Shown one piece after another: positions 1-64,000 of a stretch of 64,000 bases of DNA. The notes under the pieces were generated by a model. That model saw only the letters and a list, made by a program, of their open reading frames with translations. It was not told the DNA's origin and made no database searches. The stretch lies in the NCBI RefSeq assembly GCF_022682305.1, contig NZ_CP093528.1, positions 2,121,501 through 2,185,500 of the forward strand, in the 5' to 3' direction. The stretch's first letter is position 1. The number at the start of each line of letters is the position of its first letter. The position numbers and the translations under genes were made by a program. This stretch comes from Shinella zoogloeoides. GTDB taxonomy: Bacteria > Pseudomonadota > Alphaproteobacteria > Rhizobiales > Rhizobiaceae.

Positions 1-504
1 GTCTTCGTTACGCACGATCAGGAAGAAGCACTCGACATGTCCGACCGTATCGCCGTGCTCGGCGGCGGCGAGGTGCAGCAGATCGGAACGCCGGCGGAGA
101 TCTACGAGGAGCCGGTGAACCGCTTCGTCGCCGATTTCGTGGGCGAGACGAATTTCCTCGACGTCGAGGTGCTGGAAGCCTCCGGCGGCGAGGCGACCAT
201 CCGCACGCCCTTCGGCCTTTCCATCACCGTGCCGGCGACCGGCCCGACCGCCAAGGGCCGCGCGACGCTCTCCGTGCGCCCGGAAAAGATCAATCTCGGC
301 AATCAGGCAGAAGGCATCACCTTCGAGGGCCGCATCACCAACAAGAACTACATGGGCGGCTACACCCATTACACGCTCGACGTCGCAGGCACGGAGCTGC
401 GCGCCTCGCGCCGCAACGCCTCCCGCGAGGGCGATACGATCCCACTCGGCGCGACGGTCCCCGTCGGCTTCGTCGCGGGTTCCGCGCGGGTGCTGGCGGC
501 ATGA
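1..504 (+). CDS. ABC transporter ATP-binding protein, PotA-like (5' partial)
   Basis: This is the C-terminal part of the ATPase of an ABC importer of the spermidine/putrescine (PotA) class, which powers uptake from the cytoplasmic face. The reading frame is open from base 1, so the gene starts outside the window. The first residues read [17 protein letters not shown], the H-loop region of the nucleotide-binding domain. The remainder is a C-terminal TOBE-type domain (SVRPEKINL). Walker A and the signature motif are not in view. The stop overlaps the next permease start by 4 bp (ATGA), so the genes are translationally coupled. The class is clear from the neighbours; the exact substrate is not. 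Confidence 0.9.
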
Positions 505-1430
505 CGGACAGCGCCCTCCATATCCCCGCCGAAACGGTGCGCGCGCCCCGCGCCCGTTTCTGGCATGATCTTTCCTTCTGGGGCCTGCTGCCCTCGCGCC
601 TGCTGATGGGCTTCGCGCTGATCCTGCCGATCTTCATCATCGCCGCCGTCTCCGTGGCGACACGCGGCGCCTATGGCGGCTTCACCTGGGATTTCAACCT
701 CGCCGGCTACAGCCAGATCCTCTTCAACGAGGGCTGGACCGGGGAGCTGGAATTCACCCCGCAATACCTCCTGATCATCGGCCGCACCTTCCTGCTTGCC
801 GGCGCTACAACGCTGATCTGCCTCCTCTTCGCCGTGCCGGTCGCCTATTTCATCTCGCGCCAGCCGCCGGGCCGCAAGGCGGCACTCGTCTATCTCGTGA
901 CGCTGCCCTTCTGGGTCTCGATGATCCTGCGCGTCTATGCCTGGATGATCATTCTCGGCAAGGACGGCACCTTGCCGAAATTGCTGGAAACGCTCGGCTT
1001 TCCCGCCGGCATGAGCTTCATGTTCAACGACGGCGCGACGCTGACCGCCATGGTCTATACCGCCATGCCCCTGATGGTGCTGCCGGTCTTCGCCTCCATC
1101 GAGAAGCTGGACGGCACCCTGATCGAGGCCTCGCACGACCTTTACGGCGATCGCTGGGTGACGCTGCGCCGGGTGATCCTGCCGCTGACGGCGCCGGGCC
1201 TCACAGCCGGCGCCATCCTCGTCTTCGTCCCCTCGCTCGGCGCGGTGCTGGAGCCGACCCTGATGGGCGGCGGCAAGCAGATGATGATGGGCTCGCTCAT
1301 CCAGCTCCAGTTCGGCGGCGGCCGCAACTGGCCCTTCGGCGCGGCCATCGCCATGGCGCTGATGGCTCTCGTCATGGTCTTCCTGATCTTCACGGCGCTG
1401 CGCGCCGCCCAGCGGGAGGCGACGCCATGA
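501..1430 (+). CDS. ABC transporter permease, PotB-like
   Basis: Inner-membrane permease of 309 aa from a polyamine/putrescine-type importer. It has about six hydrophobic segments after a short cytoplasmic N-terminus. The permease EAA loop is visible at [20 protein letters not shown], the site that contacts the ATPase. It overlaps the ATPase by 4 bp upstream and the second permease by 4 bp downstream, so the two permeases probably form a heterodimer. PotB-like rather than PotC-like is inferred from order and length. The substrate could be a polyamine, an opine or an amino-acid derivative; the catabolic genes downstream suggest an N-substituted amino acid. Confidence 0.9.
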
Positions 1431-2236
1431 GCATCCGCCACGACGTCAAGCGCTATCCGGGCCTTGCCCCGCTCACCGTCTTCTTCTTCCTTTATCTCTA
1501 TGCGCCGCTCGCGGTCATCGTCGTCTATTCCTTCAACGCCAACCGTGTGGCAGGCGTGTGGACCGGCTTTTCGCTGAAATGGTACGGCTCGGCGCTCAAC
1601 AATGCCGCGCTGATGAACGCGCTGGAGACCTCGCTGACGGTCGCGGCCATCGCCACCGTCGTCTCCACCCTCGTCGCGCTTTCCGCCGCGCTCGCCATCA
1701 TCCGCGGCAAGAACCTGCGCTTCCGCAAGCTCTCCGAGACCATCGTCAACCTGCCGCTGCTGCTGCCGGAAATCGTGCTGGCCGTCGCGACGCTCCTTCT
1801 CTTCTCGCTGCTCGATATCCAGAACGGCATGCTGCGGCTCACCATCGCCCATTCCGCCTTCTGCACGCCCTTCGCCTTCCTGCCGATCCGCGCCCGCCTG
1901 CAGGGCATGTCGCTGGATTTCGAAGAGGCGAGCGCCGACCTCTATGCCGACCGCTGGACGACCTTCCGCCGCGTGACGCTGCCGCTGATCTTCCCCGGTG
2001 TCTTCTCCGGCGCGATGCTCGCCTTCCTCATCTCGATGGACGACTTCATCACCTCGAACCTGCTTTCGACCGGCGGCTCGACGACGCTGCCCGTCTACAT
2101 CTTCTCGCTGATCCGAGCCGGCACCTCGCCAGAGCTGAACGCCATCGCGACGCTGCTGATCCTGGCCTCGCTGGTCCTTGCCACCGTCGCGCTTCTCGTT
2201 GCCGCGCGCGGCGCCCGCGAAAATGCAGAACCATAA
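1427..2236 (+). CDS. ABC transporter permease, PotC-like
   Basis: Second inner-membrane permease of the importer, 269 aa with about six membrane segments. The EAA loop reads EEASADLYADRWTTFRRV and is followed by LPLIFPG. The start overlaps the previous gene by 4 bp. Length and motif fit the PotC subfamily. It probably pairs with the upstream permease to form the channel for the binding protein encoded next. Nothing appears truncated. Confidence 0.9.
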   Translation: MSIRHDVKRYPGLAPLTVFFFLYLYAPLAVIVVYSFNANRVAGVWTGFSLKWYGSALNNAALMNALETSLTVAAIATVVSTLVALSAALAIIRGKNLRFRKLSETIVNLPLLLPEIVLAVATLLLFSLLDIQNGMLRLTIAHSAFCTPFAFLPIRARLQGMSLDFEEASADLYADRWTTFRRVTLPLIFPGVFSGAMLAFLISMDDFITSNLLSTGGSTTLPVYIFSLIRAGTSPELNAIATLLILASLVLATVALLVAARGARENAEP

Positions 2237-2269
2237 TCACAGAACGATAATCAAAGAGAGGAACATAAA

Positions 2270-3286
2270 ATGAAGAAATACCTTGCCGCCACCGCCCTCG
2301 CCCTCTGCTTCGCCACGAGCGCGCAGGCCGCCGGCGAACTCAACATCTACGCCTGGGCCGAATCCATCTCGCCGGACCTCATCGCGAAATTCTCCAAGGA
2401 GAACGACGTGAAGGTGAATGTCGACAGCTTCACCTCCAACGAAGATCTTTTGACCAAGCTGCAGGCCGGCTCCTCCGGCTACGACATCGCCACCCCCTCG
2501 CAGCACTTCCTGCGCGTGATGATCGACCAGGGCATCATCGAGAATTTCGGGGCCAACAAACTGAAGGCCTATGAGAACATCGAGGAGAAATGGCGTAACC
2601 AGTGGTGGGACGAGAAGCAGGAATACTCTATCCCGCTCGCCTACGGCACCGCCGGCTTCGTGGTGAACACGGACCAGTACAAAGGCCCGACCGACAGCTT
2701 CAAGTATTTCTTCGAGCCGGCGGAAGAGCTGAAGGGCAAGATTGCCCTCCTCTCCTATCCCGACGAGGTGATCGGCGCGGCTCAGCTCTATCTCGGCGTC
2801 CCCTTCTGCTCGGAAGACCAGGCGGAGATGAAGAAGGTGCTGGACCTGCTGATGGCGCAGAAGCCGTTCGTCGCCGTCTACTCCTCCGACAATATCGCAA
2901 GCCGCCTCGCCTCCGGCGAGGTCTCGGTGCATTTCTGGTGGGACGGCGACTCCCTTCGCGCCCGCAAGGCCGGCTCGCCGGTCCAGCTCGCCATGACCAA
3001 GGAAGGCCTCGTCGGCTGGATGGACAGCTACGTCATCCCGAAGGGTGCGCCGAACCAGGAGAACGCGGTGAAGTTCATCGAGTTCATGTCGACGCAGGAG
3101 AACGCCACGGAGCAGATGAACTTCTACTCCCATTCCTCGCCGATGAAGGTCATCCAGGACAAGGTCGTCAACACGCGGGAAACGGCGCCCGAACTCTATC
3201 CGGACGTGCCGATCACCTTCTCGCGCACCTGCTCGGCCGCCGCGCAGGACCTGGTGACGCGCGTCTGGACCCAGCTTCTCCAGTAA
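2270..3286 (+). CDS. Periplasmic substrate-binding protein, PotD-like
   Basis: Extracellular solute-binding protein of 338 aa. It begins with a Sec signal peptide (MKKYLAATALALCF, cleavage near AQAA). The mature start GELNIYAWAESISPDLI resembles spermidine/putrescine-binding proteins (family-1 solute-binding fold). An AGAGG-type ribosome site precedes the ATG. It is the last transport gene in the operon. A GC-rich hairpin follows the stop and probably stabilises or partly terminates this mRNA. The ligand cannot be read from sequence; catabolic genes downstream argue for a nitrogenous carbon source rather than free polyamine. Confidence 0.9.
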   Translation: MKKYLAATALALCFATSAQAAGELNIYAWAESISPDLIAKFSKENDVKVNVDSFTSNEDLLTKLQAGSSGYDIATPSQHFLRVMIDQGIIENFGANKLKAYENIEEKWRNQWWDEKQEYSIPLAYGTAGFVVNTDQYKGPTDSFKYFFEPAEELKGKIALLSYPDEVIGAAQLYLGVPFCSEDQAEMKKVLDLLMAQKPFVAVYSSDNIASRLASGEVSVHFWWDGDSLRARKAGSPVQLAMTKEGLVGWMDSYVIPKGAPNQENAVKFIEFMSTQENATEQMNFYSHSSPMKVIQDKVVNTRETAPELYPDVPITFSRTCSAAAQDLVTRVWTQLLQ

Positions 3287-3296
3287 TCCCGCCTTC

Positions 3297-3321
3297 GCGC
3301 CGCGGGCAACCGCGGCGCTTT
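3297..3321 (+). terminator. Intra-operon GC hairpin after the binding-protein gene
   Basis: A perfect 9-bp stem (GCGCCGCGG with CCGCGGCGC) closed by a GCAA tetraloop is followed by only three T. This suits a partial terminator or 3' mRNA stabiliser that raises binding-protein expression over the downstream enzymes, a common arrangement in ABC operons. Confidence 0.5.
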
Positions 3322-3344
3322 CCCATACCCTCAAGGAGACTTCC

Positions 3345-3767
3345 ATGCCTGTGCACACCCGCATCCGCCCCTTCAACACGAAGGAAACCTATCCCGAGCA
3401 AAAGCTGAACAACGATCTCTGCCAGGCCGTGGTAGCGCGTGGGGCGACGGTGTTCGTGCGCGGGCAGATCGCGCAGGATCTCGACACGCGCGAGAGCCTG
3501 CATATCGGCGATGCCGGCGCGCAGGCCCGCAAGGCGATGGAGAACATCAAGATGCTGCTGGAGGAGGCCGGCTCCGACCTCAGCCATATCTGCCGCGTCG
3601 TCGTCTATCTCATCGATATCCGCTACCGCGAGGCCGTCTATACCGAGATGGGCAAGTACCTTCAGGGCGTCTTCCCGGTTTCGACCGGCCTCGTCGTCTC
3701 CGCCCTCGCCCGGCCGGAATGGCTGGTCGAGATCGAGGCGACCGCCGTCATTCCCGACGAAGCCTGA
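3345..3767 (+). CDS. RidA/YjgF-family protein
   Basis: RidA-family protein of 140 aa. Characterised members hydrolyse reactive enamine/imine intermediates released by PLP enzymes and amino-acid oxidases. Family features seen are a compact 130-140 aa length and the core AVVARGATVFVRGQIAQD, with a later segment AGSDLSHICRVVVYLIDI. A strong AAGGAG site precedes the ATG. It sits between an amine-type importer and DUF1028/deacylase genes, so it probably serves the same catabolic route, perhaps as an imine deaminase or detoxifier. The precise subgroup is not determined. Confidence 0.88.
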   Translation: MPVHTRIRPFNTKETYPEQKLNNDLCQAVVARGATVFVRGQIAQDLDTRESLHIGDAGAQARKAMENIKMLLEEAGSDLSHICRVVVYLIDIRYREAVYTEMGKYLQGVFPVSTGLVVSALARPEWLVEIEATAVIPDEA

Positions 3768-3778
3768 AGGAGGCCGGC

Positions 3779-4456
3779 ATGACCTTTTCCGTCTCCGGCC
3801 GCTGCCCCGACACCGGCATGTTCGGCGTCGCCGTCTCCTCCTCCTCGCCGAGCGTGGCGGCGCGCTGCGCCCATGCGCGCGCCGGCATCGGCGCGGTCTC
3901 GACGCAGAACGTCACCGACCCCCGCCTCGGCCCGAAGGGGCTGGACCTGATGGCCGGCGGCCTTTCGGCGGAAGCGGCGCTGGAGCGGCTGGTCGCAGAG
4001 GCCCCGCATATCGAATACCGCCAGCTCGCCCTCGTCGATTCGGCAGGGCGAACGGCTGCCTATTCCGGCGAAAAAACCCTCGGCACCCATGCGACGGCGT
4101 GCGGCAAGAACGTCGTTGCCGCCGGCAACATGCTGACGAGCACCGAAATCCCGCAGAAGATGGTGGAAGCCTTCGAGGCTGCCGCCGGAAAACATCTCGG
4201 CGACCGGCTGATCGCCGCCATGCGCGCGGCGCTCGTCGCAGGCGGCGAGGAAGGGCCGGTCCACTCCATGGGCCTCGTCATGGTCGACAAGGTCTCCTGG
4301 AACGTCGCGGACCTGCGCATCGACTGGACCGACGGCGACCCGATCGAGGAATGCGCCGCCCTGTGGGAGCGCTGGCGCGGCGAAATGGACGCCTATGTCA
4401 CCCGCGCGCTCAACCCCTCGGGCGCACCGAGTTACGGTGTGCCGGGCGACCTCTGA
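3779..4456 (+). CDS. DUF1028 family protein
   Basis: Protein of 225 aa with the DUF1028 pattern: N-terminal TFSVSGRCPDTGMFGVAVSS followed by GAVSTQNVTDPRLGPKGLDLM. The fold is thought to be Ntn-hydrolase-like; no catalytic role is assigned here. The ATG at 3779 is preceded by GAAGGAGG and lies 11 bp after the ridA stop, so I chose it over an in-frame upstream ATG inside ridA. DUF1028 genes often accompany RidA and M20 deacylase genes in amine or N-acyl amino-acid catabolic clusters, as here. Confidence 0.82.
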   Translation: MTFSVSGRCPDTGMFGVAVSSSSPSVAARCAHARAGIGAVSTQNVTDPRLGPKGLDLMAGGLSAEAALERLVAEAPHIEYRQLALVDSAGRTAAYSGEKTLGTHATACGKNVVAAGNMLTSTEIPQKMVEAFEAAAGKHLGDRLIAAMRAALVAGGEEGPVHSMGLVMVDKVSWNVADLRIDWTDGDPIEECAALWERWRGEMDAYVTRALNPSGAPSYGVPGDL

Positions 4457-4459
4457 TCC

Positions 4460-5620
4460 ATGATCCCCTCGACATCAGAAATCCTCGCCCGCCTCGTCGC
4501 AGAACCCACCGTCTCGCGCCGCTCCAACCTCGCGCTGCTCGACTATGTGGAAGGGCTGCTACGCCCGGCGGGCGTCCGCATCGAGCGGTTCGCCCATCCG
4601 GATGGCAGCCGTGCCAATCTCTGGGCGACCATCGGGCTGGCGGGTTCGGGCGGCGTGGTGCTGTCGGGCCATACGGATGTCGTACCTGTCGAGGGACAGG
4701 CCTGGAGCAGCGATCCTTTCATGCTCCGCGAGCACGACGGCCGCCTCTATGGCCGTGGTACGGCGGACATGAAGGGTTTCGTCGCGGCCAGCCTGCGGGC
4801 TACCCTCATCGCCGCCACCCGTCCGCTGAAACGCCCGCTGCATCTCGCCTTCTCCTATGACGAGGAGATCGGCTGCATCGGCGTGCGCGGCATGATCGAG
4901 ACGCTGGCGGCGCGGACGGAAAGGCCGGCACTCTGCATCGTCGGCGAGCCGACGGACATGGGGATAGCCACGGGCCACAAGGGCAAGCGGGCGCTACGGG
5001 CCTGCTGCCACGGCCAGGAGGGCCACTCCGCCCTCGCCCCGAACGCGCTCAACGCCCTGCATCTCGGCGCCGCCTTCATCCAGGCCCTGCAGGCGCGGCA
5101 AACGCATCTGGCGGATCATGGCGCGCGCGACCCGGATTACGACATTCCCTACTCCACCATCCATGCCGGCATGATGCAGGGCGGTACGGCACTCAACATC
5201 GTACCGAACCGCTGCGAGATCGATTTCGAAATCCGCAACATCGCGGAGGACGACCCCGCCGATATTCTCGCCGGCATCGCAGCCGACGCGGAAACCATCG
5301 CCGCGCCCTACCGCAATCGCTTCCCCATGGCCTGTATCGAGATCGAGGAGATCTCCAGCTATCCCGGCCTTGCCACACGCCGCGATGCCCCGGCCGTACG
5401 CCTGCTTTCCCGCCTGCTCGACGACGAGGCCACGCGAAAGGTAGCCTTCGGCACGGAGGGTGGCCTTTTCGACGAGACGCTCGGGCTTTCCACCGCGATC
5501 TGCGGTCCCGGCTCCATGGAACAAGGCCACAAGCCGGACGAATTCGTCACCCGCACACAGCTCGACCGCTGCGACGCCATGCTGGCCCGCCTCGTGACGG
5601 AACTCGAAACGGTTCCCTGA
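4460..5620 (+). CDS. M20 family deacylase, acetylornithine deacetylase (ArgE)-like
   Basis: Zinc-dependent M20 amidohydrolase of 386 aa resembling N-acetylornithine deacetylase. Metal and catalytic motifs are visible: SGHTDVVPV (His71, Asp73), GRGTADMKGF (Asp103), DEEIGC (catalytic Glu near 135) and GEPTDM. The ATG follows the DUF1028 stop by 3 bp, so it is operon-borne. Rhizobial arginine synthesis usually uses ArgJ, so this ArgE paralogue next to an importer more likely removes an acyl group from an imported N-acyl amino acid. The substrate is inferred. Confidence 0.85.
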   Translation: MIPSTSEILARLVAEPTVSRRSNLALLDYVEGLLRPAGVRIERFAHPDGSRANLWATIGLAGSGGVVLSGHTDVVPVEGQAWSSDPFMLREHDGRLYGRGTADMKGFVAASLRATLIAATRPLKRPLHLAFSYDEEIGCIGVRGMIETLAARTERPALCIVGEPTDMGIATGHKGKRALRACCHGQEGHSALAPNALNALHLGAAFIQALQARQTHLADHGARDPDYDIPYSTIHAGMMQGGTALNIVPNRCEIDFEIRNIAEDDPADILAGIAADAETIAAPYRNRFPMACIEIEEISSYPGLATRRDAPAVRLLSRLLDDEATRKVAFGTEGGLFDETLGLSTAICGPGSMEQGHKPDEFVTRTQLDRCDAMLARLVTELETVP

Positions 5621-5725
5621 GCCGGTTTCCAGCAGCCATATCCCTCTGTCTACTCCGGCTGGCGCAAAGCCGTTCGCCGGACAACATGCGCATGGCAACG
5701 CCGAGCGCAGGCACGCAGGGATATC

Positions 5726-5820
5726 GCATACAAACAGCCGCTCTATTCTGTGCAATGTCGGGAATTATACCGAATGTCACAATTCTTGACATTGCATACA
5801 AAAACAAGAAAGAATGTGAA
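5726..5820 (+). promoter_or_regulatory. Candidate promoter/operator for the ornithine cyclodeaminase-family gene
   Basis: In the 247-bp gap before the next gene, the 9-mer GCATACAAA occurs twice (5726-5734 and 5794-5802). A TTGACA (5786-5791) with a weak AAGAAT about 18 bp later looks like a promoter. The repeats could bind a GntR-type regulator, but no regulator gene is adjacent. Pattern only. Confidence 0.3.
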
Positions 5821-5867
5821 CGTATTAAGCACACAAATTCCCGTCACCCGAAGTCAGTGAGAATCCG

Positions 5868-6902
5868 ATGGACGCCGAGAACAGAACCGCTCGCCACCTC
5901 TCCCCGCGCACGACCCTCGTGCTGTCCCGATCCCAGATCGAAGGACTGGTGACCATGGCCGAGGTGATCGAGGCGGTGGAGACCGCGCATGCCGACATGT
6001 CGCGTGGCGACGCCGCGCAGCCGGCAGCCGTTGCGATGACGCTTCCCTCCGGCACAGGGACCTTCCTGGCGATGCCGGCGCTGGCCGATCGCCAGGGCCT
6101 CGCCACGGTCAAGCTGCTGGCCGACATTCCCGACAATACGGCGCGCAGCCTGCCAATGCAGCGCTCGGTGGCGCTTCTGATCTCCCAGGAGACCGGCGCG
6201 CCGGTGGCGATCTTCCATGGCCAGATCCCGACCCGCATCCGCACCGCCGCCGCCAGCGCCGTGGCGACGCGCCACCTGTCGCGCGCCGACAGCCGCGTGC
6301 TGGGCCTGATCGGCGCCGGCGACCTTGCCGTGGAGCATGTCCGCGCCATTCGCGAGGTCCGCCCGGTCGAGCGCGTCGTGGTATGGTCGCGCTCCCCCGC
6401 CACCGTCGCCCGCTTCATCGAACGGGTCGGCCAAGATTTCCCCGATCTTGCACTGGAAGCCGCCATCGCACCGGAAGAGGTCTTCGCCAAGGCGGATATC
6501 GTCTGTACGCTGACCCCGTCCCGCGTGCCGCATGTCAAGGGCGCGTGGTTCAAGCCGGGCCAGCATATCAACGCCGTCGGCGCGCCGCCGCGCCCGGATC
6601 ACCGTGAGATCGATTCCGCCGGCATGGCGCGGGCGCGGGTCTTCCTCGACAGCGTCGCCATGTCCATGCACGATTCGGGCGACCTGCTTCTGGCTATCGC
6701 CGAAGGCGCGATCACTGCCGAACAGGCCTCTACGGAAATCGGCGACGTCATCATCGGCGCCGCCAGGGGCCGGACCGCAGACGACGAGATCACCCTGTTC
6801 AATTCCGTGGGCCTCGCCATCCAGGATCTGGCGATCGGCGACCTGATCGTCGCCAGGGCGCGCGAGAAGGGTGTCGGTCTCGAAATAGACCTTACGGCCT
6901 GA
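5868..6902 (+). CDS. Ornithine cyclodeaminase / mu-crystallin family protein
   Basis: NAD(P)-dependent enzyme of 344 aa in the ornithine cyclodeaminase/mu-crystallin family. Family signatures are seen at the N-terminal substrate domain (HADMSRGDAAQPAAVAMTLP), the conserved IPTRIRTAAASAVATRHLSR, and the dinucleotide motif LGLIGAGDLAVEHVRAI. Members include ornithine cyclodeaminase, alanine dehydrogenase and ketimine or N-alkyl amino-acid reductases, so the reaction is not assignable. It is separated from the upstream operon by about 250 bp and probably has its own promoter. Its position suggests it handles the amino acid released by the deacylase. Confidence 0.85.
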   Translation: MDAENRTARHLSPRTTLVLSRSQIEGLVTMAEVIEAVETAHADMSRGDAAQPAAVAMTLPSGTGTFLAMPALADRQGLATVKLLADIPDNTARSLPMQRSVALLISQETGAPVAIFHGQIPTRIRTAAASAVATRHLSRADSRVLGLIGAGDLAVEHVRAIREVRPVERVVVWSRSPATVARFIERVGQDFPDLALEAAIAPEEVFAKADIVCTLTPSRVPHVKGAWFKPGQHINAVGAPPRPDHREIDSAGMARARVFLDSVAMSMHDSGDLLLAIAEGAITAEQASTEIGDVIIGAARGRTADDEITLFNSVGLAIQDLAIGDLIVARAREKGVGLEIDLTA

Positions 6903-7270
<368 letters not shown>

Positions 7271-8572
7271 ATGACGCAATCCGTTAAGCTGACAAAAACG
7301 TACATCGACAATCTGCAAGCGAGCGCAAAGGATGCGATGTCTTGGGACAGCGAACTCAAAGGCTTTGGTGTCAAGGTGACGCCAAAGGGAAGGAAAGTGT
7401 TTCTCGTAATGCACCGGCCAAAAGGCCATATAGGAGCGCCTAAGAAATACACCATCGGCACACATGGCGAGTGGACCGTGCAGCAAGCACGTGATCGGGC
7501 ACGCGAAATTCTGACTGAAAGCAGCAAAGGCAATGACACGGGCGCGATAGAACGCGCTGACCGACACCGCAAATCGTCCGACATATTGAACGACCTTGCC
7601 GATACGTTTTTGAAGAAACACGCTGCGCAGAACCGGACACACGACGAAACGAAACGCATCCTTGAACGCGAAATGCTCCCCAAACACGGCAGGAAATCAA
7701 TTCACGTTATAACGAAGCACGACATTCTCTCCGTACTGGAAAGCATCCGAGATCGCGGCTCCCCCATCATGGCTAACCGAGCCTTGGCCGCGATCCGTAA
7801 ATTCATGAACTGGTGTGTTTCGCGCGGGATCATTGATGTGTCCCCGGCGGATAGCATTGCGCACCTTGCAAAAGAAACTTCGCGTGATCGCGTCTTGACA
7901 CCAGAAGAAACCAAAGCCGCCCTGCTCACCGCCAGAACAATCGGCTATCCATTTGGCCCTATCGTTGAGCTGCTTTTCATGACAGCTCAACGGCGTGACG
8001 AAGTCACCGGAATGCGTTGGAGCGAGATTGATCTCGACAAGGCGCTTTGGACGATACCGGCCGAACGCGCAAAGAATGGCAAAGTCCATGACGTGCATCT
8101 TTCAAAATGTGCAGTCGCGCTCATACGATCGCTGCCCCGTTTCGTTTTGACCGGCAAATCCAAAAGCGATCTCGTATTCACCACGACCGGGGAAACGCCA
8201 TTCAGCGGCTTCTCAAAAGCGAAGAACGCGCTAGACGCAAAGATGCTACAGGCGATGCGTAAGCAAGCATCCGAGAACGACAGAGACCCGGATCAGATTT
8301 CAATTCCACCGTGGCGCCTGCATGACATTCGGCGCACGGTAGCGACTGAACTTTCTAAGCTAGGTATTGCGATCCACGTCGCGGAAGCGATCTTGAACCA
8401 TAAGAGCGGCACCATCAGCGGTGTTACCGCAGTCTATCAACGCAACCAGTTCACCGCCGAAAGACGCGACGCACTGGATAAATGGTGTGACCGCCTCGAT
8501 ATGATCACGCTCAACGACGCCGCGAACGGCGTGGATAATGGCCCGCAGTACAATAATATGATGGCGCAATGA
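7271..8572 (+). CDS. Tyrosine recombinase/integrase (DUF4102-type) of the tRNA-Lys island
   Basis: Phage-type integrase of 433 aa that would catalyse excision and integration of the island. The N-terminal DUF4102 arm-binding region is recognisable (WDSELKGFGVKVTPKGRKVF), followed by a core-binding domain and a C-terminal catalytic domain. Catalytic residues seen are Arg241 (TAQRRDEV), His351-x-x-Arg354 (HDIRR), His377 (LNHKSG) and Tyr389 (TAVYQR); the set is complete. The ATG at 7271 was preferred because GGAGG lies 5 bp upstream. The gene sits beside attL, at the end away from the intact tRNA. Confidence 0.93.
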   Translation: MTQSVKLTKTYIDNLQASAKDAMSWDSELKGFGVKVTPKGRKVFLVMHRPKGHIGAPKKYTIGTHGEWTVQQARDRAREILTESSKGNDTGAIERADRHRKSSDILNDLADTFLKKHAAQNRTHDETKRILEREMLPKHGRKSIHVITKHDILSVLESIRDRGSPIMANRALAAIRKFMNWCVSRGIIDVSPADSIAHLAKETSRDRVLTPEETKAALLTARTIGYPFGPIVELLFMTAQRRDEVTGMRWSEIDLDKALWTIPAERAKNGKVHDVHLSKCAVALIRSLPRFVLTGKSKSDLVFTTTGETPFSGFSKAKNALDAKMLQAMRKQASENDRDPDQISIPPWRLHDIRRTVATELSKLGIAIHVAEAILNHKSGTISGVTAVYQRNQFTAERRDALDKWCDRLDMITLNDAANGVDNGPQYNNMMAQ

Positions 8573-9009
8573 AATTCACGTTTGAAACACAGGAACAGGA
8601 CGTACGAGAATTTTTGCAGGAGCGTTTTGCGCATCTTGACGATGCGAGCGCACGCACGATTGCCCTCAGTGAAGGTTATCTGCAAATACTTCGACCAGGA
8701 AAACCGCCCTGCAGCGAACGGAACTCAATCTACGATGCCGTTTCGCATCGCACGGACAATGCGACGATTGACACTACTATATCGGCAATGCTCAGCGATG
8801 AAAATTTGGAGAACGTTGAAAATATCAAACGAAGTTATCATGAGCGCAAGAAGCGGAGCCATCCACTTCTCGATCCATCACATATTTATAATAAAAATGA
8901 TTTCCTAGATGCAATTCTAGCAAAACAATTTGATATCGCAGCGGCTATCTTTGCAACTTCCAAAACAGTAACAAAGAAGAAGATACTTTCATTCCTTAAT
9001 AAATATTAA
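8569..9009 (+). CDS. Hypothetical island protein, coupled to the integrase
   Basis: Predicted protein of 146 aa that I do not recognise. It overlaps the integrase stop by 4 bp (ATGA), so translation is probably coupled. It has an acidic N-terminal half and a lysine-rich AT-biased C-terminus ending KKKILSFLNKY. No signal peptide or membrane segment is visible. The base composition is unlike the backbone and matches the island. It could assist recombination or be unrelated cargo. Confidence 0.6.
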   Translation: MKFTFETQEQDVREFLQERFAHLDDASARTIALSEGYLQILRPGKPPCSERNSIYDAVSHRTDNATIDTTISAMLSDENLENVENIKRSYHERKKRSHPLLDPSHIYNKNDFLDAILAKQFDIAAAIFATSKTVTKKKILSFLNKY

Positions 9010-9077
9010 CATCATTTAAGGCTCCTTTTGGTTATGGCAGTGGTTAAGCATCATTGGATTCCCAAGGAGAGCTTTCC

Positions 9078-9308
9078 ATGCCGACCGATTCGACCTCCCT
9101 ACTCCTTCCCCTGCCCGACAACGGCGAAATCGTGATCCTCTCCCGCCAGATGCCGGCCTATGTCGGCATATCGGCCCAGACGCTCGCCCGCTGGCGACAT
9201 GAGGGCAAGGGGCCGGAATATGTGAAGATTGGGAAGCAGGTCGCCTACAAAGTTGCAGCGATCCGAGCATGGTTGAACTCGATGCAGCGATCTAGCACTA
9301 GTCCATGA
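9078..9308 (+). CDS. AlpA/excisionase-like helix-turn-helix protein
   Basis: Small DNA-binding protein of 76 aa. Its core, MPAYVGISAQTLARWRHEGKG followed by PEYVKIGKQVAYKVAAIRAWL, is the MerR-like winged helix of AlpA/excisionase proteins that steer integrases. The ATG at 9078 has an AAGGAGAG site 8 bp upstream. Placement two genes after the integrase fits a recombination directionality factor or island regulator. Which role it plays is inferred. Confidence 0.8.
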   Translation: MPTDSTSLLLPLPDNGEIVILSRQMPAYVGISAQTLARWRHEGKGPEYVKIGKQVAYKVAAIRAWLNSMQRSSTSP

Positions 9309-9779
9309 AGATTATTGCTGGAAACCTCTCAAAGCCTCCCTCAACCATTTGAATTAAAATAGCTTTTCTGAGGGCGAATTATCGACCGAGCCAACAATGA
9401 TGTTTTTTGGCCCATATCGACCAACAATACCCCTGCAAGAGCGCCCTCAATGTTCACTGGCATCCCGCTATCACAGATTAAGACGCGGCCGTTGATCGAA
9501 ATTCCACGTCCTCAGCCCGTTCTTGGATCAGATGGCCGTCCACAGTTGCGCGATAACAAGCCACTTTTTAACGTAAAGGCGGCCCCTATAGATTTCATGA
9601 TGAGCAAAGTAAATCCCGTAAAGACCTTCTTTAGCGAGCGCTTCATCATTGACCCCAAGCAACGCGCGAAACCTGTAGAAATAGCAGTATTTTTCTACCT
9701 TGCGAACACAACCGAATGGTCGAATGTCGAAATCATAATAAATGGAGACGGCCAGCCAATATTCACTACTGACGGGAAC

Positions 9780-9787
9780 GGTCAGGC
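9780..9787 (+). repeat. IS66 target-site duplication, left copy
   Basis: GGTCAGGC lies immediately outside the left inverted repeat and is repeated exactly at 12612-12619 outside the right one. Eight base pairs is the usual duplication length for the IS66 family. A perfect copy implies a recent, intact insertion. Confidence 0.95.
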
Positions 9788-9886
9788 GTAACCGCCCGAT
9801 TGCGACCGCCTGTCGGGAATGTCCAGGCTCGTTTATGAGCCGTCTATAACGACGTCGTTAGCGACGTGTTTTAGGCGAGGTCTGCG

Positions 9887-10267
9887 ATGCGCGTGGAAAT
9901 TCTCGGCGATGAACGTCGCCGACGTTGGAGTGATGAGAGCAAGCTGGAGGTCGTGCTGTCGGTAGGCATCGACGGTGCGTCGGTGACGGAGGTTGCGCGC
10001 CGGCATTCGGTGACGCGGCAGCAGGTTTACACCTGGCGGCGTGAATTGCGGAAGAAAGGCTTGCTCGCGCCGCCATCGACGACGGTGTTTCTGCCGCTGG
10101 ACATGCCACCTCTCGGGGGCAGCAAAGAGGCTCCGGCTTTTGATGGCATGCAGGCTTTGCCTGCGATGATGGAATTGCACTTACGCTGCGGGCGAAGCCT
10201 TCGCTTCAGTGGCGATCTTGATGTGGTTGCACTGAAGCGCCTGATCCGGGCAATCGAGGCGGCATGA
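9887..10267 (+). CDS. tnpA: IS66 accessory protein TnpA
   Basis: First gene of the IS66 set, 126 aa. It has a Tn3/IS3-like helix-turn-helix at its N-terminus (RRRWSDESKLEVVLSVGIDG, then VTEVARRHSVTRQQVYTWRR) for DNA binding. The gene ends 4 bp inside tnpB, so translation is coupled. Length and domain match the IS66 OrfA family. It is required with TnpB and TnpC for transposition in studied members. Confidence 0.93.
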   Translation: MRVEILGDERRRRWSDESKLEVVLSVGIDGASVTEVARRHSVTRQQVYTWRRELRKKGLLAPPSTTVFLPLDMPPLGGSKEAPAFDGMQALPAMMELHLRCGRSLRFSGDLDVVALKRLIRAIEAA

Positions 10268-10611
10268 TCGGGCCTGGGACAGGTGTTCGTGTTTATCTCG
10301 CCTGCGGTGTCACGGACATGCGCAAGGGGATCGAGGGGCTGGCAGCTCTTGCCCAGGATGTGCTGCGCCAGAAGCCGACGGGAGGCGCGGTCTTTGCGTT
10401 TCGGGGCAAGCGGGGCGACCGTTTGAAACTTTTGTATTTTGATGGCCAGGGGTTCTGCCTCTATTACAAGGTTCTGCAGAAAGGTCGGTTTCCCTGGCCG
10501 TCGGCAGCAGATGGGACAGCCCGGTTGACGTCTGCTCAACTGGCGATGCTGTGGGAAGGGATTGATTGGCGACGACCCGACTGGGGCGCTCCTCCAGCCC
10601 GTGTTGGTTGA
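10264..10611 (+). CDS. tnpB: IS66 accessory protein TnpB (Orf2 family)
   Basis: Second IS66 gene, 115 aa, the IS66 Orf2-like family. Recognisable motifs are VYLACGVTDMRKGIEGLAAL and KLLYFDGQGFCLYYKVLQKG, among the most conserved in the family. The biochemical function is unclear although it is needed for transposition. The start overlaps tnpA by 4 bp. The length is normal. Confidence 0.95.
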   Translation: MIGPGTGVRVYLACGVTDMRKGIEGLAALAQDVLRQKPTGGAVFAFRGKRGDRLKLLYFDGQGFCLYYKVLQKGRFPWPSAADGTARLTSAQLAMLWEGIDWRRPDWGAPPARVG

Positions 10612-10674
10612 TTTTATCCCACTGAATCTGCGTGTTTTTATGGATATTGAGCCTGACCTGTGGTAGTCAGGTTC

Positions 10675-12300
10675 ATGTCGAATGTTAGCCAAAATCTTCC
10701 CGACGATCCGGCCTTCCTGAAGGCGATGATCGCGTCGCTTGAGGCGAAGAACGCGAAGATGTCGGCGACCTTGCAGGCGCATGATCAGTTGATCCAATCC
10801 CTGCGGCTACGCATCGCCAGGCTCAAGAAACATGGCTTCGGCAAGTCATCGGAAAAGATCGAACGGGAAATCCAGCAGTTGGAACTGGCCCTGGAGGACC
10901 TGATGATTGCCGCCTCGGAAAGCAGAGCCGAGCCGCTCGCCGAGGTCAAGGAAACGGAGCTTGGGCCTCCTGAGGCAAGCAAGCCGGAAAAGACCATGCG
11001 ACGCCGTCCGCGCGTGTCGGACAAGGCTGCTCGCGAGCGCAGGGAACTCGACCCCGGAACGCACTGCCCCGCTTGTGGTGGCGAATTGCGGCTTGTTGGT
11101 GAAGACGTCAGCGAAATCCTCGACATGATCGCCGCACAGATGAAGGTCATCGAGGTTGCTCGGCTGAAGAAGTCCTGCCGTTGCTGCGAGAAGATGGTGC
11201 AGTTGCCCGCGCCCAGCCGTCCGATACCGGGCAGCATGGCGGGCGCAGGACTGCTCGCCTACATCCTGGTCTCGAAGTTTGACGACCACCTGCCGCTCTA
11301 TCGCCTGAACGAAATCTTCGCCCGCATGGGCGTTGATATCCCCGACAGCACGCTGGTCGATTGGTGTGGCCGCGCCATGCGGGTGCTCCTGCCGCTGATC
11401 GAGTTGATCGAAGCCGCGATCATGAGCAGCGATCTTCTCCATGCCGACGACACGCCGATCCGGGTTCTTGATCGTTCTGTGCGAGACAAGGGGCTGGGGA
11501 AAGGGGTGAAGAAGGGCAGGCTCTGGACCTATGTCCGGGACCAGCGCCCATGGGCGGGCACAGCTCCGCCCGGTGCGGTCTATTACTTTGCTCCCGACTG
11601 GAAGCAAGAGCATGTTCAACGTCACCTCAGCCAAGCAAGCGGCATCCTTCAGGCCGACGGCTACAAAGGTTATGCGAAGTTGTATGAGGCCGGAGCGGAC
11701 GGGACACGCCGCTTCCGCGAGGCTTCGTGCTGGGCGCATTGGCGGCGCGACTTCCATGATATATGGACCTCAAACAAGTCCGAGATAGCCCGCGAGGCTC
11801 TCGACCGTATCGGCGCGCTTTACGATATCGAGCGTGAGGTTGCAGGCAAGCCTGCCAATATCCGTTTTGCCGCGCGCCAGAAGCACAGCAAGGCAAAGGT
11901 CGAAGCCTTGCGTGTCTGGGCCGAGGCGCAACTTACCCGCATCCCCGGCAAGAGCGATCTGGCGGGAGCTTTCCGGTATGGCCTGAGCAGGTGGTCCTCG
12001 TTCTGCCTGTTCCTGGAAGACGGTCGTGTCGCAATCGATAACAATGCAGCAGAACGGGCGTTGCGTCCTATCGGCGTTGGAAGGCGCAACTGGCTCTTCG
12101 CGGGTGCCGACACTGGAGCAGAAACCTTGGCGCGGGCCATGACAATTATCGAAACCGCCAAGATGAATGGCCTTGATCCGCAGGCCTATCTGGTTGACGT
12201 GCTGGACCGCATTCAGGATCACAAGATCAATCGCCTGGCGGAGCTGCTTCCATGGAACTGGAAGCCGATGACGGCAGTTATCTGCGCCGAGGCGGCCTGA
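10675..12300 (+). CDS. tnpC: IS66 transposase TnpC
   Basis: DDE transposase of 541 aa. Order of parts: an N-terminal leucine-rich coiled coil ([20 protein letters not shown]), a zinc-finger-like CPACG...SCRCCEKM segment, then the catalytic core. Acidic residues are visible at [26 protein letters not shown] and [20 protein letters not shown]. The ATG at 10675 gives the normal N-terminus; an in-frame upstream GTG would add five residues. Its stop overlaps the next small gene (TGATG). Confidence 0.95.
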
Positions 12301-12596
12301 TGGCAGCGGTTCGCTTCGTCTTCACTGTCGATTATGTCGCCGAGATCCTCGATGAGGACGTCGACCTCCTCCGGGAGATCATCAGCAATGATGACAATCT
12401 GACCTATGGCAATATAATCAGCGTCGTAACCGGAGACGACGAGAGTACGTCAGCTTTAACAGACGATGGCGTTGACGAACTCAGGCAGATGCTCAGCGAC
12501 GCGCGTAGGTCTGCAGAAACATGGCAGGAGTTCCTCGATTGCTTCGTCCTCGACGAAGACATCGCCGCACGCGTCAAGACATATTCCCCACGGTAA
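12300..12596 (+). CDS. Small IS66 passenger protein of unknown function
   Basis: Protein of 98 aa starting in the TGATG overlap with tnpC and ending 15 bp before the right inverted repeat, so it belongs to the IS rather than the host island. It is acidic (VDYVAEILDEDVDLLREIIS) with no recognised domain. Some IS66 elements carry an additional ORF after tnpC; this is one. It could modulate transposition or be a passenger. The coupled start supports real translation. Confidence 0.65.
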   Translation: MAAVRFVFTVDYVAEILDEDVDLLREIISNDDNLTYGNIISVVTGDDESTSALTDDGVDELRQMLSDARRSAETWQEFLDCFVLDEDIAARVKTYSPR

Positions 12597-12611
12597 CAAT
12601 CGGGCGGTTAC

Positions 12612-12619
12612 GGTCAGGC
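12612..12619 (+). repeat. IS66 target-site duplication, right copy
   Basis: Exact repeat of GGTCAGGC at 9780-9787, directly outside the right inverted repeat of the IS. Confidence 0.95.
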
Positions 12620-12974
12620 AGTTATCGTTACTTATGGCAATCGAAGTGCGACAAGGACGTTGCAGGAAATTGCTGATAAGGTTGGCGCATCGTATGGCAC
12701 TGTCCAAAAGGCATTAGCTTTTTGGGAGCACATAGGAATTATGGCCAGAATCCGCGAGTACCAGCGGAATACCTCTAAAATACACGAGCACCAAGCTGGA
12801 AGGCGGATCGAATATCGAAGGTACGAGTTCGATCCGCAGTACGTTTGGAATGGTCATATATGGATAGGGAATGGCTACAACGACTTTCTACAGGGGAATA
12901 TCCAAATCAATAGATGATTAATCTGCTTCTAATCGTAACTTAATCACCTATGTAATTTTAGCATACAATATAAA

Positions 12975-13436
12975 TCAGCCCCTTTCATTCTTTGATGGCA
13001 TAGAATAAATAAAAACCATAAACAAAAGAACTACCCAGAACAGAATCACATATATTTTCAGAAAGGCATCCTGAAACTCGTCTTTTATAAACTCCGCACC
13101 AAAAACAAAAATAAGTGGCGGAATATACGATGCCATCCACAGAGGAGATTTTCCAGCATCGCGAATCCGCCTGATTGCAAGAGGAATCCATACAACAATC
13201 AATACTAAGAAAATTATTAAAGGTGGTATGATGGAAATAAGTGCGATGCCCAATGGATCGCCGCCTTTAAGCAGAGCCTGAAATATCTGCATTGAAACAG
13301 GATAGGATATGGCGTTCACCGCACCCGAGAACAGGACGAACCACCAGAATTCAGATCGTGTAGAGTATCCTGTATAATCAAATACTCCGCGAAAGGCACG
13401 TGCTACCGAGTACACGAATCCTGTTCTATTATTCAC
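12975..13436 (-). CDS. DUF805 membrane protein
   Basis: Integral membrane protein of 153 aa in the DUF805 family. Family motifs are YTGYSTRSEFWWFVLF near residue 20 and the loop IRRIRDAGKSPLW. Four hydrophobic segments are apparent. Translation begins at GTG with GAGG upstream. The function of the family is unknown; members often occur on mobile elements and prophages. Its AT-rich composition fits the island. It may be cargo with a membrane-stress role, which is conjecture. Confidence 0.8.
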   Translation of the reverse strand: MNNRTGFVYSVARAFRGVFDYTGYSTRSEFWWFVLFSGAVNAISYPVSMQIFQALLKGGDPLGIALISIIPPLIIFLVLIVVWIPLAIRRIRDAGKSPLWMASYIPPLIFVFGAEFIKDEFQDAFLKIYVILFWVVLLFMVFIYSMPSKNERG

Positions 13437-13520
13437 AACCTCATTTCCCGTTTTCTTGATTTTTCCTATATTAATATAAATCCTATAAGTAATAATTATA
13501 ATTTCGCAAAATTTTAAAGT

Positions 13521-14120
13521 TCATAAATTACCTGTCAGCGCCATAATATAGATAATCATATTCTCTCTAGAGTTCTTATCGGAAAATTCATGATTTACGG
13601 CACTCTCTATCCTATTATTAAATATTTTATCAGAAAAAAATACAGACTCAATTTTAGACATCTTATGGAAAACAGAATTGCTTAAATTCTTCGCATACGC
13701 ATCGATAATTGCACAATTAAGTTTATTATTGTTGCTGTAGCAAAACTTAATTTCTTTAATTAGGTGATCCATTCCGTATTTATCAAATGTAATCGAGGCG
13801 TACTCTTTCGAATCTTCAAACAATTTCACAATTGATTTGCAACTTTCATCGCAATCATTGGTTATATTTTTCTGGGTATTCCTCTCAATCTCGTTTGGAA
13901 TTTTCTGGTTGAAGGACCGTATAACGCCGCGTGTAATTGAAGTCGTCCAATCCGCATGTGCAGGCTCATTCGACATTGACCACATAAAGACTGCGGTCAC
14001 CGCCACTATCGGCCAGCCATCGACCACGCGCAAAGCCATTTCAGCGCCCTTCATCACCCCAATCACCCAATGTAGAGAATACTCCGTGGAAGGATTCTCG
14101 ACAAGACAACCCTCTTGCAT
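13521..14120 (-). CDS. Hypothetical secreted protein
   Basis: Predicted protein of up to 199 aa that I do not recognise. An in-frame ATG at 14039 gives a Sec-type signal (MALRVVDGWPIVAVTAVFMW, then AHA), so that start or the one at 14054 is more likely than 14120. The mature part is lysine- and asparagine-rich, with cysteines at CDESC and in FCYSNNNKLNC that could form disulfides. It is very AT-rich and lies between the DUF805 gene and a divergent Xre regulator; it is probably island cargo. Confidence 0.55.
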   Translation of the reverse strand: MQEGCLVENPSTEYSLHWVIGVMKGAEMALRVVDGWPIVAVTAVFMWSMSNEPAHADWTTSITRGVIRSFNQKIPNEIERNTQKNITNDCDESCKSIVKLFEDSKEYASITFDKYGMDHLIKEIKFCYSNNNKLNCAIIDAYAKNLSNSVFHKMSKIESVFFSDKIFNNRIESAVNHEFSDKNSRENMIIYIMALTGNL

Positions 14121-14122
14121 TC

Positions 14123-14347
14123 ATGGAAATTCGAGAGGTATTTGCGCAGAATCTAAAATCCTATCGGCGAGCGAAAGGCTTGTCGCAGGAGGAACTGGCA
14201 TATCGCGCAGAGATCGATCGTACCTATGTGAGTTCACTGGAACGCTGCATTTATGGAGTCAGCATTGACGTTCTCGACAGGCTAGCGAACGTGCTTGAAG
14301 TGGAACCAGCCGAGCTACTCAAAAACCCACCCGCCAAACCTTCCTGA
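14123..14347 (+). CDS. Xre-family HTH transcriptional regulator
   Basis: Compact regulator of 74 aa consisting almost entirely of a Cro/C1-type helix-turn-helix: NLKSYRRAKGLSQEELAYRA then RTYVSSLERC...ISIDVLDRLANVLEV-type spacing. It is transcribed away from the secreted-protein gene, only 2 bp between the outermost possible starts, so the two may share a regulatory region. It is likely an island regulator. Confidence 0.85.
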   Translation: MEIREVFAQNLKSYRRAKGLSQEELAYRAEIDRTYVSSLERCIYGVSIDVLDRLANVLEVEPAELLKNPPAKPS

Positions 14348-14744
14348 AATTCGCACGTGCGGAGCGTGCAATTGCGCACCACGTTCCCATCGCCTACGCG
14401 GATGAAGACAATAATCAATCAAAGTGCTACGGGATAAATAGGAATAAATCCCCAATGCAACACCTTGAACATTCAACAATCAATTCCGATAACTCAGACG
14501 AAATTGTGGGATGGCAAGTCTCATTACGAGACCTCACACGGCAAGATGCATAGGGCGTTTGGATTTAGGCGGGGGATTGCCCCGGCTCCTATGGCGAGAA
14601 CGATCCCATTCAAATCAAAGCGCAGGGAATTTTCGTCAGCAAACACGAGCATTGGTAGGGGTGACGCATGTTGCGTTCCGCTGCCTATATGCTGCCTATG
14701 TAAAAATCAGAAACAGGAAAATCAGCGTAACCTGTTGAAATATT
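14348..14744. other. Non-coding right end of the tRNA-Lys island
   Basis: About 400 bp without a credible gene. It contains two direct copies of GCTGCCTAT (14680-14688 and 14691-14699), matching the element beside the integrase, and the 14-mer AAATCAGCGTAACC (14719-14732) shared with the left end. These are candidate integrase arm-type sites. An open frame at 14465-14782 runs into the tRNA and is not convincing. Confidence 0.55.
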
Positions 14745-14820
<76 letters not shown>

Positions 14821-14938
14821 ACTTGACCGCTGCTGCGGTGCTGGAGGGGCGTATAAAGGCGTTCTTTGGGCTTGTCTATACGCTGCTCCAAAAAAAATGC
14901 GCCGCGGGACAAATTTCTTCCGCAGCGCAAAACGGACG

Positions 14939-15856
14939 TCACAAATCCAGCGTGCCGGATGCGATGCGCACCGCCTCGCCGCCGATACGCGCACCCGCGA
15001 TGACGCCACCGGATACATCGAGATGCAGATGGATCAGCGAGGGACGGCCCATCTCGACGCCCTGCTCGATGAGAAGCGGATGATGGCCGTCCACCAGCTT
15101 GTCGAAAGCGTGGATGGCGCCGGACATCGCGGCGACCGCCGCCCCCGTCGCCGGATCCTCCGAGATGCCCATGTCGGGCGCGAACATGCGGGCATGGAAC
15201 TTCGCATTGTGGTTCACGCCGCCACGGCAATAGAGATAGGCGGAGGCGAGCCTTCCTTCGGCAAAGGGCGCGCAGCGCTCCCAGAGCGCCGGATCGAACT
15301 CCACGGATCCTGCCGCCGCCAGATCGTGCACAGGAACCATGACGAAGGCGACGCCGGCGCTCCACAGCGTCGGCTGATGATTCTCGAAGCCGATCTGGCC
15401 GGCCTTCAGGCTGAAAGCATCGGCGAGCGCCTGCCGGTCGAAGGTCGCGTCGAGGCGCACGGACTTGCGCGGCACGTCGAATTCGGCAAAGGCGGCGCTG
15501 CCCGCGCCGAGCCTGACCGCACAGCGCACCGGCCCGACATTCTCCTCCAGCACGCTCACCTGGTCGTTGGGACCCGCCTGCCCGCTCCCGGCGGTCTCGG
15601 CGATGGCGATGGCCGCCCCCACCGTCGGATGGCCGGCGAAGGGCAGCTCGCGGCCCGGCGTGAAGATGCGCAGGCGCGCGGTGTGCGCCGGGTTCTCCGC
15701 CGTCTTCACGAACACCGTCTCGGACAGGTTGAACTCACCGGCGATGCGCTGCATCGCCCTGTCGTCCAGGCCATCGGCATCGAAGACGACGGCCAGCGGA
15801 TTGCCGGCAAGGCGCGTATCGGTGAAGACGTCATAAATGGCGTAGCGGCGGGACAA
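14939..15856 (-). CDS. PhzF family epimerase/isomerase-like protein
   Basis: PhzF-fold protein of 305 aa (diaminopimelate-epimerase-like two-domain fold). Seen motifs: YDVFTDTRLAGNPLAVV at the N-terminus, FNLSETVFV with the conserved Glu, LPFAGHPTVGAA and DPATGAAVAAMSG. No ATG is in frame; TTG at 15856 with CGGAGA about 8 bp upstream gives the canonical N-terminus. Family members include PhzF itself and many uncharacterised isomerases, so the substrate is unknown. It may share an operon with the upstream EEP protein. Confidence 0.85.
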   Translation of the reverse strand: MSRRYAIYDVFTDTRLAGNPLAVVFDADGLDDRAMQRIAGEFNLSETVFVKTAENPAHTARLRIFTPGRELPFAGHPTVGAAIAIAETAGSGQAGPNDQVSVLEENVGPVRCAVRLGAGSAAFAEFDVPRKSVRLDATFDRQALADAFSLKAGQIGFENHQPTLWSAGVAFVMVPVHDLAAAGSVEFDPALWERCAPFAEGRLASAYLYCRGGVNHNAKFHARMFAPDMGISEDPATGAAVAAMSGAIHAFDKLVDGHHPLLIEQGVEMGRPSLIHLHLDVSGGVIAGARIGGEAVRIASGTLDL

Positions 15857-15924
15857 GGCATTCTCCGTATTCGATTTTCGCAGCAGCCTGCCCGAGGCCT
15901 CTGCCGCGGGCAAGGGAAAACGGC

Positions 15925-17031
15925 TCAAAGGTCGAGCGTCATGACGACGGGGCAATGATCCGAGGCCTTCGGCCGATCCCAGCCGACACGCGGATAGCGC
16001 TCCACCTCCTGCCCAGGCGGAAAGATCGTGCGGAACGGCTGGCCGGCGCGGATGATCTCGGGCACATGATGGGCGTTGCGCTCCGCGAGCGAAGGCGACA
16101 GCCAGATATAATCGAGCTGGCAGAGATGACGCTCCTCCGGCCCGCGGCTGTGGTAGAGCGTCCAGCGGTCGTCCACCGGCCGGCGCAGCATCGGGTTCAC
16201 CGCAAAGCCTCCCTCGGTGAAGACGTCGAGCGCACTCACCGGCTCCTGCTGCGGCATGAAGCGGTAGCCGCCGCGCCGGTCGCCCTCGATGGCGAGCTTT
16301 TCCTGGTAGTCGTTCATGTCGCCGCAGATGGCGAAGGCCTTGTCGGCCGTCCGCCCGGCGCCGAAGCGGTTCTCGACGATGCGACGCACCGCCCGCGCCT
16401 CCGCCACGCGCACCGGCATGGTCGACTGGCGTCCATCCATGCCGTCCCTGCCCGGCCCCATCGACTTGAAATGCACGACGTAGAGCGTCAGCGGCCGCCC
16501 GCCGATGCGCAGGTCCATTTCCAGGCAGTCGCGCTTGAATATCTTGTCGTCCGGGTTCAGGCCCGAGCCGAGATCCGGCGTGTAGAGGCCGAAGTCGCGA
16601 TAGGTGACGGAGGCGTGGCTGCGGATATCGACGCATTCGATCCGCTGGCCGTCGCGCGTCTCCTCGCGCATCAGCACGGAGACATCGATGCCGCGGCTGT
16701 CGTTCCCCTCGATAAGGTATTTCTGGCGGTAGCCGTTGCCGACCATTCGAAAGAGATAGCCGTATTCAAAAGCCTGCAGCGCCGCCATGTTGTCGGTTTC
16801 CTGCAGGCAGAGGATATCGGCGTCTGCATCTGCGATGGCGAGCGCCGAATGCTGGCGCGTATCGTCGGTATGCGCGACGGTGCGCGCCTCCTCCAGCCGC
16901 TGGTATTCCGCCTCGCTGCGGATATCGAACAGGCGCAGCACGCGGTCCTGCCGAATCTGGTTGCGAAAGCCCGTGAAATCGAAACGGGTCATGAGATTTT
17001 CGATATTGAAGGTGGCAAGACGTAGCGACAT
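15925..17031 (-). CDS. Endonuclease/exonuclease/phosphatase family protein
   Basis: Metal-dependent EEP-fold hydrolase of 368 aa. Motifs: ATFNIENL at the N-terminus (metal-binding Asn), LCLQETD (catalytic Glu), GDMNDY (Asp/Asn pair) and SDHCPV at the C-terminus (catalytic His). No signal peptide is visible, so it is probably cytoplasmic. The family covers DNases, phosphodiesterases and phosphatases and the substrate is not inferable. It lies 68 bp upstream of PhzF on the same strand. Confidence 0.88.
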   Translation of the reverse strand: MSLRLATFNIENLMTRFDFTGFRNQIRQDRVLRLFDIRSEAEYQRLEEARTVAHTDDTRQHSALAIADADADILCLQETDNMAALQAFEYGYLFRMVGNGYRQKYLIEGNDSRGIDVSVLMREETRDGQRIECVDIRSHASVTYRDFGLYTPDLGSGLNPDDKIFKRDCLEMDLRIGGRPLTLYVVHFKSMGPGRDGMDGRQSTMPVRVAEARAVRRIVENRFGAGRTADKAFAICGDMNDYQEKLAIEGDRRGGYRFMPQQEPVSALDVFTEGGFAVNPMLRRPVDDRWTLYHSRGPEERHLCQLDYIWLSPSLAERNAHHVPEIIRAGQPFRTIFPPGQEVERYPRVGWDRPKASDHCPVVMTLDL

Positions 17032-17186
17032 GAGGTCCTTCCGGGAATGCCGCCGGAGTGTAGCCGGCTGACCGGCAATGGAAAGCGCTTTTCACGGGCC
17101 GGGCTGCGGCGCCGGAATAAACCGCCCCGGCGTCCCGTCATATCATCACGGACGATGCGTGTTCCGGCAAAGGCGGGGGAACGGTC

Positions 17187-17792
17187 ATGGCAGTTGCATC
17201 CAGCATGATGCGGGCGTTTCTGCCCCTCTTCCTTCTCATGAGCCTTGCAAGCGGGGCAGCAGGCCAGGCTCGTGAAAAGGAAGGGGCGCAGAATTGGCTG
17301 GATCCGAAGACGACAATCGAGAAGCTCGCCATGCTCGGCCGGGAATTCGGCAGGAACGCCCGATATTCCGAGATCAGCATCACCGACGACTCGATGCGGA
17401 TCCTTGCAGAAGTGCCCGACAAGCCCGGCACGATGGCCGACTACAACGCCAATGAAAACGGCATCACCGCATCCAGCATGATAATGCCCTGGGATGCGGA
17501 ATTCCGGCCGGAGCGGCTATACAGGATGAGCGACCTCGCTTTCTTCTCCACGGAAAAACTCAACGAACTGACAGCCCGCACCTTCTCACGGTTGCAGGTC
17601 GGCTCGGAAATGGCGTTGGCGCGCTACACCTTCTCCATCGGCCAGCTACCGACGCCGGACGGCACCTTCATGGTGCCCTCCCCGGATGGAAAGGTGACTC
17701 TGGAAATCCGGCTGGAAGCCGACGACGGCTGGAAGGGCGGACGCGTCACCTATTCCTCCACCGGCGAGGAAATCGACATCGTCATGCCCTGA
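17187..17792 (+). CDS. Hypothetical exported protein
   Basis: Protein of 201 aa with an N-terminal signal peptide (MMRAFLPLFLLMSLASGAAG). I recognise no domain. The mature part is soluble-looking, with an acidic, proline-containing C-terminal half (SIGQLPTPDGTFMVPSPDGK). Codon use matches the backbone. It is flanked by oppositely directed genes and is probably monocistronic. A periplasmic location is inferred from the signal peptide only. Confidence 0.7.
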   Translation: MAVASSMMRAFLPLFLLMSLASGAAGQAREKEGAQNWLDPKTTIEKLAMLGREFGRNARYSEISITDDSMRILAEVPDKPGTMADYNANENGITASSMIMPWDAEFRPERLYRMSDLAFFSTEKLNELTARTFSRLQVGSEMALARYTFSIGQLPTPDGTFMVPSPDGKVTLEIRLEADDGWKGGRVTYSSTGEEIDIVMP

Positions 17793-17801
17793 CGGCACCG
17801 C

Positions 17802-18218
17802 TCAGAGCGTCGTGAGAAGCAGGCTGGTCTCCGACTTGGAAACGCCGTCCATGGCGCGGATGCCGCGCAGCACCCGCTCGAACTCGACAAGGTTTTCGGC
17901 GTGAAGCTCCGCGACCAGATCCCACGCCCCATTGGTGGTGTGCAGGGCGTGCACTTCCGGAATGCCGCGCAGCGCCTTGATCGCGGCCAGCGTCTTCTGC
18001 CCGGTGATCTCGATCATCATGACGGCGCGCACGGCATGGGGATCGTCGGCCTCCGTCACCCGCACGGAAAAGCCGGCGATGACGCCGTCGCGCGTCAGCC
18101 GCTCGATACGGTTCTGCACCGTGCCGCGCGAGACGCTCAATTCGGCCGCAAGCGCCGAAAGCGATGCGCGACCGTCCTTGCGCAGCAAGGCGAGAAGTTT
18201 CCGGTCTATCGTATCCAT
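17802..18218 (-). CDS. Lrp/AsnC family transcriptional regulator
   Basis: Regulator of 138 aa with the Lrp/AsnC layout: N-terminal helix-turn-helix (ALLRKDGRASLSALAAELSV, then RGTVQNRIERLTRDGVI) and a C-terminal ligand-binding RAM domain (HALHTTNGAWDLVAELHAEN). It is divergent from the RocB-like peptidase gene with about 140 bp between starts, so it probably senses an amino acid and controls that gene and itself. Confidence 0.92.
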   Translation of the reverse strand: MDTIDRKLLALLRKDGRASLSALAAELSVSRGTVQNRIERLTRDGVIAGFSVRVTEADDPHAVRAVMMIEITGQKTLAAIKALRGIPEVHALHTTNGAWDLVAELHAENLVEFERVLRGIRAMDGVSKSETSLLLTTL

Positions 18219-18356
18219 GCCCGTTGCCGAAATGCCAGATTAAGATGACGAAACGCCAAGCAAGGGTGCGATTTTCCCAAAAGATTGCCGTTTCGCCTGT
18301 CGTCGTCCTTGGCTAGCCTTGCGATCTCCTGAATGCAACCTCCATCGGCAGGCCCC

Positions 18357-20006
18357 ATGTCCAAGACGAACGAAACCGCCCTTCGCACCGCCGCCCGTCG
18401 CAGCCGGGACCTTTCGCTGCTCATGACCCGCTGGCCGAGCGTGACGGGGTCGCCGGACGAAGCATCCTTCTCCGTGAAGCTGCACGCGCACCTTGCCGAG
18501 ACCGCCTATTTCAAGCACCGCCCGGACCAGCTCTTCACCATCGACAGCCATGGCGAACCGCTGACGCGGAACGTCGTGGGGCTGGTGCGCGGCAGCGGAC
18601 GGCGAACGGTGGTGCTGGCCGGCCATTTCGATACCGTCTCCGTCGCCAATTACGGCACGCTCGCGCCGCTCGCCTGCGAGCCTGAGCCGCTGACGGAAGC
18701 GCTGCTCGACGAACTGCGCAGCCGACCACTGAACGGCGCGGAGGCGAAAGCGCTGAAGGACTTCGAGAGCGGCGATTTCATCGCCGGGCGCGGCCTCCTC
18801 GACATGAAGAGCGGCCTTGCCGCCGGCATCGCGGCGCTGGAGCGTTTCGCCGGGCTGGAAGCCCCCGAGGGCAATATCCTCTTCGTCGCGACGCCGGACG
18901 AGGAGAACCGCTCGCGCGGCATGCGCAGCCTGCGCAACGCCCTGCCGGAAATCGCCCGCCGCTTCGACCTCGATATCGTCGGCGGCATCAATCTCGATGC
19001 GTCGAGCTGCGAGCGCGACGGCGAGGAAGGCCGGGCGGTCTATCTCGGCTCCATCGGCAAATTCGCGCCCTTCGCCTTCGTCATCGGCCGCCCGACCCAT
19101 GCCGGCTACCCCTTCAACGGCACCAGCGCCCACCGCATCAGCGCGGAGATCGTGCGCGCCATGGACACCGTGCCGGAACTCAGCGACGAGGCTTTCGGCG
19201 AGCGCTCCCCGCCGCCCGTCTGCCTCGAGGCCCGCGACATCCGCGACGGCTACGACGTGACGACGCCGGATCGCGTCTGGCTCTCCTTCAACTGGCTGAC
19301 CCATCGCCGCAGCGCCGGCGATATCCTGGGGGAATTCAAGGCGCTGGTCTCCGGCGCACTGAAAACGGCGCTCGAAGCGCAGGACACCCATGCCGCACGT
19401 TACCGCAACCGGGACACGGGCCAGACCGAAGGCATGGTGCTTAGCTATGCCGAACTGGTGGAGCGATTGAAGGCACGCGGCGGTTCGGCAGCCCTGGCGC
19501 GGCTCGAAGCGCTGGACCGTTCGCTCGCGGGCGGCACCGACCCGCTGAAAGTCAGCCGTGAGATCGTCTCGGCCGCCGTGACCGAGGCGGGCATCGAAGG
19601 GCCGGCGGTCATCGTCGGCTTCGGCAGCCTGCATTATCCGCTGGTGCATCTGGAGCGCTCTTCGGCCGGCGGCGACCTGCGGGGCATGCTTCAGGGCGTG
19701 ATGGACGCCGCCGCCATGCGGCACGGCACATCGATCAAGTTCAAGCAGATTTTCGCGGGTATTTCCGACATGAGCTTCTTCGGCTATCGGCCGGACGCTG
19801 GCGAGACCGGGCTGCTCGCGGGCAATACACCCTCGGCGGCCTTCACGGACGACGCACCGGAAGGACTGCTGTCCTTCCCGACGGTCAATATCGGTCCATG
19901 GGGGCGCGACTATCACCAGAAATGGGAGCGTGTGCACGCACCCTATACGTTCGAGGTTCTGCCGGATCTGGTCTTCGAGACGGCGCTGGCCTGGCTTGAG
20001 GCGTAG
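18357..20006 (+). CDS. M20 family peptidase, RocB-like
   Basis: Large M20 metallopeptidase-type protein of 549 aa. Metal and catalytic motifs: LAGHFDTVSV, RGLLDMKSGLAAG, TPDEENRSRG and NLDASS. Length and the C-terminal part resemble RocB, an arginine-utilisation protein, rather than short amidohydrolases. ATG 18357 is chosen; an in-frame ATG at 18333 would add eight residues. The divergent Lrp regulator and the downstream convergent aminotransferase fit amino-acid or peptide catabolism. The substrate is unknown. Confidence 0.82.
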   Translation: MSKTNETALRTAARRSRDLSLLMTRWPSVTGSPDEASFSVKLHAHLAETAYFKHRPDQLFTIDSHGEPLTRNVVGLVRGSGRRTVVLAGHFDTVSVANYGTLAPLACEPEPLTEALLDELRSRPLNGAEAKALKDFESGDFIAGRGLLDMKSGLAAGIAALERFAGLEAPEGNILFVATPDEENRSRGMRSLRNALPEIARRFDLDIVGGINLDASSCERDGEEGRAVYLGSIGKFAPFAFVIGRPTHAGYPFNGTSAHRISAEIVRAMDTVPELSDEAFGERSPPPVCLEARDIRDGYDVTTPDRVWLSFNWLTHRRSAGDILGEFKALVSGALKTALEAQDTHAARYRNRDTGQTEGMVLSYAELVERLKARGGSAALARLEALDRSLAGGTDPLKVSREIVSAAVTEAGIEGPAVIVGFGSLHYPLVHLERSSAGGDLRGMLQGVMDAAAMRHGTSIKFKQIFAGISDMSFFGYRPDAGETGLLAGNTPSAAFTDDAPEGLLSFPTVNIGPWGRDYHQKWERVHAPYTFEVLPDLVFETALAWLEA

Positions 20007-20008
20007 AC

Positions 20009-20146
20009 GCCCCTCATCCGCCTGCCGGCACCTTCTCCCCGCAAGCCGGGAGAAGGAAATATGCCGCACCGTTTTCCCTTATCGACAAGTATGCGCGAGG
20101 CAAGTCCCCTATCCCCGCTTACGGCGAGAGGGGTAGAGTGAGGGGC
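20009..20146. repeat. RIME/REP-like intergenic palindromic repeat
   Basis: An imperfect inverted repeat of about 138 bp begins GCCCCTCATCCG and ends with the complementary TGAGGGGC. Inside is a 9-bp hairpin, CCTTCTCCC with GGGAGAAGG (20031-20056). Elements of this kind are dispersed in rhizobial chromosomes (RIME family). It lies between two convergent genes and may also act as a bidirectional terminator. Confidence 0.7.
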
Positions 20147-20157
20147 AACGGCTTCGC

Positions 20158-21381
20158 TTAGGCCGCCAGACGTTCGCTGGCGAGCAGCCGGCCGAGACGC
20201 GAGATGCCTTCCTCGATCGTCGTGTCGTTGGCGCAGGAGAAGCTGAGGCGCAGGGTATTCGCACCGCTGCCGTCGGCATGGAACGCCTGGCCGGGAACGA
20301 AGGCGACCTTCTCCGTTTCGATGGAGCGGGCGAGCAGCTTCGCGCCGTCCATGCCCACCGGCAGCGTGACCCAGACGAACATGCCGCCCTCGGGCTTCGT
20401 CCACGTCACGCCTTCCGGCATGTATTTCTGCAGCGCGGCCAGCATGACGTTGCGGCGATGGCTGTAGGCGGCGCGGATCTTGGCGACCTGCGCATCGAAA
20501 CCGCGCTCGGCGACATGGGCGATGGCCATCTGGTTGATGGTCGAGGAATGCAGGTCCGCCGCCTGCTTCATCAGCACGAGCTTGCGGATGACGGGCGCCG
20601 CCGCGACGATGTAGCCGACGCGCAGGCCCGGTGCGAGCGTCTTGGAGAAGCTGCCGCAATAGATGGTGCGCGCAGCGTCGATGCTGCCCTTCTCGGCGAT
20701 TTCCAGCGCCAGGATCGGCGGGACCGCCTCGCCGTCATAACGCAGCGACTGGTAGGCGGCGTCCTCGATGACGGGAATATCCAGCTCCTCGGCGAGCTTC
20801 AGCAGCTTCTCGCGCCCGGCGCGGTCCACCGTTTCGCCGGTCGGGTTGGCGAAGTCGGCGGAAAGATAGGCGAACTTGACCCGGCCGCCGGCATCCGCAG
20901 CCGTCGCGCGATAGGCTTCAGGCGTGCGATTGCCCGTCAGGTTGAGCTGGTCGTAGGTCGGCTCATAGGCGTTGAAGGCCTGCAGCGCGCCGAGATAGGT
21001 CGGCCAGGTGACAAGCGCCGTGTCCTTCGGGGAGAGGAACAGCTTGCCGAGATAATCGAGGCCTTGCTGCGAGCCGGAAACGATGAAGACATTCTCGGCG
21101 GTGCAGGGAATGCCGATCTTGCCCATTTCGCCCGCAAGCCAGTCGCGCAGCGGCTTGTAGCCTTCGCTGACGGAATACTGGAGGCCCGCCGCAGCGCCCT
21201 CGCCCGCCAGCACATCCGTATAGGCGGCGGAGAACGCCTCCTTCGGGAACAGCGCAGGATCCGGAATGCCGCCGGCAAACGAGATGATGTCCGGCCGTTC
21301 CAGCAGTTTCAGCAATTCGCGGATTTCGGATGCCTTCATGCGCGACGCGCGGGTCGCAAAGGCCTGTTCCCATTTGAACAT
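20158..21381 (-). CDS. PLP-dependent aminotransferase (class I/II)
   Basis: Fold-type I aminotransferase of 407 aa, closest in feel to 2-aminoadipate/aromatic (LysN/MocR-domain type) transaminases. The PLP lysine lies in YCGSFSKTLAPGLRVGYIVA. Other marks are ISFAGGIPDPALFP at the N-terminus and SGSQQGLDYLGKLF for phosphate binding. ATG 21381 has GAGGAAA upstream and was chosen over ATGs farther upstream. The natural amino donor is unknown. It converges on the RocB-like peptidase gene. Confidence 0.88.
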   Translation of the reverse strand: MFKWEQAFATRASRMKASEIRELLKLLERPDIISFAGGIPDPALFPKEAFSAAYTDVLAGEGAAAGLQYSVSEGYKPLRDWLAGEMGKIGIPCTAENVFIVSGSQQGLDYLGKLFLSPKDTALVTWPTYLGALQAFNAYEPTYDQLNLTGNRTPEAYRATAADAGGRVKFAYLSADFANPTGETVDRAGREKLLKLAEELDIPVIEDAAYQSLRYDGEAVPPILALEIAEKGSIDAARTIYCGSFSKTLAPGLRVGYIVAAAPVIRKLVLMKQAADLHSSTINQMAIAHVAERGFDAQVAKIRAAYSHRRNVMLAALQKYMPEGVTWTKPEGGMFVWVTLPVGMDGAKLLARSIETEKVAFVPGQAFHADGSGANTLRLSFSCANDTTIEEGISRLGRLLASERLAA

Positions 21382-21547
21382 AGGGGTTTCCTCGGGCTTG
21401 TTGTCTGATCCGCACATCATCATGGCGAAGTATTTATGTCAATAATACTGACCTAAATATTCGTACCAAAACGCACGAAATCCGATGCCCGTGCAAACCC
21501 GTTTCATGCACAAACGCCGCGTCCACCGGCACTTGCAGCGACGGCGG

Positions 21548-21649
21548 TCAGGTTGTCCGGTCTCCATAAAGGCTGAGCAGCACCAGCATGGCTATACTGC
21601 CCAGGATAAAAAGATCGAACCAGGCGAAGTATTGGAAAATCGTGGTCAT
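21548..21649 (-). CDS. Small single-pass membrane protein (33 aa)
   Basis: An ORF of 33 codons on the minus strand with a strong AGGAGG site 9 bp before the ATG. It encodes MTTIFQYFAWFDLFILGS followed by more hydrophobic residues and a short polar tail ending YGDRTT, i.e. one membrane-spanning helix. No family is recognised. It lies downstream of ilvC and upstream of the aminotransferase gene. The ribosome site and clean helix argue for a real microprotein; sequence alone cannot prove expression. Confidence 0.55.
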   Translation of the reverse strand: MTTIFQYFAWFDLFILGSIAMLVLLSLYGDRTT

Positions 21650-21788
21650 CGCACTATCCTCCTGACAGCGGAACGAAACACTTGCGTATTCTGTTCCCAT
21701 TCAGGCTTTCGTGCAAGTTCATTACTTGCTGCACCGCAATGAAGCGGAAGCATGCGCCGCACTATTTCAAGTTTACTGAAATAGAGGA

Positions 21789-21808
21789 CCGGGCGGAAAA
21801 CCGCCCGG
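21789..21808 (-). terminator. Hairpin after ilvC
   Basis: A perfect 8-bp stem (CCGGGCGG with CCGCCCGG, four-base loop) lies 28 bp beyond the ilvC stop, followed on the minus strand by a pyrimidine-rich but not pure T tract. It probably serves as ilvC terminator or 3' stabiliser. Confidence 0.6.
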
Positions 21809-21835
21809 CCCGCTTGTCCGCAAAGGCGGAAAAGC

Positions 21836-23562
<1,727 letters not shown>

Positions 23563-23585
23563 GATGTTCCCCTAGTCGAATTGCG

Positions 23586-23607
23586 TACCGTACCGTACGG
23601 TTCGGCA
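23586..23607. promoter_or_regulatory. Candidate TetR operator
   Basis: The palindrome ACCGTACGGT at 23592-23601 sits in a run of overlapping GTACCGTACCGTACGG units, about 30 bp upstream of the TetR start. A further GCCGTACCGAATC lies at about 23673. Spacing and symmetry suit autoregulation by the adjacent TetR protein. No promoter core was assigned. Confidence 0.5.
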
Positions 23608-23978
23608 TCTTCTAGCGCCCTCTTCCATTCCGGTCAACAGGCTTCTTCCGCTCGCGGACCGAAGGGTGATTTGCCGTACCGAATCCAGCCGCGAACGGTG
23701 CGATTCCGCATGGTGCACCAGCATGTGAATTGCCGCAGCGCACAATCGAGCCGAAATTTTCTTTCCGCTATCCCGCTGTTTTGAAACAGAAGTCCAAGAA
23801 ATCACATCCCCATGGCAGGTCCGGACAAAATTTTTCGCTTCCCAATCCGTTTCCGCTGGTTAAGATTTGTGAGACCTGCGGTGCTGCAGGCCGTTTGCGC
23901 AGGGCGCGCCGGCCGAGCGGCCCCCAGGCCCAAGTCAGGAGTACGAAGCCAATCGCCCTTACGCCAAGGAGACAGAAA
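23608..23978. other. Intergenic region without a recognised gene
   Basis: About 370 bp between the TetR operator and the next gene. It shows AT-rich patches (23750-23870), consistent with the promoter of the following gene, and no supported ORF or RNA. Confidence 0.4.
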
Positions 23979-24359
23979 ATGTTGAATTTCCTGCCGGACC
24001 TTCACGAAGGACATGCTCCCATCACTCTGCAGCAACTGTTCGGCGATGCCATGGAGGCATTCGATGCCTGGGAAGACGAGCGCGCCGAGCCGATGGTAAT
24101 CTACGAGGACCATATCGTCCCCATCGGCGTCGTCTTCGAAAGCATGCATGACTGCACAGACATCCTGCCGCGCACCCTGGCGGATATCGCGACCGACGCG
24201 CTGGCCCGCAATCCAGCGGCGGCCGAGACGGCGATCGCCACCTTCGGCGACGCCGCCCGCATCGCCACGGCGCTCACCGAGCAGCGCCGCCTCTATGGCG
24301 AGGCGGCCATCGCCTCCTTCCTCGACCACAATCGCGTCGACAAGCGGCGACCCGCCTGA
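23979..24359 (+). CDS. Conserved-type hypothetical protein (126 aa)
   Basis: Small acidic cytoplasmic protein of 126 aa that I do not recognise. It starts MLNFLPDLHEGHAPITLQQL and is mostly alpha-helix-forming with alanine-rich C-terminal repeats (ALARNPAAAETAIATFGDAA). A strong AAGGAGA site precedes the ATG, and a rho-independent terminator follows, so it is a genuine monocistronic gene. Function unknown. Confidence 0.75.
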   Translation: MLNFLPDLHEGHAPITLQQLFGDAMEAFDAWEDERAEPMVIYEDHIVPIGVVFESMHDCTDILPRTLADIATDALARNPAAAETAIATFGDAARIATALTEQRRLYGEAAIASFLDHNRVDKRRPA

Positions 24360-24387
24360 CAGCCAGCATCAATCGCTCTACGACAAA

Positions 24388-24417
24388 GAGGCCCCGGAAA
24401 CGGGGCCTCCGCTTTTT
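24388..24417 (+). terminator. Rho-independent terminator
   Basis: A 9-bp perfect stem GAGGCCCCG/CGGGGCCTC with a GAAA tetraloop, then CGCTTTTT. It closes the preceding hypothetical gene. Confidence 0.9.
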
Positions 24418-24530
24418 CCGGCGCGCCTTTCCGGCCCTGTTCCCGGGGTGACAGCCAGACCACGGGGTCTGTGGGACTATCCAGTTCAAGAGCGAAACGA
24501 AACGCTCTGCCAACCCAAGGAGAGAACCCC

Positions 24531-24899
24531 ATGCGCAAGATCACCCTTATTTCCCTCGCCCTCGTCACCGTCCTCGGCTCCGTCGCAACCCCGTCCTTCG
24601 CCCAGGTCGCCACCCATACCGCCAGCGTCGGCGGCGGCAGCTCGACGGGCGGCGGTGGCGGCAGCACCGGCGGCGGCGACCGCACCAGCCGCAGCAGCGA
24701 CAACAGCGGCGGCGGCGGTCAGCATGAAGGCCGCGGCAACTACGCCAACGTTCCTCCGGTCAAGCACAAGAAGCCCGTCGTCATCGCCGGCAAGGGTGGC
24801 GCTTACTGCTCGACCAACTTCCGCGTCCTCTTCGACTCGAACGGCCGCCGCACCAAGGTCCGCCATTGCGATGAACGCAACCGTATCGAGATCAATTGA
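24531..24899 (+). CDS. Hypothetical secreted glycine/serine-rich protein
   Basis: Protein of 122 aa with a signal peptide (MRKITLISLALVTVLGSVAT, cleavage near SFA). A low-complexity glycine/serine region follows (GGGSSTGGGGGSTGGG), then a conserved-looking basic C-terminal part with two cysteines (GAYCSTNF and VRHCDERN) that could form a disulfide. AAGGAGA lies before the ATG, and a terminator follows. Probably periplasmic or extracellular. The function is unknown. Confidence 0.75.
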   Translation: MRKITLISLALVTVLGSVATPSFAQVATHTASVGGGSSTGGGGGSTGGGDRTSRSSDNSGGGGQHEGRGNYANVPPVKHKKPVVIAGKGGAYCSTNFRVLFDSNGRRTKVRHCDERNRIEIN

Positions 24900-24916
24900 T
24901 CGCCTGACATCACTCC

Positions 24917-24949
24917 AGAAGGGGCGCGGCTTCCGGCCGCGCCCCTTCT
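24917..24949 (+). terminator. Strong hairpin terminator
   Basis: A 14-bp perfect stem (AGAAGGGGCGCGGC and its complement) with a TTCCG loop lies just after the secreted-protein gene. The T tract is short, so it may work in both directions or with Rho. Confidence 0.75.
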
Positions 24950-25170
24950 GCCGTTTGCCCGCCCATCATGCTGCGACCGGTAGAAGAATGGCCGGAAAGC
25001 TTGACCCGCGACGACGAAGCACCTATTTCTGCCGCATCGAGATTTGAACGATGACTTCTGCATTTGCGGGTTCCGCCCGTACCTTGACGAACTTCCCCTT
25101 CAAATTCGACCACCCATGGTCGCCAGCCGGCGACCGACGATTGATTTGACGGCTTAGGAAAGGTTTCGTC

Positions 25171-25380
25171 ATGGCAACTGGTACCGTAAAGTGGTTCAAC
25201 ACGACCAAGGGCTACGGCTTCATTCAGCAGGACAGCGGTGAACCGGACGTTTTCGTCCACATCTCCGCCGTACAGCGCGCAGGCCTCGCTGGCCTCAACG
25301 AAGGTCAGAAGGTCAGCTTCGAGCTGGTCCGCGACCGCAAGTCCGGCAAGATGTCGGCCGATCAGCTCGAAGCAGCCTGA
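25171..25380 (+). CDS. Cold-shock protein, CspA family
   Basis: CspA-family nucleic-acid chaperone of 69 aa. It carries the RNA-binding motifs KGYGFI (RNP1) and VFVHIS (RNP2) on a five-strand OB fold beginning [11 protein letters not shown]. About 220 bp separate it from the previous terminator, leaving room for the long structured 5' leader typical of cold-inducible csp genes. A terminator follows the stop. Which of several rhizobial paralogues it is cannot be said. Confidence 0.96.
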
Positions 25381-25404
25381 TCCGGCGTTTCGCCGATAGA
25401 ATGG

Positions 25405-25431
25405 AAAGGCCGGTTTCGACCGGCCTTTTTT
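25405..25431 (+). terminator. Rho-independent terminator after the csp gene
   Basis: Stem AAAGGCCGG/CCGGCCTTT with a short TTTCGA-type loop, running into six T. Classic intrinsic terminator; it also faces the end of the convergent Lrp gene. Confidence 0.93.
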
Positions 25432-25438
25432 GTGCCCG

Positions 25439-25927
25439 CTATTCGGCGTGCTCCACCGGCAGGCGCGTGCCGCTCTTCAGCACCTCCATCGAAATGGACG
25501 CGGAGACGTCGAACAGCTCGACCTTGCGCACGATGCGCTTGTAGACGACGTCGTAGTGCTCGACCCGCGGCAGCACGATCTTCAAGATGTAGTCGTAATT
25601 GCCCGTCAGCCGGTGCGCCTCCACCACCTCGGGAATATCCGCGATCGCCCGCGAGAACAGCGCGATCCACTCATCGCTGTGATGCGCCGTCTTGATGAGG
25701 GCGAAGACCGTGGTCGGCACGCCCATCCTGTCCCGGTCGAGCAGGGCGACCCTGCCGGCGATATGCCCGCTTTCCTCCAGCCGCTGGATGCGACGGGCGC
25801 AGGCGGAAAGCGACAGGCTCACCTTCTCCGCCAACGCCGCGACGGGCGCGCCCGCATCCTCCTGCAGAAGCGCCAGCAATTTCCTGTCCCGCTCGTCAAG
25901 CACGCCGAGATTCCCTTTCAAAGCCAT
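25439..25927 (-). CDS. Lrp/AsnC family transcriptional regulator
   Basis: Second Lrp-type regulator, 162 aa. Helix-turn-helix at LLALLQEDAGAPVAALAEKV then LSACARRIQRLEESG; RAM domain at VVEAHRLTGNYDYILKIVLP. ATG 25927 is chosen because it gives the standard N-terminus; the frame continues upstream without a ribosome site. It is divergent from an Asp/Glu racemase gene with about 145 bp between, so it likely regulates that gene. Confidence 0.92.
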   Translation of the reverse strand: MALKGNLGVLDERDRKLLALLQEDAGAPVAALAEKVSLSLSACARRIQRLEESGHIAGRVALLDRDRMGVPTTVFALIKTAHHSDEWIALFSRAIADIPEVVEAHRLTGNYDYILKIVLPRVEHYDVVYKRIVRKVELFDVSASISMEVLKSGTRLPVEHAE

Positions 25928-26071
25928 ATCGTGCGCAATTAAAGCGCGCCTTGATACAATTCGACAAGAACAATTATCGGAAACAGCGCAAAATGCTCGA
26001 AACTTTGCGAACAATCGCCGTCATCTCCGCTGCATTCTGATCGTCATCGAAACACAAGCGGGGAAACGACC

Positions 26072-26785
26072 ATGAAGACGATCGGCCTTATCGGCGGCAT
26101 GAGCTTCGAGAGCACGGCAGTCTATTATCGCATGATCAACGAGGCGGTGCGCGAGCGGCTCGGCGGCCTGCATTCGGCCGACGTGCTGGTGCATTCGGTC
26201 GATTTCCAGTCCATCGTCGACCTGCAGACGGCTGGCCGCTGGGATGCGGCCGGCGAGCGCCTCGGCACCGTCGCGGCCGGTCTCGAAAAGGCCGGCGCGC
26301 AATGCGTGCTGATCTGCACCAACACCATGCACCTCGTCGCCGACGCCGTGCAGAACGCGGTATCCGCTCCCGTCATCAACATCATCGACGAGGTCGCGCG
26401 CGACATCCTCGCAGCCGGCAAACGCCGCCCGCTGCTGCTCGCCACGCGCTACACGATGGAGCACGGCTTCTATGCGAACCGCATGAAGGACGCCGGCCTC
26501 GACGTCATGGTGCCGGACGAGGCGGGCCGCGCGCTGATCCATAGCGTCATCTTCGACGAACTGTGCCAGGGCAAGGTGCTGGACACGTCCCGCGAGCGCG
26601 TGCTTGCTCTCATCGAGGCCGCCCGGGCCGCAGGCGCCGACAGCGTCATCCTCGGCTGCACGGAGATCTGCCTGCTGCTCGATCCCGACGCCCTGTCGCT
26701 GCCCGGCTTCGATTCGACCGCCATCCATGCCCGCGCCGCCGTCGATTTCGCGCTCGGCCCGGTCGTCGCCAGCAAGGCCGCCTGA
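26072..26785 (+). CDS. Aspartate/glutamate racemase family protein
   Basis: Cofactor-independent amino-acid racemase of 237 aa. Two catalytic cysteine motifs are seen, LICTNTMHLVADA and ILGCTEICLLL, with the N-terminal IGLIGGMSFESTAVYYRMIN of the aspartate racemase subgroup. It interconverts L- and D-aspartate or a related acid. The divergent Lrp regulator suggests induction by an amino acid. Substrate is inferred from subgroup resemblance. Confidence 0.9.
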   Translation: MKTIGLIGGMSFESTAVYYRMINEAVRERLGGLHSADVLVHSVDFQSIVDLQTAGRWDAAGERLGTVAAGLEKAGAQCVLICTNTMHLVADAVQNAVSAPVINIIDEVARDILAAGKRRPLLLATRYTMEHGFYANRMKDAGLDVMVPDEAGRALIHSVIFDELCQGKVLDTSRERVLALIEAARAAGADSVILGCTEICLLLDPDALSLPGFDSTAIHARAAVDFALGPVVASKAA

Positions 26786-26791
26786 GCCGTC

Positions 26792-28036
26792 TCAGGCTTC
26801 GCGAAGAGCGGCATCCAGCCATTGGCATTCCCGCAGGCCGGCCCGTGCGAACGGGTCGGCAAGCGTGCCGGAAACGATGGCCGCGAGGATTTGCGGCGCC
26901 GGCGGGATTTTCGCGACGGTGGCGACCAGCCGGTCGCGCAGCCAGGCGATGGAACGGGAATCCGACTGGTAGAACGGTGTGAAAACGTAGGACAGGAGCT
27001 GGAACAGCCGCACATGGCTGCGCCGGGCATCCGCATAGGCGGAAAGCGCTTCCTCGACCGTTGCCGCCGATGAGAGGGCGTGCGCCAGCGCCGCCGCATC
27101 GAGCAGCGCCATATTAGCCCCCTGCCCGAGCTGCGGACTGGTGGAATGGGCGCTGTCGCCGATGAACGCGATACCGTCCGCATGCGGCGGCAGCGCCGTG
27201 CGGTGGGCATAGCGCGCCAGCGTCAACTGGTCCCAATCCACGATCTGGTCGAGGAACGGCGTGGTCTCGGGCCAATAGTCGGCGATGCGGTCCTTCCAGC
27301 GCGCCAGCCCTTGTCCTCTCACCATGTCCGCCTCCGCGGTCTTCAGGCTCCAGAAGAACGCGGCCTTGCGCGCGCCGCCGGCCTGCGCCCGGCCGACCGG
27401 CAGCACCCCGATCATGACCTTGGCCGCATCGTAGCGCTGGGTCAGCGCATGGGCATCAAGGGCGATCCCCTCGCAATCGAGCGTCGCCCAAAATGCACCC
27501 CACGGCAATTCCGTCACCTTCGGCGCGACCACGGACGCGGCAACGAGCTGCGAGCGCGCACCGCTGGCGTCGATCACCAGATCGTAGTCGCCGACGATCT
27601 CCCCAACCTCGTCGTGCAGCACCGTACGGGATTGCCGCGTCTCGGCCTTGGCGAGCGTGATGCCGGTGCGGATGGGCAACCCCTGCGCCGTCACCGCATC
27701 GTTCAGGGTGGAGAACAGCGCGGCGCGGTGCACGGCAAGGCCGTAACGCCCGCCGGCCAGCGCATCGTAGCGCACGTCGAGGACCGTGCGGCCGCTACGG
27801 GCATCCGCGCCGTGCAGGCGCTCGATGCGGTTGCCGAGCGCGTGGATCGCCGGGGAAAGGCCGAGGGCATCCAGGACCGTGAGCCCGGTCGGCTGCATCA
27901 GCAGACCAGAGCCGACCGGCGACGGCCGTTCGAACCGTTCGATCAGCTCGACCCGATGGCCGGCGCGAGAGAGAAAAAGCGCCGCCGCAAGCCCCGCAGG
28001 CCCCGCGCCGGTAATGCCGATATCCAATGGCTTCAT
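26792..28036 (-). CDS. FAD-dependent monooxygenase (UbiH/salicylate hydroxylase-like)
   Basis: Class A flavoprotein monooxygenase of 414 aa. Motifs: GITGAGPAGLAAALFLSRAG (dinucleotide fold), VIDASGARS (DG-type motif), and AFIGDSAHSTSPQLGQGANM (GD motif binding FAD). It would hydroxylate an aromatic or related substrate using NAD(P)H and O2. The HxlR regulator gene upstream is on the same strand, 36 bp from this start. The substrate is unknown. Confidence 0.87.
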   Translation of the reverse strand: MKPLDIGITGAGPAGLAAALFLSRAGHRVELIERFERPSPVGSGLLMQPTGLTVLDALGLSPAIHALGNRIERLHGADARSGRTVLDVRYDALAGGRYGLAVHRAALFSTLNDAVTAQGLPIRTGITLAKAETRQSRTVLHDEVGEIVGDYDLVIDASGARSQLVAASVVAPKVTELPWGAFWATLDCEGIALDAHALTQRYDAAKVMIGVLPVGRAQAGGARKAAFFWSLKTAEADMVRGQGLARWKDRIADYWPETTPFLDQIVDWDQLTLARYAHRTALPPHADGIAFIGDSAHSTSPQLGQGANMALLDAAALAHALSSAATVEEALSAYADARRSHVRLFQLLSYVFTPFYQSDSRSIAWLRDRLVATVAKIPPAPQILAAIVSGTLADPFARAGLRECQWLDAALREA

Positions 28037-28071
28037 GCCTGTCCCCGATGCGACTCCCGATGGCGGGAGCC

Positions 28072-28479
28072 TCAGCCCTGCCCCGCATCATAGGCCGCCC
28101 GTGCGGCCCGGATCGCGGTGTGGTTCTGCGTAGACCACTGCACGAGCGTGCGCAGAAGCGCAAGGAAGGATTGGCCGAGCGGCGTCAGCCGGTATTCCAC
28201 GCTCGGCGGCTGAGTCGGATAGACGGTGCGCGTGAGGTAGCCGTCGCGCTGCAGGTCGCGCAGCGTCTGGGTCAGCATGCGCTGGGAGATATCCGGGATG
28301 AAACGGCGCAATTCGGAAAAGCGGCGCGGGCCATCCGCAAGGCCGAGGATCATCAGCGACGTCCACTTGCCGCCGACGCTGTCCAGCACATCGCGCACCG
28401 GGCAATCGTCCATCGACATGGGCACGCCGTCGATGAGGAGAACCCGTTCGCCTCGCGCACGGTCGATGATCCTGTTCAT
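28072..28479 (-). CDS. HxlR family transcriptional regulator
   Basis: Winged-helix regulator of 135 aa of the HxlR type. Marks are [20 protein letters not shown] near the N-terminus and [35 protein letters not shown]. Start ATG 28479 was chosen by family length. It is divergent from a QorB-like gene; in E. coli ytfH (HxlR) and qorB/ytfG are likewise divergent. It probably senses quinone or electrophile stress and represses both sides. Confidence 0.9.
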
Positions 28480-28628
28480 AGCCGGTTCCCTCCAGGTAAC
28501 CACCGCAGAAAAAACTGCCTTCTTTACACGCTCTACCAGATTACCAGATAAGAGCAAGTCTCAATAAGAGACCAACACGCAGCAGGACATGAGGCTCCTC
28601 CCGCCGCTCCTGCCTGAAAGGGAAAGAC

Positions 28629-29516
28629 ATGACCGACACGCTCCTCATCACCGGCGCCTCCGGCCAGCTCGGCCGCCTCGTCCTCGATGCGCTCCTCGCT
28701 TCCGGCAAGGTCGCGCCCGCCGATATCATCGCCACCACGCGCGACACGGCAAAGCTCGCCGACTATGCCGCAAAGGGCATAACCGTCAGCACCGCCGACT
28801 TCGACGATCCCGCCTCGCTCGATGCTGCCTTCGCCGGCGTATCCAGGGTGCTGATCGTCTCCACCGACGCGCTCGACCAGCCGGGCAAGCGCCTCGCCCA
28901 GCACAAGGCCGCCGTCGCCGCCGCGCAGAAAGCCGGCGTGAAGCACATCCTCTACACATCCATGCCGCAGCCGGACGATTCGCTCGTCACCTTCGCGCCC
29001 GACCATCTCGGCACCGAGGAGGCCATCAAGGCGACCGGCATCCCCTACACGATCCTGCGCGACGGCTGGTATGCGGAAAACCTCTTCATGTCGCTGCCGC
29101 ATGCCCTGGAGACCGGCGCGTGGTACACCGCGACCGGCGAAGGCAGGATCGCGCATATCACGCGCGCCGACACGGCTGCCGCCCTCGCCGGCGCCCTGCT
29201 GAAGGCTAGCGACGAAAGCAGGACCTATACGCTGACGGGCACGAAGAGCCGCACGGCGGAGGAAATCGCCGCCGTGGTTTCAGAGGCGACCGGTAAGCCA
29301 TTGAAGGTGGTGCATGTCACCGACGCCCAGCTCGCCGAGGGCCTGAAGGCCGCCGGCCTGCCGGAAGGCTTCATCCCGACCATCGTCTCCTTCGACGCCA
29401 ACACGCGTGAAGGCAAGATCGCCGCCGTCACCGGCGACGCTGAAGCGCTCGCCGGCCGCAAGCCGACGTCCTTCGAGGACTTCGTCGCCGCCAGCAAGGC
29501 GGCCTTCATCGGTTGA
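28629..29516 (+). CDS. NAD(P)H-binding quinone oxidoreductase 2-like (QorB/YtfG)
   Basis: Atypical SDR (NmrA-like) protein of 295 aa. The nucleotide motif LLITGASGQLGRLVLDALLA is at the N-terminus; HILYTSMPQPDD, HLGTEEAIKATGIPYTILRD and the WYAENLF segment match QorB. QorB reduces quinones with NADPH. Divergence from an HxlR regulator repeats the ytfH-qorB pairing. Ribosome site AAAGGGAAAG precedes ATG. Confidence 0.88.
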   Translation: MTDTLLITGASGQLGRLVLDALLASGKVAPADIIATTRDTAKLADYAAKGITVSTADFDDPASLDAAFAGVSRVLIVSTDALDQPGKRLAQHKAAVAAAQKAGVKHILYTSMPQPDDSLVTFAPDHLGTEEAIKATGIPYTILRDGWYAENLFMSLPHALETGAWYTATGEGRIAHITRADTAAALAGALLKASDESRTYTLTGTKSRTAEEIAAVVSEATGKPLKVVHVTDAQLAEGLKAAGLPEGFIPTIVSFDANTREGKIAAVTGDAEALAGRKPTSFEDFVAASKAAFIG

Positions 29517-29556
29517 GGGAGAACGGTGCGGTGCGGCGCTCGAAGGAGCGCCGCCC

Positions 29557-30309
29557 TCAGATATCCTGGCCGCAGGCACGGCAGAAGCGCCGCACCGTTT
29601 CCGCCATGCCATATTCCAGCGCATCGGCAGTCAGGCCGTGGCCGATGGAGACTTCCGCAAGGTCGGGAATGCGGGCGACGAGCGCCGGCAGGTTGGCCAC
29701 CGTCAGGTCATGTCCGGCATTGACCGCAAGGCCGAGGTCGCGGGCGATATCCGCCGTCTCGCCGAGCAGGTCGAGAATGCGCGCGCCCTCCGCCGGGTCG
29801 TCGTAGCAGCCGCCGTAAGGGCCGGTATAAAGCTCGATCCGGTCCGCCCCGATATCCCGCGCGATGGTCAGCGCCTCGCGGTCCGGATCGCCGTCGGCGA
29901 ACACCGAGACGCGCAGGCCCAGCCTCTTCAGCCGCCCGACGATGTTGCCGAGCAGGTTGTGGTTCCTGCGAAAATCCCAGCCATGGTCCGACGTCGCCTG
30001 CGACGGGTCATCGGGCACGAGCGTCACCTGCTCGGGGCGATGCTCCTCCACGAGGCGCATGAAGTTCTCTTCGGGGAAGCCTTCGATGTTGAATTCCGTG
30101 CCGGAAAACTCGCTGTCGATCAGCGTGCGGATCGGCGCGAGATCGCTGAAGCGGACATGGCGCTGGTCCGGCCGGGGATGCACCGTGATGCCGCTCGCGC
30201 CCGCCTGCAGCGCGATCCGCCCGAGATGCGTGACGCTCGGCCAGGGCAGGTCCCGGCGGTTACGCAGCATGGCGATGGCATTGAGATTGACCGACAGCTT
30301 CGCGGGCAT
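29557..30309 (-). CDS. pdxJ: Pyridoxine 5'-phosphate synthase
   Basis: PdxJ, 250 aa, condenses 1-deoxyxylulose 5-phosphate with 3-amino-2-oxopropyl phosphate to pyridoxine 5'-phosphate, the last ring-forming step of vitamin B6 synthesis. Family marks: [42 protein letters not shown], and IELYTGPYG near the C-terminus. Length fits. It stands alone on this strand, convergent with the QorB-like gene. Confidence 0.97.
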
Positions 30310-30559
30310 GGCGACACGGCTCCTAGTTTCCGGCTCAACCTCTAGCCGGTTGTTTCCACAAGGGCAATCGCCGCAAGCTCCCCTGCAAACCGGGCCTGCG
30401 GCGGAATTGGGCCGCCGCCCGTGTCATTCGCGCTTGCCGATCGTCAAGAATCATCGATAAATTCCCCACGAATTTTGGGGCGCCTGTACATTGGGCATAA
30501 CGATTCGAGGAACGGGAAGGATATCAGGCAGCGCCGATGGTCTCCTCTTTGGCGGCATC

Positions 30560-31624
30560 ATGACGAAGACGGACAGGCCGGCGTACGAACTCGTGCGGCG
30601 CGCCCTTGGCGCGATCATCGCCAGCGACACCTTTGCCCGTTCCGAGCGGCTCCGCTCCTTCCTGTCCTACATCGTCGAGAGGGAGCTGTCCGGCAAGGCC
30701 GCCCAGTTGAAGGGCTACAGCATCGGCATCGATGTTTTCGGCCGCGCGCCGGGCTTCGATGCAGGCAACGACCCGCTGGTGCGCGTGCACGCAGGCAAGC
30801 TCAGGAAGCTGCTGGAACAATATTACCAGACCGAGGGCGCGGCCGACCCGCTGCGCATCTGCGTGCCGCTCGGCAGCTATGTCCCCGAGTACCGCCTTTT
30901 CCAGCCCGCCCCACAGGATACGGCCGCCCCTGCGCCGCGCCCCTGCCGGCCGCAGGCGCGCCGCTCCTGGCTCCCGGCTCCAGTCTCCTCTCCGCTCGCG
31001 CTCTTCTCGCTGCTGCCGCTCGTCTTCCTCGCTCCGTCTCTCTATCCCGAGACGACCGACGCGGCGATCGCGAAGGCACAGTCCACCCTCTTCGCGCAGG
31101 GCAGCATCACCAGCGAGGCCCCGGCGCTGCCCTACCTGCAGATCGTGCAATGCTGGCCCGCCGGCGGCGATTGCAACACGCTGGCCGAAGCCATCTCGAA
31201 ATTCGCGGGCTACTACAAGACCGTCCATATCGGCGGGCCGCACGGGACGAGCGCGCCAGATCCCCTGTCCTACGCCGTCCGCATCGAGAACCGGCCGGAC
31301 GGGCACGGCATCTACGCCCGCCTGATCCACGAGCAGACCGGCGCGACGGTCTACACCCGACATTTCTCACGCCAGCAGTTGCATAGCGAAACGGGCCTCG
31401 CCTACGAGGCCGTGGCCTTCGCCGCGCGCGCCTTCTCGGCAAGCGGCCCGCTCTATCGCCATGCGGCGCGCACCGGCGCGGCCAGCGCCATCATGGAATG
31501 TCTCGCTCGCGAGGAGCGCCGCCCGCCGCGCGGCCTGCTGCAAGCCGGGCAGGCGAGCGCCTGCGTCGCCAGCGCATCCAAGGCGCTCGCCGATGCGGGC
31601 CTGCGCAAGACCATCGCCCGCTGA
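30560..31624 (+). CDS. Putative membrane-anchored regulator with N-terminal winged-helix-like domain
   Basis: Protein of 354 aa. The N-terminal 110 residues (FARSERLRSFLSYIVERELS, GYSIGIDVFGR, DPLVRVHAGKLRKLLEQYY) match a DNA-binding-like module found in alphaproteobacterial adenylate-cyclase and TPR-type regulators. One hydrophobic segment follows (SPLALFSLLPLVFLAPSLYP) and then a periplasmic-looking domain with several cysteines. I infer a CadC/ToxR-like membrane regulator; the output domain is not recognised. The start at ATG 30560 is tentative. Confidence 0.6.
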   Translation: MTKTDRPAYELVRRALGAIIASDTFARSERLRSFLSYIVERELSGKAAQLKGYSIGIDVFGRAPGFDAGNDPLVRVHAGKLRKLLEQYYQTEGAADPLRICVPLGSYVPEYRLFQPAPQDTAAPAPRPCRPQARRSWLPAPVSSPLALFSLLPLVFLAPSLYPETTDAAIAKAQSTLFAQGSITSEAPALPYLQIVQCWPAGGDCNTLAEAISKFAGYYKTVHIGGPHGTSAPDPLSYAVRIENRPDGHGIYARLIHEQTGATVYTRHFSRQQLHSETGLAYEAVAFAARAFSASGPLYRHAARTGAASAIMECLAREERRPPRGLLQAGQASACVASASKALADAGLRKTIAR

Positions 31625-31974
31625 AGCCTTTCGGCAAGGCCCGGGCGGCTTTGCGCCCGGGACGCTCAAAGCGATCAATTTCACAAGATACATCCCTAGA
31701 TATAACGATAGGAATCGCCCTCCCGCAGGCCTATTGTTAAGGCTGCGGGCTAGTAGCGCTTACCGCTCGGGTTCACCGCGGCACGTCCCGAATGAATCCG
31801 AAATGCACGAGAATCGTATGCAACCCTGCTCGATTTGCACAGATCGGCGGGCTATAGCGGACAGGACAATATCCGCCGTCCCGACATCCAGCTTCAGCTT
31901 TAGGGGGAGAGGGTGTCGCGCCGGCGACCGGGGGACAATGACATGACGATTTCTTCAATGCGCGGACTGCTTTC
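31625..31974. other. Intergenic region without a recognised gene
   Basis: About 350 bp upstream of the MerR-type gene. There is an AT-richer patch at 31670-31740 that could contain its promoter. No convincing ORF, RNA or repeat was seen. Confidence 0.4.
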
Positions 31975-32655
31975 ATGATGACCACCGAGTCGAAGAAAGC
32001 CGAGGCCCGGGCGGGCGGACGCAAATCCATCCGCTTCCTGCCGGTGGCGCCGCTGCCGGAAAACCTGCCGGACGGGCGGCTCGCCATCGCGGACATGGCC
32101 AATGCCTTCGGCGTGACCCACCGCACGCTGCACTTCTATGAGGAAAAGGGCCTTTTGACCGCCGCGCGTGTCGGCCCCATGCGGGTCTACGGGCCGGAGG
32201 AAATCCAGCAGATGGCGGTGGTCAACACCTGCCGCGAGACAGGCATGCCCGTCGCCGTGATCCAGGAATTGCTGGAGCGGCTTTCCGCGGCCGGCAGCCA
32301 GGAAGAGGCCGACACGGCCTTCCGCGCGGCCATGACGGCGCGCAAGCGGGAACTGGCCGCCCAGCAATCGACGATCCGCCGGCAGATGCAGCAGATCAAC
32401 GAACTTCTGGACTTTACCGTCGCGCATGAGAGCGAGACCAACGACAACACACCACAGGCGCATCTGACACCCGTCGAACTGCGCTGCCTCGCACTGATGG
32501 CGGAAGGCTACCCCACGAGCCGCATCGCCCGCGCGCTCGAAATCGAGCCGGGCGAAGTGCAGGTGATGGAGAAGGCCATCATCGGCAAGTTCAACAGCAG
32601 CAACCGTTTCCAGGCCGTCGCCAAGGCGGTCATGCTGGGGATCGTCGGCCACTGA
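31975..32655 (+). CDS. Hybrid MerR - LuxR-type transcriptional regulator
   Basis: Protein of 226 aa with two DNA-binding modules. Residues about 40-105 are a MerR helix-turn-helix (MANAFGVTHRTLHFYEEKGL, then RVYGPEEIQQM). A coiled linker follows. The C-terminal 65 residues are LuxR/GerE-like (LTPVELRCLALMAEGYPTSR, IARALEIEPGEVQVMEKAII). Start is ATG 31975 or 31978. Neither a ligand nor a target can be read from the sequence. The double-HTH layout is unusual among textbook regulators though it appears in rhizobia. Confidence 0.82.
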   Translation: MMTTESKKAEARAGGRKSIRFLPVAPLPENLPDGRLAIADMANAFGVTHRTLHFYEEKGLLTAARVGPMRVYGPEEIQQMAVVNTCRETGMPVAVIQELLERLSAAGSQEEADTAFRAAMTARKRELAAQQSTIRRQMQQINELLDFTVAHESETNDNTPQAHLTPVELRCLALMAEGYPTSRIARALEIEPGEVQVMEKAIIGKFNSSNRFQAVAKAVMLGIVGH

Positions 32656-32733
32656 GGCCGGCGTAGCGGCCGGACATGATGACCGGCGCTTCCATCCGCT
32701 TCCCGGGAAGCGGTCCGTGGTGCGGGGTCGTGG

Positions 32734-33861
32734 CTATCGCACCACGGTAAGCGTTTCGGCCGCGCGCGTGATGGCCGTGTAGAGCCAACGCTCGCGCGTA
32801 TCGCGGAAGGCGAAGCTCTCGTCGAACAACACGACATTGTTCCACTGGGAACCCTGCGCCTTGTGCACCGTCAGCGCATAGCCGAAATCGAATTCGTCGT
32901 AGCGCTTGCGCGTCGACCACGGAACCTCTTCCTCGACATTCTCGAAGGCGGCCTTCAACAGCTTGATCTTGGCCGCGCCGCGATCCATGTCGTCGTCTTC
33001 CGGCCGGATCATCAGGTTGATGCCGGGCTTCACCGTCTCCTTGGACGAACTCATCACCTGCCAGAGCGAGCCGTTGAGCAGGCCCTTGGCAGGGTCGTTG
33101 CGCAGGCACACCAGCTTGTCGCCGGACTGCGGATATTCCGTCGTGAAGCCCTTCAGTTCGCGAAGACGCTGGTTATAGCGCCGGCGTGTCCGGTTGGTGC
33201 CGACGAGCACCTGATCGGCATCGAGCACGAGCGTCTGGTCGACCTCGCTGCGGCCGATCACACGCGCCGCGCCATAGTCGCCATAGGCGATGTCGTTGCC
33301 CTCGCGCACCTGCATGGCGAGCTGGATGATCGGATTGTCGCGCGCCTGCCGGTGAATCTCCGTCAGGAGGTAGTCCGGCTCCTGGTTGGTGAAGTAGCCG
33401 CCGCCGGAAACGGGCGGCAACTGGCCGGGATCGCCGAGCACGAGGATCGGCGTGCCGAAGCTCATCAGGTCGCGGCCGAGCGCCTCGTCCACCATGGAGC
33501 ATTCGTCGATGACGACGAGCGCCGCCTTGGCGACCGGGCTCTGGCGGTTGATGGAGAACATCGGCGAGACCGAGGTCTTGCCGGTCTCCTCGTCCTCCAC
33601 CTCCTCCTCGCCGCGCGGGCGATAGATCAGCGAATGGATCGTCTTGGCGTTGCGCGCCCCCTTCGAGCGCAGCACCTGCGCCGCCTTGCCGGTGAAAGCG
33701 GCGAACAGCACCTCGCCGTCGACATGTTCCGCGAAATAGCGTGCAAGGGTGGTCTTGCCGGTGCCGGCATAGCCGAACAGCCGGAACAGCGGGTCCCGCC
33801 CGTCCTTCAGCCACCGCGAGACGGCCTTCAGCGCTTCATCCTGTTGGGGTGCGAATTCCAT
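32734..33861 (-). CDS. RecD-like ATP-dependent DNA helicase (AAA/UvrD_C_2)
   Basis: Single-chain SF1B helicase of 375 aa, resembling RecD/TraA-type and Pif1-like ATPases. Motifs in order: LFGYAGTGKTTLARYFAEHV (Walker A), VVIDECSMVDEALGRDLMSF (Walker B), LVLGDPGQLPPV (motif III), and FGYALTVHKAQGSQWNNVVL near the C-terminus (UvrD_C_2), then LYTAITRA. Start ATG 33861 fits the domain edge. It may act in replication or repair; rhizobia also have AddAB, so it is not the main recombination nuclease. Confidence 0.9.
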   Translation of the reverse strand: MEFAPQQDEALKAVSRWLKDGRDPLFRLFGYAGTGKTTLARYFAEHVDGEVLFAAFTGKAAQVLRSKGARNAKTIHSLIYRPRGEEEVEDEETGKTSVSPMFSINRQSPVAKAALVVIDECSMVDEALGRDLMSFGTPILVLGDPGQLPPVSGGGYFTNQEPDYLLTEIHRQARDNPIIQLAMQVREGNDIAYGDYGAARVIGRSEVDQTLVLDADQVLVGTNRTRRRYNQRLRELKGFTTEYPQSGDKLVCLRNDPAKGLLNGSLWQVMSSSKETVKPGINLMIRPEDDDMDRGAAKIKLLKAAFENVEEEVPWSTRKRYDEFDFGYALTVHKAQGSQWNNVVLFDESFAFRDTRERWLYTAITRAAETLTVVR

Positions 33862-34003
33862 GCCCGGACTTGGCAGGATTCGCGGGCGCGAGGCAAGGGG
33901 CATTGCCGGCACGACAGCGCGAAGAAACGCCCTTCCCCCGGATTTGGCCCTGTTCGCCGAAGACCCGCCGCGCTATGCAGGGCGCAACCTCCGGAGCGAT
34001 GAT

Positions 34004-35095
34004 TTGACCCGCGCCTCCCGCACACCGAACGAAACAGCGCCCACACCGGGCGGCCTCGGCAAATGGCCGGCCGTCGCGCAATGGTGCCTTGTCGGCGGCC
34101 TTTCGCTCGTGACCACCGTGCCGCTGGAAATCGCGGGCTTTCCGGCCGCCCTCCTCATGGGGCCGATGCTCGCCGGCATTTTTGCGGCGCTCGGCGGCAG
34201 CACGATCCGCCTGCCGCGCATCTTCTTCTTCGCCGTGCAGGTCGTACTGGCGCTGATGATCGCGACCATGGTGTCGGAGGATTTCGTCGGCACCTTCACG
34301 AAGAACTGGCCGGTGGTGCTCCTCGTCGTGCTCTCCGTCATCGCGGTAAGCACGCTGTCCGGCTGGCTGATCGCGCGCACCGGCATATTGCCAGGCACGA
34401 CGGCGATCTGGGGTTCGTCGGCCGGCGCGGCCTCCACCATGCTGATGATGGCGGAAGCCTATGGCGCGGACGCCCGCCTCGTCGCCTTCATGCAATATCT
34501 GCGCGTCGTCTTCGTCGCGAGCCTCGCGACACTGGTCGCCCATTTCGGCGGACACGACGGGGTAACGGTGCCGCCGCATGCCTGGTTCGAACCGGTGCCG
34601 ATGCTGCCGCTCGCCGCCATGCTGGCCATCGGCATCCTCGCCGGGCTTGCCGGCCAGAAGTTGCGCATCCCGGCCGGCGCCTTCCTCGTGCCCTTCGCGC
34701 TCGCCTCGATGCTCAACGCATCCGGCACGGTGACGGTAGCCCTGCCCCAATGGCTGCTCGCCGCCGCCTTCACCCTGCTCGGCTGGAATATCGGCCTCGG
34801 CTTCACCCGCACCATTCTGCTGCACGCCCGCCGGGCGCTGCTGCCGACGGTCGCCTCCATCGTCGCGCTGATCGGCTTTTCCGGCCTGCTTGCGGGCCTG
34901 CTCATCCTGCTGCTGGAGATCGATCCGCTGACCGCCTATCTGGCCACCAGCCCCGGCGGCCTCGATTCCATCGCCGTCATCGCCGCCTCCGCCAAGGTGG
35001 ACGTCGCCTTCGTCATGACGCTCCAGACGGCACGGCTGATACTGGTGTCCCTCATCGGCCCGTGGCTCGCCCGCTTCATGGCCGACAGAGCGTGA
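34004..35095 (+). CDS. AbrB family membrane transporter (PF05145-type)
   Basis: Integral membrane protein of 363 aa with about ten hydrophobic helices arranged as two similar halves ([15 protein letters not shown] early, [13 protein letters not shown] later). This is the AbrB/putative ammonia-monooxygenase-like permease family, unrelated to the DNA-binding AbrB. TTG 34004 with GGAG 8 bp upstream is the best start; the frame extends farther upstream but overlaps the divergent helicase gene. Signature segments include [20 protein letters not shown] and [16 protein letters not shown]. The substrate is unknown. Confidence 0.8.
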
Positions 35096-35102
35096 AGTCG
35101 TA

Positions 35103-35696
35103 TTAGCGCAACATCGGCCAGAGGCTGGCGACCAGCAGAAGCGCCATAGAGATGTTGAACCACTTGAGCCGCACAGGTTCGGCCAGCCACTCGCGCAGCG
35201 CCGAGCCGAAGCCGGCCCAGGTGGAAACGCTCGGGAAATTGACGATGGCGAAGGCACCGCCGACGATCAGCACGCTCATCGCGTAGTTCGCCGAATTCGT
35301 ATAGGTCGCCATGGCGGAAACGGCCATGACCCAAGCCTTCGGGTTCACCCACTGGAAGGCGGCCGCCTCAAGGAAGCTCATCGGCCGCGCACCGGTCTTT
35401 CCCTCGCCGATGCTGCGCGACGTGCCGATCTTCCAGGCGATCCAGACCAGATAGGCGCCACCTGCGAATTTCAGCACCGTATAGACGAGCGGCACCGCCT
35501 CCAGCAGCGCGCCGAGGCCGAAGCCGACGGCCAGCAGCAGCACGAGGAAGCCGACGCCGATGCCGCACATATGCGGGATCGTGCGCACGAAGCCGAAATT
35601 CACACCCGATGCGAAAAGCATCATGTTGTTCGGGCCGGGCGTTATGGAGGTGGTGAAGGCGAAGACGAGAAGCGCCAGAAAGATTTCGATCTGCAT
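35103..35696 (-). CDS. LysE family amino-acid exporter
   Basis: Inner-membrane exporter of 197 aa with six predicted helices. Family marks: [20 protein letters not shown] near residues 15-35 and the conserved [20 protein letters not shown]. LysE/RhtB members export amino acids or homoserine lactones by proton antiport; the substrate is not inferable. It faces the AbrB-type transporter gene with an 8-bp gap and diverges from an aldo/keto reductase. Confidence 0.93.
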
Positions 35697-35816
35697 GACA
35701 GACCCTTGTTATCAGGATTGTTTTTTCCGATTGATAGTTCATCTCTTGGCCAGAACCAGCCAATTCTTGTCATTGATACAATTCCGGCTGGTGATGCATC
35801 GTTCATGGAGCGCGAC

Positions 35817-36662
35817 ATGAAAGCGGAACTACCGGCAGTTACCCTTCCCGGCGGACGGCAGGTGCCGGCGCTGGGCCTCGGCACCTGGCACATGGGCGAG
35901 GGCTACGCCTCGCCGGACGAGGAGGTCGCGAGCCTCAGAACCGGCCTCGACCTCGGCATGACGGTGATCGACACGGCGGAAATGTATGCCGACGGCGGCG
36001 CGGAAGAGGTGGTGGGCGAAGCGATCCGCGGCCGACGCGACGAAGTCTTCCTCGTCAGCAAGGTGCTGCCCTACAATGCCAGCCGCACCGGCACCATCGC
36101 GGCCTGCGAGGCGAGCCTGAAGCGGCTCGGCACCGATCATATCGAACTCTATCTCCTGCACTGGCGCGGCCGATATCCTCTGGCCGAAACGGTGGACGCT
36201 TTCGAAACCTTAAAGGCTGAGGGCAAGATCGGCGCCTGGGGCGTTTCCAATTTCGACGAACCGGACATGAAGGAACTGCTGGGCGCGGTGGAACCGTCAC
36301 GCCCTGCCGCCAACCAGGTGCTCTACAATCTCGCCCGGCGCGGCATCGAATTCGATCTTCTGCGCTGGAGCCAGGTACAGGGCATCCCGATCATGGCCTA
36401 TTCGCCGCTCGACGAAGGCAGGCTCATCGGCCACCCGGCGCTGGAGGAGATCGGCCTGGTCCACAATGCCAGCAGCGCCCAGGTCGCCCTCGCCTTCCTG
36501 CTCACCAAGGCGGGCGTCATCGCCATCCCGAAATCCGGCTCGCCGGAGCGGGTGCGCGAGAACCTGCGCGCCGCCGAAATCCGCCTCACCTCGGAGGACC
36601 TGCGCCTCCTCGACGCCGCCTTCCCTCCACCGACCCGCAAGCGGCCGCTCGAAATGATCTGA
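35817..36662 (+). CDS. Aldo/keto reductase
   Basis: NADPH-dependent aldo/keto reductase of 281 aa, 2,5-diketo-gluconate-reductase-like. Catalytic tetrad positions are visible: Asp and Tyr in DTAEMYADG, Lys in LVSKVLP and His in LLHW. The nucleotide-binding C-terminal [18 protein letters not shown] is present. ATG 35817 is favoured because GGAG lies 6 bp upstream; an ATG at 35805 is possible. Substrate unknown. Confidence 0.92.
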
Positions 36663-36672
36663 CCGACAAAAC

Positions 36673-36707
36673 GAAAGGGCCTCCCCGTTTCCGGGAAGGC
36701 CCTTTCC
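36673..36707. terminator. Bidirectional terminator between aldo/keto reductase and ilvN
   Basis: A long near-perfect stem (GAAAGGGCC with GGCCCTTTC, inner CCCCG/CCGGG) between convergent genes. The flanking A and T runs allow termination in both directions. Confidence 0.85.
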
Positions 36708-36729
36708 GCAATTCGATACGTACGGGAAT

Positions 36730-37302
36730 TCACATGCCCTGCGGGCCGCGGTTCATCGCGGCGATGCCGGTGCGGCAGACTTCCACGAGGCCGAGCGGCT
36801 TCATGATCGCCACGAACTGGTCGATCTTGGAGGACTTCCCGGTGATCTCCAGGATGAAATGCTCGGTCGTCGCATCGACGACCTTGGCATGGAAGGCGTC
36901 GGCAAGGCGCAGCGTCTCCTGACGCATCTCGCCGGAACCGACGATCTTCACCAGCGCCACCTCACGCTCGATCGGCCGCTCCTGGCCCAGGACCTTGGCG
37001 CGGACGGTGAGGTCCACCACGCGATGGACCGGCACGATGCGCTCGAGCTGCGACTTGATCTGCTCAAGCACGCCCGGCGTACCGCGCGTGACGATGGTGA
37101 TGCGCGACAGATGCGCCTCGTGCTCGGTCTCGGAAACCGTAAGGCTCTCGATGTTGTAGCCGCGGCCGGAGAAGAGGCCGATGACGCGGGCAAGGACGCC
37201 CGGCTCGTTGTCGACGAGCACGGAGAGCGTATGGCTCTCGGCGACCTGCGTTTCCTTGGCGATGAAATAGGCGGAGCCGGTGGGCTGAAGGTGTGCGTTC
37301 AT
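36730..37302 (-). CDS. ilvN: Acetolactate synthase regulatory subunit
   Basis: Small subunit of acetohydroxyacid synthase, 190 aa. It contains an N-terminal ACT domain (HTLSVLVDNEPGVLARVIGL, FSGRGYNIESLTV) that binds valine for feedback inhibition, and a C-terminal ALS_ss_C domain. It binds and activates IlvB. It starts 17 bp after the ilvB stop, same strand, so they are one operon under the leader-peptide attenuator upstream of ilvB. About 20 extra N-terminal residues (MNAHLQPTGSAYFIAKETQV) precede the ACT domain. Confidence 0.97.
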   Translation of the reverse strand: MNAHLQPTGSAYFIAKETQVAESHTLSVLVDNEPGVLARVIGLFSGRGYNIESLTVSETEHEAHLSRITIVTRGTPGVLEQIKSQLERIVPVHRVVDLTVRAKVLGQERPIEREVALVKIVGSGEMRQETLRLADAFHAKVVDATTEHFILEITGKSSKIDQFVAIMKPLGLVEVCRTGIAAMNRGPQGM

Positions 37303-37319
37303 ATCTCTCTACCTTTTCA

Positions 37320-39098
37320 TCAAACGAGCTGGCGGCCCTTGGCGTCGATCGCGTTGGCGACCGCTTCGTCCGTGGCTTCGTCGGGCAGCAGCATTTCGTT
37401 ATGCGCCTTGCCCGAGGGGATCATCGGGAAGCAGTTCGTCAGGTTCGCGACGCGGCAGTCGAAGATGACCGGGCGCTTGACGTCGATCATCTCCTGGATG
37501 GCCGCATCGAGATCGGCCGGCTTGTCGCAGGCGATGCCGACGCCGCCATAGGCTTCCGCCAGCTTGACGAAATCGGGCATGGCCTCCGTGTAGGAGTTCG
37601 ACAGGCGGTTGCCGTGCAGGAGCTGCTGCCACTGGCGCACCATGCCCATGTACTGGTTGTTCAGGATGAATATCTTGACCGGCAGGTCATACTGCACGGC
37701 GCAGCTCATTTCCTGGATGCACATCTGGATCGAGGCATCGCCGGCAATGTCGATGACGAGGCTGTCGCGATGCGCGACCTGCACGCCGATCGCCGCCGGG
37801 AAACCGTAGCCCATCGTGCCGAGGCCGCCCGAGGTCATCCAGCGGTTCGGCTGCTCGAAGCCGTAGAACTGCGCCGCCCACATCTGGTGCTGGCCGACTT
37901 CCGTGGTGATGTAGGTGTCGCGGTCCTTGGTCAGCTCGTAGAGCCGCTGGATCGCATATTGCGGCATGATAACGTCGTTGCTGTGGGTATAGGCGAACGA
38001 GTTGCGCGCCCGCCACTTGGCGATGGACGTCCACCAGTCGGCCTGCACCGCCTTGTCGTAGTCCTTCGCGCCGGCACGCCACTGGCGGACCATATCCTCC
38101 AGGACATTACCGACATCGCCGAGGATCGGAACGTCGACGCGGACGTTCTTGTTGATCGAGGACGGGTCGATGTCGATATGGATCTTCTTCGAGTTTGGCG
38201 AGAAGGCGTTGAGGCGGCCGGTGATACGGTCGTCGAAGCGCGCGCCGATGCAGACCATGACGTCGCAGTCATGCATCGCCATGTTCGCCTCGTAGGAACC
38301 GTGCATGCCCAGCATGCCCAGCCAGTTCTTGCCGGAGGCCGGATAGGCGCCGAGGCCCATCAGCGTCGAGGTGATCGGGAAGCCGGTGATCTCGACCAGT
38401 TCGCGCAGGAGGCGCGAGGCCTCCGGGCCGGAATTCACGACGCCGCCGCCGGAATAGATGATCGGCCGGCGGGCGGACTTCATCAGGCTGACGGCCGCCG
38501 CGATCTGGTTGGCGTCGCCCTGGACCTTCGGCTGGTAGCTCTTCTGGATGGGCGCGGCGGACGGCGGCGTATAGGTGCCGGTCGCGAACTGGACGTCCTT
38601 CGGGATGTCGACGACGACCGGGCCGGGACGGCCGGACTGCGCGACGCGGAACGCCTCATGGATGGTGCGGGCCAACTCGTTGACGTCCTTGACCAGCCAG
38701 TTGTGCTTGGTGCAGGGGCGCGTGATGCCAACCGTGTCGCATTCCTGGAAGGCGTCCGAGCCGATGAGCGTGGTCGGAACCTGGCCGGTGAGGCAGACGA
38801 GCGGGATGGAATCCATCAGGGCGTCCTGCAGCGGCGTGACGGCATTCGTCGCGCCGGGGCCGGAGGTGACGAGCATGACGCCGACCTTGCCGGTGGAGCG
38901 GGCATAGCCTTCGGCCATGTGGCCGGCGCCCTGCTCGTGACGCACGAGGATGTGCTCGATATCGTCCTGCTGGAATATCTCGTCATAGATCGGCAGGACG
39001 GCGCCGCCCGGATAGCCGAAGATATGTTCCACGCCGTTGTCTTTCAGGGCCTGCAAGACAATCTCGGCGCCCGTCATCTGGTTTTCTGTTCCGCTCAT
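37320..39098 (-). CDS. ilvB: Acetolactate synthase catalytic subunit
   Basis: Large subunit of acetohydroxyacid synthase, 592 aa (ilvI in some rhizobial annotations). TPP- and FAD-dependent, it makes acetolactate and acetohydroxybutyrate, the first common step of branched-chain amino-acid synthesis. Seen: GYPGGAVLPIYDEIFQ, catalytic Glu in VRHEQGAGHMAEGYAR, LVTSGPGATNAVTPLQ, and the TPP motif around IAGDASIQMCIQEM to NNQYMGMVRQWQ. The start ATG 39098 is chosen by family N-terminus; a second ATG lies slightly upstream. Controlled by the attenuator at 39155-39271. Confidence 0.97.
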   Translation of the reverse strand: MSGTENQMTGAEIVLQALKDNGVEHIFGYPGGAVLPIYDEIFQQDDIEHILVRHEQGAGHMAEGYARSTGKVGVMLVTSGPGATNAVTPLQDALMDSIPLVCLTGQVPTTLIGSDAFQECDTVGITRPCTKHNWLVKDVNELARTIHEAFRVAQSGRPGPVVVDIPKDVQFATGTYTPPSAAPIQKSYQPKVQGDANQIAAAVSLMKSARRPIIYSGGGVVNSGPEASRLLRELVEITGFPITSTLMGLGAYPASGKNWLGMLGMHGSYEANMAMHDCDVMVCIGARFDDRITGRLNAFSPNSKKIHIDIDPSSINKNVRVDVPILGDVGNVLEDMVRQWRAGAKDYDKAVQADWWTSIAKWRARNSFAYTHSNDVIMPQYAIQRLYELTKDRDTYITTEVGQHQMWAAQFYGFEQPNRWMTSGGLGTMGYGFPAAIGVQVAHRDSLVIDIAGDASIQMCIQEMSCAVQYDLPVKIFILNNQYMGMVRQWQQLLHGNRLSNSYTEAMPDFVKLAEAYGGVGIACDKPADLDAAIQEMIDVKRPVIFDCRVANLTNCFPMIPSGKAHNEMLLPDEATDEAVANAIDAKGRQLV

Positions 39099-39154
39099 CG
39101 GATTTCCGTCCGTCTCTTTTCGCATTTCAGGGTGATTATCGAATTTTCGGGCAT

Positions 39155-39179
39155 AAAAAAAGGCCCCTTGGAGGAGCCT
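39155..39179 (-). terminator. Attenuator terminator of the ilvBN leader
   Basis: On the minus strand AGGCTCC pairs with GGGGCCT around a TCCAA loop and is followed by seven T, 57 bp before the ilvB start. An intrinsic terminator placed between a leader ORF and the biosynthetic gene is the attenuator of a translation-sensing system. Confidence 0.9.
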
Positions 39180-39185
39180 GCTTAC

Positions 39186-39234
39186 CGCGCATGGGTGCTT
39201 TCGCCGGGTGGTTACACCACCCTGCCCATGCGCG
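39186..39234 (-). promoter_or_regulatory. ilvBN leader RNA structure (pause/competing stems)
   Basis: A 10-bp perfect pairing (CGCGCATGGG at 39225-39234 read on minus, with 39186-39195) encloses a 7-bp hairpin (39206-39222) that overlaps the last leader codons and stop. Ribosome stalling on the valine/isoleucine codons would block this structure and change folding of the downstream terminator. The pairing scheme is read from sequence; the switching model is by analogy with ilv/leu attenuators. Confidence 0.75.
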
Positions 39235-39271
39235 TTCCCACCACAAGAATGATAGCCGTCAGATTTTTCAT
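39212..39271 (-). CDS. ilvBN leader peptide (19 aa)
   Basis: Short ORF encoding MKNLTAIILVVGTRMGRVV. Seven of nineteen residues are Ile, Leu or Val, including IILVV and a terminal VV just before the stop. It ends 33 bp before the attenuator terminator. This is the signature of a branched-chain amino-acid leader peptide: scarcity of charged tRNA-Ile/Val/Leu stalls the ribosome and allows read-through into ilvB. Confidence 0.9.
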   Translation of the reverse strand: MKNLTAIILVVGTRMGRVV

Positions 39272-39422
39272 GGGGCGGATTGTTAGACACAAAGCAAACG
39301 CACGTCAACGCTTTTCCGGCCGTTTCGAAACGGCACGGGGCGGCAGAGGCCGCGAAAGACCCGAAACGCCTTGTTAAGCGGCCCCGGAGTATGATCGAGG
39401 CCGATGGCAAGGAGTGCCGCGA

Positions 39423-41468
39423 TTGCTCAACAATGATCTACAGACCTCTATCGTGGCCGGCGAGCAGGAACGGCGCGATGAAATGGCGGCAGGAAACCGC
39501 CTGCTCGGCCGCGTCGTCGCGTGCAGCGGCTCTCGCGCCACCATCAGCGCGCTGGCGCAGGCGGGCCAGACGGCCCTAACCGAACTATGGTCCGTCGGCC
39601 GGCTCATCTCCATTTCCGTCGGCCGCAACCGGGTCGTCGCCCTCGTCTATTCCATGTCCACCGACCAGCAGGGCTGGTCCGAGAACGGCGATACCGTCTT
39701 CCGCATCGAGGTCGAGCTTCTCGGCGAGGTCTATGTCGGCCCGGACGGGCGCGAGAAATTCTCCGCCGGCATCACCAACTATCCCTATCTCGGCGCCGTC
39801 GCCCACCGCATCCGCACCTCGGACCTCGCCAAGGTCTACGACACCGGCAAGCACGACGTCTGCGCAATCGGCAAGCTGACGCAGGACGACAGCCTCGACG
39901 CGACGATCCACGTGCCCTCCATGCTGGAGAAGCACTTCGCCATCGTCGGCACGACCGGCGTCGGCAAGTCCACCGCCGTCACGCTCCTGCTGCACAAGGC
40001 GATCCAGTCCGATCCCAAGCTGCGCGTGCTGATCCTCGACCCGCACAACGAATTCGCCGCCGCCTTCGGCGATCTTGCCGTCGTCATCGATACGGACACG
40101 CTGGACCTGCCCTTCTGGCTGTTCCGGCTGGAGGAATTCGCCGAAGTGATCTTCCGCGGCCGCCCGCCGGCGCCGGAGGAGATGGATATCCTGCGCGACC
40201 TCATCCCGGAGGCCAAGCGCGCCTTCCGCGGCTCGAACGAGAACGGCGTGATGCGCCGCACGAGTGAGAAAAGCTCGATGACCGCAGACACGCCCGTGCC
40301 CTTCCGCATCGCGGACCTGCTGGCGCTGATCGACGAGCGCATCGGACGGCTCGAAGGCCGGGCGGAGAAGCCGCACCTGCGCTCCCTCAAGGTCAAGATC
40401 ATGTCGGCGATCAACGACCCGCGCTACCACTTCATGTTCTCCTCGAACACGATCACCGACACGATCCTCGACACCATCGCCCGCATCTTCCGCATTCCCG
40501 GCGAGGACAAGCCGGTGACCACCTTCCAGCTCGCCGGCATTCCCTCGGAGGTCCTGAACTCCGTCGCCTCCGTTCTCTGCCGCATGGCCTTCGAGATCGG
40601 CCTATGGAGCAATGGCGGGGTGCACATGCTGGTGGTGTGCGAGGAAGCGCACCGCTACGTGCCGGCCGATCCCAAGCTCAGCTTCACGCCGACGCGCCAG
40701 GCCATCGCCCGTATCGCCAAGGAAGGCCGCAAATACGGCGTATCGCTCGGCATCATCACCCAGCGCCCCGGCGAACTGGACCCGACCATTCTCTCGCAGT
40801 GCTCGACGATCTTCGCGATGCGCCTTGCCAACGATCACGACCAGGAGATCATCCGCTCGGCGATCCCGAATTCCTCCGCCTCGACCACGAGCTTCATCTC
40901 CTCCATCGGCAACGGCGAGGCCATCGCCTTCGGCGAGGCCGTCGCGGTGCCCATGCGCATCCGCTTCTCGCGCGTGGCGGCCGACAGCCTGCCCAAGGCG
41001 AACGGCACTGGCGCGAAGACAGGGGACGAGACGCCGCAAAGCGTCGACCTGCGCTCCATCGTCACGCGCATGCGCTCGATTGCCGGCCCGGACATTTCCG
41101 GCTTCCAGAATTCCTATCTCTCCGCGCAGGACATGCCGACCGGCTACGAGGACGCCCCCTACGAGGACGAGGAGGACTATATCGACACGCTGCAGAACGC
41201 CGCGACGGCCCCCGCCGCCCCCGCGCCGTCCCTGCACGAGCCTTACCGGCCCGACATGCTGCCGGGCGCGGGCAGCGTCTACGGACAATCGACGCAGGAA
41301 CGCTTCGACACCATCCGCCGCGAACTGACCGGCGACCAACGCCCTGCCGCCGATCCTCATCGCCAGCCAGCGCGTCCCGCCTTCGGCGAGCCGCAGGAAC
41401 CACGCCGCGAAGGCTCCATCCGCGAACAGCTCCTCAAGAAGCCGCTCAGCAGCCTGATCCGGCGCTAG
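39423..41468 (+). CDS. HerA-like ATP-binding protein (DUF87)
   Basis: FtsK-HerA superfamily ATPase of 681 aa. Order: N-terminal HAS-barrel-like region (GRVVACSGSRATISALAQAG), Walker A GTTGVGKSTAVTLL, Walker B MLVVCEEAHRYVP, the FALRL-like arginine region IFAMRLANDHDQEII, then a proline/alanine-rich acidic tail. TTG 39423 with AAGGAG 8 bp upstream is the best start; GTG 39414 is possible. HerA proteins are hexameric DNA translocases often paired with NurA; no NurA is adjacent. The 3' end overlaps convergent miaA by 23 bp. Confidence 0.85.
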   Translation: MLNNDLQTSIVAGEQERRDEMAAGNRLLGRVVACSGSRATISALAQAGQTALTELWSVGRLISISVGRNRVVALVYSMSTDQQGWSENGDTVFRIEVELLGEVYVGPDGREKFSAGITNYPYLGAVAHRIRTSDLAKVYDTGKHDVCAIGKLTQDDSLDATIHVPSMLEKHFAIVGTTGVGKSTAVTLLLHKAIQSDPKLRVLILDPHNEFAAAFGDLAVVIDTDTLDLPFWLFRLEEFAEVIFRGRPPAPEEMDILRDLIPEAKRAFRGSNENGVMRRTSEKSSMTADTPVPFRIADLLALIDERIGRLEGRAEKPHLRSLKVKIMSAINDPRYHFMFSSNTITDTILDTIARIFRIPGEDKPVTTFQLAGIPSEVLNSVASVLCRMAFEIGLWSNGGVHMLVVCEEAHRYVPADPKLSFTPTRQAIARIAKEGRKYGVSLGIITQRPGELDPTILSQCSTIFAMRLANDHDQEIIRSAIPNSSASTTSFISSIGNGEAIAFGEAVAVPMRIRFSRVAADSLPKANGTGAKTGDETPQSVDLRSIVTRMRSIAGPDISGFQNSYLSAQDMPTGYEDAPYEDEEDYIDTLQNAATAPAAPAPSLHEPYRPDMLPGAGSVYGQSTQERFDTIRRELTGDQRPAADPHRQPARPAFGEPQEPRREGSIREQLLKKPLSSLIRR

Positions 41469-42360
41469 GATCGACCCGCGACCAGTTCTCGTCGAGCTGG
41501 TTGCGGAACCACGTCATCTGGCGCTTGGCATATTGCCGGGTCGCGACCGCGCCGCGCTCGATCACCTCGGCCGCGCTCATCTCGCCGGCCAGCATGGCGG
41601 CGATCTGCGGCACGCCGATGGCCTTCATCACCGGCATGGCGGGCGAAAGGTTCAATGCCAGCAGCGCCTTCACCTCTTCCACCGCACCCGTTTCCAGCAT
41701 CTGCCCGAAACGCCGGTCGATGCGGGCGGCAAGCGCCGCCCGGTCGGGCAGCACGACGATCTTCTCCGCCCGTTCCGGCGCGATGACCGCCGGCCCCGTG
41801 GCGGACTGGAAGAAGCCGATGGACCGCCCCGTCGCCTCCAGCACCTCGAGCGCCCGCACGATGCGCTGGCCGTCCCCCGGCATCAGGCGCGCCGCCGTCT
41901 CCGGGTCGCGCCGCGTCAGCTCCCGGTGCAGGGCCTCCGCCCCCTCGTCGGCGAGCCGGCCGCGCATCCGCTCGCGCACCTCCTCCGGGATCGCGGGCAT
42001 ATCCGACAGGCCGCCGGTCAGGGCGCGAAAATAGAGGCCCGTGCCGCCGACGAAGACAGGAAGCTTCTCCCGCTCGCGCAACTCCGCGACGACGGTCGTC
42101 GCCTCGCGCAACCAGTCGCCGGTGGAATAGGCTGCGCCCGCCGGCACATGGCCGTAAAGCCGGTGCTCGATGCCGGCCATGTCCGCCGGCTGCGGGCGCG
42201 CCGTCAGGATGTTCAGCGTGTCGTAGACCTGCATGCTGTCCGCATTGATCACGACGCCGCCGTGCTCGCCCGCGAGCCGCACGGCAAGCGCGGACTTGCC
42301 GCTTGCCGTCGGTCCCGTTATCAGGATCGCGTCCCGCTTTCGATCAAGGTTTCTCATCAT
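41446..42360 (-). CDS. miaA: tRNA dimethylallyltransferase
   Basis: MiaA, 304 aa, transfers dimethylallyl to N6 of A37 in tRNAs reading U-starting codons. Motifs: P-loop LITGPTASGKSALAVRLA, INADSMQVYDTLNILTARP, and GGTGLYFRALTGG. C-terminal RQYAKRQMTWFRNQ is typical. Tandem ATG codons at 42360 and 42357 start the gene; ATG 42360 overlaps the divergent serB start codon. The convergent HerA gene overlaps its end by 23 bp. Confidence 0.96.
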   Translation of the reverse strand: MMRNLDRKRDAILITGPTASGKSALAVRLAGEHGGVVINADSMQVYDTLNILTARPQPADMAGIEHRLYGHVPAGAAYSTGDWLREATTVVAELREREKLPVFVGGTGLYFRALTGGLSDMPAIPEEVRERMRGRLADEGAEALHRELTRRDPETAARLMPGDGQRIVRALEVLEATGRSIGFFQSATGPAVIAPERAEKIVVLPDRAALAARIDRRFGQMLETGAVEEVKALLALNLSPAMPVMKAIGVPQIAAMLAGEMSAAEVIERGAVATRQYAKRQMTWFRNQLDENWSRVDPSAGSGC

Positions 42361-43249
42361 GGCTTTCGTTGCCACGCTTGTCGCCAATCCGTCAAATCCT
42401 GTTCTGACGCCCGCCATCGCCGAGAAGGCCGCCGATGCGCTCAAGGCCTCGGGCCTCTACTGGCTTGCCGACGGCATCGCCTGCGATATCGCGCTGCGTG
42501 ACGGCAGCGATCCCGCTGCGGCGGAGAGCACGATCCGCGCGCTCATCGCCGGCGCGCCGGTCGACCTTGCCGTTCAGGATGCCGAGACGCGGCGCAAGAA
42601 ACTGCTGGTCGCCGACATGGATTCGACCATGATCGGCCAGGAATGCATCGACGAACTGGCCGCCGAAGTCGGCCTCAAGGACAGGGTCGCGGCCATCACC
42701 GCCCGCGCCATGAACGGCGAGATCGCCTTCGAGCCGGCCCTGCGCGAGCGCGTCGCGCTTCTGAAGGGCCTGCCGGTCTCCGTCGTCGACGACGTGATCG
42801 CAAGGCGCATCACGCTGACGCCGGGCGGCATGGAACTGATCGCGACGATGAAGGCCAAGGGCTATTACACCGCGCTCGTCTCCGGCGGCTTCACGGTCTT
42901 CACCAGCCGCATCGCCGCCACGCTGGGCTTCGACGAGAATCGCGCCAACATCCTGCTCGACGCCGACGGCAAGCTCACCGGCGACGTCGCCGAGCCCATT
43001 CTCGGCAAGCAGGCCAAGGTGGATGCGCTGTTGGAGATTTCCGAACGCCTCGGCCTCTCGCCGGACGAGGCCATGGCCGTCGGCGACGGTGCGAACGATC
43101 TTGGCATGCTGCATGCCTCCGGCGCGGGCGTCGCTTTGCACGCCAAGCCGGCCGTCGCGGCCGAGGCGAAAATCCGCATCGACCACGGCGACCTCACCGC
43201 CCTTCTCTACCTTCAGGGCTACCGAAAATCGGATTTCGTGACGGCCTGA
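42359..43249 (+). CDS. serB: Phosphoserine phosphatase
   Basis: SerB, 296 aa, HAD-superfamily phosphatase completing serine synthesis. The nucleophile motif is VADMDSTMIGQE; motif II is TALVSGGFTVF; motif III/IV is MAVGDGANDLGML. An N-terminal domain of about 75 residues precedes the HAD core. The ATG overlaps the first miaA start codon on the other strand, so the promoters lie inside each other's coding regions. The stop overlaps the next start (TGATG). Confidence 0.96.
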   Translation: MAFVATLVANPSNPVLTPAIAEKAADALKASGLYWLADGIACDIALRDGSDPAAAESTIRALIAGAPVDLAVQDAETRRKKLLVADMDSTMIGQECIDELAAEVGLKDRVAAITARAMNGEIAFEPALRERVALLKGLPVSVVDDVIARRITLTPGGMELIATMKAKGYYTALVSGGFTVFTSRIAATLGFDENRANILLDADGKLTGDVAEPILGKQAKVDALLEISERLGLSPDEAMAVGDGANDLGMLHASGAGVALHAKPAVAAEAKIRIDHGDLTALLYLQGYRKSDFVTA

Positions 43250-43815
43250 TGCGGATCGCCACGACGAAGCGTCTCACCCTGCGCAACTGGGAGGAAAAGG
43301 ACCGGGACCTCTTCCACGAGATCAACTCCAATCCCGTGGTCATGGAATTCTTCCCCTTCCTGCGCACACGCGCCCAGTCGGACGCACTCTTCGACCGCCT
43401 GCGCGACATCATCGCGCAAACCGGCTTCGGCTTCTACGCGCTCGCCGACCGGGCAACGGACGAGGCCATGGGCTTCTGCGGCCTCTCGCGCACCCACGGG
43501 CTGGAACCCCATATGGCGGATGGCACGATCGAGATCGGCTGGCGGCTGGCCAAGCGTCATTGGGGCCGCGGCTACATCACGGAGGCAGCGGAAAAACTGC
43601 TGGACTTCGGCTTCGAGGAAAGGCGCCTTCCCGAGATCGTCTCGTTCGCCGTAGCCGGCAATGCCCGCTCCATCGCCGTCATGCGGCGCATCGGCATGGT
43701 GGCCGCACCGGACCGCGATTTCAGCATGCCGGGCATCGCGGATGCCCGCGCCGAATTGCGCCCGCACGTCCTCTACACCCTCGACCATGCGGCCTGGCAG
43801 CAAAAAGGCCGCTGA
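43249..43815 (+). CDS. GNAT family N-acetyltransferase (RimJ/RimL-like)
   Basis: Acetyltransferase of 188 aa, GNAT fold. Marks: TKRLTLRNWEEKDRDLFHEI at the N-terminus and the acetyl-CoA loop WRLAKRHWGRGYITEAAEKL, then VAGNARSIAVMRRIGM. The start shares an adenine with the serB stop, so it is co-translated with serB. RimJ/RimL-like proteins acetylate ribosomal or small-molecule amines; the substrate is unknown. Confidence 0.9.
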   Translation: MRIATTKRLTLRNWEEKDRDLFHEINSNPVVMEFFPFLRTRAQSDALFDRLRDIIAQTGFGFYALADRATDEAMGFCGLSRTHGLEPHMADGTIEIGWRLAKRHWGRGYITEAAEKLLDFGFEERRLPEIVSFAVAGNARSIAVMRRIGMVAAPDRDFSMPGIADARAELRPHVLYTLDHAAWQQKGR

Positions 43816-43887
43816 AGCAACGCTCCAACGGCCTGAATCATTTTCTCGACAGCCGCCGCCAAGCCCCTGGCGGGACTCGGCCTTTCG

Positions 43888-45417
43888 TCAATCGATACGC
43901 ACCGTGACATAGCGCAGCGCCCCGCTGCGATTGGCGATCATCATCAGCGCGTTGCGACGGTCTTCCGACTTCAGCTTGGCGACGCGGCTCTTGACCTCTT
44001 CCGCCGTCGTGACGGTTTCCTGGCCGATCTCCACGATCACGTCGCCCGGCACGATGCCCCGCTCGGCGGCAGCCGAATCCGGCGCGACCTCGGTGATCAC
44101 CACGCCCTTGACGCTTTCCACGATATCGAAGGTCTTGCGCGCGTCTTGATCGAGATCGCCGATGCCCATGCCGAGAACCGTCTCGGTCTTCTTCGGTTCG
44201 GCCTGCTCGCCCGTTTCCGGTGTCGCGCCTTCATCCGTAGCGCCCTCGTCCTGCGTCGCGTCCTCCCCGGCATCGGTCGTGTCCTCGCCGTCCTCGAGAC
44301 GGCCGAGCGTGACCTTGACGGTCGTCTCCTTGCCGTTGCGCAGCAGGACGACATCCACTGCCTTGCCGACGGGGCTTTCGGCGACGACGCGCGGCAGGTC
44401 GCGCATCTCATGCACGTCCTTGCCGTCGAAGCGGATGATGACGTCGCCGGTCTGGATCGAGCCGTTGTCGACCGGCCCGCCCTTGATGATGCCGGCGACC
44501 AGCGCGCCCTTCGTCTCGGTCATGCCGAGGCTTTCGGCGATATCGTCGGTGACGGGCTGGATGCGCACGCCGAGCCAGCCGCGCCGCGTCTCGCCGAATT
44601 CGCGAAGCTGGGTGAAGATGTTCTGCGCCAGTTCCGTCGGCACGGAGAAGCCGATGCCGATGGAGCCACCCGACGGCGAGATGATCGCCGTGTTGATGCC
44701 GATGACCTCGCCCTTCATGTTGAACAGCGGGCCGCCGGAATTGCCCCGGTTGATGGCCGCGTCCGTCTGGATGAAGTTATCGTAGGGGCCGGCATTGATG
44801 TTGCGGCCACGGGCGGAAATGATGCCGACCGTGACCGAGCCGCCGAGGCCGAACGGATTGCCGATCGCCATCACCCAGTCGCCAATGCGCATGATGCGGG
44901 AATCGCCGAAGGGCACGGCCTTCAGCGGCGTCTTCGGCTCGACCTTGAGAAGAGCAAGGTCTGTCTTGGGATCCGTACCGACGAGCTTGGCCTTCAGCTT
45001 GGAGCCGTTGGCGAAGTTCACCTCGATATCATCGGCGCCCTCGATGACGTGGTTGTTCGTGGCGATGAAGCCCGAGGGATCGATGACGAAGCCGGAGCCG
45101 AGCGAATTGACCGTCTGCGGCTGGTTGGAGCCTTCGCCGCCCTCGCCCTTGAAGAATTCGTCGAAGAAATCCTGGAACGGCGAGCCTTCCGGCACCTGCG
45201 GCACCGGCCCCTTGTCCTCGTCCTTGACGTTCTGCGAGGTGGAGATGTTCACCACCGCGTCGAGCAGGCTTTCGGCGAGATCGGCGACGGATTCCGGGCC
45301 GGACGGCTTCACCTCGGCCGCCGCCGGAACCGCGAGCGGCCCTCCCGCGACCAGCGAGAAAGTCACCGCGAGCGCGAGCGCTGCATGGGCTGCGCTGGAC
45401 CTCGTCTTCAAAGCCAT
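43888..45417 (-). CDS. Do-family periplasmic serine protease (DegP/HtrA-like)
   Basis: HtrA/DegP protease-chaperone of 509 aa with an N-terminal signal region. Catalytic triad: His123 (TNNHVIEGAD), Asp153 (KTDLALLKV), Ser227 (RGNSGGPLF). Two PDZ domains follow. The linker between them has a strongly acidic threonine/glutamate-rich insert (LEDGEDTTDAGEDATQDEGA), longer than in E. coli. ATG 45417 has GAGG 9 bp upstream; an ATG 9 bp earlier lacks spacing. It sits after hflKC as in many alphaproteobacteria, a membrane protein quality-control cluster. Confidence 0.95.
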   Translation of the reverse strand: MALKTRSSAAHAALALAVTFSLVAGGPLAVPAAAEVKPSGPESVADLAESLLDAVVNISTSQNVKDEDKGPVPQVPEGSPFQDFFDEFFKGEGGEGSNQPQTVNSLGSGFVIDPSGFIATNNHVIEGADDIEVNFANGSKLKAKLVGTDPKTDLALLKVEPKTPLKAVPFGDSRIMRIGDWVMAIGNPFGLGGSVTVGIISARGRNINAGPYDNFIQTDAAINRGNSGGPLFNMKGEVIGINTAIISPSGGSIGIGFSVPTELAQNIFTQLREFGETRRGWLGVRIQPVTDDIAESLGMTETKGALVAGIIKGGPVDNGSIQTGDVIIRFDGKDVHEMRDLPRVVAESPVGKAVDVVLLRNGKETTVKVTLGRLEDGEDTTDAGEDATQDEGATDEGATPETGEQAEPKKTETVLGMGIGDLDQDARKTFDIVESVKGVVITEVAPDSAAAERGIVPGDVIVEIGQETVTTAEEVKSRVAKLKSEDRRNALMMIANRSGALRYVTVRID

Positions 45418-45541
45418 GTTCGGCATCCTCTTTGTCTTGCTGTCACGGCGAGTGTTTGCCCCGGATACGGCAAAAATCAGTCCGCCATAATGATTTGCCG
45501 CGAAGTCTTGCCCGTCTTCGCAGCCGCCCGCAAGGGCGGTT

Positions 45542-45730
45542 TCATACGCCGCGAATGAACCACACCATCAGGACGCCGAGCGCGACGGCGACGAGGCCGA
45601 AGGTTCGCAACTGGTTTTCCGGAATTTGCGGCAGATATTCCGCCATGCGCTTCAAAGCCGAAGGGGCCAGTGCGTACACCAGCCCCTCGATGATCAGGAA
45701 GAACGCGATCCCCGTCAGGAAATCGGACAT
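45542..45730 (-). CDS. DUF2065 family membrane protein
   Basis: Protein of 62 aa with two hydrophobic helices (FLTGIAFFLIIEGLVYALAP and LRTFGLVAVALGVLMVWFIR). DUF2065 (YjeT-like) genes follow hflC in many proteobacteria, as here; it starts 10 bp after the hflC stop. Function unknown, presumably linked to the HflKC membrane complex. Confidence 0.88.
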   Translation of the reverse strand: MSDFLTGIAFFLIIEGLVYALAPSALKRMAEYLPQIPENQLRTFGLVAVALGVLMVWFIRGV

Positions 45731-45740
45731 GGAAGCGTTC

Positions 45741-46682
45741 TCAGTTTGCCGTGGAGGGCGTCGCCGCCGCACCGTTCGTCGTGCCCGAGGCGGCCGCCGG
45801 CCTGTTGCCCGAGGCGTTCTCGAAGAAGCGGAAGAACTCCGAACGCGGCGACAGGACGAGCGTCGTGTCGGCCGAGTTCATCGAGTCGCGGTAGGCGCTC
45901 ATCGAGCGGTAGAACTCGAAGAAGTCCGGGTCCTGCGAGAAGGCTTCGCCGAAGACGCGGTTGCGCTCGCCGTCGCCCTCGCCTCGCAGGATTTCCGAAT
46001 CGCGCTGGGCGGCCGCAACGAACTCGACGACCTGACGGTCTGCGATGGCTCGGCGGCGCTGGCCTTCCTCGTTACCGCGGGCGCGGATGAGTTCGGCTTC
46101 GGCAAGACGCTCGGCCTTCATGCGGTCGTAGGTCTGCTGCGAGACTTCCTGCGTCAGGTCCGTGCGGCGGATGCGCACGTCGGAGATCGTGAGGCCGAGG
46201 TTGGAGGCGTCGTTCGCCAGTTCGCCCCGCACTTCACGCATCATCGAGGCCCGTTCTTCCGAAAGGGCGGATTCGAAGCCGCGCAGACCGTAGACCCGGC
46301 GCAGCGCCGCGTCGAGACGGGTGCGCAGGCGCGCTTCCGCCGATTCCCGGTCGCCCGAGACCGCTTCGCGGAAGCGGCGGGCATCCGTGATCTTGTAGAC
46401 CACGAAGGCATCGACCTCGTAGAACTTGCCGCCCGAGACCTGGACGCGGATATCGTCGAGGTCGAAGCGCAGCGCCTGGTCCTGGATATACTGGACGCTG
46501 TCGGCATCCATGAAGCCGAAGGGCAGCTTGAAGTAGAGGCCCGGCTCGGACTTGACGTCCTGGATCTGGCCGAAGCGGATGACGATCGCCTGCTGGCGCT
46601 CGTTCACCACGAACACCGACGAGTAGACGATGAAGAGAAGAACGCCGGCGGCGATCAGGATGGCTGTTACGCGATTGCCCAT
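45741..46682 (-). CDS. hflC: FtsH protease modulator HflC
   Basis: SPFH/Band-7 membrane protein of 313 aa. An N-terminal membrane anchor (VTAILIAAGVLLFIVYSSVF) precedes the SPFH domain (FVVNERQQAIVIRFGQI). It assembles with HflK into a cage around FtsH and modulates its proteolysis. The start overlaps the hflK stop (TAATG). A C-terminal alanine/proline tail is weakly conserved. Confidence 0.96.
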   Translation of the reverse strand: MGNRVTAILIAAGVLLFIVYSSVFVVNERQQAIVIRFGQIQDVKSEPGLYFKLPFGFMDADSVQYIQDQALRFDLDDIRVQVSGGKFYEVDAFVVYKITDARRFREAVSGDRESAEARLRTRLDAALRRVYGLRGFESALSEERASMMREVRGELANDASNLGLTISDVRIRRTDLTQEVSQQTYDRMKAERLAEAELIRARGNEEGQRRRAIADRQVVEFVAAAQRDSEILRGEGDGERNRVFGEAFSQDPDFFEFYRSMSAYRDSMNSADTTLVLSPRSEFFRFFENASGNRPAAASGTTNGAAATPSTAN

Positions 46683-47800
46683 TACTGAGTGCCTCCCGCC
46701 TGCTGGCTGGTCGCCCGGCCGAGTTCGTTGAGGGGAAGGAAGGGAACCACGCCCTGTCCGTTCTGCTGCTCGTCGATGATGACCTTCTTGGAACTCTTCA
46801 TCACGCCTTCCATGGTTTCAAGGAAGAGACGCTTGCGCGTCACGTCGGGAGCGGCCTTGTACTGCTCGTAGACGGAAAGGAAGCGTGCCGCCTCACCTTC
46901 CGCTTCCTTGACGACGCGGTCCTTGTAGGCGGCCGCCTCTTCGCGGATCTGCGCGGCCTGACCGCGGGCAAGACCGAGCTTCTGGTTGGCGTACTGGTTG
47001 GCTTCCTCGACGAAGCGGTCTTCGTCCTGCTCGGCGCGCTGCACTTCGTCGAACGCATCGGCGACTTCGCGCGGCGGGGCCGCATCCTCGATGGCGACGG
47101 TGTTGATGGAGATACCCGCACCATAGGCGTCCATGGTCGCCTGGATCGTCGTCTTCACGCCCTCTGCGATCGCCTGACGGTTATCGCGGAAGATGTCCTG
47201 CGCCGGACGGCGGCCGACGACTTCGCGCATGGCGCTTTCGGCGACCTGCTGCAGCGTTTCGGCCGGATATTCCAGGTTAAAGAGATAGGCCTGCGGATCG
47301 GTGACCGAGTAGAGCACCGAGAACTGCACGTTCACGATGTTCTGGTCGCCCGTCAGCATCAGGCCGGAATTGTCGGAACCCGACGATGCCGCGCGGCGGC
47401 CGATATTCTGCTGCTGCTCGGTGATCTTGACGACTTCGACGGTCTCGAACGGCCACATGTGGAAATGCAGGCCGGGCATGGAGACTTCCTGCTTCGGCTT
47501 GCCGAAGCGCAGCTCGACGCCGCGCTCGTCCGGCTGGACGGTGTAGATGGCGTTCATCAGCCAGAAGACGCCGAGAAGCAGGAGCGCGATGACCACGATG
47601 CCGCCGTTGAAACCGCCGGGCATGACATTCTTGAGCTGGTCCTGGCCGCGCCGGATGATTTCCTCAAGGTCGGGCGGGCCGCCATTGCCGCCGCCACCAC
47701 CGCGCGGGCGGTTCGGTCCCTGCCCCCACGGCCCCTGATTGTTTCCGCCGCCGCCACCGCCCCAAGGGCCGCCGCCGCCGTTCTGATTGCTCCAGGGCAT
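46682..47800 (-). CDS. hflK: FtsH protease modulator HflK
   Basis: HflK, 372 aa. The N-terminus is glycine/asparagine-rich (MPWSNQNGGGGPWGG), then a membrane helix (GGIVVIALLLLGVFWLMNAI) and the SPFH domain (VQPDERGVELRFGKP). Start ATG 47800 follows AAAGAGGTATTG. Partner of HflC in the FtsH complex. It follows thyA and folA in the same direction, about 200 bp downstream. Confidence 0.96.
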   Translation of the reverse strand: MPWSNQNGGGGPWGGGGGGNNQGPWGQGPNRPRGGGGGNGGPPDLEEIIRRGQDQLKNVMPGGFNGGIVVIALLLLGVFWLMNAIYTVQPDERGVELRFGKPKQEVSMPGLHFHMWPFETVEVVKITEQQQNIGRRAASSGSDNSGLMLTGDQNIVNVQFSVLYSVTDPQAYLFNLEYPAETLQQVAESAMREVVGRRPAQDIFRDNRQAIAEGVKTTIQATMDAYGAGISINTVAIEDAAPPREVADAFDEVQRAEQDEDRFVEEANQYANQKLGLARGQAAQIREEAAAYKDRVVKEAEGEAARFLSVYEQYKAAPDVTRKRLFLETMEGVMKSSKKVIIDEQQNGQGVVPFLPLNELGRATSQQAGGTQ

Positions 47801-47997
47801 CAATACCTCTTTCGTTAAATCCCCTTGGAGCGCTTCCGCCAATGCGAAAACGCCCCATCGCTTGTTCTGAGTGTTTCGCGGATTGTTTCGCCGCGCAACG
47901 CTAGGTGAACCCGTTATAGGTATCCCTCGGGCACCTTTCAACAAATCCGGGGCGCGTTGTGCGCCCGTGCGGCAAAATAGTTCGTGATCGACGCGCC

Positions 47998-48519
47998 TTA
48001 TGCAGAGGTTTTCCGGCGCCAGGTGACGAAGCGCATGGCGTGGCTGTCCTTCTCGCCCTGCGGGATAGGCTCTTCCACGACCTTTTCGAACAGGGCCGGA
48101 TCAATTTTAGGAAAGCGCGTGTCGCCTTCCACATCCGCCTCGACATGGGTGACATGCAGGATATCCGCCCGGTCGAAGACCTGCGCGTAGATCTGCCCGC
48201 CACCGATGACGCAGATCTCGTCCACTCCGAGCAGCCGCGCCTCGCGCCCCGCCACGGCCAGCCCCTCGTCGAGCGAGGCGACGACATCCGCGCCCGGCGC
48301 CGAAAACGCCGTGTCGCGGGTGACGACGATATTCGGGCGCCCCGGCAGCGGACGGCCGATGGACTCCCAGGTCTTGCGGCCCATCAGCACCGGCTTGCCG
48401 AGCGTCAGTTGCTTGAAGCGCTTCAGGTCCGACGGCAACCGCCACGGCAGGTCGCCATCGCGGCCGATGACGCCGTTCCGCGCGACCGCGACGACGAGAA
48501 CGATCTTGGCTTGGCTCAT
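47998..48519 (-). CDS. folA: Dihydrofolate reductase
   Basis: FolA, 173 aa, reduces dihydrofolate with NADPH. Motifs: NGVIGRDGDLPWRLPSDLKR (substrate loop, catalytic Asp in the DLPW context), VLMGRKTWESIGRPLPGR (NADPH site) and ICVIGGGQIYAQ. It lies 15 bp after thyA, consistent with a thyA-folA operon coupling thymidylate synthesis to folate recycling. Confidence 0.97.
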   Translation of the reverse strand: MSQAKIVLVVAVARNGVIGRDGDLPWRLPSDLKRFKQLTLGKPVLMGRKTWESIGRPLPGRPNIVVTRDTAFSAPGADVVASLDEGLAVAGREARLLGVDEICVIGGGQIYAQVFDRADILHVTHVEADVEGDTRFPKIDPALFEKVVEEPIPQGEKDSHAMRFVTWRRKTSA

Positions 48520-48534
48520 GCGGCTTTCCCCAAA

Positions 48535-49329
48535 TCAGACGGCGATGGGCGCCTTGATGCTTGAATCGGCTTCGTAGCCGACCAGTTCGAAGTCCTCGAA
48601 TTTGAAGGAGAAAAGGTCCTTCACATCCGGATTGATCTTCATGAAGGGCAGCGGCTTCGGCTTGCGCGTCATCTGCATGCGCACCTGCTCGAAATGGTTG
48701 GCGTAGATATGGGCGTCGCCGAGCGTATGGACGAAATCGCCCGGCTGGAGGCCCGTCACCTGCGCCACCATCATGGTCAGCAACGCATAGGAGGCGATGT
48801 TGAAGGGCACGCCGAGGAAGATATCGGCGGAACGCTGGTAGAGCTGGCAGGAGAGCCTGCCGTCCGCGACATGGAACTGGAACAGGCAATGGCACGGCGG
48901 CAGCGCCATCTCGTCGACCAGCGCAGGATTCCAGGCCGAGACGATATGGCGGCGCGAATTCGGATTGTTCCGGATGCTGTCGACCACCGCGACGATCTGA
49001 TCGAGATGGCGGCCGTCATGGGTCGGCCAGGAACGCCACTGGTAGCCGTAGACCGGGCCGAGATCGCCGTTCGCATCGGCCCACTCGTCCCAGATGGTGA
49101 CGCCGTTGTCGCGCAGATAGGCGATGTTGGTGTCGCCCTTCAGGAACCACAGCAGTTCATGGATGATGGAGCGCAGGTGCAGCTTCTTGGTGGTCAGCAC
49201 CGGGAAACCTTCGGCAAGGTCGAAGCGCATCTGGTAGCCGAAGACGCCGCGCGTGCCCGTGCCGGTCCGGTCTGCGCGGTCGGAGCCGTTTTCCATCACA
49301 TGGGCGAGAAGGTCGAGATATTGCTGCAT
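48535..49329 (-). CDS. thyA: Thymidylate synthase
   Basis: ThyA, 264 aa, methylates dUMP using methylene-tetrahydrofolate. The catalytic Cys is in [12 protein letters not shown]; nucleotide contacts include [20 protein letters not shown] and [10 protein letters not shown]. Length equals the E. coli enzyme. First gene of the thyA-folA pair. Confidence 0.98.
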
Positions 49330-49416
49330 GGCCGCCGTCGATTCGTTATCCAGCGTAAGATATTAGAGCCGAAGCGGCGGCGGCCAAAGGGTGAAATGGA
49401 TTTTTCCCGGCTTTCC

Positions 49417-49728
49417 TCAGGCGAGCGCGTCGAGTTTTCCGAGTTCCTTGGCGGCGAGGTAGTAGAACGTCACGCGCGACTTGGTGCGGTCGTCGGCCAT
49501 CGCCTTGCACACGGCCTCGACCGCCTTGTCGGCGGCGTCCCCGGTAATGCCGAGCTTCTTGCCGCACCACTTCTCCTTCACGCGGTTCAGCTCTTCGGGA
49601 TCGGTGCAGGAGACGAGGGAGGAGTCACGGTTGCGCAATGCGATGCCGAGATGCGTCACGATCTTCTTGACGATGGCCTCGTCGGCACCGCTGTCATACT
49701 TGCGGACATCTGCGAGATAGTCGGTCAT
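49417..49728 (-). CDS. DUF2853 family protein
   Basis: Small soluble protein of 103 aa matching the DUF2853 pattern (MTDYLADVRKYDSGADEAIV, then HLGIALRNRDSSLVSCTD). All-alpha, function unknown. AGGAGACACC precedes the ATG. It lies 87 bp upstream of thyA on the same strand but probably forms its own unit. Confidence 0.85.
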   Translation of the reverse strand: MTDYLADVRKYDSGADEAIVKKIVTHLGIALRNRDSSLVSCTDPEELNRVKEKWCGKKLGITGDAADKAVEAVCKAMADDRTKSRVTFYYLAAKELGKLDALA

Positions 49729-49961
49729 GGTGTCTCCTCTACGGTCACTCGGCGTCCGTCATCATGACGGACCTGCCGCGCCGCCATGTTTTCATGCTGT
49801 AATGGCAAGTCAAGCACGAATGAATGCTCGGTCCGCCGAATACGCGATTGCCACATCGTTCGGTTTTACTTCGCGGTTTTTGCACTTTCTGAAGGAATAG
49901 GACGTAAAGGTGCCCATGCGGCCACGGATGGGTATGCCGCGGGCAACGACGGTGGCGGCAG

Positions 49962-51290
49962 TTGAGACAGGCCGAGGACTATTCGCAGAGATTCTGGCTG
50001 GCCTACGGCATGGCCTGCCTCGCCGTGGCAGGAATGTCGTTCGGCTGGGGCATCGTCTTCGCGCTGCGGCATGCCTGGGCGCTCGTCATCATCGATATCG
50101 CCGTCATCGCCGTCGCCATCATGAGCTTTCTTCTGGCGCGCCGGCGCCGGCTTTCGGCGGCCCTGCTCTTCTCGCAGGCCGCCTTCCTCGCCATCATTCT
50201 CGTGTTCTGCCTCGTCTTCGACGTGCCGAACGGCGTAGCGCCGCGGGTCACGCACCTTTTCCTCCTCGTTCTCGCGCTGCTCGGCTACATCAACTACCAG
50301 CGGGAGCGCTCGCGCCTCCAGTTCACCGTCATCGCACTCTGTCTCCTGGCCTTCGTGGTCTTCGCCAGCACGCATGTTTCCGTACCCTTCGCCCAGCCGA
50401 TCCCGGACGAATTCCGGACCCTGGGCACCTGGATCAATTCGGTCATCGCCATCGCCATGCTCTGCGGCGCGGTCTATGTGATGCGGCTGAAATTCGCCCG
50501 GAACCTGGACATAGCGCGCGATATCAGAAGCGCACTCACAAACCGGGAATTCGAGCTTTTCTACCAGCCGCAGGTGGACGAAGCCGGCGTGGCGACCGGC
50601 GCGGAGGCTCTCCTGCGCCGCAAGCGGCCGGATGGCGGCCATATACCGCCGGCCGCGTTCATTCCCGCCGCCGAGCAGGCCGGCCTGATGCCCGAAATCG
50701 GCGACTGGGTGCTTGGCGAAGCCTGCCGGACCCTTGCCTTCTGGCAGCAGGACGCCGCGACACGCCATCTGAAACTGGCGATCAACGTCAATGCCGACCA
50801 GTTCATGAAGCCGGATTTCGTCGAGACCCTGATGGCGCGGATCGCCGCGCGCGAACTGGACCCGACCCGCCTCAAGCTCGAGCTGACCGAAAGCATGATG
50901 GCCGCCGATATCGATATCGTCGCCGGGAAGATGCGCGCGCTGAGCGCCGCCGGCATCACTATTTCGCTCGACGATTTCGGCACCGGCTATTCCTCGCTCA
51001 GCCACCTGCGCCGCCTGCCGGTCCACGAGATCAAGATCGACCGCTCCTTCGTGCAGGAGGCCCCGGAGAGCAAGCGCAACCGCATCCTCCTGAAAAGCAT
51101 CTTCGACATTGCCGGCATGCTGGAATTCTCGGTCGTCGCGGAAGGCATCGAGACGAAGGAGCAACTGCTGCTGCTGCAATCCTACGGCTGCACCGCCTTC
51201 CAGGGCTACTATTTCGGCCGCCCCGTGCCCTTCGCCGAGTTCCAGAAGCAATGGGCGGGCGAAGCACCGTCGCTGGCCGCAAGCGCCTGA
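49962..51290 (+). CDS. Membrane EAL-domain protein (putative c-di-GMP phosphodiesterase)
   Basis: Protein of about 442 aa. The N-terminal 180 residues hold five or six membrane helices; the C-terminal 250 residues are an EAL domain. Catalytic motifs are intact: AEALLR (EAL), NVNADQF, LELTES, LDDFGTGYSSLSHL (loop 6), IKIDRSFVQ and EGIET. It should hydrolyse c-di-GMP at the membrane. There is no GGDEF partner domain. TTG 49962 is the listed start, but an ATG at 50010 is an alternative since no strong ribosome site is visible. It is the last backbone gene before the ssrA-associated element. Confidence 0.9.
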   Translation: MRQAEDYSQRFWLAYGMACLAVAGMSFGWGIVFALRHAWALVIIDIAVIAVAIMSFLLARRRRLSAALLFSQAAFLAIILVFCLVFDVPNGVAPRVTHLFLLVLALLGYINYQRERSRLQFTVIALCLLAFVVFASTHVSVPFAQPIPDEFRTLGTWINSVIAIAMLCGAVYVMRLKFARNLDIARDIRSALTNREFELFYQPQVDEAGVATGAEALLRRKRPDGGHIPPAAFIPAAEQAGLMPEIGDWVLGEACRTLAFWQQDAATRHLKLAINVNADQFMKPDFVETLMARIAARELDPTRLKLELTESMMAADIDIVAGKMRALSAAGITISLDDFGTGYSSLSHLRRLPVHEIKIDRSFVQEAPESKRNRILLKSIFDIAGMLEFSVVAEGIETKEQLLLLQSYGCTAFQGYYFGRPVPFAEFQKQWAGEAPSLAASA

Positions 51291-51322
51291 TCCCGCCTTG
51301 AAAAAATCCCTGTCACAAAGCC

Positions 51323-51351
51323 CTTTCCATGCGCGGCGGGAATGCCTATAT
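51323..51351 (+). promoter_or_regulatory. Native ssrA promoter (stranded)
   Basis: CTTTCC (51323-51328), 17-bp spacer, CTATAT (51346-51351). This matches the alphaproteobacterial sigma-70 pattern CTTGAC-17-CTATAT. It is immediately upstream of the truncated acceptor-piece sequence and has the same spacing as the promoter at 58211-58239, so I take it as the original ssrA promoter left behind by the insertion. Confidence 0.75.
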
Positions 51352-51356
51352 GTGGA

Positions 51357-51420
51357 GTGCTGCTTCGGCAGCTATGGCAATAAACGGGCGGTGTAATAAA
51401 CCCATTGGACCCGGGGGCGG
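51357..51420 (+). ncRNA. Truncated tmRNA acceptor-piece remnant
   Basis: This stretch aligns, with one single-base gap, to the first 65 or so bases of the acceptor piece at 58246-58310: hairpin GCTGC-ttcg-GCAGC versus GCTCC-gcaa-GGAG, then shared CTATGGC, TAAAC, AATA and GGAC-CGG blocks. A small stem changes in compensating fashion (GGG/CCC here, CCT/AGG there). The remnant breaks off in the T-arm region and lacks the CCA end, so it cannot make functional tmRNA alone. Confidence 0.78.
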
Positions 51421-51445
51421 TATATGAGTTCCGCCGACACCGGGT
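51409..51445. repeat. Nested palindrome at the left ssrA junction
   Basis: ACCCGG (51409-51414) pairs with CCGGGT (51440-51445), and inside GGCGG (51416-51420) pairs with CCGCC (51431-51435) around a 10-base loop. It begins within the acceptor remnant and ends in element sequence. It may be the recombination core or a recombinase-binding structure. Confidence 0.5.
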
Positions 51446-51578
51446 TGACTTGCCAGCAACATCTAAATTCTCTTTGTCGATTTCCGCTTATCCATAAGCT
51501 GCGCGCAGTCGGTCGAGTTGCGCCAAACGCCCTTAACCCTTCTTTGTATCCTCGGGGGTCCGGGGGCAGACAGCCCCC

Positions 51579-52009
51579 GCCTTGAGCCCGTGCCTTGAGC
51601 CCGTGCCTTGAGCCCGTGCCTTGAGCCCGTGCCTTGAGCCCGTGCCTTGAGCCCGTGCCTTGAGCCCGTGCCTTGAGCCCGTGCCTTGAGCCCGTGCCTT
51701 GAGCCCGTGCCTTGAGCCCGTGCCTTGAGCCCGTGCCTTGAGCCCGTGCCTTGAGCCCGTGCCTTGAGCCCGTGCCTTGAGCCCGTGTGCCTTGAGCCCG
51801 TGCCTTGAGCCCGTGCCTTGAGCCCGTGCCTTGAGCCCGTGCCTTGAGCCCGTGCCTTGAGCCCGTGCCTTGAGCCCGTGCCTTGAGCCCGTGCCTTGAG
51901 CCCGTGCCTTGAGCCCGTGCCTTGAGCCCGTGCCTTGAGCCCGTGCCTTGAGCCCGTGCCTTGAGCCCGTGCCTTGAGCCCGTGCCTTGAGCCCGTGCCT
52001 TGAGCCCGT
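51579..52009. repeat. Tandem array of 33 copies of a 13-bp unit
   Basis: Unit GCCTTGAGCCCGT repeated head to tail over 431 bp with essentially no substitutions. One copy, near 51788, has an extra GT, so the array is 33 x 13 + 2. Perfect identity implies recent expansion or active homogenisation. Because 13 is not a multiple of 3, all three minus-strand frames read the same 13-residue repeat; I do not consider it coding. Confidence 0.97.
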
Positions 52010-52109
52010 GCCGTGCCGTGCCGTGCCGTGCCGTGCCGTGCCGTGCCGTGCCGTGCCGTGCCGTGCCGTGCCGTGCCGTGCCGTGCCGTGCCGTGCCGTG
52101 CCGTGCCGT
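52010..52109. repeat. Tandem array of 20 copies of a 5-bp unit
   Basis: Directly abutting the 13-bp array is GCCGT repeated exactly 20 times (100 bp). GCCGT equals the 13-mer with its inner TTGAGCCC removed, so the short array probably arose from a deleted copy of the long unit and then expanded. Confidence 0.97.
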
Positions 52110-52654
52110 TAACCCTTTCACGGTCATCGCATCCCTGCTGTACCGTACGAACATACTTACACAATAATCAGAGTAAGTCAATGTTATTATTATATTTTTC
52201 CGCCAAACCTCACCAGGAAACTCAAAATCACTTCGTTTTTCGGAGCAAAGCCCGGCCAACGCAACCAAACCTTTAATTAGACACTTCTGCTCAGTCTTAT
52301 GAAATAGTTCACCAACTCGACTCGGAAAAATTGACAAAACTGGAGATGAGCGACGTCAAGCGGTCAGCCCCTTGAATAAAAAAATATTTCAGGGACGATC
52401 ACGAAAAATATCTACATATATACCTTGAATACTACTTCAAACTGGAACCTTAAATTAATTTAATCAAAGACTCCACACCAAAATCGAAAGCTCGATATCA
52501 AAATAAAAGACACCAACAAAAAGAATTTCAAAAACCACGTTAAGTATTATTATTCATACATTTAATTTTTCCCAAATCAAATAAAATTATATTTTCTTCC
52601 ATTAAATTTATAATTGCCGTATCGAATTTATAAATTTTCATTGAGGCGAGATGG

Positions 52655-54034
52655 ATGGCTTCAGTACATATTCCACGCCGCGCGGAACAAAAAGGCATTC
52701 GCAGGTTCGGCGATAAAACACCGTACATACTGGATTCCGGCGATCGTTACCTTGAGGGAGTTAATCACTACATCCACGATCGAATTCGCGGAAAGATTAA
52801 CCCTGGAGACCTCTCCCGTCCAAAGTCCATGCTTCGCAAGCTTTCTGCAACCACGGCCCGAGCGATCGTCTCCGCGATCTGCGACGGCACCAATTTTTTG
52901 GAAAGCGAGATTTCTCACCCATCGCTTGGGTCGCTGAACTGGCTTGATGCACGAGCGTGGATGTTCAATGAGCTCTATGAGCAAGCAATGGCAAAAGGGT
53001 TTTGGACGCAATCGTTCTGGAAGCAAGGGATCGCCGAACCACTCGCCTATAACCACACCATTAAAGTCCGGGTTGCGGAAAACCTGCGGTGTGGCAGATG
53101 GCTCGAACTTAATGGCTACATAAAGAACTTTAGTGACGAGTCTGACGCTGGTGACGTACCGCGTCACATCATGGAGGCAAACAGAAGCCTCGCGACTGTC
53201 AAGGCTAACCTCGCCCCGCAAAGCGCTTGCCAGATTGGGAAGCGACAGAATCCTGCGCACGGCATACCTCCGCCTATCGAAGAAATTTTTGCGTTCATCC
53301 AGGCACTGCCAACAGAAACGTCCAAGCTTGTTTCTATATTACTCTACGATACTGGTATGCGCGCAGAAGAAGTGGTGGAGAATACAAAAGTTCCATCTTC
53401 TTGGGCCGGCGCGCCACGGAAAACCGACGAGAGCATCGGTTTCTTGCCCGATGTAGACGCATTCTGGGCTGACACATCCTCTTCTCTCGCGGAATGCAAA
53501 TGGAAGATAGTCGGGAAAGGGAACAAAATTCGATTTGTACGCGCCTCCCCGCGGACCCTTCGCGCAATGTGGAGGTACTGGGCCACGACTAGAAAGAAAC
53601 TCATTCAACGGTGTCGATCTTCGAGGGACAGGACTACCGATACACTTTTTTTGAACTGCCGCGGCAAGCCGCACAGCTACCACAATCAGTTCTCCGCCAT
53701 GAGATCGACAAATATCCTTCTTGGCCGCGATTATAGGATAACGCAGCATATCTTACGGCACGCCCATGCATGCACTTACATGGAGACAGCAATCTGCGCC
53801 GAAATGAAGTCCAGAAACATCGATATTAACAAAGCCAGCTACGAGGATTTCATGAGGATCGGAGAAGGAGTCCAACTCCTTCTTATGAACGATCTCGGCC
53901 ATGAATTGATGGCGACAACCGAGAAGTACCTGAAAATGCTCGCACATGGAAAAATCGGGCTTCGGTATCAGATGGCGTTCAACGACAGACTCGACGAATT
54001 AGGCGATTTCGACAACTTCAGCGAGGCTGAGTAA
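52655..54034 (+). CDS. Tyrosine recombinase 1 of the ssrA element (catalytically complete)
   Basis: Site-specific recombinase of 459 aa. All catalytic positions are present: Arg236 (YDTGMRAEEV), Lys288 (VGKGNK), His365-x-x-Arg368 (QHILRHAH), His416 (DLGHEL) and Tyr425 (TTEKYLKM). The N-terminal half should bind core DNA. GAGG lies 8 bp before the ATG. It is first in a four-gene operon, followed after 3 bp by recombinase 2. Large multi-recombinase operons recall Tn554 TnpA/B/C and other trio elements; the exact family is not assigned. Confidence 0.88.
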   Translation: MASVHIPRRAEQKGIRRFGDKTPYILDSGDRYLEGVNHYIHDRIRGKINPGDLSRPKSMLRKLSATTARAIVSAICDGTNFLESEISHPSLGSLNWLDARAWMFNELYEQAMAKGFWTQSFWKQGIAEPLAYNHTIKVRVAENLRCGRWLELNGYIKNFSDESDAGDVPRHIMEANRSLATVKANLAPQSACQIGKRQNPAHGIPPPIEEIFAFIQALPTETSKLVSILLYDTGMRAEEVVENTKVPSSWAGAPRKTDESIGFLPDVDAFWADTSSSLAECKWKIVGKGNKIRFVRASPRTLRAMWRYWATTRKKLIQRCRSSRDRTTDTLFLNCRGKPHSYHNQFSAMRSTNILLGRDYRITQHILRHAHACTYMETAICAEMKSRNIDINKASYEDFMRIGEGVQLLLMNDLGHELMATTEKYLKMLAHGKIGLRYQMAFNDRLDELGDFDNFSEAE

Positions 54035-54037
54035 CTG

Positions 54038-55882
54038 ATGTCAAAGCGAACGATCAAGGGTGTGCTTACAAATGCGACCAGATCGACCGTTCAAGCGCTC
54101 GCCGACTTTCCAGATCATGCACCACCAAGTACTACTCAAGATATTCTGGGATTTGATCCGTCTAAGTTGGGAGATTGGCCCCTGTTGTTAAACAGCGTTC
54201 CCCTGATACGGCGTGAGTTTTTTAGGCAAGCCCGGCCAGCAACGATAAATAAGATTATAAAAAATCTCAGAAAAATCGCGCAATTCGTCATAATTTATTC
54301 AAATGAGTCGGGAAGACTAGTTACCCACGTTAGAAATATTGACGGAAATTTCAGACTTGCTTTCCATAAGCGCTTCCGCGAAGACGTTGACACTGTTCGA
54401 GTGTTCAATCGGCTGGTCAAGTGTCTTGGAGGGGAGAAAGAACAGGAAGTGCCGACGCTGCCTACCGCACCCAATACGGCGGTTCGCGAGCTACTTGAAT
54501 CTAGAGAGATTCAACGAGTTCTGAAGATCGCCAAGAGCGAAGTTCTCATGCTACTCCGCCGGCAGGCCGAAGTGGCTGCAGCCCTCGACAGGCCATTCGA
54601 TTTCACTCTCCGAGGCAACTGGCAGTTACTTGAGAAGCGCGTTTGGTCAGTGAAAAATGTGCTTCAATTGCAAATGCTGCCGTGGAACGAATTGAATCGT
54701 CGTTACCCGATGGTCGTCAAAGGACTGGAAAAACATTTTGGCGCTGAGGGATTTACGCCAGACGGCACCATCGTACGGCGCCCGGGGTTAAACGGCCACC
54801 TCCTATATTTCTATCCTGAAGGTAGAGACCTAGCGCCATTTATAATAATAGTAATGCTTCGAACTGGGTTCAATCTATCTGCCCTGGGCACCATGAAAGC
54901 AGAACAGTGGTATGCGCCATATCCGTTTAGCTCTCCACCCGGATCGAAGGACGGGATATGCTACATTATTGCGCAAAAGCATCGAGGAAATCGAAGAAAG
55001 GGCGAAAGCCCGAGAACTGTCCGAGCTATTTCGCTGATGACACCTTATTCTCACGCTTATCAACTTCTCAAATTTGTTGAGAATGCTACTAAGCAGACAC
55101 GGTTAGAAATCAAAAGGCAAATAGACTTACTGAGAGATAAAATCTCTTTATCGTCGAAAGAAAAAAGCACACTTAAATACTACGAGACAATAAAGGACCA
55201 TGTCTTCGTGTACCGCAGTGAAGGCAAGTTCTATTCGATTGTGAATGAGAAAGGAGACCCTCGGCGTTTCCTCTCCGATGCCCTTGAGCACTACGGCATA
55301 TCACGCGCGAGCAGGTCGCTCAGAGATGCCCACCTCAACTCCGGGCTGGTGTCTCCCGGCGGGAGCTTCGCCGTCATTAAATTGCTGGCCTCCCACAGCG
55401 AGAGAATTGTCGCGTATGAACGAAGAAAGCAAACACTGGAGCGAGCTGAGACGACTTTAATCGCAGTGTTTGAGAAAAGTATCGAACTAATAAAACTTCA
55501 GCGATACTCAATCACGGCTTTGAAGCGCGAGTTAAGTCACCAGGGCTTTTCGCTCGCTCAGTCGGCAAGTGTTCTCGATCCGGGAACGACCACGGTGTGG
55601 GGAAACAGATGCGCAGACCCCACTTTCCCTCCACCCGAGTTTCGCGATGGGGCAACCACTGGACGACCTTGTGTAGGCCAGAGATGCATTGACGGCTGTC
55701 CTTTCGCACGCTGGTTTCCTGACGCAGCCGGGCATCTCCAGGCAATTCGCGCCCAGCTTCAACGTGAAATTTCCGCGCTCGGCTATGAGGCCACAATGGG
55801 CAGTTCCCACCACCGCCGTCTTAGGGCCGTGGATCATATTCTGCTTGAGCTTTCCGAACATGCAGAACGGCAACCCTCATGA
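54038..55882 (+). CDS. Tyrosine recombinase-like protein 2 (degenerate active site)
   Basis: Protein of 614 aa with a tyrosine-recombinase-like C-terminal half. The first catalytic Arg is replaced by Asn279 (LRTGFNLSAL). The box II His appears as Arg426 before Arg429 (RSLRDAH). Lys314, His453 (LASHSER) and Tyr460 (VAYERR) remain. The last 90 residues carry a cysteine cluster, C525, C545, C550 and C554 (TGRPCVGQRCIDGCPFARWF), a possible zinc site. It lies 3 bp after recombinase 1 and overlaps recombinase 3 by 4 bp. Probably an obligate partner rather than an independent enzyme. Confidence 0.82.
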   Translation: MSKRTIKGVLTNATRSTVQALADFPDHAPPSTTQDILGFDPSKLGDWPLLLNSVPLIRREFFRQARPATINKIIKNLRKIAQFVIIYSNESGRLVTHVRNIDGNFRLAFHKRFREDVDTVRVFNRLVKCLGGEKEQEVPTLPTAPNTAVRELLESREIQRVLKIAKSEVLMLLRRQAEVAAALDRPFDFTLRGNWQLLEKRVWSVKNVLQLQMLPWNELNRRYPMVVKGLEKHFGAEGFTPDGTIVRRPGLNGHLLYFYPEGRDLAPFIIIVMLRTGFNLSALGTMKAEQWYAPYPFSSPPGSKDGICYIIAQKHRGNRRKGESPRTVRAISLMTPYSHAYQLLKFVENATKQTRLEIKRQIDLLRDKISLSSKEKSTLKYYETIKDHVFVYRSEGKFYSIVNEKGDPRRFLSDALEHYGISRASRSLRDAHLNSGLVSPGGSFAVIKLLASHSERIVAYERRKQTLERAETTLIAVFEKSIELIKLQRYSITALKRELSHQGFSLAQSASVLDPGTTTVWGNRCADPTFPPPEFRDGATTGRPCVGQRCIDGCPFARWFPDAAGHLQAIRAQLQREISALGYEATMGSSHHRRLRAVDHILLELSEHAERQPS

Positions 55883-57726
55883 AAGCGAGTGTATCGGCGG
55901 CCGTAGAGCAACTGGAGTGGGTCGTCGCGATCAAGGTGAAGGAGGGCAAGCGCCCTCCCTACCTGCCAGATATGCGTTTCACGCCCCTTAGTTTCTACCG
56001 GGACAATGTTGTTCTGTTTCCTCCAGATGCAACGACGGCGGGCTCGAAGAGAAAGGCAGTCGTAAACCTTCTAGGCGCCGGACGTTTCAAGGCGCGCAAG
56101 GTGGCCGGGCTGCGGAAAGACATAGATACCGCTTTGTTGGAAGCACTGAAGCAAGCAACCGTTTGCTACATTTTCACCCGCGAAATCCTGCCACTTCGAC
56201 GGAAGAAGCTATCGGCGGTTGGAACTATCCATCGAGAGATCATCTCCGTGCGCCGTTTGCTGCTGGCATTTCGTGAGGTTGGCGTGTCATGTCTGTCACG
56301 TGTCACACCTCATCGACTACGCGAAGCACTGACATTTGCAGCGAATGGAAACTCTTCTGATTACCATTTTGAAGTCTTCCTTGATCTCGTCGAAATGAGC
56401 CGCACCGGAATGCTTCTACCGGCGCTCCCCGATTATGACTGGGAGCATGAAGTCGACGATTCACCGAAAGACTCGACCGCTGCAAAGGGAAAGCAGGCTC
56501 TATCAGAATCCGAAATCGACGCGCTTCTACGGCCATCGCTTGAGATTTTCGAGCATAGATCGGAGATAATCGACGCTATACGCGATATCCACCAATACGA
56601 GGTGAGTCCACTCGACGTAAAGGCTTCACTTTCACAAGTTATACCCGTTCTTCATGAGATAGAGCCGAGAAATATACTATATTCTTTAGTGGTCCTCATC
56701 ATGATTGCCTGTACGAATTTGATCGGCTTTCATCTAGGGCTGCGGCCTTCTGAATTATTATCGCTTCGACGGAATTTCATCAGCTCGCGCTCCGGAAGTC
56801 CCGCGTTGGATGAAGAAAAAATCTCTCTGAAATTCACACGCTCCAAGGGGGTGCCGCGGCCCGTGGTGAGGACGATAAGAGTTCACCCTTTTCTAAAGCT
56901 CGTAGCGGAGACACTCGAAGATATATTGGACGCTACCGGCGAAACGTCGGACCATATTTTCCCGTCACCCAGCAAACATGAGGAAATGTCTCTCGCCGAT
57001 CTAAGCAATAGAATGCGCAAGTTTTGCCGGCTGATAAAAGCTCCGGCGAAAGTGACAGGTTATAGCTGGCGAAAAACCGTCATCGACCTGCTCGTCAGAT
57101 TGATGACGGACGGTCTGACGATCGCCGCGGTAATCATGGACCACATCGACAAGAACGAAGCCGCCGGGTATGCGCTCTCCTCCCCGCATTTAGCCGATGA
57201 TTTGCAAACCGGCGTTCGCAAAGTCTGGTCGAACCGGCTTGCTGCAATTTTCGAACAGGCGACCGGACCGGAGACGCTCGGAGGGGCGGCCGGAATACGG
57301 CTTCAGCAATTTCTCGCTGAACATACTACCGCGACGGATTTGCAGATGAGCCAGGAAGAATTCGTAGCTGACGCAATGGCACAGCACATTTATCCGATCA
57401 AAGTCGGACCCGGAAAATTTTGTGTCAAACCGCCATTTTCTCGCGGAAGCTGTTCGTTGATCTCTAAAGATGTGTTGGCCGATTCGGCCAACTGCAAAGC
57501 AGGATGCGAGCACCATCTACAGATGCCTGAGCGCCGACAAATAGTAGAAGAGAACATTCACAACCTGAAGCTCTTTTTAAATTCTACGGAAAATTCGCCC
57601 ATGCAAAAGATTTACGCAGTCAACCAAGTTCGCGAACAGATTGAAGCCTGGCCGGACCTCCGAGGAGTGCTGGACGAGGCCATCGCATCCGACTCCTCTA
57701 TCGAAAACTGGTTCGAAGATGCCTAA
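55879..57726 (+). CDS. Tyrosine recombinase-like protein 3
   Basis: Protein of 615 aa. Recombinase positions: Arg289 (HLGLRPSELLSL), Lys323 (TRSKGVPRP), Tyr395-x-x-Arg398 (GYSWRKT, Tyr in place of His), His422 (IMDHID) and Tyr431 (AAGYALS). As in recombinase 2, a cysteine/histidine cluster follows (C515, C525, C539, C543, H545, H546), so the two share architecture. The start overlaps recombinase 2 by 4 bp; the end overlaps the coiled-coil gene by 8 bp. Likely works in a heteromeric complex. Confidence 0.83.
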   Translation: MKASVSAAVEQLEWVVAIKVKEGKRPPYLPDMRFTPLSFYRDNVVLFPPDATTAGSKRKAVVNLLGAGRFKARKVAGLRKDIDTALLEALKQATVCYIFTREILPLRRKKLSAVGTIHREIISVRRLLLAFREVGVSCLSRVTPHRLREALTFAANGNSSDYHFEVFLDLVEMSRTGMLLPALPDYDWEHEVDDSPKDSTAAKGKQALSESEIDALLRPSLEIFEHRSEIIDAIRDIHQYEVSPLDVKASLSQVIPVLHEIEPRNILYSLVVLIMIACTNLIGFHLGLRPSELLSLRRNFISSRSGSPALDEEKISLKFTRSKGVPRPVVRTIRVHPFLKLVAETLEDILDATGETSDHIFPSPSKHEEMSLADLSNRMRKFCRLIKAPAKVTGYSWRKTVIDLLVRLMTDGLTIAAVIMDHIDKNEAAGYALSSPHLADDLQTGVRKVWSNRLAAIFEQATGPETLGGAAGIRLQQFLAEHTTATDLQMSQEEFVADAMAQHIYPIKVGPGKFCVKPPFSRGSCSLISKDVLADSANCKAGCEHHLQMPERRQIVEENIHNLKLFLNSTENSPMQKIYAVNQVREQIEAWPDLRGVLDEAIASDSSIENWFEDA

Positions 57727-58207
57727 AAATATTCCCGAACAGCTTCAGCTATCTGCTCAGAGTAGGACAGCCGCTTCGCTTAATCGTCTGCATAAAGCCC
57801 AGCAGGCGATAAAAGTCGATCTGAAGACCGGAAAACTCGCGCGGACACGGAAGTCTATTGACCGCGCATATGTGCTACGGCGGGCCGGCTTGAACCCCGA
57901 TTTCCTTAAAGGACCTAAGCACGCCGTTGCGACTCGCGAGGCAGTTCAGAGTTTCGTTGACTCCGTGAACAGGCATCTCACGAAAAGGGACGACGATCCC
58001 CACCTGAAGATCGCAATGCTTCGGGAGGAACTTGCCGAGTGGCAGGCAAAGTACCAACGAATAGCCGACCAAATCAATGACTGGGCGATCCGCCTCAGGA
58101 GCCTGCAACGAAAGAACCGGGAACTGAAAATTCAGCTCGATCAAATAGGCAGTCAATCAGGAACCACGGTGGTTTCGCTGAAGGGTCGCGGTCGCGACCT
58201 AAGATAG
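57719..58207 (+). CDS. Coiled-coil accessory protein of the recombinase operon
   Basis: Basic protein of 162 aa; the second half is a long coiled coil (LREELAEWQAKYQRIADQIN, then LRSLQRKNRELKIQLDQIGS). The ATG at 57719 overlaps the recombinase 3 stop by 8 bp. A small coiled-coil gene after recombinases is reminiscent of tnpC of Tn554, which affects transposition efficiency and orientation; homology is suspected, not shown. Its stop is 3 bp before the -35 box of the second ssrA promoter, so the operon ends where the rebuilt tmRNA gene begins. Confidence 0.75.
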   Translation: MPKNIPEQLQLSAQSRTAASLNRLHKAQQAIKVDLKTGKLARTRKSIDRAYVLRRAGLNPDFLKGPKHAVATREAVQSFVDSVNRHLTKRDDDPHLKIAMLREELAEWQAKYQRIADQINDWAIRLRSLQRKNRELKIQLDQIGSQSGTTVVSLKGRGRDLR

Positions 58208-58210
58208 GCT

Positions 58211-58239
58211 CTTGTCTTTCGCAAGATCGGTGCCTATGT
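58211..58239 (+). promoter_or_regulatory. Element-borne ssrA promoter
   Basis: CTTGTC (58211-58216), exactly 17 bp, then CTATGT (58234-58239). Spacing and position relative to the acceptor-piece hairpin are the same as in the stranded native promoter at 51323. It starts 4 bp after the coiled-coil gene and would drive the reconstituted tmRNA gene. Confidence 0.7.
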
Positions 58240-58245
58240 ATGAGA

Positions 58246-58575
58246 TGCTCCGCAAGGAGACTATGGCGCTAAACCTTATGTGCAATAGGTGAACAGGACG
58301 CGGCTTCGACGCCGCCGCCTCCACCAAAAACCGCTCGGTAGGAGCGGCTTTTGATGGGGGCGACATGGGATCGACTGGCACTGAAAGACATGAGCTGTGC
58401 TCGGCATGATACCGCCGTTATCGGGTCAAAATAGTAGTTGCAAACGACAACTATGCGGAAGCTCGTCTCGCTGCTTAATCGCGGTGTGACACTTCAAATC
58501 AAGTCCTAAGGGGTCGCACTCTTAGGCGGGGTTCGGAGGTACCTGGCAACAGAAACCTCCACCTTCACGCCCTTC
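58246..58575 (+). ncRNA. ssrA: Permuted two-piece tmRNA (ssrA)
   Basis: Circularly permuted tmRNA gene of alphaproteobacterial type, for ribosome rescue. Acceptor piece about 58246-58326: T-arm GCGGC-TTCGAC-GCCGC and 3' end CGCCTCCACCA. Intervening segment 58327-58355 contains a hairpin CCGCTC/GAGCGG and is removed in maturation. The coding piece starts at 58356 with GGGGGCGA, pairing with CGCCTCC and leaving the G3-U70 wobble that alanyl-tRNA synthetase needs. The tag reading frame 58440-58478 encodes ANDNYAEARLAA then TAA. The 3' end (about 58575) is estimated from the last stem (GGAGGT/ACCTCC). Confidence 0.95.
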
Positions 58576-58771
58576 GCTGCATGTTCATTCCAATGGTCTC
58601 CCGATCGCGGGATCGAAACCCCTGCTCTCGATGTTTACCCAACGGGCAAAGCGGTCTCACAGTGCCTGCGGCCGCTAAATCTCTTCCAGCGAAGAGCTAG
58701 ACGGCACACCGCGAGATCGCCCCAATCGCACCGTCCGAACGACGAGTGAATTTGCTAAAACCTGGCCCTTT
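58576..58771. other. Region between ssrA and the methyltransferase gene
   Basis: No gene is supported. A tRNA-like patch on the minus strand (58600-58665) has a GGGG-TTTCGAT-CCC loop and an ACCA-like end but does not fold to a full cloverleaf. It may be a decayed tRNA fragment. Confidence 0.3.
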
Positions 58772-60325
58772 TCATCGTTCGGTATTCAGAGCGTCTTCGG
58801 CGGGAATCGCCCGCTTACGCCTTGCCATGTAGTCCCGCAACGCCTCGTCGGTCCCCTCGTCGAGTTTGGGCTCTTCATAGTCCCTAAGTAGCTTTCGAGC
58901 ATACTGTAGTGCGCGTTCGGTTATTTCGACACTGCCTTCTGCCTGCCATTGCTCGATGGAGTCGTTGTTAAATAGCTTCGGCATGTAGAAGGCCCGCTGG
59001 AAGTTGGCCTGCGTATGCGGGTGACCGAGGAAATGGCCGCCGGGGCCAATATCGCGAACGGCTTGCATCGCTTCGTCGAAGTCATCCCACCGGACTCCCT
59101 CCGCCATCCTGTAGCCCATGGCGCACATGTCTGCATCGACTACGAACTTGGCGACCGAACACTGCATACCCGCCTCGTTCCATCCCGCGGAATGCCAGAT
59201 AAAGTTCGCGCCCGCGTGGAGCACGGCGTTCAAAGTCATCGCGCTCTCGTACCCTGATTGCGCGTCGAACGTTTTCGCGCCACCGAGGAGGTTCGATGTC
59301 CGCCACGGAATGCCGTAATGTCTGGCCATCTGCCCAATCATGAAGTTCATCAGGCTGATTTCGGGGGTGCCCGCCATCGGCGCTCCTGACTTCATGGAGA
59401 CGGTCGACAGAAAGTGACCGTAGATCGCGGGAGCTCCCTTTCGAACCACCTGCGTGTAGGAAAGGGCGGCAAGCGCCTCGGCGTTCAACTGGGCGACCGT
59501 GGGAGCGGTAGACGCGGGAGTGTTGGCGCCGCCGAGCGCGAAAGGCGAGCATAGGACAGGCTGGTTTCTACGGCTAAACGCGCGGATCGCCGCAAGCATG
59601 GTTTCGTCCCAGACAAGCGGGGAGTTTCCGTTGGCATTGCCGGTAATGACGGGCGTGGTCTCCATCACGTCGCGGCTGAACAGGATTTCGCACATGTCGA
59701 GCACGTCGTCGGCGTTCCGGCCCGTCGTCGCCATGCCCATGAACATCTTGTCGGAGTATTTGATCGAGGTGTACGCGATCTCCAAGTGCCGATGGCTCAC
59801 CTTGACGTCCATCGGCTCGATGATGTGGTGAGAGGTGCAGTGAAGGGCGGGCGACATCTGCGTCAGCTTCACGAGCATCTGGAGGTCGGCAAGGCTGGCC
59901 CAGCGTCTCTCGTTATCGAGCCCGCGTATATACGGCGCGCCTCCCATGGGCGCGAAGATCGAATAGCTGCCTCCGAAATCCAGATTCCGGGCGGGGTTTC
60001 TGGCACGGTACTGCCAGCCGGAAGGGATCGTCGAAATCAACTGGCGAACCAGCCCGCGGTCGAGATGAACGCGTTCGCCCCGTACGTCGGCCCCGACCGC
60101 CCTCCAGTCCGATAACGCGCGCTCATCCCTGAAGACAATCCCGACGTCCTCAAGGATCGACATTGATGCGTCGTCAATCCGGGCGACCTGCGCTTCGTCC
60201 ATGACGTCGCATGTCGGTATTCCTCGCTTGAGCGAAGGAAGCATCTCGAGATCGGGCGCGCAGCGCAATGCCCGCCGAGCGTCACGCCCGCCGCTTCGAA
60301 CAACCTTTGCGCCTTCGATACTCAC
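58772..60325 (-). CDS. Trimethylamine methyltransferase (MttB) family protein, non-pyrrolysine
   Basis: MttB-superfamily protein of 517 aa. Start GTG 60325 has GGGAGGGG just upstream; the frame extends farther without a ribosome site. Recognised segments: IDDASMSILEDVGIVFRDER, YSIFAPMGGAPYIRGLDN, ITGNANGNSPLVWDETML, and the C-terminal DIGPGGHFLGHPHTQANF. There is no in-frame amber codon, so it belongs to the non-pyrrolysine group that demethylates betaines such as glycine betaine, proline betaine or carnitine onto a corrinoid protein. No corrinoid protein gene is in view. It is divergent from the epimerase and ABC genes. Confidence 0.87.
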   Translation of the reverse strand: MSIEGAKVVRSGGRDARRALRCAPDLEMLPSLKRGIPTCDVMDEAQVARIDDASMSILEDVGIVFRDERALSDWRAVGADVRGERVHLDRGLVRQLISTIPSGWQYRARNPARNLDFGGSYSIFAPMGGAPYIRGLDNERRWASLADLQMLVKLTQMSPALHCTSHHIIEPMDVKVSHRHLEIAYTSIKYSDKMFMGMATTGRNADDVLDMCEILFSRDVMETTPVITGNANGNSPLVWDETMLAAIRAFSRRNQPVLCSPFALGGANTPASTAPTVAQLNAEALAALSYTQVVRKGAPAIYGHFLSTVSMKSGAPMAGTPEISLMNFMIGQMARHYGIPWRTSNLLGGAKTFDAQSGYESAMTLNAVLHAGANFIWHSAGWNEAGMQCSVAKFVVDADMCAMGYRMAEGVRWDDFDEAMQAVRDIGPGGHFLGHPHTQANFQRAFYMPKLFNNDSIEQWQAEGSVEITERALQYARKLLRDYEEPKLDEGTDEALRDYMARRKRAIPAEDALNTER

Positions 60326-60673
60326 ACTCCCCTCCCTGACCCCGTCTTGCCTTTCCGATCGCGGCTTTCGAGCGTCCACATCTCGGTCAGGAAAGCATCT
60401 CACAGCCACTTGAGAACTTGGAATTCGAAATACTTTGGCTTTGCATGCGTTTTCCTCATGCGAAGTGTCAGCGTGCGCTACGGATGTGCGTCGTCCGGCA
60501 CAAAAGATGGCCTCATGCGCAATTAAATGCTGGGCCAAGGTTGACATGGGTGGGCTTCAAAATATTATACGATCCAATCTTTTCATATAAAATCTCTTCC
60601 GACCACATGTCGTTAGGGGCAGCCGAACTGCTGTCCCGACACGCGAGACTCTTTGCGTTCAAGGGAAGACGGA
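60326..60673. promoter_or_regulatory. Divergent promoter region of the betaine cluster
   Basis: 348 bp between the divergent methyltransferase and enolase-family genes without a supported ORF. An AT-rich stretch at 60555-60600 is the most promoter-like part. No clear operator palindrome was found by eye. Confidence 0.4.
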
Positions 60674-61780
60674 ATGAAGATCACGGGCATAAACGTATAT
60701 GCAGTCGATCTCCCGGTCGTGGGAGGCGAGTACCGTATGGCCTCGACCACGAACCGCGTCCTCCATTCGACAGTGGTGGAACTGGAAACCGATCGGGGGT
60801 TTAGCGGCTATGGCGAGGTGTGTCCCGCCGGGAGCGTTTACCAGCCTCAGCACGCCCTCGGCGCACGGGCGGCCCTCCAGGAGATGTGCCCTTCCCTGCT
60901 GGGTTTGAATCCCCTTCACACGGAAAATGTCGCGCGGGCTATGGATGCGACCCTGAACGGGTCCCGTTACGCCAAGGCGGCAGTCGACATCGCCCTCTGG
61001 GACATTGCCGGAAAGGCCTACGGAAAGCGGGTGTGCGACCTTCTTGGCGGCGCTGTTCGCGAGTCCGTCCCATCCTACTATTCGACAACGGTAATGTCTC
61101 CGGAAGACACCGCAGCGCTGGTCGCCGAGAAACAGGCCGAGGGCTACCCGCGAATTCAGACGAAGGTGGGCGGCCGATCTCTCGACGAGGATATCGCGAC
61201 GATCCGCAAGGTCGGCGAGATCATCCGCCCTGATGTCAAGTGGGCGGTGGATGTCAACCGCGGCTGGTCTACGCGCGATGCGATCACCGCCTCGCGACTG
61301 ACCGAAAGCCTTCCCTTCGTTCTGGAGCAGCCCTGCAATTCCTACGAAGAAATCGCGAACATCCGCGCGCAGGTTCGCCATCCGATTTACCTCGACGAAT
61401 CCACCGAGCACCTCGGCGTGATCCTCAAAGCGGCGGTGCTGGGAACGGCCGACGGCTTCGGCCTCAAAGTCACGAGGCTGGGCGGACTGAGCACCATGCG
61501 AACGGTCCGCGATGTCTGTCATTTCGCCCGCCTCCCGTTCAGCTGCGACGACGCGTGGGGCGGCGACATCATCGCCGCGGCCTGCGTTCATCTTGCCGCA
61601 ACCGTGCACCCTTCCTTGTGCGAAGGCGCCTGGATAGCCGCTCCGTACATCGAAGGACACTACGACGAGAGCGCGGGCGTGAGAATCAAAGACGGATGGA
61701 TCGACGTGCCGAAAGGCCCCGGCCTCGGGATCGCGCCGAACATCGCGGCGCTGGGAAAACCGATCCAGCGTCACGGCTGA
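60674..61780 (+). CDS. Enolase-superfamily racemase/epimerase (betaine epimerase-like)
   Basis: Mandelate racemase/muconate lactonizing-type enzyme of 368 aa. Catalytic-barrel marks: RIQTKVGG (Lys at strand 2), WAVDVNRGW (metal Asp), LEQPC (metal Glu), YLDESTEH (metal Asp/Glu) and FGLKVTRLGG (second Lys). A two-lysine active site fits 1,1-proton transfer, as in proline-betaine or hydroxyproline-betaine 2-epimerase (HpbD). ATG 60674 follows GGGAAGACGG. Context (MttB, betaine-binding protein, FAD oxidase) supports a betaine substrate, by inference. Confidence 0.85.
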   Translation: MKITGINVYAVDLPVVGGEYRMASTTNRVLHSTVVELETDRGFSGYGEVCPAGSVYQPQHALGARAALQEMCPSLLGLNPLHTENVARAMDATLNGSRYAKAAVDIALWDIAGKAYGKRVCDLLGGAVRESVPSYYSTTVMSPEDTAALVAEKQAEGYPRIQTKVGGRSLDEDIATIRKVGEIIRPDVKWAVDVNRGWSTRDAITASRLTESLPFVLEQPCNSYEEIANIRAQVRHPIYLDESTEHLGVILKAAVLGTADGFGLKVTRLGGLSTMRTVRDVCHFARLPFSCDDAWGGDIIAAACVHLAATVHPSLCEGAWIAAPYIEGHYDESAGVRIKDGWIDVPKGPGLGIAPNIAALGKPIQRHG

Positions 61781-61816
61781 GAGAGTGTGTGTTCAACATA
61801 GAAAAGGGGAACCAAA

Positions 61817-62818
61817 ATGAAGAACACGTTGCTTGCCATGTCCTTGCTTTCCTCGATGGCGTGCATGACGACCACGGCGCTTGCGGCCGATTGCGGCAGC
61901 ATCACCATCGCAGACGTCAATTCCCAGAGCTCGGACTTCCTGTCGAGCCTCGACAAGTACATTCTCAATACGGGGTACGGTTGCAACGCCGACGTGGCGA
62001 TCGGCGGCACAGTTCCATCGATCACGTCTCTCGTCGAAAAGGGCAACCCCAATGTCGTTTCCGAGGCGTGGGTCGACCTGGTCGGGGAAGTGGTGCAGAA
62101 GGGAATCGACGAAAACCGGATATCGCTGGCCGCGCCGGTATTCTCCGAAGGTGGCATTCAGGGATGGTTCATTCCGAAATACCTCGCGGAAGCCCATCCC
62201 GATATCAAGACAATTCCCGACGCGCTGAAGCATCCCGAACTTTTCCCCAATGCGGAAAATCCGTCGCGCGGGGCGATCTACCAGGGGCCGCAGGGCTGGG
62301 GTTCGACCATCGTCACCGGCCAGCTTTACAAGGCGTATAAGGCCGCGGATGCCGGATTCGACATCGTCGATACGGGTTCCGCCGCGGGATTGGACGGCTC
62401 GATCGCGAAGGCATACGAGCGCAAGGAAGGCTGGCTCGGCGTATACTGGGCGCCGACCGCGCTGCTGGCGAAGTACCCGCTGGTCAAGCTAGACGCCGGT
62501 GCTCCGGTCGACGAGGCCGAGTGGAAGCGGTGCATGACCACCCCGGACTGCCCCGACCCGAAGATCAGCGAATGGCCGAAGGACCGCGTCTATACGCTCG
62601 TGTCGACCGAACTGGCCGCGAACACGAAGCCCGAAGTCATCCAATACCTGAAGACCCGTTCGTTCACGAACGACCAGATCGGCGAGTTGCTTCTCTGGAT
62701 GACCGAGAACCAAGCGACGGGCGAGCAAGGCGTGAACCATTTCCTGGAGACCAATCCCGAGCTCTGGCGGACCTGGGTGACGGCGGAAGCAGCCAAGAAC
62801 ATCGAGGCCAGCCTTTAG
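61817..62818 (+). CDS. ABC transporter substrate-binding protein, glycine betaine/proline type
   Basis: Periplasmic binding protein of 333 aa, OpuAC/ProX-like. A signal peptide (MKNTLLAMSLLSSMACMTTT, cleavage at ALAA) precedes SITIADVNSQSSDFLSSLDK. The family-typical WVDLVGE, EGGIQGWFIPKYL and tryptophan-rich ligand box residues are visible; a two-cysteine segment (CMTTPDCPDPK) occurs near residue 236. It lies 36 bp after the epimerase gene. No permease or ATPase is in the window; they probably follow to the right. Confidence 0.9.
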   Translation: MKNTLLAMSLLSSMACMTTTALAADCGSITIADVNSQSSDFLSSLDKYILNTGYGCNADVAIGGTVPSITSLVEKGNPNVVSEAWVDLVGEVVQKGIDENRISLAAPVFSEGGIQGWFIPKYLAEAHPDIKTIPDALKHPELFPNAENPSRGAIYQGPQGWGSTIVTGQLYKAYKAADAGFDIVDTGSAAGLDGSIAKAYERKEGWLGVYWAPTALLAKYPLVKLDAGAPVDEAEWKRCMTTPDCPDPKISEWPKDRVYTLVSTELAANTKPEVIQYLKTRSFTNDQIGELLLWMTENQATGEQGVNHFLETNPELWRTWVTAEAAKNIEASL

Positions 62819-62922
62819 GCTGATCGCGGCTTGCAGGACGGCCGCTTGTCCCGGACGCATCGACGGGACACGGCGGCCGTTCGGCAGATTCCAGGGCCAG
62901 GATTTTGGAAACGGACAGGAAA

Positions 62923-64000
62923 TGGACAACGAATTCGACGTGCTAGTTATCGGCGGCGGGATAATCGGCGCTTCAGCCGCACACCACACGGCCTCGGCCG
63001 GATACAAGACCCTGCTTGTCGAGAAAGGAGACTACGGGTCCGGAACGACCAGCCGAACATCTCGCATGCACAACTGCGGCTTCATGTATTTCGTCGACGC
63101 GCATAACTCCCTTCTCGACCTCCTTCGCCATCCTTTTGCCCTTCTCAAATCCCTCGAACTCGCAAGGCGGACGATGCGGGAGCGCGCGGCGTTTGTCCGT
63201 TCGTCCCCGGACAGGGTCCGAAAGGTGGAGTTCTTGATTCCGCTCGAGCCGCAAAGGGGCATCACGAAATCCAAGATGTGGATCGCGTCGACATTCCTTC
63301 GGCTCTCGGGGGGATACGCGGTGTCTTTGGAACCCAGGTTTCTCGGCAGGGCCGCTGCCAATTCGGCTCCCCTGATCAGCATGATGAGCGGCTCGTCGGA
63401 GGTACATGGCGCCTTCCGCTTTGCGGAATACCAATACCGGTGGCCGGAGCGGATCGTTGTAGACACGATCATGAAAGCGCGTGACGCCGGCCTCGACGCC
63501 CGGAACTACACCAAGGTCGTGGCCCTGGAACACAAGAGGGACCGTTGGGTGGCGACGCTCGAACAGGACGGACGACAGCACAACGTGTTTTCCAACGCCA
63601 TCATCAACGCCGCCGGCGCGTGGGTCGATCATGTGACGAACCTCGTGCCGACCCCGGGCCCGTTCCTGAACACGGGCGCCAAAGGCGTAAACCTCCTGAT
63701 CCGCCTGCCTCAAGAGGCCCGTGGATTTGGCATGGAGACAGTGACCTCCCGCGGCGCCCCGTTCTATGTCATGCCGTGGGGCGATTGCCATTACGTCGGA
63801 CCGGCCGACAGCCCGGCGGATGCCGAGCAAACGCCCTTTCGGGCGACCGACGCCGAAATCGGCCAAATCCTTTCGGACGCGAACGAGATGTTCCCGACGC
63901 TGAACCTGTCGGCGGCGGATGTCCGCTATAGCTGGGCGGGGGTGCGGCCACGGACCGCGGCCGAGGGGAAGCTACTGGGATCGCTCGACGTACGGGAACA
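62923..64000 (+). CDS. FAD-dependent oxidoreductase, GlpD/sarcosine oxidase-like (3' partial)
   Basis: The frame is open from ATG 62923 to the window edge (359 codons). The N-terminus has the FAD-binding motif DVLVIGGGIIGASAAHHTAS and LLVEKGDYGSGTTSRTSRM, as in glycerol-3-phosphate dehydrogenase and glycine/sarcosine oxidases. Later INAAGAWVDHVTNL (second FAD contact) and SWAGVRPRT are of GlpD type. In this cluster it may oxidise an N-methyl amino acid or amine; that is inference. Weak ribosome site AGGAA before the ATG. Confidence 0.87.

Follow-up and report, generated by a model that had tools for sequence, protein, structure and literature searches.

The 64,000-nucleotide stretch of Shinella zoogloeoides DNA analysed here ("the window") very probably holds the left part of an 85.3-kb GInt-like integrative island that interrupts the permuted ssrA gene within its T arm and carries a complete tmRNA standing in for the native one. 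Site-specific recombination at GGGGCGGTA would have parted the native promoter and the 5' part of the acceptor piece from the rest of ssrA, and this split should disable the native gene. The island carries a whole two-piece tmRNA gene, directly behind ginD and with its own promoter-like site. The tRNA-like domain of this RNA is specific to the element and has no target sequence in its T arm, and the tag is of the host's class, which is why we think that it stands in for the native molecule.

The insert is 85,305 bp long and is flanked by 9-bp direct repeats of GGGGCGGTA; there are only two exact copies of this core in 154 kb. The empty site is present in a relative (L010), of which positions 1–1603 correspond to window positions 49821–51422 and positions 1595–3066 to 136719–138171 (window numbering, continued rightward beyond the window), and the two alignments overlap by exactly the 9-bp core. 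This agrees with a sequence-only reading of the window, which had placed a recombinase element in the acceptor part of native ssrA, cutting its promoter away, but the span of about 6.9 kb which that reading took for the insert was far too short. It had also allowed that relatives without the element might have only the acceptor type found at 58246; instead, the T arm is unbroken and of the left type at all 18 same-genus loci read (8 of these were aligned; of two more genomes of the genus outside the 18, G416 is split and G415 is unread). An assembly artefact was considered and rejected, because the same order of gin genes, tmRNA and native half recurs in other assemblies.

The left native piece (51320–51422) takes in the promoter together with the opening portion of the permuted host gene. 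Rfam model RF01849 (alpha_tmRNA) matches it from position 51320 with 49.0 bits (E 6.8e-13, 401-base search), just below the gathering score of 50, and with 20.4 bits (E 8.7e-4) in a search of the whole genome. The match ends after GGACCCGGGGGCGGTA, and BLAST against L010 puts the break at 51422. The promoter and truncated acceptor piece picked out in the sequence-only reading are confirmed. The native 3' remainder (C1:2258145–2258485, window coordinate 136645 onward and so outside the window; 179.1 bits in the genome search) has neither the native promoter nor the 5' acceptor part, and it lies 85.3 kb from the left piece. In all, the host genome contains a single full tmRNA, two native fragments (a left and a right one), and one SmpB gene.

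The full tmRNA is the one at 58208–58563, which matches RF01849 over model positions 1–355 with 253.6 bits (E 1.6e-72); a scan of the window by ARAGORN gave no tmRNA. It has the layout of a permuted two-piece tmRNA, with an acceptor piece upstream of the coding piece, a CCA end and a tag reading frame. Its promoter-like site has the same 17-base spacing as the native one and begins three bases beyond the stop codon of ginD. The complete ssrA proposed earlier and its second promoter, here a promoter-like site, are upheld, as is their arrival with the element. The acceptor piece forms 17 of 18 pairs with its own coding piece and 9 of 18 with the native coding piece, and the gene differs from native ssrA both before and after the CCA. 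It is a complete, element-borne second gene. Its 3' part resembles native ssrA from a different genus (G1102) more closely than that of its own host.

Table 1. Features of the split ssrA gene and the island (window coordinates)
Feature	Position	Strand	Basis or remark
Native ssrA promoter-like site, CTTTCC-17-CTATAT	51323..51351	+	sequence reading; corresponding region in relatives; now severed from gene
Native ssrA acceptor piece, 5' part, truncated in T arm	51357..51422	+	RF01849 match; alignment with relatives
attL core GGGGCGGTA	51414..51422	+	BLAST alignment with relative L010
Left terminal sequence TATATGAGTT	51421..51430	+	first two bases within core; inverted repeat of AACTCATATA at right end
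ginA-like tyrosine recombinase, 459 aa, PF00589	52655..54034	+	Pfam E 1.1e-08
ginB-like protein, 614 aa	54038..55882	+	without Pfam match; alignable with proteins at the GinB position in related loci
ginC-like protein, 615 aa	55879..57726	+	PF00589 E 1.7e-4, under its cut-off
ginD-like small protein, ~162 aa	57719..58207	+	start codon picked from sequence
Element tmRNA promoter-like site, CTTGTC-17-CTATGT	58211..58239	+	sequence reading
Element tmRNA acceptor piece, ends CCA	58246..58326	+	5' end approximate; T arm GCGGC-TTCGAC-GCCGC, without attB core
Element tmRNA coding piece	58356..58563	+	RF01849, pairing, comparison
Tag reading frame ANDNYAEARLAA + stop	58440..58478	+	peptide identical to that of native gene
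Start of ~78 kb cargo	58567..64000	.	runs to 136718; MTTB, MR/MLE enzyme, betaine-binding protein and more
Second core copy GGGGCGGTA	136719–136727 (C1:2258219–2258227), outside window		alignment with L010

Four co-directed open reading frames, adjacent or overlapping, fill 52655–58207, and this gin-like operon begins 1.2 kb from attL, with an AT-rich stretch (34.6% G+C) upstream of ginA; 2-kb windows of the cargo have about 53–64% G+C. The GinA-like protein has catalytic-type residues R, HxxRH, H and Y (alignment read by eye), and its NCBIfam matches are to recombinases, all far under the family cut-offs. Among nine Gin proteins from relatives only the M. album GinA matched PF00589. The AlphaFold model of GinB (mean pLDDT 35.6) is too poor for use. 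The Gin proteins of other ssrA loci are about 25–40% identical to those of the window (tblastn). Searches with GinC (397 genomes of the order) and GinA (385 genomes of the class) found the window only, a pattern scan for GinC in genome contigs gave 15 stretches of which none was confirmed, and GinC and GinA had no relatives in plasmids; the gin lineage of the window is therefore either rare, or has distant relatives that these searches missed.

Comparable element-type tmRNAs are found in other genera. Twenty loci, mostly from the top of the list, were fetched from 386 genomes with a match, and by their acceptor pieces 13 are of the element type and 7 of the native type; five of the eight genomes with two tmRNA matches were examined (G000, G888, G918, G961 and G1117, leaving out G828, G837 and G1069). 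Twelve loci with this kind of element tmRNA are known from the analysis. A native half is recognisable in 10 of them, and a ginD-like gene precedes the tmRNA in 9. In all twelve the element acceptor forms 16–18 of 18 pairs with the element coding piece, and in all ten native halves it forms 4–12 of 18 with the native one. The element-type T arm occurs in 15 of 394 family genomes and 10 of 109 genera, and an intact native T arm is present in none of 16 genomes with the element type versus all of six hand-chosen congeners. The tag class is that of the native copy in every one of the nine genomes where both could be read (the exact peptide is the same in seven). The element copies do not form a single clade in a coding-piece tree, a scatter that we attribute to 3' parts taken from the hosts but that may instead reflect a mixed origin. 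Products of recombination between an element copy and a native half are present in Neorhizobium vignae and Rhizobium mesosinicum. Searches of phages found no relatives of the element tmRNA, and nine plasmid records had a tmRNA-like match, in each case over less than 80% of the query.

The sequence-only reading had the element rebuild the native gene, much as in classical tDNA integration, where an element carries only a replacement end. The promoter-like site and acceptor piece do indeed arrive with the element, but we find such restoration scarcely credible. The native remainder at 136719 is unrestored, 78 kb to the right of the tmRNA at 58.2 kb, and lacks the native 5' parts; the latter gene is unlike the native one on both sides of the CCA; and the acceptor pairs poorly with the native coding piece. 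That the tmRNA at 58.2 kb is a rebuilt native gene was rejected on the distant remainder and this poor pairing. The whereabouts of the native 3' half also speak against restoration, since in the present island it borders the distal end of the insert and in nine other loci it is close to the tmRNA. We conclude that the element very probably replaces the host tmRNA instead of patching it. It is also improbable that the tmRNA is chance cargo with no functional part in the element. GInt cargo is reported to be diverse and to begin right at ginD (PMC5385486), and the tmRNA has a host-type 3' part; however, in several genera the same tRNA-like domain follows ginD at this ssrA site despite the low Gin identity, and it has been retained at loci where ginABC were not found, namely a further S. 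zoogloeoides locus (whole insert read) and that of G1117 (ginA and ginB not found, only the tail of ginC).

The position of the tmRNA raises another alternative. In seven other loci (M. album, where most of the cargo is on the opposite side of the gin operon, F. litorale, N. tomejilense, AFS086932, AFS032198, S. zoogloeoides and G1117) it lies about 90–170 bp from attR, versus 78 kb in the window, so the island may be a composite of a small gin-tmRNA element and a second, distinct insert of some 78 kb that separates tmRNA from attR. Two transposase gene sets among the scanned cargo ORFs (Pfam scans took in 32 of 67 selected) would fit this. Against it stand the presence of just two exact cores, the absence of a second tyrosine recombinase from 30 scanned cargo ORFs (of the 67), and the right end of the island, which resembles the AFS086932 element end and is an inverted repeat of its own left end. 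We consider a composite origin unlikely, though appreciably less so than chance cargo.

For the single replacing island, it is presumed that the element tmRNA is transcribed, processed, charged and used by SmpB, and that the four Gin proteins actively recombine the site; ribosome rescue, and the cell, would then depend on the island copy. ssrA is a near-universal housekeeping RNA gene, and tmRNA a core quality-control RNA. Islands in tRNA and tmRNA genes are known to patch their target with a fragment, whereas here there is a complete, diverged stand-in. Since a mobile element both breaks ssrA and brings this stand-in, a core quality-control RNA would have been exchanged horizontally while its tag class stayed that of the host, offering a route for one-step replacement of a core RNA gene. 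The natural pairs of native and element tmRNAs could serve to test the contributions of the tRNA-like and mRNA-like domains. There is perhaps an even chance that the gin element family has made ssrA a cassette site, with element-specific tRNA-like domains that lack the target site and pair badly with the pieces of the host, an mRNA domain that recombination has fitted anew to the tag class of each host, and an element-derived tmRNA left as the sole one in several Rhizobiaceae lineages after repeated capture, decay and homologous deletion. Candidate hosts of this last kind are R. mesosinicum, Rhizobium sp. RYN_488 and perhaps 10 genomes with a GTTTCGA T arm.

The island resembles the reported GInts (PMC5385486) in having short direct repeats, four co-directed genes (for one small and three large recombinase-like proteins, the small one apart), cargo from ginD on, and diverged gin lineages with one common target; it is called GInt-like here, the Gin proteins having been compared among ssrA loci. 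GInt excision and integration require all four genes, and there is a circular form (PMC5385486). The targets reported there include an ABC transporter gene and ssb, whereas here it is ssrA; tmRNA, ssrA and tRNA are absent from the main text of that paper, and the available text does not describe whole replacement of a disrupted target gene. GInt repeats are given as imperfect and 10–17 nt long, and the exact 9-bp core is slightly shorter. GInts have a short AT-rich 3' end, whereas the last 319 bp before attR have 53.6% G+C, and tyrosine recombinase domains are reported in all three large Gin proteins, whereas here PF00589 is clear in GinA, missing in GinB and under its cut-off in GinC. Phage Melnitz likewise has a complete two-piece permuted tmRNA on a mobile replicon, but in the available text of PMC9004378 no integrase or integration was found, and no split host gene is replaced. 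The dusA-specific islands (PMC4482086) also enter the 5' part of their target and supply sequence and a putative promoter, but as described the exchange is limited to the 5' end of the target gene itself. Tyrosine-recombinase islands that split ssrA, commonly by crossover in the T-arm region, are known (Islander, PMC4383910; CP4-57, PMC10107115), and as reported they restore the target by a fragment. The layout of such tDNA islands is absent here, with broken native halves at both ends and a whole tmRNA internal; unlike them, this island leaves the native gene broken and supplies a whole divergent gene in permuted form.

In this 5.14 Mb genome (the window is C1:2121501-2185500) the host's own permuted ssrA is present as two fragments (table), which are the halves of one native gene lying 85.3 kb apart. 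L010, an empty site in a relative, aligns over its bases 1-1603 with window positions 49821-51422 and over its bases 1595-3066 with 136719-138171 (positions above 64000 lie outside the window). These matches overlap by nine bases, GGGGCGGTA, a core with just two exact occurrences across the 154 kb read, at 51414 and at 136719; the overlap and the two core copies thus define the insert as 51414-136718 (85,305 bp). The T arm that it interrupts, GGACCCGGGGGCGGTACCCGGCGCCTCCACCA, is unbroken in all 18 same-genus loci read (the genus search took in 20 relatives; outside this count are G416, where the gene is split, and G415, which was not read). A promoter-like site stays at the left junction, and the right junction retains the acceptor piece's 3' end together with the coding piece; from this structure, a complete acceptor piece should be obtainable from neither native half. 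The observation in the sequence-only reading, a broken-off acceptor piece followed about 6.9 kb later by a complete ssrA, stands, and its left-type T arm is indeed the whole form in the relatives read.

Features of the window and of the island that extends beyond it
Feature	Coordinates	Strand	Match	Remarks
Partial tRNA-like match	7080-7136	minus	36.1 bits	
Atu_C8 sRNA	39145-39266	minus	113.1 bits	
Native ssrA, left fragment	from 51320		RF01849, 49.0 bits	truncated
Tandem arrays by the island's left end	51579-52109			33 copies of 13-bp unit GCCTTGAGCCCGT, 99% alike, then 21 copies of 5-bp unit CCGTG
Four gin-like ORFs	52655-58207			oriented toward the tmRNA
Complete permuted (element) tmRNA	58208-58563		RF01849, 253.6 bits	unreported by ARAGORN despite this score
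Cargo	58772-64000, on to 136718			
Native ssrA, right fragment	C1:2258145-2258485 (window coordinate 136645 on)		RF01849, 179.1 bits	whole-genome search

The tmRNA at 58.2 kb is a whole second gene, and the claim that the element patches or rebuilds the host's gene does not hold: a whole tmRNA gene of its own is supplied, and the native remainder lies at 136645 on. The two copies differ on both sides of CCA. We scored the 18 acceptor-coding base pairs, taken from the RF01849 structure line and placed with the help of motifs and offsets. For the window, element acceptor with element coding piece forms 17 of these and native with native also 17; each of the two mixed combinations forms 9. Over all loci, element with element gives 16-18 pairs (12/12) and native with native 16-17 (4/4), and the mixtures give 9-10 (native acceptor with element coding piece, 4/4) and 4-12 (element acceptor with native coding piece, 10/10), where the low of 4 comes from Rhizobium redzepovicii, in which the native half is internally deleted; without this species the range is 9-12. 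The tag ANDNYAEARLAA is common to both copies of the window genome. This genome has a single SmpB gene. The element tmRNA is presumably functional. The target core is absent from its T arm (GCGGC-TTCGAC-GCCGC), so the replacement gene should not itself be a target for the element.

The same arrangement was found elsewhere. The family search of 394 genomes, a contig pattern scan (10 named loci, four of them identical with G416, G961, G888 and G1155), the window and genome G1117 together give 12 loci with this type of element tmRNA. Both junctions were observed in 4 of these (the window, G416, M. album and G1117) and a recognisable native half in 10; none was found in R. mesosinicum and Rhizobium sp. 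RYN_488. Among 21 Shinella genomes, the window's included, the sole further carrier is G416 (listed as S. zoogloeoides), where the same ssrA site holds an insert of about 6.3 kb that includes a 94% copy of the element tmRNA; the native right half lies about 100 bp beyond the copy. Two ORFs of this insert are ginD-like, and ginA, ginB and ginC found no match in it. The larger gin genes lie upstream of the tmRNA in 6/12 loci: ginA-C in the window and Metarhizobium album, ginA (partial, near a contig end), ginB and ginC in Ferirhizobium litorale, ginB (partial, at the locus edge) and ginC in N. tomejilense and AFS086932, and ginC in AFS032198; G1117 has a ginC tail only. A ginD-like gene lies ahead of the tmRNA in 9/12 (judged for AFS032198 solely from ORF position and alignment), and the DNA examined from Neorhizobium vignae, R. 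redzepovicii (whose contig begins at the tmRNA) and RYN_488 gave no gin match. By tblastn, the Gin proteins share about 25-40% identity with those of the window, whereas the tmRNAs are 81-94% identical. The element brings its own whole tmRNA gene, and does so in several genera. Matches to part of a tmRNA, covering 57-70% of the query, were also seen on NZ_CP140867.1, NZ_AP014705.1 and NZ_CP016463.1, replicons of Rhizobium, Methylobacterium and Bosea that are catalogued as plasmids.

Within the window's operon, the GinA-like protein matches PF00589 (E 1.1e-08) and has, by our reading of the alignment, the residues R, HxxRH, H and Y; the GinC-like protein matches below the cut-off, and the Pfam scan found no PF00589 match in the GinB- and GinD-like proteins. 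The two ends of the element are inverted repeats of each other, with TATATGAGTT in the window's island and ATAGGTGAGCATG in that of G1117, and a stretch of 34.6% G+C runs from the tandem arrays up to ginA. Many of the cargo ORFs scanned (32 of the 67 selected) are catabolic, with a betaine/methylamine-type set (MTTB, an OpuAC glycine betaine binding protein, DAO and GMC FAD oxidoreductases, ETF and a Rieske oxygenase) and a MutE/MutL/fumarase set; these 32 include two transposase sets and no second tyrosine recombinase.

The element copies look chimeric. Over the 86 nt with which the coding piece begins, those of the eight other two-half genomes are 91-94% identical to the window's, and in each of the nine genomes element and native copy are 72-85% identical. 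The 3' part of the coding piece in Metarhizobium, Ferirhizobium, two Neorhizobium and G1117 is 78-80% identical to that of the window element and 85-100% identical to the genome's own native copy (N. vignae accounts for the 100%, and the native half compared there is itself recombinant); in G416, AFS032198 and AFS086932 it is 97-99% identical to the window element's, which itself looks closer to the native gene of G1102, from another genus, than to its own host's. Tag class agrees between element and native copy in 9/9 genomes and the exact peptide in 7/9, M. album and F. litorale differing by one residue. We explain this split identity and tag agreement by an element that would carry its tRNA-like domain along and take its mRNA-like part from hosts belonging to either of the two tag classes. 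A coding-piece tree (46 rows) does not group all the element copies together, which counts against a simple story; the split-domain pattern is our explanation of it.

Two loci carry products of recombination, and a third has a damaged native half. In N. vignae (L094, 1141-2245 when read on its other strand) the order is element copy, native half with an element-type 3' part, then a further native half whose 3' end is native, and the spacer region after the element copy is duplicated (160/160 bases identical), the duplication that unequal crossing over between these 3' parts would produce. In R. mesosinicum the element copy has a native-type 3' end continuing into the sspB region, and neither right junction nor native half was found, which is the deletion matching the N. 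vignae duplication; the ginD match of this locus is spread over two frames and looks broken. R. redzepovicii keeps the element copy, its promoter region cut off by the contig start, and a native half without the tag region. All three are consistent with selection for the element copy and none for the native half.

By pattern search, the element-type T arm is present in 15/394 family genomes and 10/109 genera, the window genome included; the reversed control pattern had no match in the 394. None of the 16 element genomes (these 15 and G416; two of them are 81-85% complete) gave an intact native T arm, with at most two mismatches allowed. All 6 control congeners did; these were our own choice, they cover 6 of the 10 genera, and at least G1038 among them was known beforehand to be native-type. 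A second T-arm form, GTTTCGA, accounts for 10 of the 15 (10/394 overall: G886, G934, G993, G1086, G1044, G852, G1052, G283, G266 and G918). Neighbourhoods were read in all of these except G1052: in five (genus g470) the tmRNA lies between thyA and sspB, in G266 and G283 sspB is farther downstream, and the stretch read in G886 has neither gene. The element-tmRNA search gave one match in each and two in G918, which has an additional partial copy. These genomes may represent older replacements, or a native variant.

Our literature search, mostly of titles and abstract openings, found no replacement of a whole ssrA by an island, and earlier notice of one is possible; there was likewise no comparable case in the available portions of two tmRNA surveys (PMC11915505, PMC4131195) and of papers on GInts and related elements (PMC10214605, PMC10121019). 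As far as the excerpts consulted describe them, islands in tRNA and tmRNA genes restore their target with a fragment that they carry (PMC4383910), dusA islands replace the 5' end (PMC4482086), E. coli tmRNA is inactivated by excision of CP4-57 (PMC10107115) and two-piece tmRNAs can be phage-borne (PMC9004378). The main text of the GInt paper (PMC5385486) mentions no tmRNA, ssrA or tRNA; the layout described there has genes for three recombinase-like proteins plus a small one, cargo from ginD on, and short direct repeats. The window's element has a comparable four-gene operon and cargo start, and its 9-bp core is a little shorter than the 10-17 nt given for GInt repeats.
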